From Ignavibacteriaceae bacterium (GTDB lineage: Bacteria > Bacteroidota > Ignavibacteria > Ignavibacteriales > Ignavibacteriaceae): a stretch of 53,536 bases of DNA. Of the stretch, positions 1 to 53,536 are shown piece by piece. Location of the stretch: assembly GCA_013388525.1 (NCBI GenBank), contig JACAFA010000240.1, forward strand, positions 1 to 53,536, in the 5' to 3' direction. Positions within the stretch are counted from its first letter, which is position 1, and every line of letters begins with the position of its first letter. The notes beneath the pieces were generated by a model. It was not told where the DNA came from. It saw only the letters and a list, made by a program, of their open reading frames with translations, and made no database searches. Position numbers and translations under genes: made by a program.

Positions 1-347
1 CTTTTTCCCATAGGAACATTCGAAATTTCTTTGTAGCGGTAACCAGAACTACAAAAGCAATTTTCTTGTCCACAGTTCATATAATAACATTTACCAAACG
101 GATAATGGATACCATCGACAATTAAATCTGTTCTACTATTTCCGCAAACTATGGAATATGAATATATTTCTTCGCGAACTTTTCCATAAAAAGGCATCCT
201 AAGCCATAAACTATCAGGGCTTGCACTTTCAGGTTCCTGCATTTCAAACTTTTCTGCATCAAGAGCAATTTAATCTTTTATTACAACTTGCGAATAAATG
301 TTCAAGTTAAATGCCACAAAAATTAATAGCGTTATTCTTTTAAACAT
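1..347 (-). pseudogene. Secreted hypothetical protein, interrupted by an in-frame stop (partial)
   Basis: A reading frame starts with ATG at 347 and runs off the left edge. Its first 20 or so residues (MFKRITLLIFVAFNLNIYSQ) look like a Sec signal peptide. Codon 26 is TAA (270-272), yet the same frame stays open for about 90 further codons and reads like a real Cys-rich secreted domain, with CGN, YYMNCGQENCFC and PFGKCYYM segments. The simplest reading is a nonsense mutation or a sequencing error in a small exported protein. Two separate genes are possible but less likely, because the signal peptide would then have no cargo. I do not recognise the family, and the C-terminus lies outside the window. 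Confidence 0.5.
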
Positions 348-565
348 AGCAAAACCCTTTGAAATAGATATAACACAGTTAAGCCTGGAACGCACTTAAG
401 GAAGGAGGTTGAAGATAATCTGTTGAGGTACATTTTCTGTTACCTTGAATAGATTAATAAATTGTTTTATTACCTGTAGAAATTAGGTAAAAAAAAATGA
501 AAGTCAAGCAGTAAAGTCAAATCTTTTTCTAATGAATTTAGTTGGCTGACAACAATTAATAAAAA

Positions 566-600
566 AAATCGCAATTCCTTTACTTTAAGAATTGCGATTT
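566..600 (-). terminator. Rho-independent terminator of glnA
   Basis: A perfect 12-bp inverted repeat (AAATCGCAATTC / GAATTGCGATTT) has an 11-base loop. Read on the minus strand it is followed by a run of T residues. It lies about 50 bases beyond the glnA stop codon, so it fits as the end of the lrp-glnA transcript. Confidence 0.8.
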
Positions 601-609
601 CAATTTAAG

Positions 610-642
610 ATTGCTTCGTCCCGCTAAGGCGGGATTCGCAAT
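610..642. repeat. REP-like imperfect palindrome
   Basis: An ATTGC...GCAAT outer stem and a CCCGC...GCGGG inner stem form a GC-rich hairpin in otherwise AT-rich DNA. It sits between the glnA stop codon and its terminator. The sequence resembles short hairpin repeats scattered between genes in this bacterial group, but only one copy is visible in the window. Confidence 0.45.
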
Positions 643-650
643 GACATTCT

Positions 651-2078
651 TTAAACGTCGTAGTACATTCCAAACTCAAACGGATGAGGTTGAAGTGCCA
701 TTGGTTTAATTTCTTTTTCGATCTTGTATTTAATCCAGGTTTCAATCACATCTTCTGTAAAGACATCGCCCTTTAATAAATACTCGTGATCGTTTGCAAG
801 AGCTTTTATTGCTTCATTCAAACTGCCCGGAGTAGAAGGAACATTCTTTAATTCTTCCGGAGGCATATCATAAATATCTTTATCAAGCGGTTCGCCCGGA
901 TCAATACGATTTATTATTCCATCCAGACCAGCCATCAGCATCGCAGAGAATGCAAGATATGGATTTGCAGAAGGATCGGGACAACGAAACTCAACTCGCT
1001 TTGCCTTCGGACTTGTTGAATACATAGGAATTCTAACTGCAGCACTTCTGTTTCTTTGTGAGTAAGCAAGATTAACCGGAGCTTCAAATCCAGGGACTAA
1101 TCTTTTATAAGAGTTGGTTGTTGGATTTGCAAAAGCACAAAGCGAAGCTGCGTGTTTCAACAATCCACCAATGAAATAAAGTGCATCATCACTCAAACCT
1201 GCATAACCGGGTCCGGCAAAAAGTGGTTTTCCTTTTTTCCACAAACTTGTATGAACATGCATTCCGCTTCCATTATCACCTTGAATTGGTTTGGGCATAT
1301 AGGTAACAGTTTTATTCCATTTTTTCGCAGTGTTCTTCACGATATACTTGAACATTAAAAGCTGATCAGCGGATTTAACAAGTGGTGCAAAACGCAAATC
1401 AATTTCGCACTGACCTCCGCTTGCTACTTCGTGATGCTGTGCCTCAACATCAATTCCGCAATTCATTAGATTTACGACCATATCATTTCTTAAATCCATT
1501 AAAGCGTCAGTTGGCGGAACGGGGAAATAACCCTCTTTGTATCTTGGCTTGTAACCAAGATTTGGACTCTCTTCTCTTCCTGAATTCCATCTTCCTTCAA
1601 TTGAATCAACGTGATAAAAACTTCCGTTAGGTTTTGAATCAAATCTCACATCATCGAAAATAAAAAATTCAGCTTCGGGCCCATAATAAACTGTGTCTGC
1701 AATACCGGTTGATTTCAGATGCGCTTCAGCTTTCTGAGCAATGTTTCTCGGGCAGCGCGAATATTTTTCTTTCGTTGCGGGTTCATAAACATCACATATT
1801 AAACTTGCAGTTGGTGATTCGATAAATGGATCAAGAAATAAAGTTTCGGGATCAGGAATAATCAACATATCACTTTCGTTTATAGCTTTCCAGCCTCTAA
1901 TTGATGAACCGTCAAATCCATATCCATCAACAAAAGAGTCTGCATCAAACTGTGTAACCGGAACAGTAAAATGCTGCCACTGCCCGGGGAAGTCCATAAA
2001 TTTTAAATCAATAAATTTGATTTTCTTTGTCTTGATAAAGCTGAGCACATTTTCAATCGCGCTCGGAGATTTTGCCAT
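651..2078 (-). CDS. glnA: Type I glutamine synthetase
   Basis: Glutamine synthetase makes glutamine from glutamate, ammonia and ATP in the cytoplasm and is the main ammonia-assimilating enzyme. The 475-residue length matches bacterial GSI. An N-terminal beta-Grasp region contains FDGSSIRGW; the catalytic domain contains the metal/ATP motifs [24 protein letters not shown] and the glutamate-binding NRSAAVRIP segment. Near the C-terminus the IYDMPPEE segment keeps a tyrosine (about residue 403) at the place where enteric GSI is adenylylated. It is the second gene after an Lrp/AsnC regulator, 23 bases apart, and ends in a strong hairpin terminator. A glnD-like gene elsewhere in the window fits PII-linked control, although glnE and glnB are not seen here. 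Confidence 0.97.
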
Positions 2079-2101
2079 GTTATTTTTCCTTTTTATTGTG
2101 T

Positions 2102-2548
2102 TTAAATATTAATTGATGTTGTTTCTTTAATTGTTGATAGCACATAAGTTGTTTTTGTCCCTGTAACACCGGGCCAGGTTTGAACTTCGCTAAGAAGTTT
2201 TTCCAACGCTGCAGTATTTTTAACAAGCACTTTCAAAAGATGTGAACCTTCACCAAGAACCGAATGACATTCAAGAATATTTGGGTGCTTGTCAACTTGT
2301 TTTATCAAATCTTTGTAATGTTTTGATGAATCCATCATAACCAGAATAAATGCAAGTATATCATAACCAAAAACCTGTTTGTTGACTTTAGTATAATAAC
2401 CTTCAATGATTTTATTATCTTCAAGTTTCTTCAACCTTTCACTTACGGATGGAACAGAGAGTCCAACTTGTTCAGCCAGTTCATTTCGTTTTGTTCTCCC
2501 GTTTTGCTGAAGAGTTTGAAGAATTTTAATATCTGAATCGTCAAGCAT
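2102..2548 (-). CDS. Lrp/AsnC family transcriptional regulator
   Basis: This is a 148-residue feast/famine regulator. Residues 1-60 form the HTH ([18 protein letters not shown]..., with [14 protein letters not shown] as recognition helix); the rest is the RAM ligand-binding and oligomerisation domain ending in the expected [16 protein letters not shown] strand. Length and layout are typical. It is the first gene of a two-gene operon with glnA, so control of glutamine synthetase and of itself in response to an amino acid is the natural inference. The effector cannot be read from the sequence. No unusual residues were noticed. Confidence 0.93.
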
Positions 2549-2812
2549 ATAGAATTTGTTTTAATATGATATAATTGGCAGCAAAAATATAATTTTGATA
2601 CATCTCTTCCAAATAAAATAAGGTGTAATTGTTTATTAACCTTAAAATTTTAGGGAATATTGGTTTATTATAATATTTATTTAGAAATAATACTCACTTA
2701 GGTTAACTAATATTATGCCAGTTGGGAATTTTATGCTGGTTCAACAATGATTATTATCTGGATATAGTGAACAGGTAGGAATTTCAGAGAAGAATATTGC
2801 AATTATCAGGAT

Positions 2813-2965
2813 TCATTCAGAATGAATATCATCTTCAATACTTTTCTTCGCTTTTTTCTTTTCGGATTTTCTGTCGTAAGACTTTTTATCCTTCTCAACC
2901 TTGGGTGGTTTTTGAGGAACAGGAATCCGTTTCCTTTTCTTTTTAACTATGATTTTACTTTTCAT
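2813..2965 (-). CDS. Small basic hypothetical protein (50 aa)
   Basis: A 50-codon frame from ATG at 2965 to TGA at 2813 encodes a very Lys/Arg-rich peptide with a central VPQKPPKVEKDKKSYDRK segment and an acidic end (EDDIHSE). It has no signal peptide or membrane segment. It lies 53 bases downstream of the DUF5989-like gene on the same strand, with a large hairpin repeat in between, so co-transcription with the carbamoyltransferase cassette is uncertain. The composition suggests nucleic-acid or ribosome binding, but that is only a guess. I think similar short RKRxPVPQKPPK peptides occur in related bacteria; this could not be checked. Confidence 0.6.
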   Translation of the reverse strand: MKSKIIVKKKRKRIPVPQKPPKVEKDKKSYDRKSEKKKAKKSIEDDIHSE

Positions 2966-2975
2966 AAAAAATTAT

Positions 2976-3019
2976 ATTCGTGAATTAGTGGCTTTCTTTT
3001 TTGCCACGAATGCACGAAT
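2976..3019. repeat. Long hairpin repeat at the end of the DUF5989 gene
   Basis: Two 17-base arms (2976-2992 and 3003-3019) are complementary apart from two mismatches and enclose a T-rich 10-base loop. The right arm touches the stop codon of the DUF5989-like gene. It could end or stabilise the carbamoyltransferase operon transcript. It has the look of an interspersed palindromic repeat. Confidence 0.6.
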
Positions 3020-3177
3020 TAAAATATCGCATAAATAAATGGAGCTAAGGCAGAACCTTGAGTCAAAATAATTAATCCACCAAGCAGAAGAAGTAAAATT
3101 AAAATCGGTGCAAGCCACCATTTTTTTCTAACCTTAAGAAAATCCCACAGTTCAGATAGTATTGAAAGTTTGCTCAT
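3019..3177 (-). CDS. DUF5989 / SxtK-like small membrane protein (52 aa)
   Basis: A 52-codon frame starts with ATG at 3177 behind an AAGGAAATAAAA ribosome-binding site. The peptide has an amphipathic N-terminus (LSILSELWDFLKVRKKWW) and one strongly hydrophobic helix (about residues 22-39), then TQGSALAPFIYAIF. The pattern SELWxFLKVRKKxW...LTQGSAxAPFIY is what I recall for the DUF5989 family, the small partner found with SxtJ and carbamoyltransferases; SxtK of saxitoxin clusters is similar in size and position. Here it is the third gene after the carbamoyltransferase and SxtJ-like protein. Two short palindromes fill the 126 bases before it. Its biochemical role is unknown. Confidence 0.8.
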   Translation of the reverse strand: MSKLSILSELWDFLKVRKKWWLAPILILLLLLGGLIILTQGSALAPFIYAIF

Positions 3178-3197
3178 TTTTATTTCCTTGATATTCC

Positions 3198-3218
3198 ATT
3201 CCGAACTTGTTTCGGAAT
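3198..3218. repeat. Short perfect palindrome ATTCCGAA/TTCGGAAT
   Basis: An 8-bp perfect inverted repeat with a 5-base loop lies just upstream of the DUF5989-like gene, inside the operon. On the plus strand it is followed by CTTTTT. It resembles short hairpin repeats scattered between genes in this group. Confidence 0.5.
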
Positions 3219-3260
3219 CTTTTTAGTAATTATAAAAGTACGCTGTTATAAGTCAAGATC

Positions 3261-3294
3261 CTGAAACCTGCCTACTGCAGTCAGGCAAGTTCAG
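3261..3294. repeat. REP-like palindrome with CTGAA/TTCAG ends
   Basis: CTGAA and TTCAG arms enclose a second inverted repeat (CCTGCC...GGCAAG around CTGCAG). It lies between the SxtJ-like and DUF5989-like genes. Together with the neighbouring palindrome at 3198-3218 it makes this short gap almost entirely repeat sequence. Confidence 0.45.
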
Positions 3295-3303
3295 CATAAA
3301 TAT

Positions 3304-3720
3304 TCAAAATTGTCTTTCGTAATCTATTGGTTTTTTTTGAACGATTGTACGTTTTTCCCAATAAGTTTTAGCTGATTTATCATAATTCAAAATCATAAAC
3401 TTTTTGCCAACAAGTTTAGCTAAAATTCCGATTGGTGTTAATACAAGATAAAATAAAATTGTTAAAATTACTCTGGACATAATGAAGCCCAGAACTATTG
3501 CCAAACTCATCCAGATTCTGTTTAATGGTTTAAGAATCTTTGGAAGTACAGCACCAAATAAAAATAATAGTCCACCGATAATTGCGAAGAAAATTGCTGA
3601 TGGTTTTTCAAAATAAAATAATAACAGACCAATTGCCAGAAGCACTCCACCGACAGTCAGACCAAATTTCCGGAGATCTCTTTCAGATTCTTTTATGTGT
3701 TTGAATTCTTCTTTAAACAT
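3304..3720 (-). CDS. SxtJ-like integral membrane protein
   Basis: This 138-residue protein has a charged cytoplasmic-looking start (MFKEEFKHIKESERDLRKF) followed by about four hydrophobic segments (roughly residues 20-37, 41-60, 70-86 and 87-105) and a basic tail with YWEKR. Small membrane proteins of this form, called SxtJ family after the saxitoxin gene cluster, commonly follow NodU-type carbamoyltransferases. Its start lies 2 bases after the carbamoyltransferase stop codon, which is strong evidence of joint translation. A small DUF5989-like gene follows. It may anchor the carbamoyltransferase at the membrane or move the substrate; no catalytic motif is visible. Confidence 0.8.
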   Translation of the reverse strand: MFKEEFKHIKESERDLRKFGLTVGGVLLAIGLLLFYFEKPSAIFFAIIGGLLFLFGAVLPKILKPLNRIWMSLAIVLGFIMSRVILTILFYLVLTPIGILAKLVGKKFMILNYDKSAKTYWEKRTIVQKKPIDYERQF

Positions 3721-3722
3721 TA

Positions 3723-5555
3723 CTAATCCAGCGCAAATTCTTTTTTCCAGTCAGTATCTTTTTCCAGTGGTTTCTGATCTTCTTTTGCAAGAAGATAATT
3801 TCCAAGAACCAGGTAATCGATATTCGTTCTCATAAAACATTTATACGCATCTGCAGGAGTGCAAACAATTGGTTCTCCTCTCACATTAAATGAGGTATTT
3901 ATGATAACTGCACAACCGGTATCTTTCTCAAACTGTTCAATAAGTTTATAGTATCTTGGATTGGATTCTTTGTGAACTGTTTGAAGTCTTGCAGAATAAT
4001 CAACGTGAGTAATTGCAGGGATATCGGAACGAACAACATTTAGCTTGTCAATTCCCCAAAGCTTTTCCTCTTCATCTGTCATTTTAATTCTGCGTTCTTT
4101 TTTTACATCAGCAACCTGAAGCATATACGGGCTTTCTTTTTCAAACTCAAAGTAATCACTAACTTTCTCATAAAGCACTGATGGAGCAAATGGTCTGAAT
4201 CCTTCTCTGAATTTTATTTTTATATTCATCAATGCCTGCATCTTAGGCGAACGTGCATCACCAATTATTGAACGGGCACCGAGTGCGCGTGGACCAAATT
4301 CCATCCTTCCATCAAACCAGCCGATGACTTTTTCTTCAGCGATAAGTTTTGAAACTGTTTTAATTAGTTCATCCTCATCTAATTTCCGGGCAGGATAATT
4401 ATTTCTCTGAATGAATGAATAAATTTCATCATCACTGAACTCCGGTCCGAGATATGAGCCTTTCTGTGAATCAGATTTGTCATCTGTAATTCTTGGATTT
4501 CCGAGATAACAGTGCCATCCGACAAGAGCGGCACCCAATGCACCGCCAGCATCACCAGCAGCAGGTTGAATCCAGATATTTTCGAAAGGACCTTCACGTA
4601 GAAGTTTTCCATTCGCTACACAGTTTAAAGCAACTCCTCCTGCTAGTACTAAATTTTTCATTCCGGTTTCTTTATAAACGTGATTTCCCATCTTTAAAAC
4701 TATTTCTTCTGTAACTTCCTGAAGTGATCTGGCAATATCCATATCCTTTTGTGTAAGATTTGTTTCAGGAACTCTAGGAGGTCCGCCAAAAAGTTTGTCG
4801 AACTTACTATTGGTCATCGTCAAGCCCTGACAGTAATTGAAGTAATTTATGTTCATTCTGAATGAACCATCATCTTTAACGTCTATCAGATGATCATAAA
4901 TTAATTTTTTATAATTTGGTGCTCCGTACGGTGCAAGTCCCATCACTTTGTATTCGCCTGAGTTAACTTTAAACCCGGTATAATATGTAAATGCGGAATA
5001 TAAAAGTCCCAGTGAATGAGGAAATTTAATTTCTGCCCAAAGCTCAATTAAATTATCTCTGCCAATACCATAACTGCTGGTTGTCCACTCACCTACTCCA
5101 TCCATTGTGAGAATTGCAGCCTCTTTATATGGTGATGGAAAGAATGCTGATGCAGCATGAGATTCGTGATGTTCAGGAAAAATTATTTTGCCATCATAAC
5201 CAAGCTCGTTCTTTATCAATTCTTTCATCCATAACTTCTCTTTTATCCATAAAGGCATTGCTTTGATGAAGGATTTAATACCAACCGGTGCGAAAGTAAG
5301 ATAAGTTTCAAGAAGGCGTTCGAATTTCAGAAACGGTTTGTCATAAAATGCAACTAGATCAAGTTCAGAACTTTTTATTCCAGCATACTTCAAACAAAAA
5401 TCGATGGCAAGTTTTGGAAACCGATGATCATGTTTCTTCCGGGAGAAACGTTCTTCCTGAGCTGCAGCGAGAATTTCTCCATCTTTTACAATACAAGCTG
5501 CGCTGTCGTGATAATATGCTGAGATGCCGAGTATGTAAATATTTTTCTTGTTCAA
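3723..5555 (-). CDS. Carbamoyltransferase, NodU/CmcH/SxtI type
   Basis: The family transfers a carbamoyl group from carbamoyl phosphate, through an adenylated intermediate, to a hydroxyl of a sugar or small molecule. The N-terminal part has the ASKHA-like fold start (ILGISAYYHDSAACIV, H16/D17), EERFSR near residue 35, HHESHAASAFF around residue 130 and the LTMDGVGEW loop. The C-terminal YrdC/HypF-like half has FGPRALGARSI at about 420 and the closing SFNVRGEPIVCTP segment. The 610-residue length is typical. It lies 22 bases after a parvulin gene and 2 bases before the SxtJ-like gene. The acceptor is unknown; the neighbouring envelope proteins suggest a surface or exported molecule. Confidence 0.93.
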   Translation of the reverse strand: MNKKNIYILGISAYYHDSAACIVKDGEILAAAQEERFSRKKHDHRFPKLAIDFCLKYAGIKSSELDLVAFYDKPFLKFERLLETYLTFAPVGIKSFIKAMPLWIKEKLWMKELIKNELGYDGKIIFPEHHESHAASAFFPSPYKEAAILTMDGVGEWTTSSYGIGRDNLIELWAEIKFPHSLGLLYSAFTYYTGFKVNSGEYKVMGLAPYGAPNYKKLIYDHLIDVKDDGSFRMNINYFNYCQGLTMTNSKFDKLFGGPPRVPETNLTQKDMDIARSLQEVTEEIVLKMGNHVYKETGMKNLVLAGGVALNCVANGKLLREGPFENIWIQPAAGDAGGALGAALVGWHCYLGNPRITDDKSDSQKGSYLGPEFSDDEIYSFIQRNNYPARKLDEDELIKTVSKLIAEEKVIGWFDGRMEFGPRALGARSIIGDARSPKMQALMNIKIKFREGFRPFAPSVLYEKVSDYFEFEKESPYMLQVADVKKERRIKMTDEEEKLWGIDKLNVVRSDIPAITHVDYSARLQTVHKESNPRYYKLIEQFEKDTGCAVIINTSFNVRGEPIVCTPADAYKCFMRTNIDYLVLGNYLLAKEDQKPLEKDTDWKKEFALD

Positions 5556-5577
5556 TAATTAATTTTTTTGATAAATC

Positions 5578-7419
5578 TTAAGGTGCAAGGTTCTCTTGTT
5601 CCTGCCAGAATTTAAACCATATATAATTTGGTGGTGTCAGAGGAACTGCCAATAATTTACCCCCAAAACCAAAATTGCGATAAACAACTGTTGTAGTATT
5701 AAAAACTTTAATTGATCTCAAAATTTCTTCATTAATCTGAAAATTATACTTGTTTGCGAGCTGAAGGGTTTTTTTAATTATCGCATCGCTGTATTTTTTA
5801 GATTTTAGTTCAACTTTCAGAAGATCTTTTCTCTGTTCAAAATTTTGTTTTGTAAAATTTTTTGTTTCTTTTTTCTCAATTAGTTTAAAAAGCGAATAAC
5901 CCTCCTGAACTTTAATCGGTCCATACATTTCACCTACATTCATCAACGATGCCTTACTTCCAATTTCACCGTATTCTTTGCTATTAAAAAATCCCAATTC
6001 ACCGTTATTTTTTTTTGCTTCTTCTCTTGTTGTGTATTTGACTGCTAATTCTCTGAAATCTGCTCCATCTTTAAGTTTATCCAGTACCGTACGAATAATA
6101 TCAAGATTATCTGTAAGAACTTCAATTATTTTTACTTCAATTGTTAAAGAAGTATCTCCGTCTCTTTTAAGAAAATATTCGTAAGTTTCATCATCCGTTA
6201 CTTCAATAGAATCTCTAATTTTATTACGAAGCGCTTCACTTAAAAAATAGGATTTCCAGATATTTAGATAACGTCTGACTTCCGGAAGATTTTGTAATCC
6301 TCGCTTGTAACCTTCGCTTGCGAGCAGTTCGTGTTCAATAAATCGTTTTACATAAAAGTTTAATCTGCCTCTGATATGGTCATTATCAAGAGAGTCAACA
6401 TAAAATTTTTCAATTGAAAGTTCCTGGAGGAAATCATCAATCGTTGCTGTCTGGTTGTTCACTTTGATAAATACAGAATTTAAAGTCTCCTGACCCAAAG
6501 CTGCTTCTATTTTGTAAAGATCATCTGAATTAAGATAAATTTTGTCTCCGGCGGAAATATTTTCTTTCAAACTCCGGAATTTGAGAGCCTGAATAACGGG
6601 TTCGGACAATCTAAACAAAAGCTCCCGGTTTGTCTCAGCATTAACATTCGTAAAAAAATTTGAATAAAAAGATTTATATAAACTATCTGTTATGGTTGCT
6701 TCTGCAACTTTAAGCACATATTTTTTTTGCTCTTCTGACTCATGAGCATTTTCAATAATTTTTTGGTCAATTGAAAGCAGTCGAAAAATATACCAGCCAT
6801 TCGGAGCTTTTAGCGGTTCTGTTATTTCCCCGGGTTTAAGACCGTATAACTTATCTTCAACAGCCTTATCCATCTGACCATAACTTACATTGTACGGTTT
6901 TTCCTGTAAACCGCTCTCTGGTCTCTGAAGAAAGATTGAATAAAAATCTGTTCCACTTTTAAGTTGATTATAGATTTTAAAGATTTCACTTTCATCATTT
7001 GAAAAAATATAATGTAAATCAAGTATTAAACTGTTTCTTCGAAATGCCTCAGATAAATAATTTTCTGAGAGCTGAACTTTGTTTAAAATATTTTCTCTGT
7101 AGAGTGCATCACGCACACACATTTTTTCAACAGCCTTATAGGTAGATTTAATCAATTCAGAATTGTCTAAGCCCATCGATTCAGCTTCTAGCGCCCAGAG
7201 TTTTTCAGCAATAATGGAATATAATAATTCTTTTTTCAGAGCATCTTCGGTACCCTTCACTCCTGCGTATAGCTGAGGAGTAAGTTCATACCTTTCTATG
7301 AATTCACTCTCGGAAATAATCTCGCTGCCAATTTTTGCAATTACTTTTTGATCAGCCGGTTGTGACCAGCTAAATTGAACTGAAAACAGAAGCAGTAATA
7401 GTATGAGCCGAATATTCAT
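5578..7419 (-). CDS. SurA-like periplasmic peptidyl-prolyl isomerase (two parvulin domains)
   Basis: A signal peptide (LILLLLLFSVQFSWSQ) is followed by a SurA N-like segment beginning KVIAKIGSEIISESEFIERY, then a first degenerate rotamase-like domain (about residues 130-215, ending LKAPNGWYIFRLL). A clear PpiC-type parvulin domain (about residues 425-520) contains NNGELGFFNSKEYG and GPIKVQEGYSLFKLIE. The role expected is chaperoning or prolyl isomerisation of exported proteins in the periplasm. It is the first gene of the carbamoyltransferase operon and diverges from the three SGNH genes, which may be clients. At 613 residues it is longer than E. coli SurA. Confidence 0.87.
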   Translation of the reverse strand: MNIRLILLLLLFSVQFSWSQPADQKVIAKIGSEIISESEFIERYELTPQLYAGVKGTEDALKKELLYSIIAEKLWALEAESMGLDNSELIKSTYKAVEKMCVRDALYRENILNKVQLSENYLSEAFRRNSLILDLHYIFSNDESEIFKIYNQLKSGTDFYSIFLQRPESGLQEKPYNVSYGQMDKAVEDKLYGLKPGEITEPLKAPNGWYIFRLLSIDQKIIENAHESEEQKKYVLKVAEATITDSLYKSFYSNFFTNVNAETNRELLFRLSEPVIQALKFRSLKENISAGDKIYLNSDDLYKIEAALGQETLNSVFIKVNNQTATIDDFLQELSIEKFYVDSLDNDHIRGRLNFYVKRFIEHELLASEGYKRGLQNLPEVRRYLNIWKSYFLSEALRNKIRDSIEVTDDETYEYFLKRDGDTSLTIEVKIIEVLTDNLDIIRTVLDKLKDGADFRELAVKYTTREEAKKNNGELGFFNSKEYGEIGSKASLMNVGEMYGPIKVQEGYSLFKLIEKKETKNFTKQNFEQRKDLLKVELKSKKYSDAIIKKTLQLANKYNFQINEEILRSIKVFNTTTVVYRNFGFGGKLLAVPLTPPNYIWFKFWQEQENLAP

Positions 7420-7831
7420 TAAATAATGTTCTATAAAACTTTTGATGGATACTAGCTTTGTTGAATAAATCCTCTGATTTAGTTACTCACCCTACGCAAA
7501 CAGAGAGATGGCATCTTTTGTTAAAGAAAATTGCCCGCACTACACTATTGACATTGTGGTTTATCGCTTAAATCAAGTCAAAAGGAAGATGCCATCTCTT
7601 CGATATTTACTTTCTGGGTAACGTGATATCGTAAATTATCTATTCAAACGTTGCTAAAATAGGGATATTATGATAAACGAGGTAAGTCAAAAGGAATCTT
7701 AAAAACAGAATTGAAATGGTAACTAATCCTAATTTTTCTACTTCGTTTGCCATAATTTTAAGATTGTAATTCATATTTTTCTAATGATATTATAACCGAT
7801 TTATGTCTTTGTTATTAAGCTAAAAAATTTT
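7420..7831. other. Divergent intergenic region, foldase/carbamoyltransferase versus SGNH genes
   Basis: Some 410 bases separate two divergent operons and must hold both promoters, which I could not place with confidence. The main structure is the long inverted repeat at 7504-7599. A second copy of its AAGTCAAAAGGAA edge lies near 7685. A 37-codon minus-strand frame (7640-7753) was seen but not accepted as a gene. Confidence 0.5.
7504..7599. repeat. 14-bp perfect inverted repeat, MITE-like
   Basis: AGAGATGGCATCTT (7504-7517) and its exact complement AAGATGCCATCTCT (7586-7599) flank 68 bases of non-coding DNA; imperfect complementarity continues inward (CTTTTG/CAAAAGG). The arms and small size suggest a miniature inverted-repeat element or a large regulatory stem in the divergent promoter region. 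No transposase is present. Confidence 0.65.
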
Positions 7832-9694
7832 ATGGAAAACTCCCGTAAAAAAGTTCCGCGCTGGTTTTACCTAATTCTGGTAATATTACCTGTTATCATA
7901 ATTCTTTTGCTTGAACTAAGCTTAAGAATTTTTGATTACGGTAGAACTTATGATCAGTGGGTTCGCTATGGCAACGGAAAATTAACATTAAATCCAGAAA
8001 TTGCTTACAGATATTTTTACAACACTAACAGAGTCCCATCAGCAAACCATAATTATTTCGATGAAATCAAAAAGGAAAATTCTTATCGTGTTTTTGTGAT
8101 GGGTGGAAGCAGTGCTGCAGGATTTCCTTACTCACCAAATGGTGCTTTCTCCAGATATATCCGAAAAAGACTTGAACTTCTTTACCCGGAAAAAGAAATT
8201 GAAGTTGTTAACATCGCTATGTCTGCAATTAATTCATATGCTTTAAGGGATATGCTGCCCGGGGTTTTAGAAAAGGAACCTGATTTGGTTATTATTTATG
8301 CGGGGCATAATGAATATTATGGTGCTCTTGGTGTTGGTTCAGTAGAAACACTTGGTGACACAAGATTTATTGTTAATACCGTTATCTGGCTGAACAGATT
8401 TAAAACATTCGAACTTCTTCGCAATTTAATTAAATCAATTTCAGGTTTATTCTCAGCTCCCGTTAAGCAAGAGGGAACGTTGATGGCACGGATGTCGCAG
8501 AGACAAATGATTCCATTTAATTCTGAAAAATATTTTTCAGGTTTAAATCAGTTTGAAGGAAATCTTCGGGATATTCTTGAAATGTTAAAGGATAAAAATG
8601 TACCTGTAATTCTTGGAAGACTCGTAAGTAATCTTAAAGATCAAAAACCTTTTGAATCAGTTTATGCCGGAGAGTTTCCTCCTGCAGATGAAATATTTAA
8701 TTTGGCACAAACCGAACTTGCCTCGGGAAGATTGATCAACGCTGATTCTCTTTTCCGTCTTGCAAAAGATCTTGATGCTTTAAGGTGGAGAGCTCCTGAA
8801 AAACTAATTCAAATAATTGAAGCTCTCGGTAAGGAGTATAATTTTCCTGTGGTTAAACTGGATTCTGTTTTTAACGCTGAGTCAGTTTCCGGAGTTGTTG
8901 GTGATGATTTAATAACCGATCATCTTCATCCTAATTTAAGAGGTTTTCAGATTATTGGGAGAGAAATTTGTAACAAGGGATTGGAATCCGGAATATTTCC
9001 TCAGGATTATAAAATGAATTATTCTTTTGCAGTTCAGGATAGTATTACATTGAGCCGATATGAATTTACAGAACTCGATTCAACAATAGCTCTTTACCAA
9101 ATAATTATATTAAAAAGTGACTGGCCTTATACAAAAGAAAAAATATCCGATAAGAAGAAACTTGAATTGTTAAATATGCAAACTTACCGGGATAGTCTCG
9201 CTTACCTTGTTGGGAAAGGAGATTTATCCTGGCAGGCGGCACATCTTCAGCTCGCACAAAGAAAATTAACCGAAGGAGATATTAATTCATTTAAAAAAGA
9301 ATTAAGAGTTACAACCGACGAGTATCCATTTGATCCTTATAATTATGAGTTCGCTGCACAGCAGCTTGTTAATACAAAAGCTTTCGATGAAGCCTATTAT
9401 TATTTATTGAAACTGAACGAATTGAAACCCGGAGCTTTTTCAGCAAAGTGGCTTGGAATAATTGATTTGCTGAACAACAAAACGGATTCAGCCATTGGTT
9501 ATCTTTCTAAAAGTATAAATTATAATTCATCGGATGCTCAGGTTTATTACAATCTTGCGGGTGCTTATTCAATTAAAAAAGATTACTCGACGGCGTTACA
9601 AATGATCAATCGCTGCCTTCAGCTTGAACCTAATTATTCAATGGCAAAAGAGCTTCAGCAGCAATTACTAAAAGCAACAGGACACATCAGATGA
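7832..9694 (+). CDS. Membrane-anchored SGNH/GDSL-like hydrolase with C-terminal TPRs (copy 1)
   Basis: This 620-residue protein has one N-terminal membrane helix (about residues 12-34) and then an SGNH domain. Block I is VMGGSSAAGFP with likely nucleophile Ser93, block III is YAGHNEYYGA with Asn160, and block V is DHLHPN giving Asp363/His366. A region with TPR-like helices closes the protein (about 510-615). Such enzymes act as esterases or acyltransferases on glycans and other envelope molecules; the substrate here is unknown. It is the first of three tandem paralogues and diverges from the carbamoyltransferase operon. The GxSxxxG block has Gly where Asp is usual (GGSS instead of GDSx). Confidence 0.85.
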   Translation: MENSRKKVPRWFYLILVILPVIIILLLELSLRIFDYGRTYDQWVRYGNGKLTLNPEIAYRYFYNTNRVPSANHNYFDEIKKENSYRVFVMGGSSAAGFPYSPNGAFSRYIRKRLELLYPEKEIEVVNIAMSAINSYALRDMLPGVLEKEPDLVIIYAGHNEYYGALGVGSVETLGDTRFIVNTVIWLNRFKTFELLRNLIKSISGLFSAPVKQEGTLMARMSQRQMIPFNSEKYFSGLNQFEGNLRDILEMLKDKNVPVILGRLVSNLKDQKPFESVYAGEFPPADEIFNLAQTELASGRLINADSLFRLAKDLDALRWRAPEKLIQIIEALGKEYNFPVVKLDSVFNAESVSGVVGDDLITDHLHPNLRGFQIIGREICNKGLESGIFPQDYKMNYSFAVQDSITLSRYEFTELDSTIALYQIIILKSDWPYTKEKISDKKKLELLNMQTYRDSLAYLVGKGDLSWQAAHLQLAQRKLTEGDINSFKKELRVTTDEYPFDPYNYEFAAQQLVNTKAFDEAYYYLLKLNELKPGAFSAKWLGIIDLLNNKTDSAIGYLSKSINYNSSDAQVYYNLAGAYSIKKDYSTALQMINRCLQLEPNYSMAKELQQQLLKATGHIR

Positions 9695-9703
9695 GGTTTT
9701 ATT

Positions 9704-11686
9704 TTGCCGCTTACTGAAAAGCAAAAAAAATTTATAGAAAAGAATTACAAAGCTCTTTCTGTTAAAGATATCTCCGCAAGATTAAACATTCCACAAGAAG
9801 ATATTGAGCTGTTCTTAAAGAACATAAAACCTGCGGCACCAAAATGGTTTTACATTTCTTTGATATTACTTCCGATTCTCTTTTTTGTTCTACTTGAAAC
9901 CGGATTAAGAATTTTCAATTATGGCAGAGATATAACAGTCTGGATTGACATATCAGAGGATATGCAAATTTTAAATCCGGAAATTGGTTACAGATATTTT
10001 TTTGCAACAAAGAATTTGCCTTTTCCGGTTGAATCATTCATTTACAAAGAAAAGAAGAAAAACAGTTTCAGAGTATTTGTCGTTGGTGCAAGTTCAGCTG
10101 CAGGTTATCCATATTTATCGAGTGCTTCATTCAGTAAATTCATCAGAAAAAAATTAGAAGTTCTTTATCCGGATAAAATAATTGAGGTTGCTAATTTCAG
10201 CATGTCTGCTATCAATTCTTACACAATCAGAGACCTGATGCCTGAGCTGCTTCAAAAAAAACCGGACCTGATTTTAATTTATCTCGGACACAATGAGTAT
10301 TATGGTGCGCTTGGAGTTGCCTCGATGGAATCACTTGGTAAATCAAGATTTATTGTAAATACTACTTTGTGGCTGAACAAATTCAAAACAGTAGAGCTGA
10401 TTAGAAATATTATTAAATCGGTTTCGGGAATTCTTTCTGCAGAAAATAAAATAACCGGTGGAACATTAATGGCTCAAATGGCCCAGAATAAACTAATTGA
10501 ATACAATTCTGAAGTCTATTGGGATGGCATCAACCAGTTTGAAGGGAACCTTCGTGATATTCTATCAATGTGTAAAGAAGCAGGAGTTCCGGTTATATCA
10601 AGTACTGTAGCAAGCAATCTGAAAAATCAAAAACCATTTGTTTCAGTTATTAATTCTAAGTATCCGACCGCTGATAAAATATTTAATGATGCAATGGAGA
10701 AATTACAAGCTGGAGAAATCGACACAGCAAAAAATTTGTTTACTTATGCAAAAGAACTTGATGCTTTACGATTCCGTGCGCCGGAGAAAATTAATAGAAC
10801 GATAATTCAGCTATGCAAAGAATTTAATTTTCCTATTGTAAGAAGTGATTCGCTTTTGAATTCTTCAAGTAAGTATGGTATCGTCGGAAACGAGTTGATG
10901 ACCGATCATCTTCATCCGAATGTTAAAGGTTATCAATTAATAGGAAATTTGTTCTTTAGTGAAATGAAGCACAGAGGTTATTTACCTACAAATGAAAAGC
11001 CTGACATTGATGAAATAACTGCAGATAGTCTTGTGTATGCTTATTATAATTTTACTGCACTTGATTCAACCATTGCAGATTTCAGAATTAAAATTTTAAA
11101 AAACGACTGGCCCTATATTAAAGCAGAGAACAAAATTCCGAGAAACAGATTGATTAAACTGAATAGTTTAATTGACACTATATCAATTGATGTTATTGAT
11201 GGAAATATTTCCAGAGAGCAGGCACGTTTAAAAGCAGCAACAGAATATCTTAAAGAAAAAAACTATGATGATTATGCTAAAGAAATGGCTGCACTGATAG
11301 ATGAGTTTCCATTTCTCTATAAATATTACAACAACACAGCACGAGAATTAATTTCAGCAGGAAAATTTTCAAGTGCATATTATTTCCTCAAAAAAGGATA
11401 CGACAAACAACCGGATGCGTTTAATTCTAAGTGGCTCGGGATAATTGATCTTTCACAGGGTTTCGTGGATGAAGCTATTCTGAATCTTGAAACAAGTCTC
11501 GGATACAATAATAAAGATGCTCAGGTTTATTTTAACTTAACAGGTGCTTATGCACAAAAAAAGGAATTTACCAAAGCACTCGGCGCAATTGAAAAGTGTT
11601 TACAAATTAATCCGGATTTTCAGCGTGCCAAAGAAATCCGCCAACAGCTTGAAGAGATAATCAGTCAAAAGAATTCTATTGAATAA
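9704..11686 (+). CDS. Membrane-anchored SGNH/GDSL-like hydrolase with TPRs (copy 2, extra N-terminal segment)
   Basis: A paralogue of the preceding gene with the same order: membrane helix (about residues 50-70), SGNH domain with VVGASSAAGYP, YLGHNEYYGA and DHLHPN, then TPR-like repeats. It differs by about 45 extra cytoplasmic residues at the start (LTEKQKKFIEKNYKALSVKD...), which look like a small helical or HTH-like segment. The proposed start is TTG at 9704, 9 bases after the previous stop. The extra segment is consistent in frame and codon use, but a later start cannot be excluded. All three catalytic blocks are intact, so it should be active. Confidence 0.83.
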   Translation: MPLTEKQKKFIEKNYKALSVKDISARLNIPQEDIELFLKNIKPAAPKWFYISLILLPILFFVLLETGLRIFNYGRDITVWIDISEDMQILNPEIGYRYFFATKNLPFPVESFIYKEKKKNSFRVFVVGASSAAGYPYLSSASFSKFIRKKLEVLYPDKIIEVANFSMSAINSYTIRDLMPELLQKKPDLILIYLGHNEYYGALGVASMESLGKSRFIVNTTLWLNKFKTVELIRNIIKSVSGILSAENKITGGTLMAQMAQNKLIEYNSEVYWDGINQFEGNLRDILSMCKEAGVPVISSTVASNLKNQKPFVSVINSKYPTADKIFNDAMEKLQAGEIDTAKNLFTYAKELDALRFRAPEKINRTIIQLCKEFNFPIVRSDSLLNSSSKYGIVGNELMTDHLHPNVKGYQLIGNLFFSEMKHRGYLPTNEKPDIDEITADSLVYAYYNFTALDSTIADFRIKILKNDWPYIKAENKIPRNRLIKLNSLIDTISIDVIDGNISREQARLKAATEYLKEKNYDDYAKEMAALIDEFPFLYKYYNNTARELISAGKFSSAYYFLKKGYDKQPDAFNSKWLGIIDLSQGFVDEAILNLETSLGYNNKDAQVYFNLTGAYAQKKEFTKALGAIEKCLQINPDFQRAKEIRQQLEEIISQKNSIE

Positions 11687-13562
11687 TTCTGAAAAAAATA
11701 AAAAGATCAGCCAATCTAAATATCCACTTTGGTTTTATCTTGTGTTATTTCTCATTCCATTTTTATTTTTCATTTTGCTCGAAATATTTCTGAGAGTTTT
11801 CAACTACGGCAGAAATAATGATCAATGGATAAACATTACTGAGACAAAGCAGATGCTTAATCCGGATATTGCCGGAAGATATTTTTTCATCACAAAGGAT
11901 TTGCCTCAGTCGAACAATGACGCTTTCGATATTGTAAAAAGAAAAAATGCTTTCAGAGTTTTTGTTATGGGAGGAAGCAGCGCACAGGGATTTCCGTTTT
12001 CACCAAATGGTAATTTTTCTAGATATATTCGGGACCGGCTTGAGTTATTATTTCCTGAAAATTACATTGAAGTAATCAACCTTGGAATTACCGCAACCAA
12101 TTCGTACACAATAAGAGATATTCTTCCCGGAGTGCTGGAACAAAATCCGGATCTGATTTTAATTTATGCGGGACATAATGAATACTACGGCGCTTTTGGT
12201 GTTGGCTCAACGGAAAATATCGGGAACTCACGTGATCTTGTAAATTTTCTTATCTGGTTGAATAAGTTTAAGTCTGTTGAATTATTAAGGAACGTGACAA
12301 ACGCTGTAATGAGTTTATTCAACCAAGATACTGATATGGATTCCAATCAAGGCGGTACGTTAATGGCAAGAATTGTAAAAGAACAGATTATACCATTTAA
12401 TTCAGAGTTGTTCAATGCTGGTATAGAACAATTCAAAGGAAATCTAGAGGACATTCTTCAAATGGCAAATCGAGCAAAAGTACCGGTTGTCATCGGAACG
12501 CTTGCAAGTAACCTGAAAGATCAAAAACCATTTATTTCCGTTGGAAGTAATAGTGATGAGTGCGCCGATTCAATTTACTTGAGAGCACAATATCAGTTAA
12601 AGCTTGGAAAAATAAGCTTAGCGGATTCACTCTTTCGTAAAGCAAAAGACCTCGATGCTCTAAGATTCAGAGCGCCAGAGAAAATAAATGAGATAATAAA
12701 AAAACTTAATGAAAAATATAATTGCGGATTAGTTGATTTAGATTCAGTGTTTAATGCAAACAGTCCGGATAGAATTGTGGGCAAAAATTTAATTGTTGAT
12801 CATTTGCATCCTTCACTCAGTGGATATCTATTAATGGGTAAAATTTATTTTGAAGCGATGAATAGAGGCAGTTTACTCCCCCATAATGAGCAAGTTGAAT
12901 TCCAGGACAGACAACTGGATAGTATCATTATTAGTAATTTTTCGTTCTCAAGACTTGACTCAGTAATTTCCGATATCAGACTACTCGGCTTGTTGAATGA
13001 CTGGCCCTTTACTGATAAACCTGATTTTTCATTCGTAAAAAAATTAAAGTTGCGTGATAGGATAGATTCCATAGCATATAAAATTGCAGTTGAAAATATG
13101 AACTGGGAAAAAGGTCACAGGGAAGCCGCCGAATACTATCTGTCAAAAAAAGATTTTTTGAACTTCGCTAAAGAGTTTCAGGTTATTGTTTCGCAATATC
13201 CGTTCAAGCTAAGCGATTACGACTACGCTGCTTCGCAGCTAATTAATGTTAGGGAATATGATCTTGCCTATAATCTTTTATTAAGACGGTTCAAAGAATC
13301 TCCAGATGCATTCTCATCAAAATGGCTCGGTAACATTAATCTCAATAGAGGAAATATTGATAAAGCAATTAAATATTTGTCTGTAAGTATGAAATATGAT
13401 AACACTGACGCACAGACATTTTATAATTTAGCAGGGGCATTTATTCATAAGGAAGATTTTAGGAATGCCCTTCAATCAATTGAGAAATGTCTTTCTATAA
13501 AACCTGATTTTCCGAATGCTCAAAAATTAAAAGTGCAATTGCTAGAAATTTTATCGCAATAA
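11679..13562 (+). CDS. Membrane-anchored SGNH/GDSL-like hydrolase with TPRs (copy 3)
   Basis: The third tandem paralogue (627 residues) overlaps the end of copy 2 by 8 bases and uses a TTG start at 11679. The N-terminal membrane helix (about 17-38) is followed by VMGGSSAQGFP, YAGHNEYYGA and DHLHPS, giving the same nucleophile, Asn and Asp/His set as the other copies. TPR-like repeats occupy the last 110 residues (DAQTFYNLAGAFIHKEDFRNAL). It is the last gene of the operon and is followed by a strong hairpin terminator. The three may act on different acceptors or form a heteromer; both are inference. Confidence 0.85.
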   Translation: MNNSEKNKKISQSKYPLWFYLVLFLIPFLFFILLEIFLRVFNYGRNNDQWINITETKQMLNPDIAGRYFFITKDLPQSNNDAFDIVKRKNAFRVFVMGGSSAQGFPFSPNGNFSRYIRDRLELLFPENYIEVINLGITATNSYTIRDILPGVLEQNPDLILIYAGHNEYYGAFGVGSTENIGNSRDLVNFLIWLNKFKSVELLRNVTNAVMSLFNQDTDMDSNQGGTLMARIVKEQIIPFNSELFNAGIEQFKGNLEDILQMANRAKVPVVIGTLASNLKDQKPFISVGSNSDECADSIYLRAQYQLKLGKISLADSLFRKAKDLDALRFRAPEKINEIIKKLNEKYNCGLVDLDSVFNANSPDRIVGKNLIVDHLHPSLSGYLLMGKIYFEAMNRGSLLPHNEQVEFQDRQLDSIIISNFSFSRLDSVISDIRLLGLLNDWPFTDKPDFSFVKKLKLRDRIDSIAYKIAVENMNWEKGHREAAEYYLSKKDFLNFAKEFQVIVSQYPFKLSDYDYAASQLINVREYDLAYNLLLRRFKESPDAFSSKWLGNINLNRGNIDKAIKYLSVSMKYDNTDAQTFYNLAGAFIHKEDFRNALQSIEKCLSIKPDFPNAQKLKVQLLEILSQ

Positions 13563-13563
13563 A

Positions 13564-13586
13564 AAAGCCCCGCAGAACGGGGCTTT
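13564..13586. terminator. Bidirectional terminator between convergent operons
   Basis: AAAGCCCCG and CGGGGCTTT form a perfect 9-bp stem with a 5-base loop, directly after the stop of the third SGNH gene. The minus-strand reading ends in six T residues, so it also serves the secreted-protein gene that converges on it. Confidence 0.9.
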
Positions 13587-13615
13587 AACTTTTAATTGAA
13601 ACAATCCCTTCAGGA

Positions 13616-14743
13616 TTACTTCAATAAAATCATCTTCTTTGTTTCTGTAAAGCTGCCTGCATTGATCTTGTAGAAATAAATTCCACTGGTAAGATCAGAA
13701 GCATCGAAATTCACTGTGTAGTTTCCGGCAGTTTTTGTTTCGTTCACTAATGTTGCAACTTTCTGTCCGATTGAGTTGTAAACATCAAGAGTCACAAATC
13801 CTTCAACTGGTAAACTATAGTTAATCTTAGTTGATGGGTTGAATGGATTCGGGAAGTTCTGATCAAGTGCATAAGCTGTTGGAACTGAACCGGGCACATC
13901 ATTTACATCCGTGGTAAAAGTATGGTTACCCATTGTTCCAAAAACGTTGTCAACTCTGCAGGACCAGGCGAGTGCAAATAATTCAATTACATGATTAGCA
14001 CCAATTGCATTTTCATTATCGTTTCCGCCGCCATTGTTAACTGCATCGCCATAGTTGATGCCGTATTTGTACTGAATCTGGAATATTGTATAAGCAGGAA
14101 ATGTAACTATACCTGAGAATATTTTATCACCGGCAGTTTCATCTCCGTTTGTACCATCATCGAACATAGGAATCATTCTGTCAATCTGGTTATCAGGCCA
14201 ACCTAAATCGGGCCACTGAAGCGGAGGTGTTCCTCCAGCGATATGAACTGTATTTACAACAGGAAATGGCTGATTATTTATTGCAGAGACTGCATTGTTG
14301 CAATCAACAGTAAATAACACTTCTGTTGGCTGATTTGTTACTGTTTGAAGTGTACCATCATTGAAAGCACGAGATACAGTTGCTTCACCTGCATCATAGT
14401 CTGACTGAGTCAGAATATATATTCTGTTATCTCCACCTTCCCAGCTGTTTGGGGTATAGAAAAATTTATAACCCTTAATGATGGTATCGCCAACCGAGGC
14501 ATTAGTGATAGTAATCGGGTTTTCGCTAACATAGAAATTTGGGTCAATAGGATTTGGAACAAGGTCATATCTTCCCCAACCATTAAAGTCTCCTCGAGCA
14601 GCAACTGTGTCGCCAGGTGTAAATCTGCCGGAGAGAATTTCGATCTCCATATTGCATTCCCAATTAACGAGAATATCTTTTGGCTGTGCGAAAGTTAAGC
14701 CAGTAAGTAAGATCAAAAAAGAGACGTAAATTAGTTTTTTCAT
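13616..14743 (-). CDS. Secreted protein with type IX sorting domain and starch-binding-like N-terminus
   Basis: A signal peptide (MKKLIYVSFLILLTGLTFAQ) leads a 375-residue exported protein. Residues 45-60 (DTVAARGDFNGWGRYDL) recall the GDFNGW signature of CBM20/CBM48-type carbohydrate modules; a second similar beta module with a FDDGTNGDETAGDKIFSG segment follows. The last 75 residues (NFPNPFNPSTKINYSLP ... GIYFYKINAGSFTETKKMILLK) are a classic T9SS type A C-terminal sorting domain, so it should be secreted or attached to the surface. It has its own AGGAG ribosome-binding site and follows the PorV-like gene by 101 bases. A glycan-binding role is a suggestion only. Confidence 0.85.
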   Translation of the reverse strand: MKKLIYVSFLILLTGLTFAQPKDILVNWECNMEIEILSGRFTPGDTVAARGDFNGWGRYDLVPNPIDPNFYVSENPITITNASVGDTIIKGYKFFYTPNSWEGGDNRIYILTQSDYDAGEATVSRAFNDGTLQTVTNQPTEVLFTVDCNNAVSAINNQPFPVVNTVHIAGGTPPLQWPDLGWPDNQIDRMIPMFDDGTNGDETAGDKIFSGIVTFPAYTIFQIQYKYGINYGDAVNNGGGNDNENAIGANHVIELFALAWSCRVDNVFGTMGNHTFTTDVNDVPGSVPTAYALDQNFPNPFNPSTKINYSLPVEGFVTLDVYNSIGQKVATLVNETKTAGNYTVNFDASDLTSGIYFYKINAGSFTETKKMILLK

Positions 14744-14844
14744 TTTTTCTCCTTCTATTGTTTTAGATTTGTTTGTTTATGTTTTTCGTTTCCTTAATCT
14801 GTAATATAGATAATTTTTAGATTAAAAGTCATCCATTTTTAAGG

Positions 14845-15846
14845 TCAAAATCTAATACCAAGCGAAAAATGCTGCGTGTAATCAAGTACACCAAAATCCT
14901 GGTAAGCATAATCTACCTTTACACCAAAGTCATTTGTGAAATTATAATTAAGACCAACACCTGCTGTCAATCCTTCTTCAGAATTTGTGAGGAACAATGA
15001 TTTATAGCCAATTCTGAATGCTATCAGATTATTGAACATATATTCACCGCCAATATTAATTGACTCATCGTTATCGTTCGGGTGAAGAGCATCAAGAGCT
15101 AAAGTAAACCGATGCTCTTCATTATTTAAGACATCCATTGCAAGTCCTATTCTGAAAGTCAAAGGCAGTGGAAATTCATCAGTTTGCAACGATGCAAGAA
15201 TCTGATCATTATTTCCATAATTATTAGGGTCGATATCATGCTGAACAAGCAAATCTTTTCCGTCCATTTTCATACCTGTTCCGAAGTTTGTTATTGTTGC
15301 ACCAATTCTTAAACCATAAATATCTGAATGGAACAGAACTCCAAGATCCATTGCAAAAGCGCTTGCAGATGTATTCCATATCTTCTGCTGAATATATTTT
15401 ACTGTTCCGCCTAATGAAAATCTGTCAGTCAGATTATAAGCATAAGTTAAGCCCATTGACATATCGTGTGCTGAGAATAGCTGACCAGTTCCATCTTGTT
15501 CAGAAAGTGTAGTAATTTCCATATCACCATAATCAAGATAAGTAAGGTTAAGACCAACTGTTCCGGCATCACCAAGTTTAACCATTGCACCAGCCCAGTT
15601 GTAGGTTATATCTGCAAACCATCTTGAATGAGAAAACATTGCTTCGTTGATATCGCTTCTTGAAGCACCTGCAGGATTCCAATATAAAGAGCTGACATCG
15701 CTGGCTGTTGCAATAAAAGCTCCGCCCATTGAAATTGCACGCGGACCAATACCAATGTTAAGAAATGGTGCTGATGTTGAGCCTACTTTTGATTGACCAA
15801 ACATACAGACAACAGAGATTAGAGAAACCAATAAAACCTTTTTCAT
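14845..15846 (-). CDS. PorV/PorQ-family outer membrane beta-barrel protein
   Basis: The start chosen is ATG at 15846, behind GGAGAATATAATT, rather than the ATG 15 bases further upstream; it gives a proper signal peptide (MKKVLLVSLISVVCMFGQ). The mature protein begins with the family hallmark GIGPRAISMGGAFIATASDVSSLYWNPAG and continues as alternating amphipathic strands up to a terminal aromatic (HFSLGIRF), typical of a 14-strand FadL-like barrel. PorV shuttles T9SS cargo to the attachment complex, and PorQ-like paralogues are common. It lies directly after the giant sorted protein and TonB receptor genes, which suggests a dedicated secretion or uptake partner. Confidence 0.87.
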   Translation of the reverse strand: MKKVLLVSLISVVCMFGQSKVGSTSAPFLNIGIGPRAISMGGAFIATASDVSSLYWNPAGASRSDINEAMFSHSRWFADITYNWAGAMVKLGDAGTVGLNLTYLDYGDMEITTLSEQDGTGQLFSAHDMSMGLTYAYNLTDRFSLGGTVKYIQQKIWNTSASAFAMDLGVLFHSDIYGLRIGATITNFGTGMKMDGKDLLVQHDIDPNNYGNNDQILASLQTDEFPLPLTFRIGLAMDVLNNEEHRFTLALDALHPNDNDESINIGGEYMFNNLIAFRIGYKSLFLTNSEEGLTAGVGLNYNFTNDFGVKVDYAYQDFGVLDYTQHFSLGIRF

Positions 15847-15860
15847 AATTATATTCTCCA

Positions 15861-18800
15861 TTATTTGATTAAGGCAAACTTGCCAATCTTGGTTCCAATA
15901 TTCGGTGCATCTATAACAAAAACATATATGCCGAAAGCAACATCTAAATTTTCTTCGCTTCTTAAGTTCCAGTACACATCACCAACATACAGGTTTTCTG
16001 CATAGAGCGTTTTAACTAATTCCCCGCGAACTGTAAAGATTGAAATTTTGGATCCGGGGGGAACATAAGTAAATCTTATTTCTCTTTCTCCTCTACCGCT
16101 TGTTTGCGTGCTTAACAGCCTCTGTTCTCCTTGATGAGTAACCACATAAGGATTTGGCACAACTTTAATTTTATCTAATTGGTCCTTCGCAAGACTGTTA
16201 TCTATTCTTGCTCCTTTCATAGTAAAGAAGAAACTATCATTACCATTGAATGGTTTTAGAGTAGTGATATTAAATGTACCTGCAGATTCCAAATCAGAAA
16301 GAGTTCTGTACCTAATATTCACGCGCCATGTTCTTACATATTGACCTTGCAAGTACTCTTTAAACCAAATGCTATAAGTATAGCTTAAAGTCCCTACTCT
16401 TAAATAAGCAAAATCTATATATTGATTTTTTGTAAGATTCTTTACTTTAAAGTTTACTGGTCTTGCCGGCACTATATTGCTTGAGCCGCTACCAATAGTA
16501 TCGACAATTGATGTATCGACAATTGTATCATAAAACTCTATGACATAATCGTTCGGATTGCTGTAGCCATCGTATTTCGGATTAAGTGCAGTAAATCTGA
16601 CGACGTCATAGTTTGGCGGTGGAGAGGTATTTATATCCTTAAAATATGTTGTATCTAAGGCAACTTCATCATTATATAACTGCACCCTGAAGCCTTGACG
16701 AACAGGAGTTTCTCCTGCAAACAATTCGTAACTGTCAATAAGCACCTGGTAATCTGCCTTATAATATTCCTGACCACTGACATTCACCTTCAGACCATTT
16801 ACAAAAATCGTATCAGTACCAGCGGGTAATGGAATTGAATCGTTTGGATTTACGATATAAGTCTGATTAGCTAATGGGACAAAAACAGTATCCGGTGTTT
16901 GTAAATCAAGAAGCGACCAGTTAGCTGTAATGTCTGTTAATCCAGTATCCTGAAAAACTATCTGATAATTAAATCCATTCCTGACTTGTTCTTCATCAAT
17001 TATTTCAACGGCTGCATAACCTGTTCCAAAAAATGGGTCTGATTTGGTAAGATCATCAAGAAATGCATTTGAGTAACCCGCAGGTCTTCTGCCAGGAGTA
17101 ATTAAAGCAGTATTATCATCAAGTATAACCTCACCTGTATTAGAACGGAAAATAAATTTAGAATTTTCCTCGGGGAATATATCCGGTGAACCATCTCCAT
17201 GATCAAATGCACAAACAGCATAGTAATATGTAATTCCCGGAGTAACGGTTGAATCAACAAATCTGTTAACTATGCCTGAGTTAGTACCAAAATAAAATGT
17301 TGTACCACCAAAAGCTTCTAACAATTCGGCGCTTGGAATAAAAAAGCCGCTATATTCATTGGAGAGATCATACTGGGCTATCGGTTTATCAAAAGTCAGG
17401 ACACCCAATGCATTAGTAATTGTTCTTGCATCTCTGAAATTAGCATCAGTTGCTCTGTAAATTTTATAGCCCTCAAAATCCTGTAGCTTGGTAACGAAGT
17501 CTCTTGATTTCTCAGTATCCTCACCATCCCAATAAATAACAACCTTTCCATCATTTTGAGTAATAGTAATCACAGGTTTTTTAGGAGCTTGTGGAAAAGC
17601 ATAACCTGCATTATAAATCTGCTGAACTATCTTTTTATTTTTTACTATATCATCATAGTCCTCACCAAACAAGAGAGAAACCGAAAACCGCTCAGGAATT
17701 TTCGGAAATAGCGGGAAAAAGCCTGAGCTGTAAATAAAATCACCATCCTGTGGAGTCGGAGGAACCACATCAAATCTTCCCGGTGTCATTCTTCCCCAAA
17801 GCGATGAGTCTATACTAAGGTCCGGCGCACTTTGAAGTTCAAAAAAGTTAAATCCGGTAAGCCCTATTTGATCTGATTCATCCGGATCAGTTTTACCAAA
17901 ATTAGGTTCTCCCTGAGTAGGAATCCCATCTCCTTCACCAACATCGGGTCCAGGATATCCATCGTCATCAGGTCCTAATCCATCAGCACCAACATCATCA
18001 AAAAGCGGATCCCAATCTTCATCTTCATCAATATCATTATCGCGTCTTTCATCAATGAGAAGGTCATTTATTCCGGCACCAGTTCTAAAGTTAATATATG
18101 ATAATCCGGTTAATCCTCTTCTGATTCTTGTTTCATAGTGGGTTGCCTGGTTTTCATCAACTAATCCATCCAAATCATTATCAATTGCATCATTAGCTGA
18201 GGGATCGGGAATGAATACTTCCTGACCATTAATAATTGCAAGCGTTGCATTACCTTCTCTTAATTGAGTTACTCCCGGCTGAATGATAAATCTTACTCCC
18301 AAAGAGTATACAGTATCTGTTGTTGCTTTTACAGTGTGCAGAGTTCGTTTATAAATTCTTAATCCCTGAGAATCAACAGTATCTGATATTAAAACAACCT
18401 GATCACCGGCATTATAAATTACGGCATTAAAATCAGCGGCAACAAATCTAGGTGAGGTAGATTTTGAATCATTATCATTATCAATTCCATCAAACGGATT
18501 TCCGGGGGACTCGAGGAATGCGTAGCCAACATAGCCAACTTTCTGTCCTCTGTTTCCAATACCATCACTATCCCAGGAGTATGTAATCCAGTCTTGAACG
18601 TCAAAAAATCCGAGGTCATCCTGGCTATCACCATCTCCACCTGCAAGTGTTCCGACAATTGTTCCAAAGTTTGCTTTTTTATAAAGAGTTGTACCATCAT
18701 TATTAATTTCATATAACCAGAAGATAGCATCCTCAGCTAAGAAGCTTGACCATTGAAAACCTCTTTGCCGCATACGGAGAGCCATGCCATTTCTTGAAAG

Positions 18801-19388
18801 ATTTGTTGTGTCGGGTCTGAAGTTTCCATTAAATTCATCATCCCAATCATCATCAGCTTCAAAGAACGATTCCTGGTCAGCATTTTGAATGCCTCTTCCA
18901 AAATATCCGAACCATTGGGTAGTTCCATTTTCATCTTTCCAATTTCTTGCAATGGGGTCATTCCATCCTTCAATAGGCCAGGTGTTTGGAAGGTGACTCA
19001 TAGCAACACCTGTCACATTCGGATTTCTGAATCCGGGTGTTGGGTTCCAGCCCCAGAAATAACCGCTTGGGCTTTTTTCATCGAACTGTCCTTTACGGGG
19101 ACCCCGGGAAATAACAACTGATTGAAGTGTATCATTCAGGTTATTGATGAACTCAACACCAATTAAAGGGATGCAGTCACCAATATAATTTTCACCTGAG
19201 CCTAAGGGCCATTCGCCTCTAATATCTACTCCGGTATTTACACCAGCTATCTGACCATCGTTGTAAAAAGTTATTGCGGCTCTGTTACCTGTATGATATC
19301 CGATTGTTAATAAATTTGGGTCACTAGTTCTCTGAGCGAAAACGCTGAACCCAATTGTTAGAAATAATAAGACATATAGTTTTTTCAT
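15861..19388 (-). CDS. Giant secreted protein with type IX sorting domain
   Basis: This 1175-residue protein has a signal peptide (MKKLYVLLFLTIGFSVFAQ) and no recognised enzyme motif. Its central part carries Asp/Asn-rich calcium-binding-like stretches (DGIDNDNDSKS, NDAIDNDLDGLVDEN, DERRDNDIDEDEDWDP), similar in spirit to thrombospondin type 3 or dockerin-like loops. A fibronectin-III-like segment follows near residue 640. The C-terminus (VVPNPYVV...ISIFTVRGELVKTL...GIYVFVIDAPNIGTKIGKFALIK) is a FlgD-like/T9SS type A sorting domain. The gene lies 18 bases after the TonB receptor and touches the PorV-like gene, so the three form one operon. A cell-surface partner of the receptor is likely; its ligand is unknown. 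Confidence 0.85.
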   Translation of the reverse strand: MKKLYVLLFLTIGFSVFAQRTSDPNLLTIGYHTGNRAAITFYNDGQIAGVNTGVDIRGEWPLGSGENYIGDCIPLIGVEFINNLNDTLQSVVISRGPRKGQFDEKSPSGYFWGWNPTPGFRNPNVTGVAMSHLPNTWPIEGWNDPIARNWKDENGTTQWFGYFGRGIQNADQESFFEADDDWDDEFNGNFRPDTTNLSRNGMALRMRQRGFQWSSFLAEDAIFWLYEINNDGTTLYKKANFGTIVGTLAGGDGDSQDDLGFFDVQDWITYSWDSDGIGNRGQKVGYVGYAFLESPGNPFDGIDNDNDSKSTSPRFVAADFNAVIYNAGDQVVLISDTVDSQGLRIYKRTLHTVKATTDTVYSLGVRFIIQPGVTQLREGNATLAIINGQEVFIPDPSANDAIDNDLDGLVDENQATHYETRIRRGLTGLSYINFRTGAGINDLLIDERRDNDIDEDEDWDPLFDDVGADGLGPDDDGYPGPDVGEGDGIPTQGEPNFGKTDPDESDQIGLTGFNFFELQSAPDLSIDSSLWGRMTPGRFDVVPPTPQDGDFIYSSGFFPLFPKIPERFSVSLLFGEDYDDIVKNKKIVQQIYNAGYAFPQAPKKPVITITQNDGKVVIYWDGEDTEKSRDFVTKLQDFEGYKIYRATDANFRDARTITNALGVLTFDKPIAQYDLSNEYSGFFIPSAELLEAFGGTTFYFGTNSGIVNRFVDSTVTPGITYYYAVCAFDHGDGSPDIFPEENSKFIFRSNTGEVILDDNTALITPGRRPAGYSNAFLDDLTKSDPFFGTGYAAVEIIDEEQVRNGFNYQIVFQDTGLTDITANWSLLDLQTPDTVFVPLANQTYIVNPNDSIPLPAGTDTIFVNGLKVNVSGQEYYKADYQVLIDSYELFAGETPVRQGFRVQLYNDEVALDTTYFKDINTSPPPNYDVVRFTALNPKYDGYSNPNDYVIEFYDTIVDTSIVDTIGSGSSNIVPARPVNFKVKNLTKNQYIDFAYLRVGTLSYTYSIWFKEYLQGQYVRTWRVNIRYRTLSDLESAGTFNITTLKPFNGNDSFFFTMKGARIDNSLAKDQLDKIKVVPNPYVVTHQGEQRLLSTQTSGRGEREIRFTYVPPGSKISIFTVRGELVKTLYAENLYVGDVYWNLRSEENLDVAFGIYVFVIDAPNIGTKIGKFALIK

Positions 19389-19406
19389 AATTCCCTTTAC
19401 GAAAAA

Positions 19407-22232
19407 TTAAAAATTAAAACCTAACCCGATTTCAACTCTTCTTGGTTCAGAGAAGAAAGTGGGGTCAGTATACAACTCATCCAAAGTATTGTTATATAAA
19501 GTTGGATTAATTCGTTCTGCTTCAAGCTTTGCAAAAGTAAAATAAGGGTCACCGGTATCTGTATAAACGTTAACAGGATTATCAAAATCAAGTAAGTTAA
19601 ATACTCTGAGGAAAACTGTTAGTAAAGTGTTTGATATCTCAAAATCTTTATATACTCTTAAATCTAAATTAATTATCGTCGGTTTGTTTGCACTGTTTCT
19701 TGGAAAAGCATTTTGAGTAACTCTTGTATTTTTATTCACTGCAGGAGTATAAGGCTGACCGGAGAAGAAATTTCCAATAACTGAAAATCCCCAGTCTCTT
19801 GTTTGTGTATATGCTATTGATAAATTAAGAGTATGTGTTTGATCCCAGTTTAATGGAGCGATAAAAGTTTCCGGCAATGCACCGCCAAGCGTTGCATTTC
19901 TTGAATCTGCCGGATCAGAAGCATTTCCTTTTGTGTCTGAATATGTATAATCTATATAAGCTGATAATCCACCAGAAAATCTTTTAGAAAATTTTAACAC
20001 AAACCCTCTGGCATATCCAAAATCAGAATTAATATATTGACTGTATGTTTGAGCACCACCGAATACAACAATATCCTGAGTTTGAGTACCGGTTAGATTT
20101 CTGAAATCTTCAAAGAAGACAGTTGCATCAACTGAAATATCATCGCCAATTTGCTGTTGAATTCCAATTTCACCCTTGACTGTTTTTTGCGGTTTAAGGT
20201 CTGCATTACCAAATAATCCTGCATTTCCTGAATTAACCCCCAGCTTGAATTTTGGATTCTGATAAAGATATTCATAACGAGGAAGCTGCAAAAAGTGTCC
20301 ATAAGAAAAATGAACAACTCCGTTGGCTGAAATCGGGAATGCTAATCCGACACGCGGGCTTACCTGTGTTTTGGCTGACGCTTCTTTATACCAGTAAACT
20401 TCTCTGTCTGCAAGCGTTTTTGTGGCTTCACCCGGATCCTGAACACCATTGCCATTTAAATCGTTAAATCTGTTATTCGGCTTGAGCGGATTATAAATGT
20501 TCGGATCATCAATGGTATATCTGATACCACCATCGGAGAGATCATCGTTTAATACAACACCATCCGGTTGAAAATAATCTATTCTTAATCCTAAGTTGAA
20601 AATCAGGTTGAACGCTTCAAACTTAGACTGGACGTAACCCGCAATTTCATTTGGTTCATGTTGATAAGTATCATAATCTGTTGAAGTGATTGAGGGAATC
20701 ATCACATTAAAAGGTGTAACTCTTTGTCCGTTCTCATCAGTCATCGGGACCAAATTAATATTTTCAAGATATATTTTGTTATATCTGTAGTCGCCGCCGA
20801 ACTGTAAGTTTATTTCCTGATTGAGTTGAGTTGACCAATCCAATTTAGCTCCATAGGCACCCGTGTTTCTGACGAAGCGATTCATATTCGTACCGCCTAC
20901 AGCAAAGCTATATGGCGGTGTTACGACAGTTGAATTGTCTTCATAATTGGTGGGTTTAGAAGGATTACCTGTATAAATTTCCTCAAATAAGTACTGTCGA
21001 TAATCCCTGAATGAATAACTTAAGTTTAAAGTATAAAAGCTGCTTGATGATAAAGCATGATTGATTGCAAAAATATTTGTGTACGATTTATTAAATCTCT
21101 GAAGATTATTGTCAGGTGTTTGCTTGTAAAAATGATCATAATCCTGATAATCTCTTTTTTCGAGAAGGTAGTTATAGCTTAGCTTCAATCCCTGAAATAA
21201 CCTGTAAGTTATTTTACCCTGCCCATAAATCGTTTCACTTTCATTCATAGATACGTAAGCACCATCGCCGTTTTGCTGAACAGTAAATTGTTGAGTCTGA
21301 GGATCCTCAATAGCTCTGTCACTAATAAGATAAACTCTCTTGCCATATAGCGATCCTGAATTAAAATAATAGCGGCCATTTAAATAAAAAAACAATTCAT
21401 CATTTATAACAGGACCACTCAGGCTTCCTTCTATGTTTCTTATACCAACCGGATTGATGTCATCAATATTAGTGAAGACATCTGACTTATTTGAAACATA
21501 ATCCCCACTATAGGCTTGAACATTACCCGCAAAAGTATTATTACCATCTTTTGTAACGAGATTAACAACACCAGATTGTGCCTGACCATATTCAGCATTA
21601 AATGCACCACTAATAACCTGCAATTCCTGAATTGCATTTTGATTAACATTAATCGTACTGCTTCCATCATAAACATCAGTTACGGGAACACCATCAATCT
21701 GATACGCAATCTGGTTGGCTCTGCCACCTCTGATATGAATATCTCCGCCAGCTGAAATGACAACACCTGCCTGAAGTCGAAGAACATCCTGTACTTCAGC
21801 TACCGGCAATTGTGATATTACATCATCACCAACTATTGCTGTACTTGAAGTTAAATCCATTCTGACTAAAGGTTTGGTAGCAATAACTACCACTTCCTCT
21901 CCAAGTTCAACTGAAGCTTCAGCTAATTGGAAATCTATAGTAGTAGTTAAATCGATCGAAACTTTCACATCCTGAAATGACACGCTATTGTATCCAATCG
22001 CAGAAGCTTTAACCACATAATTTCCAGGAGGAACATTTATAATAGAATAGTATCCATCAATATCAGTTGCAGCACCAAGAGTGGTTCCTACAATAACTAC
22101 GTTGACAAAAGGAAGAGGATCACCTGTGGCAGCATCTGTAACTCGTCCAGCAAGTCTTCCGGTTGTACCAGCATAAGTAAATTGATTAGAAAGAATTAAG
22201 ATGGAAAGAATAATCTGTGAAATTATTTTCAT
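19407..22232 (-). CDS. TonB-dependent outer membrane receptor with carboxypeptidase-like N-terminal domain
   Basis: A signal peptide is followed by a CarboxypepD_reg-like beta domain (about residues 25-105, GRVTDAATGDPLPFVNVVI ... GYYSIINVPPGNYVV), a plug domain (about 125-235, with DVLRLQAGVVIS, HIRGGRANQIAYQIDGVPV and NAEYGQAQSGVVNLVTKDG) and a roughly 700-residue barrel ending in an aromatic residue (IGLGFNF). SusC-like receptors import oligosaccharides, peptides or siderophores using TonB energy. No SusD-like gene follows; a T9SS-sorted protein and a PorV-like barrel do. An AAGGAG site precedes the ATG. The substrate cannot be predicted. Confidence 0.93.
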   Translation of the reverse strand: MKIISQIILSILILSNQFTYAGTTGRLAGRVTDAATGDPLPFVNVVIVGTTLGAATDIDGYYSIINVPPGNYVVKASAIGYNSVSFQDVKVSIDLTTTIDFQLAEASVELGEEVVVIATKPLVRMDLTSSTAIVGDDVISQLPVAEVQDVLRLQAGVVISAGGDIHIRGGRANQIAYQIDGVPVTDVYDGSSTINVNQNAIQELQVISGAFNAEYGQAQSGVVNLVTKDGNNTFAGNVQAYSGDYVSNKSDVFTNIDDINPVGIRNIEGSLSGPVINDELFFYLNGRYYFNSGSLYGKRVYLISDRAIEDPQTQQFTVQQNGDGAYVSMNESETIYGQGKITYRLFQGLKLSYNYLLEKRDYQDYDHFYKQTPDNNLQRFNKSYTNIFAINHALSSSSFYTLNLSYSFRDYRQYLFEEIYTGNPSKPTNYEDNSTVVTPPYSFAVGGTNMNRFVRNTGAYGAKLDWSTQLNQEINLQFGGDYRYNKIYLENINLVPMTDENGQRVTPFNVMIPSITSTDYDTYQHEPNEIAGYVQSKFEAFNLIFNLGLRIDYFQPDGVVLNDDLSDGGIRYTIDDPNIYNPLKPNNRFNDLNGNGVQDPGEATKTLADREVYWYKEASAKTQVSPRVGLAFPISANGVVHFSYGHFLQLPRYEYLYQNPKFKLGVNSGNAGLFGNADLKPQKTVKGEIGIQQQIGDDISVDATVFFEDFRNLTGTQTQDIVVFGGAQTYSQYINSDFGYARGFVLKFSKRFSGGLSAYIDYTYSDTKGNASDPADSRNATLGGALPETFIAPLNWDQTHTLNLSIAYTQTRDWGFSVIGNFFSGQPYTPAVNKNTRVTQNAFPRNSANKPTIINLDLRVYKDFEISNTLLTVFLRVFNLLDFDNPVNVYTDTGDPYFTFAKLEAERINPTLYNNTLDELYTDPTFFSEPRRVEIGLGFNF

Positions 22233-22897
22233 AAGGAACTCCTTTTTAACAATCTTGCCAAATCTTATTAATTCAAGTTAAAAATTTGTTAGAGTGATAT
22301 TATTTTTATCTAACTCGTCCATTTTATCTGAAAAGAAATTCTTACTGTAGGTCTTTACCGCAGAATATTTATAGTCATCTATTCTACAAAGGGTAGATGG
22401 TTTTAAGTTAAAAGGATAGTATAACCATTTAAGGCATTAAATTATTGAATTGCAGTAAAGATTTTCTACAAAAGCTCCTGGTTTAGTTCAAAATTTTAAG
22501 CTATGATATTTTTGTTTAGTAATATCATTTACGACACATGCAATATTAATATCATTTTTTACTATCAGCAAATTAAATTGGAACTTTAGCTTTCAGGAGA
22601 ACTGATTTGTTGTAATTTGAATTAGACCCAAATTAGACTTTCACTCAAATTAATTTAGACAGCATTTGTTGGATGAGAAAATGTTTCTAAGTAGCATACA
22701 ACTTCCATTTTGATAATTACCAGAAGAATGATTTATTTCGTTGCTGGTCGGGGGACTGAAAGATGAGAAGAGTTTTTTATTATCTTTTGAATTGCACGCA
22801 GGACACAGTGTACATCATTTTGAATTGCAGTAGATTTTTGAAAAATGTCAAACTAAGTATTACACTAAGAACATTTGTATTCATAAATTGGCATGTT
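22233..22897. other. Non-coding region upstream of the TonB receptor operon
   Basis: About 660 AT-rich bases carry no credible gene. The part nearest the receptor should hold its promoter. A small inverted repeat (CATCTA at 22376-22381, TAGATG at 22394-22399, 12-base spacer) lies about 145 bases upstream of the receptor start codon and could be an operator. A 77-codon plus-strand frame that runs into the anti-sigma gene is a shadow. Confidence 0.4.
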
Positions 22898-23134
22898 CTA
22901 TTCCTCCAGACCGAGCATTTTCATCAAGCGAGTATGGGCTTCCTCAGGAACTTCAACGTTATATTTTCGATAACAATCGATAGTTATTTCAACTGATTTA
23001 AAATATTCTCTGCAATGAGGGCAGGCGTCAAGATGTTTTTTTACTTCCAGGCACTTTTCATCATTCAGGTTTTCACCCAGACTTTGACAAACATGCTTCA
23101 TCACTTCCTTACAAGTAATTTCTGCTTTTTTCAT
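22898..23134 (-). CDS. Zinc-finger anti-sigma factor (zf-HC2 type)
   Basis: The 78-residue protein carries the HxxxCxxC anti-sigma zinc motif as HLDACPHC, preceded by a further Cys (MKHVCQSL, CLEVKK). It has no membrane helix, so it is a soluble short form. Its ATG overlaps the stop codon of the ECF sigma gene (four shared bases), the usual arrangement for a sigma/anti-sigma pair. Binding and silencing of the adjacent sigma factor, with possible redox or metal sensing through the zinc site, is inferred from the family. Confidence 0.85.
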   Translation of the reverse strand: MKKAEITCKEVMKHVCQSLGENLNDEKCLEVKKHLDACPHCREYFKSVEITIDCYRKYNVEVPEEAHTRLMKMLGLEE

Positions 23135-23757
23135 CTGCTGAACGCCTCGTTTATTTCTTTCCTCAGAAATGCTCTCGCACGATGCAGTCTTGATTTGACT
23201 GCAGGAATTGATAAATCAGTAACCTGTGCAGTTTCTTCTGTTGAAAGTCCTTCAACATCGCGAAGTAAAAATACTACTCTGTAATCCGGAGAAAGATTTT
23301 GGATAGCCTTATCGAGGACAGATTTAAGTTCTTCGTTCTCTGTTTCTTTGTATGGAATAGAATTCCAATCTGCAGCATACTTTTCTTCAAATAAATTTTC
23401 TTCATCATCATCAAATGACACGAACGAGCGGCTTTTGGCTTTGCGAGCCATCATCAGACAATGATTTGCAACAATCCTGTAAAGCCAGGTTGATAATTTA
23501 GAGTTATGGTCAAATTGATGTAAAGATTTTACCATGCTGTAAAATGTTTCCTGCATTATTTGTTCAGCGTAATTTTTATCACGACAAATTTTAAAGGAAA
23601 AATTGTAAATAGTCTGCTCATATTTTTTCACTAACTCCGCAAGAGCTTGCTTATCACCAGATTGTGCTTTTTCAATTAGTTCTTTTTCTTCCATCAGTAA
23701 GATGATTTTAAGTAATTTAGGATTCAAAACTAATGAATTTATAATTATGTTACTCAT
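23131..23757 (-). CDS. RNA polymerase ECF-type sigma factor
   Basis: Sigma region 2 is seen at about residues 40-110 (YNFSFKICRDKNYAEQIMQETFYSMVK... STWLYRIVANHCL) and region 4 at about 150-205 (LDKAIQNLSPDYRVVFLLRDVEGLSTEETAQVT...KSRLHRARAFLRK). The first 21 residues look unlike the family, and Met22 (ATG at 23692-23694, MEEKELIEKAQSGD) is the likelier start, although no strong ribosome-binding site marks either. The anti-sigma gene follows in overlap. The divergent neighbour is a sensor-kinase-like protein, whose control by this sigma factor is possible but unproven. Confidence 0.92.
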   Translation of the reverse strand: MSNIIINSLVLNPKLLKIILLMEEKELIEKAQSGDKQALAELVKKYEQTIYNFSFKICRDKNYAEQIMQETFYSMVKSLHQFDHNSKLSTWLYRIVANHCLMMARKAKSRSFVSFDDDEENLFEEKYAADWNSIPYKETENEELKSVLDKAIQNLSPDYRVVFLLRDVEGLSTEETAQVTDLSIPAVKSRLHRARAFLRKEINEAFSR

Positions 23758-23850
23758 AGAGTCGCAAACCTTAAAGTTTAATTTTGCACTTTTATAAGCA
23801 GATAGCTAATTTTAAACTTGTATAATATTTCTACATAAGTTTACTGACAG

Positions 23851-25833
23851 ATGCCCATACATAAGACTATTCAGGATATAAGAAATAATAAACTATTTTC
23901 AGGTGTGAAAGATGCTATTCTTACTTCATTTTTTGACCCAAAAGAAATAAAAGAAGCAAGAGAAGGTGAGATAATATACAAAACCGGAGATGAAAGTAAT
24001 GCTCTTTACTTAATCATAAAAGGTGATGTAAGAGTTAAGTTTACATCAAACAACTATGTTAGTAACAGAATTTTTAATGACTTCTTTGGCGAAAAAGAAC
24101 TTGTTGATGAAACAAGAAGAATCTCATCTGCAGTAGCTTTTAGCAAAGTGATCTATTACAGGTTACCGAAGAGCATTTTTAAGAATTTAATGGCTAAAAA
24201 TCCTTCAGTAAGTAATAACCTGAAAAAATACGGAGAACTTAAACTACCCGATGTAAGTATAGGTCTCGAAAGAAAGTTTGAAATAGTTGATAGAAAAAAG
24301 CCGATTAGTTTTAAAGCGTTTTCCACATCGCATAGTTTACAAAACGAAGATAAATCTGAGGATAAAATCACTCCAGCTGTAGTTCCGCAGCAATTCATAC
24401 CTGAATTAGAATCTTTTGAAGAAGTAATTCCGGAGGAAACGACCCTTTCATCTAAACCGGTAAAAAATAATACAGAGATAAAAATTGGTCAGGAGTTATT
24501 GGAAGAAAATAGTGATCTTAAAAAATGGCAGGATGAAGAACAAATCGATAAATTAAAAGAAGCAAAGCCGATACCCTTGCATGAAACCGAAAAACTTTTT
24601 ATCGAATCGCAAAAAGTAAGTACTCCCGCTTCTGCAATTATTGAAACAGGAATTAACAGGGAAGTTGTAAGAAAAATATTTGCAGGCATCGACAGAATTT
24701 ATAGCAGCATAAATATTATTGAACTCGTAAAGAATACTAACCGGGCAATAAAAGATTTGACAAATTCTGAAGGTGTGAATTTAATATTGATTGACGAAAA
24801 ATTATCACTAATGCAGAGGATTTTATTCGAAGGAGAAAAAAATAAAAGAGAACAGTTTAATCTTCCAGAAGGATTAACCGGAAGCTGTGCACTTCAAAAG
24901 AAAGTTCTTAATTTTGAAAGACCAACTGAAGACAGCCGGTTTAATGCAAAAATTGATCAGCCGGGAACAGCCAGATTAAAACGTATTGTTTACTATCCTG
25001 TTGTTAACGATAGTGGTGAAACAATTGCGGTTATTCAGATTGCCAGAGAAAATAAAAAATATACCGATGAGGAAATTTCTAATCTCGCAATGCTTGCTAA
25101 ACAAATTGAGACAGCAATAGACAGAACCAAAACTCTTGAAAAAATTATAAAAGAAGAAAAACAGGATTCGGGTAAAAGACTCCGGGAAATTATCAGAGAT
25201 GAAATCAAAGTGCCTCTGACTATAATTAACAATTACACTGAAATTTTAAGCGAAAAAAATCTTCCTACTGAAGCTGATGATATAATAAGAATGCTGCAAA
25301 AACAAGCTCACTCGGTTGAGGATATTTTCGAGACGCTCTTTCTATCGCTTATTGAAGAACTTAATCTGGAAGGCAACAGTATTCATTTTAATGAATTCAT
25401 CGATGATATCCTTGAACTGCTTTCTGAATATTGTGAGGCGAGAGATGTAAAGCTCTTCAAAAAAATTGGTGAAGGTGCTCTTGTGAATATTGACAGGGCA
25501 AAATTCTACACCGCTATATTCCAGCTTATTAAAGCAAGCTGTGATGATTGTCGTAAAAGTGGAAAAATTTATTTCGGAACTGAACTTAATGAAGGGATGA
25601 TAATAATATCTATCCAGAATGAAGGGAAAGGTTTATTAACTGATTCCGAAGGAAATATACAGGACTACTTTTATTCCGGAAAAAATTTCAAGGATGACGA
25701 GATGAAACTTTTACTTGCAAAAAAATTAATTATGTTACATTCAGGACAACTTCACCTTGAAAGCATAAAAGGAAACGGGTCTACTTTCAGAATTACTCTG
25801 CCAATCATTCAGGCTGAAAGTAAAGAGGTTTAA
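23851..25833 (+). CDS. cNMP-binding/GAF protein with a degenerate histidine-kinase module
   Basis: Residues 15-115 form a cyclic-nucleotide-binding-like domain (GEIIYKTGDESNALYLIIKGDVRV). A long charged linker is followed by a GAF domain (about 275-425) and a HisKA/HATPase-like region. The phosphoacceptor position of the H box is Asp450 (RDEIKVPLTIINNYTEIL instead of HELRTPL), the N-box Asn is Ala562 (LIKASCDD), and the GxGLGL box is missing, while the late GNGSTFRITLP strand is kept. It is therefore predicted not to autophosphorylate and may work as an allosteric scaffold or decoy. It begins an operon with miaA (30 bases apart) and diverges from the ECF sigma gene. Confidence 0.8.
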   Translation: MPIHKTIQDIRNNKLFSGVKDAILTSFFDPKEIKEAREGEIIYKTGDESNALYLIIKGDVRVKFTSNNYVSNRIFNDFFGEKELVDETRRISSAVAFSKVIYYRLPKSIFKNLMAKNPSVSNNLKKYGELKLPDVSIGLERKFEIVDRKKPISFKAFSTSHSLQNEDKSEDKITPAVVPQQFIPELESFEEVIPEETTLSSKPVKNNTEIKIGQELLEENSDLKKWQDEEQIDKLKEAKPIPLHETEKLFIESQKVSTPASAIIETGINREVVRKIFAGIDRIYSSINIIELVKNTNRAIKDLTNSEGVNLILIDEKLSLMQRILFEGEKNKREQFNLPEGLTGSCALQKKVLNFERPTEDSRFNAKIDQPGTARLKRIVYYPVVNDSGETIAVIQIARENKKYTDEEISNLAMLAKQIETAIDRTKTLEKIIKEEKQDSGKRLREIIRDEIKVPLTIINNYTEILSEKNLPTEADDIIRMLQKQAHSVEDIFETLFLSLIEELNLEGNSIHFNEFIDDILELLSEYCEARDVKLFKKIGEGALVNIDRAKFYTAIFQLIKASCDDCRKSGKIYFGTELNEGMIIISIQNEGKGLLTDSEGNIQDYFYSGKNFKDDEMKLLLAKKLIMLHSGQLHLESIKGNGSTFRITLPIIQAESKEV

Positions 25834-25863
25834 TAATTAACTCTACCCGGATTTACTTCCCAG

Positions 25864-26763
25864 ATGTCCTTTGATCTAATAACCGTTCTCGGTCCCACAG
25901 CATCCGGCAAAACAAACATTGCCGCTCAACTTGCAAAAGATTTTAACGGAGAAATAATTTCAGCAGATTCAAGGCAGGTTTACATGGGAATGGATATCGG
26001 CACAGGTAAAGATCTGATTGAATTTCAAAAATGTAATGTTAAATATCATCTGATTGATGTTGCCGAACCTTTTGAAGAATATAATCTTTTCAGATTTAGA
26101 AAAGATTTCCAAATCTCGTTTGAGAAAATAACTAAAGAGAAAAAAATTCCTGTTCTTGTTGGTGGTACCGGCTTATATATAAGTTCAATTCTTCAATCGT
26201 ACAGCCTGCCTGAAATTGATAACACTGAAGCGGAGAAATTATATTCACTAACTCTTCCACAATTAAAAGAAATGCTGCTCAAACAAAAACCAAAGGTTCA
26301 CAACATTACTGATTTAAGAGATAAAGATCGTTTGGTCAGAGCGATATTAATCGAGGAAGCCAGAGAAAAAACAAAATTGACTTATACTGAAATTAAATCT
26401 CTTACAATAGGTATAAAACCTGAACGAGAAATATTAAAAAGACGAATTACTGAAAGATTAAAAAAAAGATTAGCCTCTGGAATGATTGAAGAGATTAAAG
26501 AATTATTGCGTATCGGAATTACTATTGATAAACTTAATTTCTTTGGATTAGAATATAAATTCGTCTCACAATACATCGAAGGCAAATTAAATTATAATGA
26601 TATGTTCCAAAAGTTGAACAGTGCAATTCACGATTTTGCAAAAAGACAGATGACATGGTTTAAAAAAATGGAAAGAGAGGGCGTAATTATAAACTGGTTT
26701 CCTCCTGATAGTTATTCTGATATCAAGGTCTTTGTTAACAGCCGATTAAAGAATGCAGATTAA
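25864..26763 (+). CDS. miaA: tRNA dimethylallyltransferase
   Basis: MiaA adds a dimethylallyl group to A37 of tRNAs that read codons beginning with U. The 299-residue protein opens with the P-loop GPTASGKT (about residues 10-17), then has the ISADSRQVYMGMDIGTGK substrate region, the VGGTGLYI motif, the RDKDRLVRA helix and the C-terminal DFAKRQMTWFKKME segment. All are hallmarks of the family, and the length is normal. The end overlaps the next gene by 11 bases, so the two are probably translated together. Confidence 0.96.
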   Translation: MSFDLITVLGPTASGKTNIAAQLAKDFNGEIISADSRQVYMGMDIGTGKDLIEFQKCNVKYHLIDVAEPFEEYNLFRFRKDFQISFEKITKEKKIPVLVGGTGLYISSILQSYSLPEIDNTEAEKLYSLTLPQLKEMLLKQKPKVHNITDLRDKDRLVRAILIEEAREKTKLTYTEIKSLTIGIKPEREILKRRITERLKKRLASGMIEEIKELLRIGITIDKLNFFGLEYKFVSQYIEGKLNYNDMFQKLNSAIHDFAKRQMTWFKKMEREGVIINWFPPDSYSDIKVFVNSRLKNAD

Positions 26764-28105
26764 TTACCCGCCAAAAGTTATTGAATACCTGGGAAATAAA
26801 TCCTCAGATAAATGGAATCTCGAATGGGTTGAAGTTTCAGGAATAGAAAATGTAATAGTTATTCCTGCTATTTGTGAATATGAAAACATCAAAAAACTAT
26901 TAACATCACTTGCAGAAAGCAATCAATCCTTCTTTAAAAACACAATTATAATTTTTGTGATAAATAATTCTGAGTCATCAGTTAAGGAAGTAAAAGAAGA
27001 CAATAAATCCAGCCTGCATTTTCTGAGAAAACTGATAAAGCAAAATTCTACTGATAATATTTCGAAAAAAATTATTGAAACCGGAATCAGAATCGGGTTG
27101 ATTGATGCTGCAACCGAAGGAAAAGAATTTAATGATAATAGTGCAGGCGTTGGATTGGCAAGAAAAACTGGAATGGACTCAGCTTTGCGGATATTTGATT
27201 ACTCAATCCCTGGCAAAAAAATTATAATCTCTCTTGATGCCGATTGCCAAGTTGAAAAAAATTACCTGAGTGAAATTATTAATTATTTTAATGTTCAAAA
27301 TGTATCTGTGGCTGTTGTTGATTTCGAACATAATTTTTGTGAAGAAACAAACAGCAAAATCGCTATTCTTTCTTACGAAATATTTTTAAGGCACTATGTT
27401 GCAGGACTACTTTTTGCCGGATCGCCTTTTGCTTTTCATACAATCGGCTCAACTGTTGTTTGTGATCACGAAGCGTACATTAAGATTGGCGGGATGAACA
27501 CAAAAAAAGCTGCGGAGGATTTTTACTTTCTTCAGAAGTTAGCGAAACATTACAGGATAAACAGAATTACTTCAACCAAGGTAAAACTTTCAGCAAGACA
27601 ATCGTGGAGAGTGCCATTTGGTACAGGAAGAAGTATAACTGATTTTTTGTCCAACAATAAAATAATTAAAGTCTTTGATCCTGAAGTTTATTTAATACTA
27701 AAGGAATGGCTGGTTCTTTTCAATTCCGATTTGTCTTTAAATCCTGATTTATTATTGCAGGATTCAAGAAAAATTCATCCTGAACTGAACAATTTTCTGG
27801 GAATCCGTGGATTCAGAAGTGATTGGCAGAAAATTCTCGATAACAGTAAGTCAAAGAGTCAACTGGATTACCAGAGAAAGAACTGGTTTGATGCATTTGA
27901 AACACTTAAACTGATTCATCACTTAAGAGATACATTTTCCCCGATGATGGATATTACATCAGGAACTGAAAAATTATTTAAAATCATTCAACATTCTGTT
28001 AACTTTGGTCTGACAGGTGAAACTATTAACCAAGAAAATCTGTTTGAATTTTATCTTAATGAATTAAAATCACTTGAAAATAAACTGTATAAAAATTTTT
28101 ACTAA
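26753..28105 (+). CDS. GT-A fold (family 2) glycosyltransferase-like protein
   Basis: The N-terminal half resembles a GT2 transferase: VIVIPAICEYENIKKLLTSL, then LIDAATEG, VGLARKTGMDSAL and IISLDADCQVEKNYL with the DxD motif at residues 162-164. AAEDFYFLQKL resembles the acceptor/catalytic ED region, and RQSWRVPFGTGRS may stand for the QxxRW area. The remaining 150 residues are a helical extension that I do not recognise. No membrane helix is obvious. It overlaps miaA by 11 bases and shares one base with the next gene (TAATG), suggesting an operon. Donor and acceptor are unknown. Confidence 0.75.
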   Translation: MQINYPPKVIEYLGNKSSDKWNLEWVEVSGIENVIVIPAICEYENIKKLLTSLAESNQSFFKNTIIIFVINNSESSVKEVKEDNKSSLHFLRKLIKQNSTDNISKKIIETGIRIGLIDAATEGKEFNDNSAGVGLARKTGMDSALRIFDYSIPGKKIIISLDADCQVEKNYLSEIINYFNVQNVSVAVVDFEHNFCEETNSKIAILSYEIFLRHYVAGLLFAGSPFAFHTIGSTVVCDHEAYIKIGGMNTKKAAEDFYFLQKLAKHYRINRITSTKVKLSARQSWRVPFGTGRSITDFLSNNKIIKVFDPEVYLILKEWLVLFNSDLSLNPDLLLQDSRKIHPELNNFLGIRGFRSDWQKILDNSKSKSQLDYQRKNWFDAFETLKLIHHLRDTFSPMMDITSGTEKLFKIIQHSVNFGLTGETINQENLFEFYLNELKSLENKLYKNFY

Positions 28106-29577
28106 TGATTACAAAAACCGAACAGAACGAAATTCAGGATTATCTCAAAGATGCATCGAACACAAAAGGTTACTGTGATGCAGTTGTTTATCCTGAAAAC
28201 ACAACTGATGTAATTTCAATAATAAAAAAAGCAAACACTGAAAGATTTAATATTACTATATGTGGAAATAAAACCGGATTATCCGGTGGAAGTGTTCCTG
28301 CAGGCGGGATTGTTTTATCAACCGAAAAATTAAATAAAATTTTAGAAGTGAATGAAAAAGAAAAATATGCAATTGTTGAACCCGGCGTCCTTCTTTCAGA
28401 TTTCTTAAAAGAATTAAAAACCAGAAAACTTTATTACCCTCCTGATCCTACTGAACTGAATTGCTTTCTTGGCGGAACAGTTGCAACAAATGCTTCCGGA
28501 TCAAAAACATTCAAGTATGGTTCCACAAGAAATTTTGTTTCAGCAATCGAAATCGTACTGCCAACCGGAAATTTACTCTCTATCAACAGAGGAGAAATTT
28601 TTGCAAGAAAATATCAGTTGTCCTTTACAACGACTAACGGCAAACATATTGAGTTGAAAATACCTTTGGTAAAATCGCTTCCGACAAAAAATACAGCAGG
28701 ATATTTTTGCAAAGAAAATATGGATGCAATTGATTTGTTTATCGGATCGGAAGGAACATTGGGGGTATTTACACGATTAAAACTAAGATTACTTGATGCA
28801 CCCGAAAATATTCTTTCATCGGTTATATTTTTTAACACAGAAGAAGATGGCCTCAACTTTATTGAATCATCAAGAAATGAATCTTACAATAACAGAAAAA
28901 ATAATCTGCCTGTATCTATTGATGCACTTGCACTTGAGTTCTTCGACAAATTTGCACTTGATTTTCTGAGAGATGATTTTCCAAATATTCCCGTGGATGC
29001 AAAATCCGCAGTGTGGTTTGAGCAGGAAATTAATGAAGAAACAGGAACTCAAATCACAAACCTGTGGATTAACTTAATTGAAAAACACAACGGTGATCTT
29101 GGTCATTCCTGGATAGCAATGAATGAAAAAGACAAATCACAATTTGTAGAATTTCGTCACAGAATTTCTGCAAAGGTTAATGATTTTATCTCATCACATA
29201 ATTTCAGAAAGCTGGGGACTGACTTTGCTGTGCCCGATAAAGAGTTGAAGAATTTTTATTTTCAATTGAAGAATGATGTAAGCAAAGCCGGATTAGATTA
29301 TGTCATCTATGGACATTTCGGTAATTCTCATATACATCTGAATATGCTGCCAAAAAACACTAATGAATTTGAACGGGCAAAAAATCTTTATAATACTTTG
29401 TGTGTCTCAGCAATTAATGCAGGCGGAACATTTGCAGCGGAACATGGAGTTGGCAAGAATAAAAAAGCGTTACTTTATGAAATGTATGGGAAGGAAATTA
29501 TGGATGAGATGTTTCAAATTAAAAAAACACTTGACCCAAATTTAATTCTGTGTGCAGGAAATATTTTCAACCCATAA
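28105..29577 (+). CDS. FAD-linked D-2-hydroxyacid dehydrogenase (GlcD/D-lactate dehydrogenase family)
   Basis: The 490-residue protein has the PP-loop FAD-binding domain (FAD_binding_4) in its first 240 residues, with GNKTGLSGGSVP, VEPGVLLSDF and YPPDPTE...GGTVATNASG. The FAD-oxidase C-terminal domain contains YGHFGNSHIHLN and AAEHGVGKNKK, where the His residues bind metal and substrate. It should oxidise glycolate, D-lactate or a similar acid and pass electrons to quinone or cytochrome. The start codon overlaps the stop of the glycosyltransferase. The end lies 3 bases from the convergent receiver gene. It has no Cys-rich iron-sulphur extension, and no GlcE or GlcF gene is adjacent. Confidence 0.9.
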   Translation: MITKTEQNEIQDYLKDASNTKGYCDAVVYPENTTDVISIIKKANTERFNITICGNKTGLSGGSVPAGGIVLSTEKLNKILEVNEKEKYAIVEPGVLLSDFLKELKTRKLYYPPDPTELNCFLGGTVATNASGSKTFKYGSTRNFVSAIEIVLPTGNLLSINRGEIFARKYQLSFTTTNGKHIELKIPLVKSLPTKNTAGYFCKENMDAIDLFIGSEGTLGVFTRLKLRLLDAPENILSSVIFFNTEEDGLNFIESSRNESYNNRKNNLPVSIDALALEFFDKFALDFLRDDFPNIPVDAKSAVWFEQEINEETGTQITNLWINLIEKHNGDLGHSWIAMNEKDKSQFVEFRHRISAKVNDFISSHNFRKLGTDFAVPDKELKNFYFQLKNDVSKAGLDYVIYGHFGNSHIHLNMLPKNTNEFERAKNLYNTLCVSAINAGGTFAAEHGVGKNKKALLYEMYGKEIMDEMFQIKKTLDPNLILCAGNIFNP

Positions 29578-29580
29578 GAA

Positions 29581-29973
29581 CTATCGTTTTAATAAGGCTT
29601 TCTTAATTGTATCGAGGAGAACACTTTTAGTAAACGGTTTTGAAATATAATGTGTACATCCGCTTTTAAGAATCCGGTTCTCATCTTCCTTAAATGCATA
29701 AGCAGTTACAGCAATAACCGGAACATCTTTATAATTTTTCAATTTCTTTATCTCCCTTGCAAGTTCTAACCCATCAAGCCCCCGGCGCAGACTAATATCC
29801 AGCAGAATAATCGAATAATTATTCTTAGTAATTTTCTTAAGTGCTTCAGAAGATTCAGTAGCAGTATCAACCAAAAACTGATCTTTTAAAAACAAACTTA
29901 CTATTTCACGGTTTGAGCTATCATCTTCAATATAAAGTAATGAAGATAAAACCCCTTTTTCTTTATGCATCAC
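29581..29973 (-). CDS. Stand-alone response regulator receiver protein
   Basis: A 130-residue protein consists of only a CheY-like receiver. The acidic pocket is IEDD (residues 15-18), the phosphorylated aspartate is D59 (LLDIS), and the conserved Thr (AVTAYA) and Lys (SKPF) are present. No output domain is attached, so it should act by protein contact, in a phosphorelay or as a phosphate sink. It follows cysS by 33 bases on the same strand. No cognate active kinase is visible; the only kinase-like gene in the window is degenerate. Confidence 0.92.
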   Translation of the reverse strand: MMHKEKGVLSSLLYIEDDSSNREIVSLFLKDQFLVDTATESSEALKKITKNNYSIILLDISLRRGLDGLELAREIKKLKNYKDVPVIAVTAYAFKEDENRILKSGCTHYISKPFTKSVLLDTIKKALLKR

Positions 29974-30006
29974 GTTCTCCTTAAACAGGCAATTCAGCTT
30001 GAGGTT

Positions 30007-31422
30007 TTAATAACGTTTTATAAAATCCGTCCCCTCTTTTGTATCTTTAAGTGTAATACCAAAGTTCTCTAATTTTTTTCGGATATCATCAGCTAACTGA
30101 AAATTCCTATCGCTTTTTGCTTTTAGCCTGATATCAATTAAAAGTTTAATAAGTTCATTCTCAAGCCAAGAATCTTTTTTCTCTTCTTTTTCCTCGAAGG
30201 AAATAATTCCTAAAACATTATCAGCAGTTTTAATTAAAAAATTCTTTACTGAAATATAAAAATTAAGATGGATATTGTCATTTTCAGCGATAGCTTTATT
30301 TACTTCCTTCACAAAATCAAATAAGACCGCAACCGCCTGAGGTGTATTAAAATCATCGTCAAGTGCATCTGCAAAACGTTTTTCGAAATTCTGAAAATCA
30401 AAATTTGGATCAACACCACCCGGTTTGCTTTTAGTCAATGCTGTTTCAATTGTTGAACGAAGATTTTTCAACTTCTCAAGCCCTTTTTCCGCAGCATCAA
30501 GAAGTTCATTATTAAAATCAACCGGGCCTCTGTAATGTGCCTGTGCAAAGAAAAGCCTAATAGCTTCAGCAGAATATTTTGCCAGCACTTCTCTTGCGGT
30601 GAAAAAGTTGCCAAGTGACTTTGACATTTTTTCTTTATTGATATTAAGAAATCCAAAGTGCAGCCAGTACTTCACAAAAGGTTTTTTTGTTGCGGCTTCA
30701 CTCTGTGCAATTTCATTTTCGTGATGCGGAAATATCAGATCATTTCCGCCAGCGTGAATATCAAAAGTTTCACCGAGATGCTTGCAGCTCATTGCAGAAC
30801 ATTCGATGTGCCATCCCGGACGCCCATTCCCCCATTCACTTTTCCAGAATGGTTCACCTTCTTTTGACTTTTTCCACAAAGCAAAGTCAAGCGGATTCTG
30901 CTTTTCTTCCATTACTTCAACTCTTGCACCAGCTTCAAGCTCATCAATCTTTTTCCCGCTTAACTTGCCATAAGTTTTAAAAGATGACACATTATAAAAA
31001 ACATTTCCGTCAACATTATAAGCCGCTCCATTTGCAATAAGTGCCTTTATCATACCAAGAATTTCTGAAATATTCTCAGTTGCTCTTGGATAAAGCGTCG
31101 CCGGTTTAATTCTTAATCTTTTAATGTCTTCAAAAAAAGCATCTGAATATTTTTTTGCTACTTCACTTGCGGGAATTTTTTCTTCAATGGATTTTTTAAT
31201 AATCTTATCATCAATATCAGTAAGATTCATAACATACTTCACATTATATCCTTTATATTCGAGGTACCTTCGGATAATGTCAGCCATTATAAATGTCCGG
31301 GCATTACCGATATGGAAATAATCATAAACGGTAGGTCCGCAAATGTACATACCTACATTTGGTGGATTCAACGGAACAAATTCCTCGATTTGCTTTGTTA
31401 ATGTGTTGTATAATTTCAGCAT
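30007..31422 (-). CDS. cysS: Cysteinyl-tRNA synthetase
   Basis: This class I aminoacyl-tRNA synthetase charges tRNA-Cys. The zinc-ligand Cys28 (YICGPTVYD) and the HIGH motif variant FHIGNAR lie near the start. GWHIECSAMS and HAGGNDLIFPHHENEIAQSEA supply the rest of the zinc site, and EKMSKSLGN is the KMSKS loop. The 471-residue length is standard. Downstream is a receiver gene; upstream, 59 bases away, rluD on the same strand. No missing motif. Confidence 0.97.
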   Translation of the reverse strand: MLKLYNTLTKQIEEFVPLNPPNVGMYICGPTVYDYFHIGNARTFIMADIIRRYLEYKGYNVKYVMNLTDIDDKIIKKSIEEKIPASEVAKKYSDAFFEDIKRLRIKPATLYPRATENISEILGMIKALIANGAAYNVDGNVFYNVSSFKTYGKLSGKKIDELEAGARVEVMEEKQNPLDFALWKKSKEGEPFWKSEWGNGRPGWHIECSAMSCKHLGETFDIHAGGNDLIFPHHENEIAQSEAATKKPFVKYWLHFGFLNINKEKMSKSLGNFFTAREVLAKYSAEAIRLFFAQAHYRGPVDFNNELLDAAEKGLEKLKNLRSTIETALTKSKPGGVDPNFDFQNFEKRFADALDDDFNTPQAVAVLFDFVKEVNKAIAENDNIHLNFYISVKNFLIKTADNVLGIISFEEKEEKKDSWLENELIKLLIDIRLKAKSDRNFQLADDIRKKLENFGITLKDTKEGTDFIKRY

Positions 31423-31481
31423 CGATATCTTAATTAAAGAATTAAATACATCTGTTAATATAATTATATCAGCAATGAATT

Positions 31482-32474
31482 TCAGATTTCAGGTGTTCTT
31501 AGTTTCTTAAGTAATAACTTCATATCATCCGGAAGTTCAGAATCAAAAAACATTTTTCTCTTTTCCAAGGGATGATAGAATCCGACGGTTTTTGCGTGAA
31601 GAGCTTGTCTTGGCATAATCTCCAGCAGATTCTGAACCCGTGCTTTAATCTTTGGCAACTCTGAACCATAATTTATTTGTCTCCCTCCATAAGTCGGGTC
31701 ACCAAAAACCGGTTTTCCAATGCCGGATAAATGCACTCTGATTTGATGAGTTCTTCCAGTCTTTAAGTTAATTTTTAAATATGAAGTAAATTCAAATTCT
31801 TCCAGAACCTCATATAATGTAAGAGCTGTTCTTCCTTCATTTTCACTGATTGAGAATTTTTTTCTATCCTTTTTACTTCGAACAATGTTAAAAGATATTT
31901 CACCTTTTTTCTCTTTAAATTTTCCCCAGCAGATGGCGTGATACTCACGATCAACAGTTCGTTTACTGAACTGCTCTGCAATTTTTGCGTGAGTAAAATC
32001 ATCCTTGGCAACAACAAGCAATCCGCTTGTATCTTTATCTAGGCGATGAATAATTCCCGGTCTCCCCGGTTCATTTAATCCACTGAGTTTTTTTGTATGA
32101 TGAAGAAGTGCATTTACAAGTGTGCCTGTGTAATTTGCATAAGCCGGGTGAGCAACCATTCCTGCGGGTTTATTTATTACAAGCAGATACTCGTCTTCAT
32201 AAAAAATATCAAGCGGAATATTTTCAGGTTCAGTTTCTTCAGGTCGTGGTGTTATCGGGTGGACTGCTTCAATTATGTCAAACGGCTTAACCTGATAGTT
32301 TGATTTAACAACAGCACTATTTACTGTTACAAATCCGGCATCAATTAATTTTTGAACTTTTGAGCGGGTAGCATTTTCAATTGATTTGGAAAGAAAAACA
32401 TCCAGCCTTTCTTTCTTCTTCCCTTCGGGAATTTCAAAGCGATATTTCTTTTCCTTTATCAGTTTCACCATCAT
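31482..32474 (-). CDS. rluD: RluD-family 23S rRNA pseudouridine synthase
   Basis: An N-terminal S4 RNA-binding domain (KERLDVFLSKSIENATRSKVQKLI...) precedes the RluA/RluD catalytic domain with the diagnostic GRPGIIHRLDKDTSGLLVVAK, where Asp is the catalytic residue, and the GRTHQIRVHL strand. It should isomerise uridines in 23S rRNA helix 69. Exact site specificity cannot be read, so the symbol is by family. Its start overlaps the preceding lspA gene by 41 bases, part of the same long operon. Confidence 0.9.
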   Translation of the reverse strand: MMVKLIKEKKYRFEIPEGKKKERLDVFLSKSIENATRSKVQKLIDAGFVTVNSAVVKSNYQVKPFDIIEAVHPITPRPEETEPENIPLDIFYEDEYLLVINKPAGMVAHPAYANYTGTLVNALLHHTKKLSGLNEPGRPGIIHRLDKDTSGLLVVAKDDFTHAKIAEQFSKRTVDREYHAICWGKFKEKKGEISFNIVRSKKDRKKFSISENEGRTALTLYEVLEEFEFTSYLKINLKTGRTHQIRVHLSGIGKPVFGDPTYGGRQINYGSELPKIKARVQNLLEIMPRQALHAKTVGFYHPLEKRKMFFDSELPDDMKLLLKKLRTPEI

Positions 32475-33123
32475 TCAAACCATCATTTATATTTTTCGAA
32501 GATGGTTCATTTACAGAATTAAGACTATCAGTGTTTGCACGTGTAGCAGCTAACTCTTCAGCTTCCTTAATTTTTTTATCTTCAGCTTCGTGATGCCTGT
32601 AGAAGAATAACAGAATTAAAACACCAATTGAAACAGCAGCATCTGCAATATTGAAGATTGGCCATCTATCATAATTTCTTCCAAAAATTGAAAAGTTGAA
32701 GAAATCAAAATCAAAAAAATCAACGACCTTTCCATAGAACAATGGTGCATAGTCATAAATGAGCCCGTAAAACATCCTGTCAATAACATTTCCTACGGCA
32801 CCACCGAGAATTAACGCAATTGCTATTTTAAGAGAAAGAGATTTGTTGCGAATAATAAAAAGATATATCAGCAAACCGAAACTTGCTACCAGGGAAAAAA
32901 CAGAAATCAGAAGTTTAAAGTCAGAGCCCGGGTCAAAACCAAATGCCATTCCCGGATTTTCTGTAAATGTTATTCTGAAGAAGTCATCAATAACCGGAAT
33001 TGATTCACCCAGATACATACCTTCAAATTTTATGTTCAATGAAGGAATAGATATTCCTTTAATATAAAACTTTGATAATTGATCGGTGACAATTACAGCC
33101 AGAGTTAAATAAATTATTTTCAA
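32434..33123 (-). CDS. lspA: Lipoprotein signal peptidase II (second tandem copy)
   Basis: Signal peptidase II cleaves lipoprotein signal peptides after lipidation in the inner membrane. Four hydrophobic segments, FTENPGMAFGF, GGAVGNVIDRMFYG and the FNIADAAVSIG motif give both catalytic aspartates (in IDR and IAD). A charged 50-residue tail (EAEDKKIKEAEELAATRANTDS...) is unusual for the family. Its start overlaps the end of the first copy by four bases. The symbol is shared with the first copy because function is predicted to be the same. Confidence 0.88.
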   Translation of the reverse strand: MKIIYLTLAVIVTDQLSKFYIKGISIPSLNIKFEGMYLGESIPVIDDFFRITFTENPGMAFGFDPGSDFKLLISVFSLVASFGLLIYLFIIRNKSLSLKIAIALILGGAVGNVIDRMFYGLIYDYAPLFYGKVVDFFDFDFFNFSIFGRNYDRWPIFNIADAAVSIGVLILLFFYRHHEAEDKKIKEAEELAATRANTDSLNSVNEPSSKNINDGLNDGETDKGKEISL

Positions 33124-33716
33124 TGAGTGTCCTCTCTCTCTTCGACAGCCTGTGGAATCATTTCTTCCCGATGTTTATTGCTCTTTAAGGTGAGTATCAA
33201 ATAAATAAGAAGAAAGACACCCGATAGAATACTTATGTCTGCGAAATTAAACACATAATTACCATGAATGTTATCAAAAATAAAAAATTTGAAAAATCTT
33301 ACATCAAGAAAGTCCACTACGTTACCCTGAAACAACGGGGCATAATTATAAAACAGACCATAGAATATTCTATCAAATAAATTTCCTGCTGCCCCGCCAA
33401 GGATGAGAGCTACGGCAACTTTTATTTTCTTGTCAGATTTTTTTTCAAAAATCAGAAAGCAGAAAAAACCAATACAAGTAAGAAAAGTGATAACGAATAT
33501 CAGGTCCTTTAATGATTCACCCGGATCAATTCCAAAAGCAATTCCGGGATTTTCAACGAGAGTAAAATGCAAAACATTATTTATAATCGGTTTACTTTCG
33601 CCCGGATACAGACCCGTGTGATTTATGTTAAACCATGGTATGCTGAATCCTCTAACGAATACTTTACTTATCTGATCTATCAGAAGTAGAATTAATGAAA
33701 GAAAAAGAATTTTCAA
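33120..33716 (-). CDS. lspA: Lipoprotein signal peptidase II (first tandem copy)
   Basis: The 198-residue protein is a paralogue of the gene that follows it. It carries VENPGIAFGI, GGAAGNLFDRIFYGLFYN and the FNFADISILSG motif, so both catalytic aspartates are present, and four membrane helices. It lies 35 bases after the TraR-like gene and overlaps the second copy by four bases (ATGA). Both copies keep the full active site, so neither is obviously a relic. They may differ in lipoprotein substrates. Confidence 0.9.
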   Translation of the reverse strand: MKILFLSLILLLIDQISKVFVRGFSIPWFNINHTGLYPGESKPIINNVLHFTLVENPGIAFGIDPGESLKDLIFVITFLTCIGFFCFLIFEKKSDKKIKVAVALILGGAAGNLFDRIFYGLFYNYAPLFQGNVVDFLDVRFFKFFIFDNIHGNYVFNFADISILSGVFLLIYLILTLKSNKHREEMIPQAVEEREDTH

Positions 33717-33751
33717 TATTTGGTTTTGCCTTCTTGCTTACTTAAGTAAGA

Positions 33752-34438
33752 TTACTTCTTTTCCTGTCTTTGCTTTATTGGCAAGCAATGCTGACTATGC
33801 GGAACTGCTTCGAGCCTTTCTTTTGGAATCAAAGGACAGGTCTCACAAAGATGCTGTGGTTCATCAATACATTCGATGCAAATACCATACGTGCCTGCAT
33901 CTATTCTCTTCAATGCATCTTCCAGATATCCCAGAAATTTATTTTCTCTTTGCGCATAAAGAAAAGTCTTTTCTCTTTCCATCGCATCTGTTCCCTGTTC
34001 AGCCATATGTAAAGAGTACGGTGAATTTTCGTTTATATATTCTCCGGTTGTAGGATCGAGCATCTGTTCCTTTAGATTTTGAAGCTGTTCAATTATCTCA
34101 TCTCTTTTATCGAGAATGATTTGTCTGAAATGTTCCAGATCCTTTTTACTGTATCCTTTAATCTTATGAATGGCTTTATTACGTGATTCAACAATATCCT
34201 CAACCTTAACTTCAACAACAGGTTTAGTTGCTTTTATTTTTTTAACAGAGACGGCTTTTACTGCTTTCCTGAGAGGTTTAATTTCCTTTTTAACAACAGC
34301 ACTTTTAGCCGGTGATTTTTTAGCGACAGCGATTTTCTTAACCGGCTTTTTAGCAGTTGTTTTCTTTTGTGGTTTTTTAGCAGCAGCTTTTTTAGCCATT
34401 TTCTTTTTGGCAGGTTTCTTTACTACTTTTTTTGCCAT
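33752..34438 (-). CDS. TraR/DksA-type zinc-finger protein with Lys/Ala-rich N-terminal tail
   Basis: The first 80 residues are a histone H1-like Lys/Ala/Pro tail (AKKPAKK-type repeats). A DksA-like coiled coil (about residues 95-185, DLEHFRQIILDKRDEIIEQL...) and a C-terminal zinc-finger region (about 188-225) follow. DksA/TraR proteins bind RNA polymerase through the secondary channel; the basic tail suggests DNA or RNA binding. The zinc finger is unusual: CIEC and CETC lie only 8 residues apart, and the usual last CxxC is CLPI, so one expected Cys is absent. It sits between ileS (17 bases) and the tandem lspA genes. Confidence 0.85.
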   Translation of the reverse strand: MAKKVVKKPAKKKMAKKAAAKKPQKKTTAKKPVKKIAVAKKSPAKSAVVKKEIKPLRKAVKAVSVKKIKATKPVVEVKVEDIVESRNKAIHKIKGYSKKDLEHFRQIILDKRDEIIEQLQNLKEQMLDPTTGEYINENSPYSLHMAEQGTDAMEREKTFLYAQRENKFLGYLEDALKRIDAGTYGICIECIDEPQHLCETCPLIPKERLEAVPHSQHCLPIKQRQEKK

Positions 34439-34455
34439 TTTGATTTCTCCTATAA

Positions 34456-37400
34456 TTAAATATTTAATTTTTCTATTTTAATTTTAATTTCATCCCCGCT
34501 GATTTTCCAGTCCTGAATGAATCCGCCAGCGAGTTCTGTTTTATTTTCAATTTTATCCGCAAGAGTTTCGGCAGAAATGTAATTTGCAAAAGTTCTAATT
34601 GCAAATGTAAAATCTGAACCAGCCATAAACTCAATGTTTATTTTATCGGTAACCTGGAAGCCTGCATCTTTCCTCATATTCTGTACTCTGTTTACAAATT
34701 CTCTTGCCAGCCCTTCCGAAATAAGTTCTTTACTAAGCTGTGTATCTACAGCTACAGTCAAACCATTTTCGCTTTCAACAATCCAGCCTGTAACTTGTTC
34801 GCTTTGAACCTCAACATCATCAGGTGTGATAGAATAATTTTCACCATCAATTTCAATGTTTACCGGATTACCCTTCTCAATTAAACCAATTTCCGTGGAA
34901 GTGAAATTTTTTATTCTCTCTGCCACCGGTTTAACTTTATTCCCAAATTTCGGTCCGATCGTTTTAAAGTTTGCTTTAGCCGATTTGTGAACGAGAGTGG
35001 AATCGTCATCCAGAATTTCCAGTTCTTTAATATTAACTTCTTCAAGGATTACATCTTTCATCTTTGACAGAGCATCTCTCATATTGTTTCCGACAACAAC
35101 CATTAATTTTTTTAATGGCTGCCTGACTTTTAAATTTGATTTTGCTCTGATTGCCCGCACAAGGTAAACAACATGCTGGGCAACATCCATTTTCAATTCA
35201 AGTTCTCTGTCAATTTCACCAGTTTCAGGCAAATCAGCCAGGTGAACCGATTCAATATTTTCACTCTTTGTTACTGAATTCAAATTTCGGAACAATTCTT
35301 CAGCAAGAAACGGAGCAAACGGTGCAATGAGTTTCGAAACTGTAACCAGACATTCGTAAAGAGTCTGATATGCAGCTAATTTATTTTCATTCATCTCAGA
35401 TTTCCAGAAACGTCTTCTGCATCTTCTCACGTACCAGTTTGAAAGATGATCAATAGTAAAATCAGAAATTGCTCTTGCAGCCTTGGTTACCTCATACTCA
35501 TCCATCAGTTTGATGTTATTTTCAACCAGTGAATTAAGCTTTGAAAGAATCCATCTGTCTATTTCTTCACGCTTAGGTAATGGAACAGAATTTTGTTTAT
35601 TTTCAAATCCATCAATATTAGCATAAAGAGCAAAGAAAGCATAAGTATTGAGCAAAGTTCCAAAAAATTTTCTCTGGACTTCAACGAGCCCTTCTTCATC
35701 AAAAAGAGTCGGACGCCACGGCGGACTGTTTGTAACAAGGTACCATCTGGTAGCATCTGCCCCATATTTTTCAAACAGAACAAACGGGTCAACTGTGTTG
35801 CCTTTGGACTTGGACATTTTCATTCCGTTCTTATCGAGTATCAGCTCATTTACAATGACATTTTTATAAGCAACATTATCAAATAACATTGTGGCAATTG
35901 CATGAAGAGTATAGAACCAGCCGCGGGTTTGATCAATTCCTTCACAAATGAAATCTGCAGGAAAAGCTTTCTGTTCAAACCACTCCTTATTCTCAAATGG
36001 ATAATGATATTGTGCAAAAGGCATTGCACCGGAATCGAACCATACGTCAATCAGCTCAGGAGTTCTCTTATATATTTTTCCATTTATTTCGAACAACACT
36101 GTATCAACAAATGGTTTGTGTAAATCTATGTTTTCGACTTCACTAACAGGAATTCTTTTATCGTTTTCAACGATGAATCCTTTTTTCAATTCTTCGATGC
36201 TGCCAACCGCAAACGAGTCACCATCTTCGTTAACCCAGATAGGAAGCGGAGTTGCCCAGAATCTGTCACGCGATAAAGCCCAGTCTTTATTTTCTTCAAG
36301 CCAGTTGCCAAATCTTCCGGAACCAACTTCAGGCGGCTGCCAGTTAATTGTTTTGTTGAGTTCAATCATTCGTTTTGCAACGCTTGTTGTTCTGATGAAC
36401 CATGACTCGCGAGCATAATAAATAACCGGAACATCCTGGTTTCGCCAGCTGAATGGATAAGTGTGAACTATTGTTTCCTTTTTATAAAGCTTGCCTTCTG
36501 ATTTTAACTGATTTATAATTTCTTTATCTACATCTTTAACAAACTGTCCTGCATAATCAGTTACTTCCGGAGTAAATCTTCCGCCTCTGTTAACCGGCTG
36601 CAGCATTGGTAAATTATATTTCTTCGAAAGATCATAATCATCAGCACCAAATGCAGGAGCTATGTGAACAATACCTGAGCCGGTATCTGTACTGACAAAA
36701 TCTCCAAGGCAAACGAAGAAAGCTTTTTTGTTAGGTTTGACATAAGGCAGTAATTGTTCATATTCGATTCCTTCCAAATCTTTACCTTTCATCTCATGAA
36801 GAATTTCATATTCACCATCAAGAGTTGAAAGTAATTCTTTCGCAAGAATAATTTTCTTTTCCTTATTAAGAACCTTCACATAATCCACATCCGAACCAAC
36901 AGCAAGAGCAACGTTTGAAATCAGTGTCCACGGTGTTGTTGTCCAAACAAGAAAGTATTCATCTTTATCTTTTAATTTAAAGAGAACGTAAACCGATGGG
37001 TCTTTTGTTTCTCTGTAACCAAGTGCCAGTTCTGCCATAGAAAGAACTGTCTCAGATTTAGGATCCTGCGGAACAATTTTATAATCTTTATAAATAAGAC
37101 CTTTTTCAAAAAGTTTTTTAAGTGCCCACCATACAGATTCGATATATTCGTTGGTTAAAGTGATGTATGCTGATTTAAGATCAATCCAGTAGCCCATTCG
37201 TTCGGTCATCTTTTCCCAGAGATCAAGATAAGTGAATACAGAATCGCGGCAAGCCTTATTGTATTTTTCTATTCCGTATGTTGCAACTTCACTTTTGTTT
37301 TTAATGCCAAGAGTTTTTTCAACTTCAATTTCAACCGGAAGTCCGTGAGTATCCCAACCAGCTTTTCTTTCAACACGATAACCGCACATTGTTTTGTATC

Positions 37401-37608
37401 TGCAAACAATATCTTTTAAAGTGCGTGCCATTACGTGATGAATGCCGGGTTTACCGTTTGCTGTTGGAGGACCCTCATAAAAAGTAAACAACTTTTCAGA
37501 TGAACGGAACTGAATGCTCTTTTCGAAAATTTTTCTCTCTTTCCAGAATTGCAGAATATTCTGCTCGGTTTCCGGAAATTTTATTTTTTCTAATCCTTGT
37601 TTATACAT
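34456..37608 (-). CDS. ileS: Isoleucyl-tRNA synthetase, type 2, with rearranged HIGH motif (GIHH)
   Basis: The 1050-residue enzyme charges tRNA-Ile. Its C-terminal part and the ETVLSMAELALGYRE region fit the eukaryote-like IleRS2 type rather than the shorter bacterial type 1. The editing domain (WTTTPWTLISN) and KMSKS loop (GMKMSKSKGN) are intact. At residues 55-58 the class I signature that is normally HxGH reads Gly-Ile-His-His, with the first and third positions swapped; I confirmed the codons at 37435-37446. IleRS2 proteins with this GxHH form are reported to be extremely resistant to mupirocin while remaining active. The gene follows a membrane protein gene by 8 bases in a long operon. 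Confidence 0.97.
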   Translation of the reverse strand: MYKQGLEKIKFPETEQNILQFWKERKIFEKSIQFRSSEKLFTFYEGPPTANGKPGIHHVMARTLKDIVCRYKTMCGYRVERKAGWDTHGLPVEIEVEKTLGIKNKSEVATYGIEKYNKACRDSVFTYLDLWEKMTERMGYWIDLKSAYITLTNEYIESVWWALKKLFEKGLIYKDYKIVPQDPKSETVLSMAELALGYRETKDPSVYVLFKLKDKDEYFLVWTTTPWTLISNVALAVGSDVDYVKVLNKEKKIILAKELLSTLDGEYEILHEMKGKDLEGIEYEQLLPYVKPNKKAFFVCLGDFVSTDTGSGIVHIAPAFGADDYDLSKKYNLPMLQPVNRGGRFTPEVTDYAGQFVKDVDKEIINQLKSEGKLYKKETIVHTYPFSWRNQDVPVIYYARESWFIRTTSVAKRMIELNKTINWQPPEVGSGRFGNWLEENKDWALSRDRFWATPLPIWVNEDGDSFAVGSIEELKKGFIVENDKRIPVSEVENIDLHKPFVDTVLFEINGKIYKRTPELIDVWFDSGAMPFAQYHYPFENKEWFEQKAFPADFICEGIDQTRGWFYTLHAIATMLFDNVAYKNVIVNELILDKNGMKMSKSKGNTVDPFVLFEKYGADATRWYLVTNSPPWRPTLFDEEGLVEVQRKFFGTLLNTYAFFALYANIDGFENKQNSVPLPKREEIDRWILSKLNSLVENNIKLMDEYEVTKAARAISDFTIDHLSNWYVRRCRRRFWKSEMNENKLAAYQTLYECLVTVSKLIAPFAPFLAEELFRNLNSVTKSENIESVHLADLPETGEIDRELELKMDVAQHVVYLVRAIRAKSNLKVRQPLKKLMVVVGNNMRDALSKMKDVILEEVNIKELEILDDDSTLVHKSAKANFKTIGPKFGNKVKPVAERIKNFTSTEIGLIEKGNPVNIEIDGENYSITPDDVEVQSEQVTGWIVESENGLTVAVDTQLSKELISEGLAREFVNRVQNMRKDAGFQVTDKINIEFMAGSDFTFAIRTFANYISAETLADKIENKTELAGGFIQDWKISGDEIKIKIEKLNI

Positions 37609-37616
37609 TGGTAAAC

Positions 37617-38228
37617 TTATTTAAGATCTTCATATCTTTTTATTAATTCTCTTTCAGCATGTATAAATTCTTTCAGCTCCTGATCGATGCGTTCCTTTTT
37701 CAGAATTATATTTTTTGCTGCTGCTTCAGCATCATTAACTATTTTCTCAGCTTTAATCTGAGCTTCTTTAATTAAAAGTTCTGCTTCTTTTTTTGAATCG
37801 GCAGCGGTTGCTTCGAGAACTTTAACCTTTTCTCTCAAAATCAGAGCTTCCTTTTCACCGCTTACAATCTCGTGAATTGCCATACCAAAAATTCCCATAG
37901 CTCCAAGTGTAATATTACGAAGACTAAAAAGTATGAGATTCTCGCTTAGCAGTTCAAAGGTTCCGAAGTATTCATTAAAGAAAATTATTATAGCTATACT
38001 AATTAATGTAACCGCAACAATCACAGCAAAAACAACTTTTCCGCCAGTCTGCCAGCCGAGAGATCGGTTTATATACCAGCCGCAGGCAAAACATAAAATT
38101 GAAAGTACAAACCAGACTGCAAAATTTCTTTCACCAAAGTTGAATAGTGACGTGTTTAAAAAATCAGAGGCAAAAATTAATAAACCCAATAAAACCGGAA
38201 CGCTGTATTTGGTAAAAAACTTTTTCAT
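37617..38228 (-). CDS. Hypothetical membrane protein with C-terminal coiled coil
   Basis: Four hydrophobic segments fill about residues 8-125 (including VPVLLGLLIFASDFL, FAVWFVLSILCFACGW, VVFAVIVAVTLISIAIIIFF and LRNITLGAMGIFGMAI). They are followed by a predicted cytoplasmic coiled coil of some 75 residues rich in Glu/Lys/Ala (KEALILREKVKVLEATAADS...EAAAKNIILKK). I do not recognise the family. It overlaps the purine nucleoside phosphorylase gene by four bases and is eight bases from ileS. The DivIVA-like neighbour two genes upstream makes a cell-envelope or division role possible, no more. Confidence 0.8.
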   Translation of the reverse strand: MKKFFTKYSVPVLLGLLIFASDFLNTSLFNFGERNFAVWFVLSILCFACGWYINRSLGWQTGGKVVFAVIVAVTLISIAIIIFFNEYFGTFELLSENLILFSLRNITLGAMGIFGMAIHEIVSGEKEALILREKVKVLEATAADSKKEAELLIKEAQIKAEKIVNDAEAAAKNIILKKERIDQELKEFIHAERELIKRYEDLK

Positions 38229-39049
38229 TTCAGCCTCTTAATTAATTCTTTCATAATTAAAGTCATTTTTGGTTCTGCCTGCATCGCTGTTGCAATTATT
38301 TCTTCAACGTTAACAGGTTTAAGTGAATCAGGAAAGCATTCATCTGTTACAATACTGATTCCGAGCACCTTCATTCCCATATGATTAGCAACAATATTTT
38401 CAGGAATGGTTGACATCCCAACTACGTCTGCACCTGTTGCTCTCAGGAATCTGTATTCCGCTTTTGTTTCGAGATTCGGTCCGGGCACGGCAACATAAAT
38501 TCCCTTCTGAACTTTAATTTTATTTTCGAGTGCAATTTTTTCAGCAAGATCAATCAGTTCTAAACTGTAAGGTTCACTCATATCAGGAAATCTTGGTCCC
38601 AGTTCATCTTCATTTTTTCCGATTAACGGATTATCGCCGAGCATATTAATGTGATCAACCATTATCATCACATCGCCTTTTCTGTATTGAGGATTCATTC
38701 CTCCGCAGGCGTTGGAAACAAGTAATGTTTCCACACCAAGAAACTTCATAACACGAACAGGGTACGTTATCTGCTGCATTGTGTAACCTTCATAGAAGTG
38801 AAATCTTCCCTGCATAGCTACAACATTTTTACCGTTCAATGTTCCGAATATCAATTTGCCATGATGTGATTCAACTGTTGAAATCGGGAAATGCGGAAGG
38901 TCTTCATAATCAATTTGATGCCTGACATTAATTTCATTTACAAGACCGCCCAAACCGGTACCAAGGATAATTCCGATCGGATACTTTTCCGTTGTATGTT
39001 TCCGGATTACTTCAAGTGTCTCATTAATATTTGAAATTAACCTGCTCAT
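38225..39049 (-). CDS. Purine-nucleoside phosphorylase, trimeric class
   Basis: This 274-residue enzyme phosphorolyses purine nucleosides to base and ribose-1-phosphate. The family motifs are the glycine-rich phosphate loop GIILGTGLGG, STVESHHGKLIFG, MQGRFHFYEGY, LLVSNACGGMN and VPGPNLETKAEYRFLR. At the base-binding position where the human enzyme has Asn243, this protein has Asp236 (SIVTDEC). An Asp here is also seen in methylthioadenosine phosphorylases, so adenine-type substrates should be considered. It lies between divIVA (2 bases) and a membrane protein gene (4-base overlap). Confidence 0.92.
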   Translation of the reverse strand: MSRLISNINETLEVIRKHTTEKYPIGIILGTGLGGLVNEINVRHQIDYEDLPHFPISTVESHHGKLIFGTLNGKNVVAMQGRFHFYEGYTMQQITYPVRVMKFLGVETLLVSNACGGMNPQYRKGDVMIMVDHINMLGDNPLIGKNEDELGPRFPDMSEPYSLELIDLAEKIALENKIKVQKGIYVAVPGPNLETKAEYRFLRATGADVVGMSTIPENIVANHMGMKVLGISIVTDECFPDSLKPVNVEEIIATAMQAEPKMTLIMKELIKRLK

Positions 39050-39051
39050 AC

Positions 39052-39588
39052 CTATAAAAGTTTGTCAACTATTCCATCAACATCAATATCAAATTTTTCC
39101 GGTGTTTCCTGAACCTTTGATTTTTTTGGTTCTTCACCGGCATCTTTAACTTTTCCTTCCAGCAGATATGCCTGAGAGTTGACAATAGCTTTTAATCTCG
39201 CTATTACCAAATTCTTTTCTTCCCGCAAAGTAATAACGGCACTCCGCATTTCATTGGCAATATCTTCAGCATTTTTAATTATCTGTGAAGATTTAATTTC
39301 CGCTTCCCTGACAATTAATTCCGCTTGTTTCTTTGCCGACTCTATTGCCTGAGCAGCAGTTTCCTGATGTTTTAAAAGTGTCTCTTGTAAATTCTTTTCT
39401 ATCTTTTGAAACTCCGTAACCTTTGCATTCAGATTTTCAACTTCCTGTTTAAGGGTTTCATTTTCATTAATCAACTCTTCCATTTCAGAAGATATTTTAT
39501 CAAGAAAAGCCTGAACTTCATCAATATTATATCCTCTGAAAGATTTTTCGAATTCCTGCTTCTTAATAAAGAGCGGCGAAAGTTTCAT
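39052..39588 (-). CDS. DivIVA-domain coiled-coil protein
   Basis: The N-terminus contains the DivIVA signature KQEFEKSFRGYNIDEVQAFLDKI, with the membrane-binding Phe/Arg region slightly upstream. A long coiled coil (about residues 35-130, rich in Glu/Lys/Ala) follows, then a charged tail ending IVDKLL. In other bacteria DivIVA proteins sit at curved membrane and recruit division or polar growth factors. It lies between yggS (4-base overlap) and a purine phosphorylase gene. The presence of yggS beside divIVA is a known genomic association. Confidence 0.88.
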   Translation of the reverse strand: MKLSPLFIKKQEFEKSFRGYNIDEVQAFLDKISSEMEELINENETLKQEVENLNAKVTEFQKIEKNLQETLLKHQETAAQAIESAKKQAELIVREAEIKSSQIIKNAEDIANEMRSAVITLREEKNLVIARLKAIVNSQAYLLEGKVKDAGEEPKKSKVQETPEKFDIDVDGIVDKLL

Positions 39589-40286
39589 GACTGCCTCCAG
39601 TCTTTTAAAGTGTTTCGTTGACCAAAGATTGCTGAACCTATTCTTAGCATAGTTGCTCCTTCCTCAATTGCAATTTCGTAATCGCTTGTCATTCCCATTG
39701 AAAGCTCTCTAAGGTCAAACCCATTTTGATTAATTTCATCTTTTAATTTACGTAAATCAGAGAAACTTTGCCTTATAACTCTCTCATCATCAGTGAACGG
39801 AGCCATTGTCATCAAACCAACTAATTCAATGTTTGGGAGAGATGAACAATGTTCTACGACATCTAATACTTCAGCGTAGTTACTCAGACCTGACTTTGAA
39901 TCTTCGAATGATGTTTTAACTTCCAACAAAATTTTTTGAACCTTGTTTAACTTTTTTGCTTCCTTGTTTATTTCATCTGCAAGAATTATTGAAGCTACTG
40001 AGTGAATATAGGTTGCAGCTTTAACTGCATACTTTACTTTATTTCTCTGAAGAGTGCCGATAAAATGCCAGGTAACTTTATCACCAAGAATTTCATACTT
40101 ATCTCTGAGTTCCTGAGCTTTGTTTTCACCAAAATCGGTTATACCCAGTCTGTTCGCTTCACTTATAGCATCTATACCGAAGAACTTAGATACTGCAACT
40201 AGCCTGATTTCTTGCGGATTTCGCTTAATTTCGGCACATTTTATACCTATTGTCTCCTTGAGTTGCTTGATATTTTCTGCTATCAT
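39585..40286 (-). CDS. YggS-family PLP-binding protein
   Basis: The 233-residue protein is an alanine-racemase-fold, single-domain PLP protein involved in pyridoxal phosphate homeostasis. Lys34 (LVAVSKFFG) is the expected Schiff-base lysine. FGENKAQELRDKYE, WHFIGTLQRNKVKY and SMGMTSDYEIAIEEGATMLRIGSAIFG are family hallmarks. It is the first gene of the long minus-strand operon and overlaps divIVA by four bases. Nothing is missing. Confidence 0.93.
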   Translation of the reverse strand: MIAENIKQLKETIGIKCAEIKRNPQEIRLVAVSKFFGIDAISEANRLGITDFGENKAQELRDKYEILGDKVTWHFIGTLQRNKVKYAVKAATYIHSVASIILADEINKEAKKLNKVQKILLEVKTSFEDSKSGLSNYAEVLDVVEHCSSLPNIELVGLMTMAPFTDDERVIRQSFSDLRKLKDEINQNGFDLRELSMGMTSDYEIAIEEGATMLRIGSAIFGQRNTLKDWRQS

Positions 40287-40505
40287 AAAAAAATTAAGGC
40301 TGTGAATGTATATTATTCGGCATCAAAAATCAATCTGAAACGAAGAAATATTCACGAAACTTTTTAAAGAAATTAAGGCTACTCGTATGTCAGGTTAATT
40401 CTAAAGAAAATTATTGATGAGCTCCTCTCCAAATTTTAAATCACAAGATATGATTCTTCGTTTTAGTAATTTTGAAAGTCATTTTATCAATTATACGGAG
40501 TATCA

Positions 40506-41483
40506 ATGGAAATTAAGTTGTTAAATAAGATAAAGGAGAAAGCATCGAAGGCAAGAAAGACGATAGTCCTACCTGAATCCCACGATGAAAGAGTCCTAAA
40601 AGCAGCAGAAAAGCTTACTAAAGAAAAAACAGTTTCTGTAATTACTCTCGGTGATGAAGACCGTATTCACAAAGATGCAAAACGGCTGGATGTTGATTTG
40701 ACAGGAGTCAGAATCATCAATCCAACTACATCGGACAAGCTGAGCGATTTTACAAATATCTTCTTCAACCTTCGCAAGCATAAAGGTGTAACAATCGAGC
40801 AGGCAAGAAGCACTGTTCAGCAGGATTTGTTTTTTGCTGCGATGATGGTAAAAGAAAATATGGTTGACGGAAGTGTTGCAGGTTCAGCTTCTGCAACTGC
40901 TGATGTTATGCGTGCAGGAATTCAATGTATCGGAATGCCGGAAGGAATTTCAATAGTATCTAGTTTCTTCCTCATGCTTTTTCCTGATAAGAATTATTCT
41001 TTCGCTGATTGTGCCGTCGTCCCCGATCCGGATGAAAAGCAGTTAGCAGATATTGCAATCTCAACTGCAGATAACCACAGAAAGCTAACAGGCGAAGAGC
41101 CTTTTATTGCAATGCTTTCATTCTCTACAAAAGGAAGTGCAAAACACGAAGCAGTAGATAAAGTTTTAAATGCAACTGCAATCATCCGGCAAAAGAGATC
41201 TGATTTAAATGTTGATGGCGAACTTCAATTCGACGCTGCAGTTATCGAATCAATTGGGAAAAAGAAAGCGCCGGGAAGCAACGTTGCCGGAAAAGCAAAT
41301 GTTTTAATATTCCCTGATTTGAATTCAGGAAATATCGGTTACAAGATAGCACAGCGCTGGGGCAAAGCAGAAGCAGTCGGTCCAATGGTTCAGGGATTGA
41401 AGAAACCTTTCTTCGATTTGAGCCGCGGCTGTAGTGTTGAAGATATAGCAAACACAGCGGTAATTGCTGCGTTGATGAGTTAG
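40506..41483 (+). CDS. pta: Phosphate acetyltransferase
   Basis: The 325-residue protein is a short-form Pta, without the DRTGG domains. It interconverts acetyl-CoA and acetyl phosphate. ARKTIVLPESHDERVLKAA opens the family domain. VDGSVAGSASATADVMRAGIQ, MLSFSTKGSAKHE and the closing GNIGYKIAQRWGKAEAVGPMVQG...KPFFDLSRG are characteristic. No ackA gene is adjacent. A strong hairpin terminator follows at 41495-41513. The gene diverges from the yggS operon across about 220 bases that should hold both promoters. Confidence 0.95.
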   Translation: MEIKLLNKIKEKASKARKTIVLPESHDERVLKAAEKLTKEKTVSVITLGDEDRIHKDAKRLDVDLTGVRIINPTTSDKLSDFTNIFFNLRKHKGVTIEQARSTVQQDLFFAAMMVKENMVDGSVAGSASATADVMRAGIQCIGMPEGISIVSSFFLMLFPDKNYSFADCAVVPDPDEKQLADIAISTADNHRKLTGEEPFIAMLSFSTKGSAKHEAVDKVLNATAIIRQKRSDLNVDGELQFDAAVIESIGKKKAPGSNVAGKANVLIFPDLNSGNIGYKIAQRWGKAEAVGPMVQGLKKPFFDLSRGCSVEDIANTAVIAALMS

Positions 41484-41494
41484 CCTCACCCAAA

Positions 41495-41513
41495 CCCTCT
41501 CCAAAGGAGAGGG
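41495..41513 (+). terminator. Rho-independent terminator of pta
   Basis: CCCTCTCC and GGAGAGGG pair perfectly over 8 bp with an AAA loop, followed by CTTTTATATTTTTTC. It lies just beyond the pta stop codon. Confidence 0.85.
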
Positions 41514-41542
41514 CTTTTATATTTTTTCAACACAAAGGTCAT

Positions 41543-41588
41543 AGCACAGGTCTCCTCCATAGGAGTCCTTTGGACTGACCTGTGTGCT
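41543..41588. repeat. Inverted repeat with AGCACAGGTC / GACCTGTGTGCT arms
   Basis: Arms of about 10-12 bases with one bulge pair across a GTCC-TTT-GGAC inner hairpin and a TCCTCCATAGGA segment. The block looks like an interspersed repeat in the gap between the pta terminator and the next small gene. Confidence 0.5.
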
Positions 41589-41662
41589 CTTAGAACACAG
41601 CGAAGGATCGGAGTTCCAGGTTAAATTGCATCGTATAGTCAAACTTAATATTTTGTTAAAGG

Positions 41663-41977
41663 ATGAACATTATTTTTCTGACATTATTTGCATTCATAAT
41701 TAATATTCCATTTGGATATTGGAGGTCAAATGTCCGAAAATATTCATTGCAGTTTTTTCTGGCGATACATGTTCCAGTTGCATTAATTATTTTATTCCGG
41801 TTGCTTACTGGTAAAGGATTCGAGGTTGAAACACTTTTCTTTACTGTTCCGGCATTTTTCTTCGGACAATTTGCCGGGTCAAAAATATATTCATTCAGAA
41901 AGCACAGAGAAGCCGTTCCACTCACTTCCTGCCTGGTAATGGACCTCGTCAGAGTAAAAAATTCTCCCAAAGATTAA
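41663..41977 (+). CDS. Small hypothetical membrane protein (104 aa)
   Basis: Three hydrophobic stretches are visible: MNIIFLTLFAFIINIPFGYW, LQFFLAIHVPVALIILFRLL and LFFTVPAFFFGQFAGS. The INIPFGYWRSNVRKYSLQFFLAIHVPV pattern looks like a conserved small membrane protein, but I cannot assign a function. The minus-strand frame of the same length over these bases is a shadow; the plus-strand product has the better membrane topology and codon pattern. It stands between pta and a thiol peroxidase gene, not clearly in an operon. Confidence 0.72.
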   Translation: MNIIFLTLFAFIINIPFGYWRSNVRKYSLQFFLAIHVPVALIILFRLLTGKGFEVETLFFTVPAFFFGQFAGSKIYSFRKHREAVPLTSCLVMDLVRVKNSPKD

Positions 41978-42096
41978 TTTGAACTTATTTTATTTTTAGA
42001 TTGTTTTAAGTAAAACTTTTATCTGTCCGCTAAATTACAAACCGGTGAAACGGTTGAAGGAAAGCCTTGTTAATTTTAAAAAAGTAAGGAGAAGAA

Positions 42097-42678
42097 ATGT
42101 TAAACAAAATAATTTTCACTGTAATGCTTATAATTTCTTTACAGTTATTCGCTCAGGATAATTCAGCAAAAAATACAAAGGTCATAAGTTCAATGGATAA
42201 CATTAACGATATTACAGTTCTCGATATGAACAATAAAGAAGTGAAACTTTCTGATTACAAAGGGAAAGTTTTATTAATTGTAAACGTTGCAAGCGAGTGC
42301 GGCTATACACGTCAGTACGCTGGTTTGCAGGAAGTTTATGAAAAATACAATCCACAGGGATTTGAGATACTCGCTTTCCCCTGTAACGATTTTGGCGGAC
42401 AGGAGCCTGGCTCAAATGAACAGATACAAAATTTCTGCAGCTCTAAATTTGGAGTAACTTTTAAATTATTTGATAAGATAAAAGTTCTCGGGAATGATAA
42501 ATCACCACTTTACGAAAGATTGATAAATAATTCTGTTACTGAAAAAGGTGACGTGAAGTGGAACTTCGAAAAGTTTCTGATTTCAAAAGATGGCAAAATT
42601 ATAAATAGGTTTAGAACCAAAGTTGAGCCGACGAGTGAAGAAGTAATTACTGCAATTGAGAAAGAATTAAAAAAGTAA
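42097..42678 (+). CDS. Glutathione-peroxidase-family thiol peroxidase, exported
   Basis: A signal peptide (MLNKIIFTVMLIISLQLFAQ) precedes a GPx fold. The peroxidatic Cys68 is in NVASECGYTRQY, Gln in FPCNDFGGQEPG and Trp in VKWNFEKFLI complete the catalytic set, and Cys114 (QNFCSSKFGV) is at the usual position of the resolving Cys. That second Cys marks the thioredoxin-dependent subgroup rather than a true glutathione enzyme. It should remove hydrogen or organic peroxides in the periplasm or at the outer face. Upstream is an AAGGAG ribosome-binding site. No linked reductase is seen. Confidence 0.92.
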   Translation: MLNKIIFTVMLIISLQLFAQDNSAKNTKVISSMDNINDITVLDMNNKEVKLSDYKGKVLLIVNVASECGYTRQYAGLQEVYEKYNPQGFEILAFPCNDFGGQEPGSNEQIQNFCSSKFGVTFKLFDKIKVLGNDKSPLYERLINNSVTEKGDVKWNFEKFLISKDGKIINRFRTKVEPTSEEVITAIEKELKK

Positions 42679-42689
42679 TCAGTTTAGCT

Positions 42690-42729
42690 TTCGGGGTTAA
42701 TACATCCATTATATAGTTTTAATCCCGAA
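42690..42729 (+). terminator. Possible terminator after the thiol peroxidase gene
   Basis: TTCGGGGTTAA (42690-42700) and TTAATCCCGAA (42719-42729) form an 11-bp stem with one mismatch. The 18-base loop is long and the following T-run is weak, so termination is uncertain. Confidence 0.35.
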
Positions 42730-42879
42730 TGCTGCTAATTTTAAACCTGCAGCAATTACGAAATCTCTCAAAAAATTTATTTGCGTTATCATGGAGTTTT
42801 AATTACTCTGAATTTTCTTAAAATAAATTAATGAATTAGGATAACAAGTCCTGTATTTCCAAAAATAATTTCCATTTCA

Positions 42880-43632
42880 TTAAGCAGAAGCAATAATACC
42901 TAAAAAGGAATCAGCTTTAAGACACGCACCTCCTACCAGTGCGCCATCAATATCCTTTTGTGAAAGAAGCTCACCTGAGTTATCCGGTTTAACACTGCCT
43001 CCGTACTGAATAATTAAATTTTCACCAACCGATGATGAATAATTTTTAACCACCAATCCACGGATATAAGAATGAACTTCCTGCGCCTGTGCAGGAGTTG
43101 CAGTTTTTCCTGTTCCTATTGCCCAAACAGGTTCATAGGCAATTATAATATTTTTCATTTGGTCAGGTGTAACTTCTTCCAAACCTTTTTCAACCTGTCT
43201 TGAAACGACCTGCATTGTATTACCGCTTTCTCTCTGCTCGAGTAATTCACCGACACAAAAAATTGGTTTCAGTCCTTTTGAAAGTGCAGCTAATATTTTT
43301 TTGTTTATCAGTTCATCTGATTCGTTAAATATTACTCTTCTTTCTGAGTGACCGAGAATAACGTATTCGCAGCCAACGGACTTCAACATATCTGCAGAAA
43401 TTTCTCCGGTATAAGCTCCGCTTTCTTCATAATACATATTCTGCGCACCAAGTTTTATCTTAGTCCCTTTTAATAAATTACTAACTTCACTCAGCGAAGT
43501 AAATGGTGGACAAACAATAACTTCAGCTTTGTCATTTTTACCTAAACCATTTATTATTTCAGATACAAGTTTCTGTGACTGGTGCAGGTTCATATTCATT
43601 TTCCAGTTGCCTGCAATAATTTTTTTTCTCAT
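42880..43632 (-). CDS. tpiA: Triosephosphate isomerase
   Basis: TIM interconverts dihydroxyacetone phosphate and glyceraldehyde 3-phosphate in glycolysis. All catalytic residues are present: Lys11 in GNWKMN, His in LGHSERR and Glu in AYEPVWAIGTGKTATP. QYGGSVKPDN and VGGACLK mark the phosphate-binding loops. The 250-residue length is normal. The gene is transcribed away from the MFS transporter gene and towards the thiol peroxidase gene. Confidence 0.97.
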   Translation of the reverse strand: MRKKIIAGNWKMNMNLHQSQKLVSEIINGLGKNDKAEVIVCPPFTSLSEVSNLLKGTKIKLGAQNMYYEESGAYTGEISADMLKSVGCEYVILGHSERRVIFNESDELINKKILAALSKGLKPIFCVGELLEQRESGNTMQVVSRQVEKGLEEVTPDQMKNIIIAYEPVWAIGTGKTATPAQAQEVHSYIRGLVVKNYSSSVGENLIIQYGGSVKPDNSGELLSQKDIDGALVGGACLKADSFLGIIASA

Positions 43633-43716
43633 TGTTACCTCTTTGTTTTCATTTTCTGTTATGCAAAGTTAGTAAAGTTATTAAAAATAAATTCGAATAG
43701 TTGATATCCTAAAAAT

Positions 43717-44871
43717 ATGAAATCAAAAATTCCACGCCAGGTTCTGATTCTCGGAATGGTAAGTTTGTTTACAGATATTGCCAGCGAAATGCTTTATCCT
43801 GTTACACCGATTTTTCTAACCGCAATACTTGGTTCATCAATGGCTGTTGTTGGAATTATAGAAGGTATTGCAGAATTTATCGCCGGATTGCTCAAAGGGT
43901 ATATCGGAAATCTTTCAGATAAAGTTGGAAAGAGATCGGTTTTTGTTGTAATTGGTTACGGACTCTCAGCAATTTCAAAACCACTGCCCGGAATATTTCA
44001 AAACATTCCGACTGTTTTATTCTCAAGAGCTGCAGACAGAACAGGAAAAGGAATCCGCACTGCTCCGCGTGATGCTTTGCTTGGAAGTTACAGCAATGGA
44101 AATTCAGGAGCTGTTTTTGGATTTCACAGAGGAATGGATACACTTGGTGCTGCAATTGGTCCAATCGCAGCGCTGGTATTGCTTAATTACTTCCCGGATA
44201 ATTTTCAATTGATTTTTCTTCTTGCTTTTGTTCCATCTGCAATTGCCGTTATGCTCACCATGCTGATAAAAGATAAACCAACAAATACTAATCTAAAAAG
44301 TAAACAGAATTATTTTGAATTCTGGATATCATCTCCTAAGACTTATAAAAAAATTCTTATCCTGATTGTAATATTTTCTCTGGTCAACAGCAGTGATGTT
44401 TTTCTTATACTCAAATCGAGAGACGTTTCTGATTCCAGCACACTTGCAATCTTTGGATACATATTTTATAATTTGATTTATGCTCCAGCCTCATATCCGC
44501 TTGGTGGTCTGTCAGATAAATATGGGAAGAAAAAAATCTTCTCGCTTGGTTTGGTAATTTTCTCACTGGTTTATTTTGGTTTTGCGTTTATACCTGATAT
44601 AAAAATCATCTGGCTGTTATTTGCGTTTTACGGAATATATGCTGCCGCAACTGAAGGAATTTCCAAAGCGTGGGTTTCCGATTTAATAGCCGATGAACAA
44701 CGCGGTTCAGCAATTGGATTATTAACAATGCTTTCAGGTTTTTCAGTTATGATTGGATCTTTTTTAACCGGAATTTTGTGGGATAATTTTGGTTCTGCTG
44801 TTCCATTTTTACTTTCAGCTGTTGTTAGTTTATTTATTGCCTCTATTATTTTCTTTCAAAAAGACGGGTAA
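43717..44871 (+). CDS. Major facilitator superfamily transporter
   Basis: The protein has about 10-12 hydrophobic helices over 384 residues. MFS motif A is seen twice: GNLSDKVGKRS after helix 2 and GGLSDKYGKKK in the second half. TGKGIRTAPRDALLG, FGFHRGMDTLGAAIGP and EGISKAWVSDLI are conserved in a bacterial MFS subgroup whose substrate I cannot name. No regulator or enzyme in the vicinity indicates what is carried. The next gene, queC, follows after 67 bases. Confidence 0.9.
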   Translation: MKSKIPRQVLILGMVSLFTDIASEMLYPVTPIFLTAILGSSMAVVGIIEGIAEFIAGLLKGYIGNLSDKVGKRSVFVVIGYGLSAISKPLPGIFQNIPTVLFSRAADRTGKGIRTAPRDALLGSYSNGNSGAVFGFHRGMDTLGAAIGPIAALVLLNYFPDNFQLIFLLAFVPSAIAVMLTMLIKDKPTNTNLKSKQNYFEFWISSPKTYKKILILIVIFSLVNSSDVFLILKSRDVSDSSTLAIFGYIFYNLIYAPASYPLGGLSDKYGKKKIFSLGLVIFSLVYFGFAFIPDIKIIWLLFAFYGIYAAATEGISKAWVSDLIADEQRGSAIGLLTMLSGFSVMIGSFLTGILWDNFGSAVPFLLSAVVSLFIASIIFFQKDG

Positions 44872-44938
44872 TGCTAATAAATCATACCTGTAATCTCTCT
44901 TTTCAAATTCGTATTTTGAGCATCAATTTTATCAAATT

Positions 44939-45634
44939 ATGAACGGGAAAAGAAAAGAATTAGCTGTTGTTGCAGTCAGCGGAGGAATGGATAGTTGTGT
45001 AACCTCTGCAATTGCAAATGAAAATTATCAGCTTGCTTTTGCACATATAAATTATGGTCAGCGAACTGAAAGAAGAGAGTTGATAGCTTTTAATGATATT
45101 GCCGATTACTTTAATGTTAACAAAAGATTAGTAATTGACCTTACTCATCTTTCAAAAATCGGCGGTTCATCTTTAACTGATAAAAATATTTCAGTAACGA
45201 AAGCAGATTTGAATGCAAAGGAAATACCAACATCCTATGTCCCATTCAGGAATGCAAATATTCTTTCTGCCTGTGTTAGCTGGGCAGAGGTTCTGAATGC
45301 AAAAGCGGTTTTCATCGGTGCAGTGTTCGAGGATTCTTCCGGTTATCCTGATTGCACCCCGGAATTTTTTTCTGCATTCGAAAAGATAGTTGAGCTTGGA
45401 GCAAAACCAGAAACAACAATTAAAATTGTTACGCCGGTTATTCATATGTCAAAGATTGAGATTATAAAAAAAGGAATTGCACTAAATGCACCTTTACATC
45501 TGACCTGGAGTTGTTACCAGAATGAAGACAAAGCTTGTGGTGTTTGTGATAGCTGCGCGCTTCGGCTGCGAGGATTTCAACAAGCAGGAATCGAAGATCC
45601 GATTCCTTATGTCACAAGACCAACTTATATCTGA
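44939..45634 (+). CDS. queC: 7-cyano-7-deazaguanine synthase
   Basis: QueC converts 7-carboxy-7-deazaguanine to preQ0 with ATP and ammonia in queuosine synthesis. The PP-loop SGGMDS (about residues 14-19) and YGQRTERRE follow the N-terminal strand. VPFRNANILSA and FEDSSGYPDCTPEF bind the substrate. Four Cys ligands in SCYQNEDKACGVCDSCALR bind zinc. The queF gene for the next pathway step lies 470 bases downstream, separated by a broken gene. Confidence 0.96.
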   Translation: MNGKRKELAVVAVSGGMDSCVTSAIANENYQLAFAHINYGQRTERRELIAFNDIADYFNVNKRLVIDLTHLSKIGGSSLTDKNISVTKADLNAKEIPTSYVPFRNANILSACVSWAEVLNAKAVFIGAVFEDSSGYPDCTPEFFSAFEKIVELGAKPETTIKIVTPVIHMSKIEIIKKGIALNAPLHLTWSCYQNEDKACGVCDSCALRLRGFQQAGIEDPIPYVTRPTYI

Positions 45635-45692
45635 TGAATAAAACTTATCTAAGAATAAGGATCAACGATTTCAGATTTTAGAAGTTATTCAA

Positions 45693-46054
45693 ATGAATAA
45701 AAAGGATTTAGAAGAAAGATTAATAAACTTTGCAGTTTTAATAGTTGAAATTGCAACAAATTGCCGAATACAAAAGTCGGTAATCACCTCTCTGGGCAAT
45801 TGGTAGGATCCGGAACTTCTTCCGCACTAAATTATGGCGAAGCTCAAAGCGGTGAATCAAGAAAGGATTTCATTCATAAAATTAAAATTATACTGAAAGA
45901 ATTACGGAAAACATAGATTTGTTTGAAGATAATTGATCGCACGAAACTTCTGACAGCATTTGAGATATTACAGACTGCTTTAAAAGAGAACGACGAACTG
46001 TTTTCTATCTTTGTAATGAGTGTTGAGACTGCAAGCAAAAATCTTAAATCATAA
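45693..46054 (+). pseudogene. Four-helix-bundle (S23/IVP-like) protein, frameshifted and truncated
   Basis: ATG at 45693 opens a frame reading MNKKDLEERLINFAVLIVEI. The family sequence then continues in another frame from about 45758: LPNTKVGNHLSGQLVGSGTS and SSALNYGEAQSGESRKDFIH, the hallmark of 23S-intervening-sequence-type four-helix-bundle proteins. A TAG (45914-45916) interrupts this second frame where the family has Tyr, yet it continues with ICLKIIDRTKLLTAFEILQT to a natural stop (46052-46054). One frameshift and one nonsense codon are therefore needed, so the gene is decayed. It lies between queC and queF. Confidence 0.85.
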
Positions 46055-46102
46055 TTCGTTAATAGTTAATCTTAGATCAAAAAAATTATTAAAAGGGAAC
46101 TA

Positions 46103-46468
46103 ATGAATAAGAAACAAAAACTCCTGGAAACATTTAAAAACGAATTTCCTGAACGGGATTATACAATAATTCACACAGCACCTGAATTTACTTCGCTTTG
46201 TCCAAAGACCGGTCAACCGGACTTTGCAACAATCACAATCGAGTATGTTCCGGATAAACTTTGTGTGGAATTAAAATCATTAAAAATTTATCTTAACTCT
46301 TACCGCAATGATGGCTTGTTTTATGAAAGTGCAACAAACAAAATTCTTGATGACCTGGTTGCAGTTTGTAAACCCAGATATATGCTGATAACGGCGGAGT
46401 TCAATGTTCGGGGAGGGATTTCTTCTGTCATTGAAGCTGAATATTACAGTGATAAATTTACTAAATAA
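46103..46468 (+). CDS. queF: NADPH-dependent 7-cyano-7-deazaguanine reductase
   Basis: QueF reduces the nitrile preQ0 to preQ1 with NADPH. The 121-residue protein is the short unimodular form. The catalytic Cys33 is in [13 protein letters not shown] with Asp40; [18 protein letters not shown] is the QueF NADPH/substrate motif. VRGGISSV and EAEY close the fold. It follows the four-helix pseudogene, with the AGGGAAC site near 46095 as ribosome-binding site. It belongs to the same pathway as queC. Confidence 0.95.
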
Positions 46469-46497
46469 TAAAAGTAGATTGATTCAGGAAAACTAAT

Positions 46498-49062
46498 TTG
46501 AAATCAGAATTGAAAAAAATATTTCAGGAAAGACGGGATAAATTGTTCGCCGCTTATTCCAAGCAGGCTGATGCTCTGAGGTTCAGTAAAGAATACAGTT
46601 TACTGATTGAAGAGATGATACGTGCTGTTGCAGGAAATAATAAATATAATTTTGCCGTTGCATCTGCCGGAAGTTTTAGCCGTAGAGAATTTTCACCTTA
46701 TTCTGATATTGATATCATCTTCATAGCTGAATCTGTTGAAGATAACGAAAAAGAAATTTCTGAGCTTGTTACAAAATTCTGGGATAATGGTCTGGAGGTT
46801 TCTCATACCGTCAGAGATTTAAACGACATCCAAAAATATAAGCTTACCGATCTTCACACATTCACACAATTTTTTGAAACAAGATATCTTCTTGGCTCCG
46901 AGAAAATTTATAATCAATGGAACGAAGAGCTTATAAGAACACTTAACGAAGACATTAAAGATCAGCTGATTAAAGGATTGATTGAAGACTCTGAAGAGAG
47001 ATACAGAAAGTACGGCAACTCACCCAAAATGCTGGAACCAAATGTGAAGTTCTCCGCAGGTGGACTCAGAGATTTACAGCTGGTTGAATGGATGTACATC
47101 TTTTCAAAAAAAGAATTATTCGACAAACAACAGGAAGCGACGCAGATTGAAACATTCCTCAAATTAATAAAAGAAAATAAAATTACTTCTGCTGATGAAT
47201 GCAGCCGTGTTCTCAGCAGCTATAAGCTGATTCTTTCTGTAAGAAACCTGATGCATCTTGAAGCAAAACAAAAGAACGACCGTTTTGAGTTCAGTGAGCA
47301 GATTCGGATAGCTAAAATATTTGGCTTTGAGGAAGATTCATTAACAGATTTTATGAGGATTTATTTTAATGCTGCAGTTATTCTTAACCGCTTCTCTAAA
47401 TCAATGATAAAAAAATTCTATGATGATACTTTTGTTTCATTACCTGCATCACTTTCAATTAGCCTTGATGACGATTTTGAAATGAAGGGAAGAGTTATTT
47501 CGATGCGCAATAATGCTCAGTTAAGTATGTCAGATATTCTTCGGGCTTTTTATTATCGCGGGCTTCACTCAGCGCGGTTTGACGAAACACTTCGTTCTTA
47601 TATTGTAGATAAATTTGAAACAACTGACAGGCATCAACTGGAGGAAAGTGAGTCATCCGTATTCTTCAGAGAAATTTTAAAACTGCCAAAAAACGTTGGT
47701 CAGACTCTGTACGTAATGAATGAACTTGGAGCGCTTGGTGCTTTTATGCCCGAGTTTAAAGAACTAAACGGCTTCTTGCAGCATGGTGTTTATCACTCAT
47801 ACACTGCCGATGAACACACTTTAGTCGCAATTCAGAATGTAGAGAAACTCTCAAATGAAAATTCCCTGCTTGGAAGAATTTTTAACAAGCTTAAAGATAA
47901 AGAGAAACTTATGCTGGCGCTTCTGCTCCATGATATTGCCAAACCAATTAACATCAGCGGACATGAAATCCTCGGAGCTGAACTTGCCGCTTCTATTATG
48001 TACAGGATGGGTTATAGTGATGAAGAAATAAGTATTGTTTCATCTCTGGTTATGAATCACCTGGTAATGGAACAAACTGCATTCCGAAGAAATTTAAATG
48101 ATCCTGACACACTTAATAACTTTTCTTCAAGATTTAATTCAATTGAAGAGCTCGAACAACTCTATCTTTTAACTTATGCTGATCTTTCTGCTGTTAATCC
48201 CGTTGTCTGGACAAACTGGAAGAGCGAGCTTCTGGCAGAACTTTACAGGAAAACCCGCGCAATGCTCGAAGAAAAAATTTCCGGAGAGGAGCTTTTATAC
48301 TCAACCACTTATGTAGTCCCAAAAGAAATTAGCAAGTACTCTCCTAATATTTCAGAAGAAGCTGCACAAAATCATATAGACTCAATTGATGATTTGGCTT
48401 ATTCTCGTCACTTCAGCGCTGAAGAAATTGCAAAACATATTGAAGAAATTGAAAAAGGGTTGGCGGTTTCTGTTCTCTTCTCCGATTCAAACGGCTACAC
48501 CGGCATTACAGTCATTACAAAAGATTTTCCTTCACTGCTTTCAAAACTATGCGGAGTGCTCGCAATAAACGATATCAACATTCATGATGCTAAAATCTTT
48601 ACTCGTAAAGATGGAATTGTAATTGACACTTTTAACGTAACAGATTTCAGTACACACAAAAAACTTGAACACGATAGATTTAAGAAAATTGAAGATGATA
48701 TGAACCTTGCTGTAAGAGGGTTGCTGCAGTTGGGAAAAGAAGTTGCTTTATTAAAATCAAAATGGTGGAGAATTGAAAGCAAGCTGTTCAAGAAAAAAGG
48801 GAATGTTAAAGTCGCATTTGAAAATCACGAGAGATATACCATCATTGATGTGCACTCACCTGACCGGTTAGGTTTTCTTTACCACGTAACAAGCAAAATG
48901 AATGAGCTTGGTTTAAATATTTTCTTTGCAAAAATTTCTACACAGGGAGACGAAATTGTTGATGCATTTTATGTGCTCGACAGAAACAATAAAAAGATTT
49001 CCCCGAATGATTATGAGTTTATCAAAAATGAAATCACTTCTGCAATTGATAAATTATTATAA
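46498..49062 (+). CDS. glnD: GlnD-like bifunctional uridylyltransferase/uridylyl-removing protein
   Basis: GlnD uridylylates and de-uridylylates PII in response to glutamine. The nucleotidyltransferase motif GSFSRREFSPYSDIDI is at residues 58-73. An HD phosphohydrolase domain follows, with His478/Asp479 in LLLHDIAK and YHSYTADEHTL before it. Two ACT domains (about residues 660-745 and 785-854) close the protein. The 854-residue length is close to enteric GlnD. The start used is TTG at 46498. murI follows after 8 bases. Together with glnA and Lrp elsewhere in the window it points to PII-based nitrogen sensing. Confidence 0.93.
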   Translation: MKSELKKIFQERRDKLFAAYSKQADALRFSKEYSLLIEEMIRAVAGNNKYNFAVASAGSFSRREFSPYSDIDIIFIAESVEDNEKEISELVTKFWDNGLEVSHTVRDLNDIQKYKLTDLHTFTQFFETRYLLGSEKIYNQWNEELIRTLNEDIKDQLIKGLIEDSEERYRKYGNSPKMLEPNVKFSAGGLRDLQLVEWMYIFSKKELFDKQQEATQIETFLKLIKENKITSADECSRVLSSYKLILSVRNLMHLEAKQKNDRFEFSEQIRIAKIFGFEEDSLTDFMRIYFNAAVILNRFSKSMIKKFYDDTFVSLPASLSISLDDDFEMKGRVISMRNNAQLSMSDILRAFYYRGLHSARFDETLRSYIVDKFETTDRHQLEESESSVFFREILKLPKNVGQTLYVMNELGALGAFMPEFKELNGFLQHGVYHSYTADEHTLVAIQNVEKLSNENSLLGRIFNKLKDKEKLMLALLLHDIAKPINISGHEILGAELAASIMYRMGYSDEEISIVSSLVMNHLVMEQTAFRRNLNDPDTLNNFSSRFNSIEELEQLYLLTYADLSAVNPVVWTNWKSELLAELYRKTRAMLEEKISGEELLYSTTYVVPKEISKYSPNISEEAAQNHIDSIDDLAYSRHFSAEEIAKHIEEIEKGLAVSVLFSDSNGYTGITVITKDFPSLLSKLCGVLAINDINIHDAKIFTRKDGIVIDTFNVTDFSTHKKLEHDRFKKIEDDMNLAVRGLLQLGKEVALLKSKWWRIESKLFKKKGNVKVAFENHERYTIIDVHSPDRLGFLYHVTSKMNELGLNIFFAKISTQGDEIVDAFYVLDRNNKKISPNDYEFIKNEITSAIDKLL

Positions 49063-49070
49063 GGATTATA

Positions 49071-49901
49071 TTGAACTACACAGATAAACAAAAACCCATT
49101 GGTGTATTCGACTCGGGTATTGGCGGACTCACAGTCGTAAAAAGACTCGCATCAACTCTTCCGAAGGAAAACATAATTTATTTCGGTGATACGGCTCGTG
49201 TACCTTATGGATCAAAATCAAATTCAACCGTGATTGAATATTCAATTCAGAACACAAAGTTTCTGTTGCAGAAAAATATTAAAGCGCTTGTGGTTGCGTG
49301 TAATACTGCATCTTCAATTGCTATTCCTGATCTTAAAAAAATGTTTGATATACCAATCATCGGAATGATTGAACCAGGATCAAAGATGGCATTGAAGAAA
49401 AGCAAGAACAATAAAATCGGAGTCATCGGAACTAGAGCTACAATAAATAACCTTGCTTATTCAAGGGAAATTAAAAAGCTGAATAACTCCGCTGAGGTGG
49501 TTGAAAAACCCTGCCCGCTTTTTGTTCCTCTTGCAGAAGAAGGATGGATAAATCACAGGGCAACTTATGAAATTGCTGAAGAGTACTTAAAAGAATTACG
49601 TGATATCGGAATTGATACTTTAGTTCTGGGATGTACGCATTATCCGATTTTATCTGAAGTAATCAAGGAAGTTATTGGAAGCGATGTTATATTAATTGAC
49701 TCCGGAGTTGCTTCTTCGGAAGTAATAAAATCAGAATTGGTAAAACTCGATTTGCTTTCTGATTCAAAATCAGCCGGAGTACAGGAATATTACGTAAGCG
49801 ATATTCCGGCAAAGTTCAAAGAAGTCGCAGAACTTTTTCTCGGAAGAGAAATTGACCACGTTCACAAAGTTGACCTGGAAGTGCTGATTTCAGAGCGTTG
49901 A
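49071..49901 (+). CDS. murI: Glutamate racemase
   Basis: MurI makes D-glutamate for peptidoglycan. The two catalytic cysteines are in VVACNTASS and VLGCTHYP. The N-terminal GVFDSGIGGLTVV and FGDTARVPYGSKS motifs bind substrate. The start is TTG at 49071, 8 bases after glnD, and 276 residues is the normal length. It ends 12 bases from the convergent asparaginase gene. Confidence 0.96.
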   Translation: MNYTDKQKPIGVFDSGIGGLTVVKRLASTLPKENIIYFGDTARVPYGSKSNSTVIEYSIQNTKFLLQKNIKALVVACNTASSIAIPDLKKMFDIPIIGMIEPGSKMALKKSKNNKIGVIGTRATINNLAYSREIKKLNNSAEVVEKPCPLFVPLAEEGWINHRATYEIAEEYLKELRDIGIDTLVLGCTHYPILSEVIKEVIGSDVILIDSGVASSEVIKSELVKLDLLSDSKSAGVQEYYVSDIPAKFKEVAELFLGREIDHVHKVDLEVLISER

Positions 49902-49913
49902 AGAATTAATTTT

Positions 49914-50915
49914 TCACATCTTTCTTATTTCCCCCTCAAAAAGTTTCTTCAGGATTTTTCTGTCAGTTGTTTTACTCAATGCGAGCATCAGTTTTATTCT
50001 TGCTTTTTGACCATTCAAATAATCTGTGAAAATTACTCCAAGATCGTGCAAATGTTTTCCGGCACCGGGATAACTGTAAATGTAATCTGTTTCTCCGGCA
50101 GGACACCGGGAAGTAAGAACAACCGGAATTCCTTTTTCAACCGCATACTTAATTCCTTCAAATGCCGGCGGTGGAACATTACCAACTCCAAGCGCTTCAA
50201 CCACAATTCCTTCAGCGCCGCTTTCAGCAGAAAACTTAAAAAACTTTTCATCCATTCCGGCGTAAACAGTTAATAAATCCACATTTGAATTAATTTTTTG
50301 TGTTTCAATTGTTTCAAGTCTTCTTGGCAAACGGTTAAAGATTACTCTTCCGTTTTGAACAAAGCCAAGATTACCAAAATCCAGACTTTGAAAAGTTTCA
50401 AACTCATTGGAAAAAATTTTCGTTACTTCACTGGCTGCATTAACTTCTCCGTGCATACAAACAAGTGTTCCAATTCCTTTTGAATTTTCATTCAGGCAAA
50501 CCTGGATAGAGTCAATAAGATTTTTTGGTCCATCCCAGTTTGGTTCAGAGCTATTTCGCATTGAACCGGTAAACACAATCGGAATTTCTGTATTGATAGT
50601 GAGATCGATGAGGTAGGCAGTTTCTTCGAGAGTGTCGGTTCCGTGAGTTATAACTATACCGTCAAATTTTTTTTCTGCAATTCTTTTTCTCAACTGCTTA
50701 GATAACACCATCATTATTTCCGGAGTAACATGAGGTCCGGGATACTTTCCAAAATCATAAAAAGAAATATTTGCCAGCTTTCCTGCTTCCGGAATTTTTT
50801 TCAATAGCTCCTTCCCGGAATATCTCGGAACAGCACCACCTGTTCTTCTTTTGTCAATCGTCATCGAAAAGGTGCCGCCTGTAAAAACAATAAGTATATT
50901 TTTCTTTTCAGCCAT
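49914..50915 (-). CDS. ansA: L-asparaginase, type I-like
   Basis: Asparaginase hydrolyses asparagine to aspartate and ammonia. The two catalytic Thr motifs are FTGGTFSM (about residues 11-18) and ITHGTDTLEETAYLID (about 89-104). VVEALGVGNVPP and VVLTSRCPAGETDY lie in the second domain. There is no signal peptide, so it should be cytoplasmic. The 333-residue length matches AnsA. It converges on murI and diverges from nfu. Confidence 0.93.
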   Translation of the reverse strand: MAEKKNILIVFTGGTFSMTIDKRRTGGAVPRYSGKELLKKIPEAGKLANISFYDFGKYPGPHVTPEIMMVLSKQLRKRIAEKKFDGIVITHGTDTLEETAYLIDLTINTEIPIVFTGSMRNSSEPNWDGPKNLIDSIQVCLNENSKGIGTLVCMHGEVNAASEVTKIFSNEFETFQSLDFGNLGFVQNGRVIFNRLPRRLETIETQKINSNVDLLTVYAGMDEKFFKFSAESGAEGIVVEALGVGNVPPPAFEGIKYAVEKGIPVVLTSRCPAGETDYIYSYPGAGKHLHDLGVIFTDYLNGQKARIKLMLALSKTTDRKILKKLFEGEIRKM

Positions 50916-51069
50916 AAGGAAAATGTTTTAATTAAAAAATCAGGCTGAAAATTAAGCTTATTTTAAGAAATTGCCATTTGATTGTAATCACCATTTAACA
51001 GATATAGCTTAATTTAACTTGAAGGTGAACTCAGGTTAGATTAACTTTAAACAAAAAAATGAGGAAGTT

Positions 51070-51612
51070 ATGTTGATGGTAGAAGATGTTGATTTAACAC
51101 CAAATCCACACGCATTAAAATTTATACTAAACCAGAAGCTGCTCAATTACGAAACAAGACAGTATCCGGATAAAGAATCCGCAAAGAATGATCCTTTTGC
51201 CTCGGGAATATTTGCACTCGATGGAGTTGTATCGGTTTTCTATATGGATAAGTTTGTTACTATTGAAAAATCTCCAGATGCCAACTGGGGACAAATCCAA
51301 AGACCGTTCATTGATTTCCTGAAATCGTTCGATCAAAATTTAATTCCTGAAGAGAAGGTTACTGCACCAACCGCTGAAGAAGAAAACGAGTTGCTCAAAA
51401 AAATCAATCAACTTCTTGATCAGAAAGTTAGACCAGCACTTGCAGGAGATGGCGGCGGTTTACAGGTTTTAGGAATTGATGGGTTTACAGTTAAGATAAG
51501 ATATCAGGGAGCTTGCGGCAGTTGTCCAAGTTCAATCTCGGGAACGCTTATGGCTATTGAAGGTTTATTAAAGAGAGATGTAAATCCTTCTATTCACGTT
51601 GTCGCCGCATAA
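51070..51612 (+). CDS. nfu: Nfu-type iron-sulphur cluster carrier
   Basis: The protein has an Nfu N-terminal domain (about residues 8-90, TPNPHALKFILNQKLL...GIFALDGVVSVFYMDKFVTIEK) and a NifU-like C-terminal domain (about 105-178) with LAGDGGGLQVLGID and the cluster-binding CGSCPSS (CxxC). It should carry 4Fe-4S clusters to target proteins. A GAGGAAG ribosome-binding site precedes ATG at 51070. No suf or isc gene is adjacent. Confidence 0.93.
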   Translation: MLMVEDVDLTPNPHALKFILNQKLLNYETRQYPDKESAKNDPFASGIFALDGVVSVFYMDKFVTIEKSPDANWGQIQRPFIDFLKSFDQNLIPEEKVTAPTAEEENELLKKINQLLDQKVRPALAGDGGGLQVLGIDGFTVKIRYQGACGSCPSSISGTLMAIEGLLKRDVNPSIHVVAA

Positions 51613-51695
51613 ATTATTTAATTGAATTTTCGGGGGCAGAAATCATAACTGGTTTCTTCCCTTTTTTATTCTCCAGATTACACAGAAAATTTTTT

Positions 51696-52205
51696 ATGAC
51701 AGAGGAATTATACTTCGCTACCGATATCATTGATGGAATTAATTTCAGTGTTATCCTTTCAAACAATGGAATCAGAGAAATTCTGATTAACAGAAAATCG
51801 AGTTCAAAAAATCATTCCGGCTTAACTCAGCTTTCTTCAGATAATCCAAAAGTCGTAAACATATTCAATCAACTTAGAGAATATTTTAGCAGACAAAGAA
51901 AAGAGTTTGATTTACCACTTGAATTGCTCGGCACAGAGTTTCAAAAAAAAGTTTGGAACGAACTGACGAAAATTCCTTATGGAGAAACTATCAGTTACGG
52001 TGAATTAGCTGAGTGGGTGGGAGATAAAAATAAAATGCGTGCTGTTGCTGCGGCAAATGGTGCAAATCCAATCCCGATAATTATTCCCTGTCACAGAGTA
52101 ATAGGTGCTGATGGAAGTCTGACTGGTTACGGCGGTGGACTTGAGATAAAACAGAAATTACTTGAATTGGAAGGCAGCTGGACAATGAATCTGTTTATAC
52201 CCTAG
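51696..52205 (+). CDS. Methylated-DNA--protein-cysteine methyltransferase
   Basis: The active-site motif PCHRVIG (in IPIIIPCHRVIGADGS) contains the acceptor Cys. The DNA-binding HTH region TEFQKKVWNELTKIPYGETISYGELAEWVG precedes it. GYGGGLEIKQKLLELEG ends the domain. It repairs O6-alkylguanine by irreversible transfer to its own cysteine. The 169-residue protein has the normal length (Ogt/MGMT type). It is followed by the shared hairpin at 52234-52256. Confidence 0.95.
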   Translation: MTEELYFATDIIDGINFSVILSNNGIREILINRKSSSKNHSGLTQLSSDNPKVVNIFNQLREYFSRQRKEFDLPLELLGTEFQKKVWNELTKIPYGETISYGELAEWVGDKNKMRAVAAANGANPIPIIIPCHRVIGADGSLTGYGGGLEIKQKLLELEGSWTMNLFIP

Positions 52206-52233
52206 TTTACAAATCAATACAATTAATAAAAAA

Positions 52234-52256
52234 ACGCGATAGATTATCCATCGCGT
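52234..52256 (-). terminator. Terminator between the alkyltransferase and the small basic gene
   Basis: ACGCGAT and ATCGCGT form a perfect 7-bp stem with a 9-base loop. Read on the minus strand it is followed by a run of seven T residues, so it chiefly ends the small gene; it may also stop transcription of the alkyltransferase gene. Confidence 0.8.
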
Positions 52257-52283
52257 AAATTTTCAAGTCGAATTCTTATTAAA

Positions 52284-52448
52284 TTACTTAACTTCAGAAA
52301 GCTTATTTAAATCCTCTACCTGCACAAATTTTTCATTGAATTTATAGTTACCGGCTGTAGTTTTTACAGATTTTATAAACTTCACAGAAATAAGATCGCT
52401 TTTTTTCTTCTTTTTTAACTTATCAGAAAATGATTGTTGTTTTGCCAT
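52284..52448 (-). CDS. Small basic protein resembling DUF4295 (54 aa)
   Basis: The start is ATG at 52448, seven bases behind an AAGGAG ribosome-binding site, and not the ATG 57 bases upstream that lacks one. The 54-residue product reads MAKQQSFSDKLKKKKKSD followed by a short beta-rich part with KFIKSVKTTAGNYKFNE. The pattern MAK...KxIKxVKxxxGxYxFxE resembles DUF4295 proteins of Bacteroidota, which I recall being associated with the large ribosomal subunit; the similarity is by eye only. The gene stands alone, with its own terminator. Confidence 0.7.
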   Translation of the reverse strand: MAKQQSFSDKLKKKKKSDLISVKFIKSVKTTAGNYKFNEKFVQVEDLNKLSEVK

Positions 52449-52664
52449 ATCAACTCCTTTAATTTGAGGCGCAAATATATCAAAACCAGCCTCAAAAAAA
52501 AACATTTTAACCGTATCAGAGGAAAATTATACTTCATAACGAATCCTATTAATTAATGTATCATCCAATAGCTGCGAATTCAATAAAATTTCTTATGGTA
52601 TGAATTTTCGTTGTTTATTATTCGTCAAATGTTTAGGTTTCAACCACAATTTTCAGGAAAATAA

Positions 52665-53336
52665 ATGTTATTGTTAGCAATTATAGTAATTCTTTCTTAT
52701 TTGATAGGTTCCATTCCGAACAGCATATTAATAAGTAAAGCTGTTAGCGGTATTGATATAAGAAAGCACGGAAGTGGAAATGCCGGTGGCACTAATGTAA
52801 TGCGTGTTTTAGGCTGGAAATATGGCTTATTAGTTATATTTCTGGATGCATTAAAAGGTGCAATTGCGGTTGTTATAATTGCACGATTACATTATGGACC
52901 ACTTCCTTTCGAAAACGTTTCTCCTTTTGATGATTTTACCCTTGTTCAGATAATTGCCGGAATGTCTGCTGTCATCGGTCACATCTGGACTGTATTTGCC
53001 GGATTTAAAGGAGGAAAAGGAATTGCTACCGCACTTGGAATGCTTTTAACTTTAATTACTATTGATATGCTGATCGCAGTTGGAATTTTTGCTCTGGTTG
53101 TTTTGATTTCAAGATACGTATCACTCGGATCAATTATCGCAGCTATAAGTGTTCCTTCAACTTTATTCATCAGAGAAAATCTTTTCCATGTTGATATTCC
53201 CGGATATAGTACTCTCTTCCCGTTTATAATTGGTATTACTGCTTTGGTTATTTTTACACACAGAAAAAATCTTGTTAGAATTTTTAACGGGAATGAAAAT
53301 AAAATAAGTTTCCGAAAGAAATCTAAAAATAATTAA
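52665..53336 (+). CDS. plsY: Acyl-phosphate:glycerol-3-phosphate acyltransferase
   Basis: PlsY is a membrane enzyme that acylates glycerol 3-phosphate with acyl phosphate, the first step of phospholipid synthesis. The family motifs are GSIPNSILISK, RKHGSGNAGGTNVMRVLG and FKGGKGIATALG. Five or more membrane helices are visible over 223 residues. gpsA, which makes the glycerol 3-phosphate substrate, starts directly after the stop codon. Confidence 0.95.
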   Translation: MLLLAIIVILSYLIGSIPNSILISKAVSGIDIRKHGSGNAGGTNVMRVLGWKYGLLVIFLDALKGAIAVVIIARLHYGPLPFENVSPFDDFTLVQIIAGMSAVIGHIWTVFAGFKGGKGIATALGMLLTLITIDMLIAVGIFALVVLISRYVSLGSIIAAISVPSTLFIRENLFHVDIPGYSTLFPFIIGITALVIFTHRKNLVRIFNGNENKISFRKKSKNN

Positions 53337-53536
53337 ATGAAAATCTCGGTTCTCGGCGCCGGCGGCTGGGGAACTACCCTTGCAATTCTTCTTCATTACA
53401 ACGGTCACAACGTAACCCTCTGGGAATACAAGAAAAGTTACGCCCGTCAATTAATTAAAAAGCGAATTAACACCGATTACCTTCCCGGGATAAAAATCCC
53501 AAAAGAAATTTTAATCACTCCCGACATTGAAGAAGC
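53337..53536 (+). CDS. gpsA: Glycerol-3-phosphate dehydrogenase, N-terminal part
   Basis: ATG at 53337 comes immediately after the plsY stop and the frame runs off the right edge. The 66 visible residues start MKISVLGAGGWGTTLAILLH, the GxGxxG Rossmann motif of GpsA, and continue with a VTLWEYKK strand and a YLPGIKIP segment. It reduces dihydroxyacetone phosphate to glycerol 3-phosphate and so feeds plsY. Confidence 0.93.
   Translation, partial: MKISVLGAGGWGTTLAILLHYNGHNVTLWEYKKSYARQLIKKRINTDYLPGIKIPKEILITPDIEE

Follow-up and report, generated by a model that had tools for sequence, protein, structure and literature searches.

The 53,536-nt window, that is, the whole stretch of Ignavibacteriaceae DNA analysed here, encodes an isoleucyl-tRNA synthetase (IleRS) that reads Gly-Ile-His-His (residues 55-58) at the place where class I synthetases carry H-x-G-H. 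We consider it highly probable that this gene encodes the native, chromosomal and presumably only IleRS of an ignavibacterium, a type 2 enzyme with the known GxHH motif that was inherited and has been kept by purifying selection. The GxHH phenomenon itself is already published, whilst this enzyme and its lineage are new members. The gene and the motifs on which its identification draws are as follows:

34456..37608, minus strand: ileS, type 2 isoleucyl-tRNA synthetase, 1050 aa, identified by TIGR00392 and by PDB sequence and fold matches
37435..37446, minus strand: GIHH signature (swapped HxGH), residues 55-58, codons GGC ATT CAT CAC (37446-37435)
36928..36945, minus strand: editing-domain WTTTPW, residues 222-227, intact and invariant in a 36-sequence alignment
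36631..36648, minus strand: GADDYD stretch of the editing domain, residues 321-326
35806..35820, minus strand: KMSKS loop, residues 597-601, intact

The identification of this frame as an IleRS in the first-pass annotation was upheld, the protein scoring 976.2 bits against TIGR00392 (isoleucyl-tRNA synthetase), above the curated cut-off of 621.4. Its best PDB sequence matches (phmmer, residues 12-1026) were the P. megaterium IleRS2 entries 8c8w, 8c8v, 8c8u and 8c9d (919-933 bits), followed by T. thermophilus 1ile (858 bits), whilst the P. megaterium IleRS1 chains scored 389-398 bits over residues 11-865. Foldseek similarly ranked P. megaterium IleRS2 structures first for a model of the window enzyme, with identities of 42-47% to the P. 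megaterium and T. thermophilus IleRS2 structures and of 23-28% to the lower-ranked IleRS1 structures. Type 2 was assigned on greater nearness to IleRS2 than to IleRS1 structures along the length of the protein, C-terminal domain included, and the phmmer and Foldseek ranks agree that the window enzyme is a type 2 IleRS.

The signature stands in the context FYEGPPTANGKP-GIHH-VMARTLKD, and its codons confirm the annotated exchange of positions 1 and 3. Alignment with IleRS references by HMMER placed GIHH column for column on the canonical motif, HVGH, of T. thermophilus IleRS (1ile) and wild-type P. megaterium IleRS2, and likewise on the swapped motif of the P. megaterium mutant 8c8w, the top match. 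Gly55, His57 and His58 were invariant in the 36-sequence alignment. An AlphaFold2 model built from this alignment (mean pLDDT 84.0, with 78 in the motif block and 48-53 in blocks 431-450 and 521-540) has helix 56-74 beginning at the motif; its full-length superposition on 8c8w was loose (rmsd 9.7), and the role proposed for His57 draws on published mutants and structures, not on the model. The GADDYD stretch probably holds the catalytic Asp of the IleRS editing domain, by a correspondence that we infer rather than read from an alignment; this residue is D333/D334 in the S. griseus and yeast enzymes (PMC4861432). The one other class I synthetase examined in the window, CysRS (30007-31422), keeps a standard HIGN signature, which gives no support to the idea that every class I synthetase of this organism is swapped.

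The G/AxHH swap, catalysis by its third-position His and an effect of up to 10^3-fold on the mupirocin Ki were reported by Brkic et al. 2023 (PMC10485003), whose tree held 86 G/AxHH and 77 HxGH IleRS2 sequences with at least two origins of the swap. GIHH, in which positions 1 and 3 are exchanged, has the sequence signature of this G/A-x-H-H type. According to the portions of that paper drawn on here, the mupirocin Ki of the D. radiodurans ALHH enzyme dropped from 6.6 mM to 8.1 uM with HVGH, and GVHH put into two canonical IleRS2 raised the Ki about 200- and 430-fold (Ki with GVHH being 35 uM in T. thermophilus and 460 uM in P. megaterium), with activity of these artificial mutants down by up to about 10-fold. 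Its authors explain the effect by a shifted helix tip in IleRS2, where the third His can stand in for the first, together with a clash between this His and mupirocin. The S. griseus IleRS has a mupirocin Ki of 10 mM (PMC4861432). The statement in the first-pass annotation that GxHH IleRS2 enzymes remain active and are highly mupirocin-resistant therefore agrees with published work (PMC10485003).

Applied to the window enzyme, Gly55 would occupy the first motif position, and His57, at the third, would most likely take the transition-state role of the first His of HxGH, a takeover proposed to work because the IleRS2 helix tip is shifted away from the adenine. His57 would also clash with bound mupirocin, so that a very high Ki, somewhere between tens of micromolar and the millimolar range, could be expected. 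Both the catalytic takeover and the hyper-resistance are extended to this enzyme by homology with other enzymes; strong natural mupirocin resistance of the enzyme is a reasonable prediction, and resistance of the organism may soundly be inferred. A Ki value is not readable from the motif alone, since the published values vary widely and GVHH mutants lose activity. Our literature searches, as judged from their listings, turned up neither an assay of an ignavibacterial IleRS nor a susceptibility test, and those on mupirocin in Ignavibacteria and in Bacteroides returned nothing usable.

The motif was mapped over related genomes in several overlapping sets. A protein search scored 7997 candidates, and GIHH was present in all of the best 120 taken for motif reading as well as in the query. 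Eighty named species-genome loci, drawn from at least 560 stretches encoding a relative, comprised 67 GIHH, 7 GVHH and 5 GLHH (GxHH in 79/80), the sole remaining locus (L021) holding a truncated gene that starts past the motif. The family search covered two samples defined by Stygiobacter electus (G001): 149 genomes from its class and 128 from its phylum. Every one of the 127 genes fetched from the phylum sample encoded GxHH (92 GIHH, 35 GVHH), the 128th genome, G001 itself, being read through locus L035. From the class sample, 80 of the 149 genomes, chosen by us for near full-length matches, were fetched (30 of them also in the phylum sample), and their genes were GxHH without exception (75 GIHH, 2 GVHH, 2 GLHH, 1 GMHH). 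HxGH was absent from all 177 fetched class and phylum genes. Named loci and sampled genomes overlap (e.g. L046 and G140), and the sets are not independent. Named Bacteroidota records of Parabacteroides, Riemerella, Bacteroides and Prevotella also encoded GIHH (4/4), as did Acetoanaerobium noterae of the Clostridia; Paenibacillus had HIGH and Sutcliffiella HAGH. The Acetoanaerobium motif may indicate that GIHH is older than the phylum, or that it moved between phyla. This clostridial IleRS (L266) retains its CxxC pairs and lies on a 2.6-Mb record labelled plasmid.

Relatives use every Gly codon (four) and either His codon at the motif; the amino acids are thus fixed whilst the bases drift, which indicates purifying selection. 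IleRS above the cut-off was detected in 142/149 class and 128/128 phylum genomes, one per genome in listings that scored only 5 (class) or 6 (phylum) candidates each, the doubled rows of G110, G193 and G228 being two stretches of one frame each. Seven class genomes had no IleRS above the cut-off: in two (G102 and G012) the gene was split or partial, and the remaining five gave weak matches only. Amongst the 5-6 candidates per genome, a second over-cut-off IleRS was not listed in any of the 149 class or 128 phylum genomes.

The oddness of the motif, taken alone, might suggest an assembly or sequencing error, or else a decayed paralogue that has fallen out of synthetase use, but we regard the probability of either as negligible. 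Sequencing error was rejected because the best 120 homologues agree and the motif codons drift synonymously in relatives. Decay was rejected because the KMSKS and editing motifs are intact and the sampled genomes list no other over-cut-off copy.

A FastTree phylogeny of 263 rows, computed with the motif and cysteine columns removed and with 2 of the 265 rows (<800 residues) left out, grouped the query with Ignavibacteria and needed one motif change, a count that carries little weight because just two rows in the tree have HxGH. An IQ-TREE analysis of 50 rows, drawn at random within clades, agreed on the position of the query, with Ignavibacterium and kin as the nearest rows. Deep branches were weak in several places (support 24 to 80), and with only two HxGH rows the ancestral state consequently rests on fixation rather than on the tree. 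The motif would trace back to the common ancestor of the sampled phylum or to an earlier one.

The position of ileS within a same-strand block of housekeeping-type genes bears on the same question. Its neighbours in the window are:

39585-40286, minus strand: alanine-racemase-N family gene (yggS-like)
39052-39588, minus strand: DivIVA gene
38225-39049, minus strand: phosphorylase superfamily gene
37617-38228, minus strand: coiled-coil ORF with a DivIVA match below threshold
33752..34438, minus strand: DksA/TraR-like gene, 228 aa, directly downstream of ileS
33120..33716, minus strand: lspA copy 1, signal peptidase II (PF01252)
32434..33123, minus strand: lspA copy 2, signal peptidase II (PF01252)
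31482-32474, minus strand: pseudouridine synthase gene
30007-31422, minus strand: cysS

The DksA/TraR-like protein has a long, lysine/alanine-rich N-terminal stretch and gave no Pfam match; its tail matches places annotated TraR/DksA beside ileS in L262-L264. When eight neighbours were searched by tblastn against a set of 83 loci, made up of the 80 named ones and 3 Bacteroidota records with short contigs included, matches were found to the DksA-like tail in 75, to lspA in 67 and to the phosphorylase in 65, with Chlorobia loci mostly showing the DksA-like match alone. The order ileS-dksA-lspA is also annotated in Parabacteroides, Riemerella and Bacteroides (ileS, TraR/DksA, lipoprotein signal peptidase), in records that PLSDB labels as plasmid. 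The tandem lspA copies of the window are 41% identical and overlap by 4 bases, and two lspA places were seen in 11 of the 83 loci (e.g. L001, L005, L008, L033, L078), with one or none in the others. Scans of the 53,536-nt window for tRNA and Rfam families returned no matches.

Staphylococcal MupA and MupB are also mupirocin-resistant IleRS enzymes, and their models match the window IleRS along most of its length (846.7 and 837.5 bits); tblastn, moreover, found mupA on many staphylococcal plasmids. These matches would be consistent with a recently acquired resistance gene of the mupA/mupB kind, borne by a plasmid or transposon and selected by antibiotic. However, the scores fall far under the NCBIfam exception-model cut-off of 1900 bits, at less than half of it, plasmid mupA is only about 41% identical to the window IleRS, and none of the 276 plasmid records with a match reached 60% identity. 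The housekeeping block around ileS is, furthermore, common to relatives, and the motif is carried by every gene fetched from the phylum sample. In its simple form, an acquired gene of this type is contradicted by scores, plasmid identity, shared neighbourhood and the spread of the motif through the phylum sample, and we consider recent acquisition very unlikely. Inheritance is favoured by the agreement of four lines: the motif is fixed in the phylum as sampled, the listings give no genome more than one IleRS above the cut-off, relatives share the gene order, and no plasmid match is close; whether the motif was acquired or ancestral, as the first-pass annotation had asked, is therefore answered as ancestral in the lineage.

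Compatible with this inherited, native enzyme, and differing solely in why the motif has been kept, is a reading in which slow-growing lineages retained GIHH because it tuned their type 2 IleRS for catalysis or fidelity, with resistance as a by-product. We hold this to be possible, if somewhat doubtful. Fixation of the motif across the sampled phylum is consistent with it, as are the preferential occurrence of IleRS2 in slower-growing bacteria (PMC10485003, Discussion) and the kcat of the D. radiodurans enzyme, 45.5 per s with native ALHH versus 24.4 in the HVGH mutant (PMC10485003, Table 1). Yet the same HVGH mutant has a lower KM for Ile and ATP (Table 1), GVHH slows canonical IleRS2, and no fidelity advantage appears in the portions of that paper drawn on here. 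It is possible that the motif was first selected for resistance to natural mupirocin, or for a catalytic or fidelity role.

The inherited IleRS of the window further departs from T. thermophilus 1ile in its CP1 cysteine cluster, the two halves of which correspond to:

37048..37065, minus strand: DPKSET, residues 182-187, in the columns of 1ile CPRC (CP1 cysteine cluster, first half)
36433..36450, minus strand: SWRNQD, residues 387-392, in the columns of 1ile CWRC (CP1 cysteine cluster, second half)

The CP1 ligand positions are thus occupied by D182, S185, S387 and N390, and the second cysteine cluster, present in 1ile, is also gone. Both clusters are what we take to be zinc sites in T. thermophilus IleRS. 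Addition of zinc during expression of the S. griseus IleRS agrees with zinc binding (PMC4861432). All four CP1 cysteines were kept in 88 of the 263 tree rows. By clades that we named ourselves, they were present in 17/17 rows of the Stygiobacter clade and 53/53 of the clade with Chrysopegis kryptomonas, and in 0/48 of the query clade, 0/36 of Chlorobia, 0/13 of a third clade and 0/35 of a Bacteroidia subclade; the wider Bacteroidia-type clade of 70 rows had none with four and 2 with three. States within the query clade comprised PQDPKSET (23 rows) and the intermediates PQCPRSET (14 rows) and PFCWR (2 rows), the presence of which suggests stepwise CP1 loss. The fewest CP1 changes were 5 on the 263-row tree and 3 on the 50-row tree, deep branches being weak. 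Most Chlorobia and some members of the query clade share the end letters DPKS/FSWR, which may have arisen by convergence or through an earlier loss with later regain or transfer.

Literature searches on zinc in IleRS yielded no paper on CP1 cluster loss, as judged from their listings, and the nearest parallel was zinc loss in GluRS (PMC4381286). On balance, we think it fairly probable that the swap is ancestral and essentially universal in Bacteroidota, Ignavibacteriota and Chlorobiota, leaving the target mupirocin-insensitive, and that in addition several branches, that of the window enzyme amongst them, lost the CP1 zinc cluster, with DPKS/FSWR reached convergently in Chlorobia and many of the query clade, to give a zinc-free IleRS.

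Published GxHH/AxHH IleRS2 (S. griseus, D. radiodurans; PMC10485003) share the swap and an intact KMSKS with the window enzyme, which differs in coming from Ignavibacteria and in missing the CP1 cysteine cluster; the word beginnings 'bacteroid' and 'ignavibacter' are absent from the main text of that paper, figures apart. P. megaterium IleRS2 (8c8v with HVGH; 8c8w, the GVHH mutant) provided the best sequence matches and stood among the top three fold matches at 42% identity, but the swap in 8c8w is man-made whereas that of the window IleRS is natural. P. megaterium also has an IleRS1, and its IleRS2 keeps the CP1 cysteines. T. thermophilus IleRS (1ile; 47% identity as a fold match) is type 2 like the window enzyme but has HVGH and retains both cysteine clusters. 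In this sampling the swapped motif, presented in 2023 as a means of resistance, is the ordinary condition of the whole phylum, and metagenome surveys that scored ileS genes of this kind as acquired resistance would give a misleading picture. The CP1 losses, for their part, offer a natural series (4, 3, 1 or 0 cysteines) for probing the role of zinc in IleRS.

Elsewhere in the window, a 1175-aa ORF (15861-19388) gave no Pfam match; it adjoins a PorV-like gene (14845-15861) and lies close to one whose product has a type IX sorting domain, Por_Secre_tail (13616-14743). Two large GDSL-hydrolase/TPR proteins (7832-9694 and 11679-13562) are encoded near a carbamoyltransferase (3723-5555), with a further ORF (9704-11686) between them.
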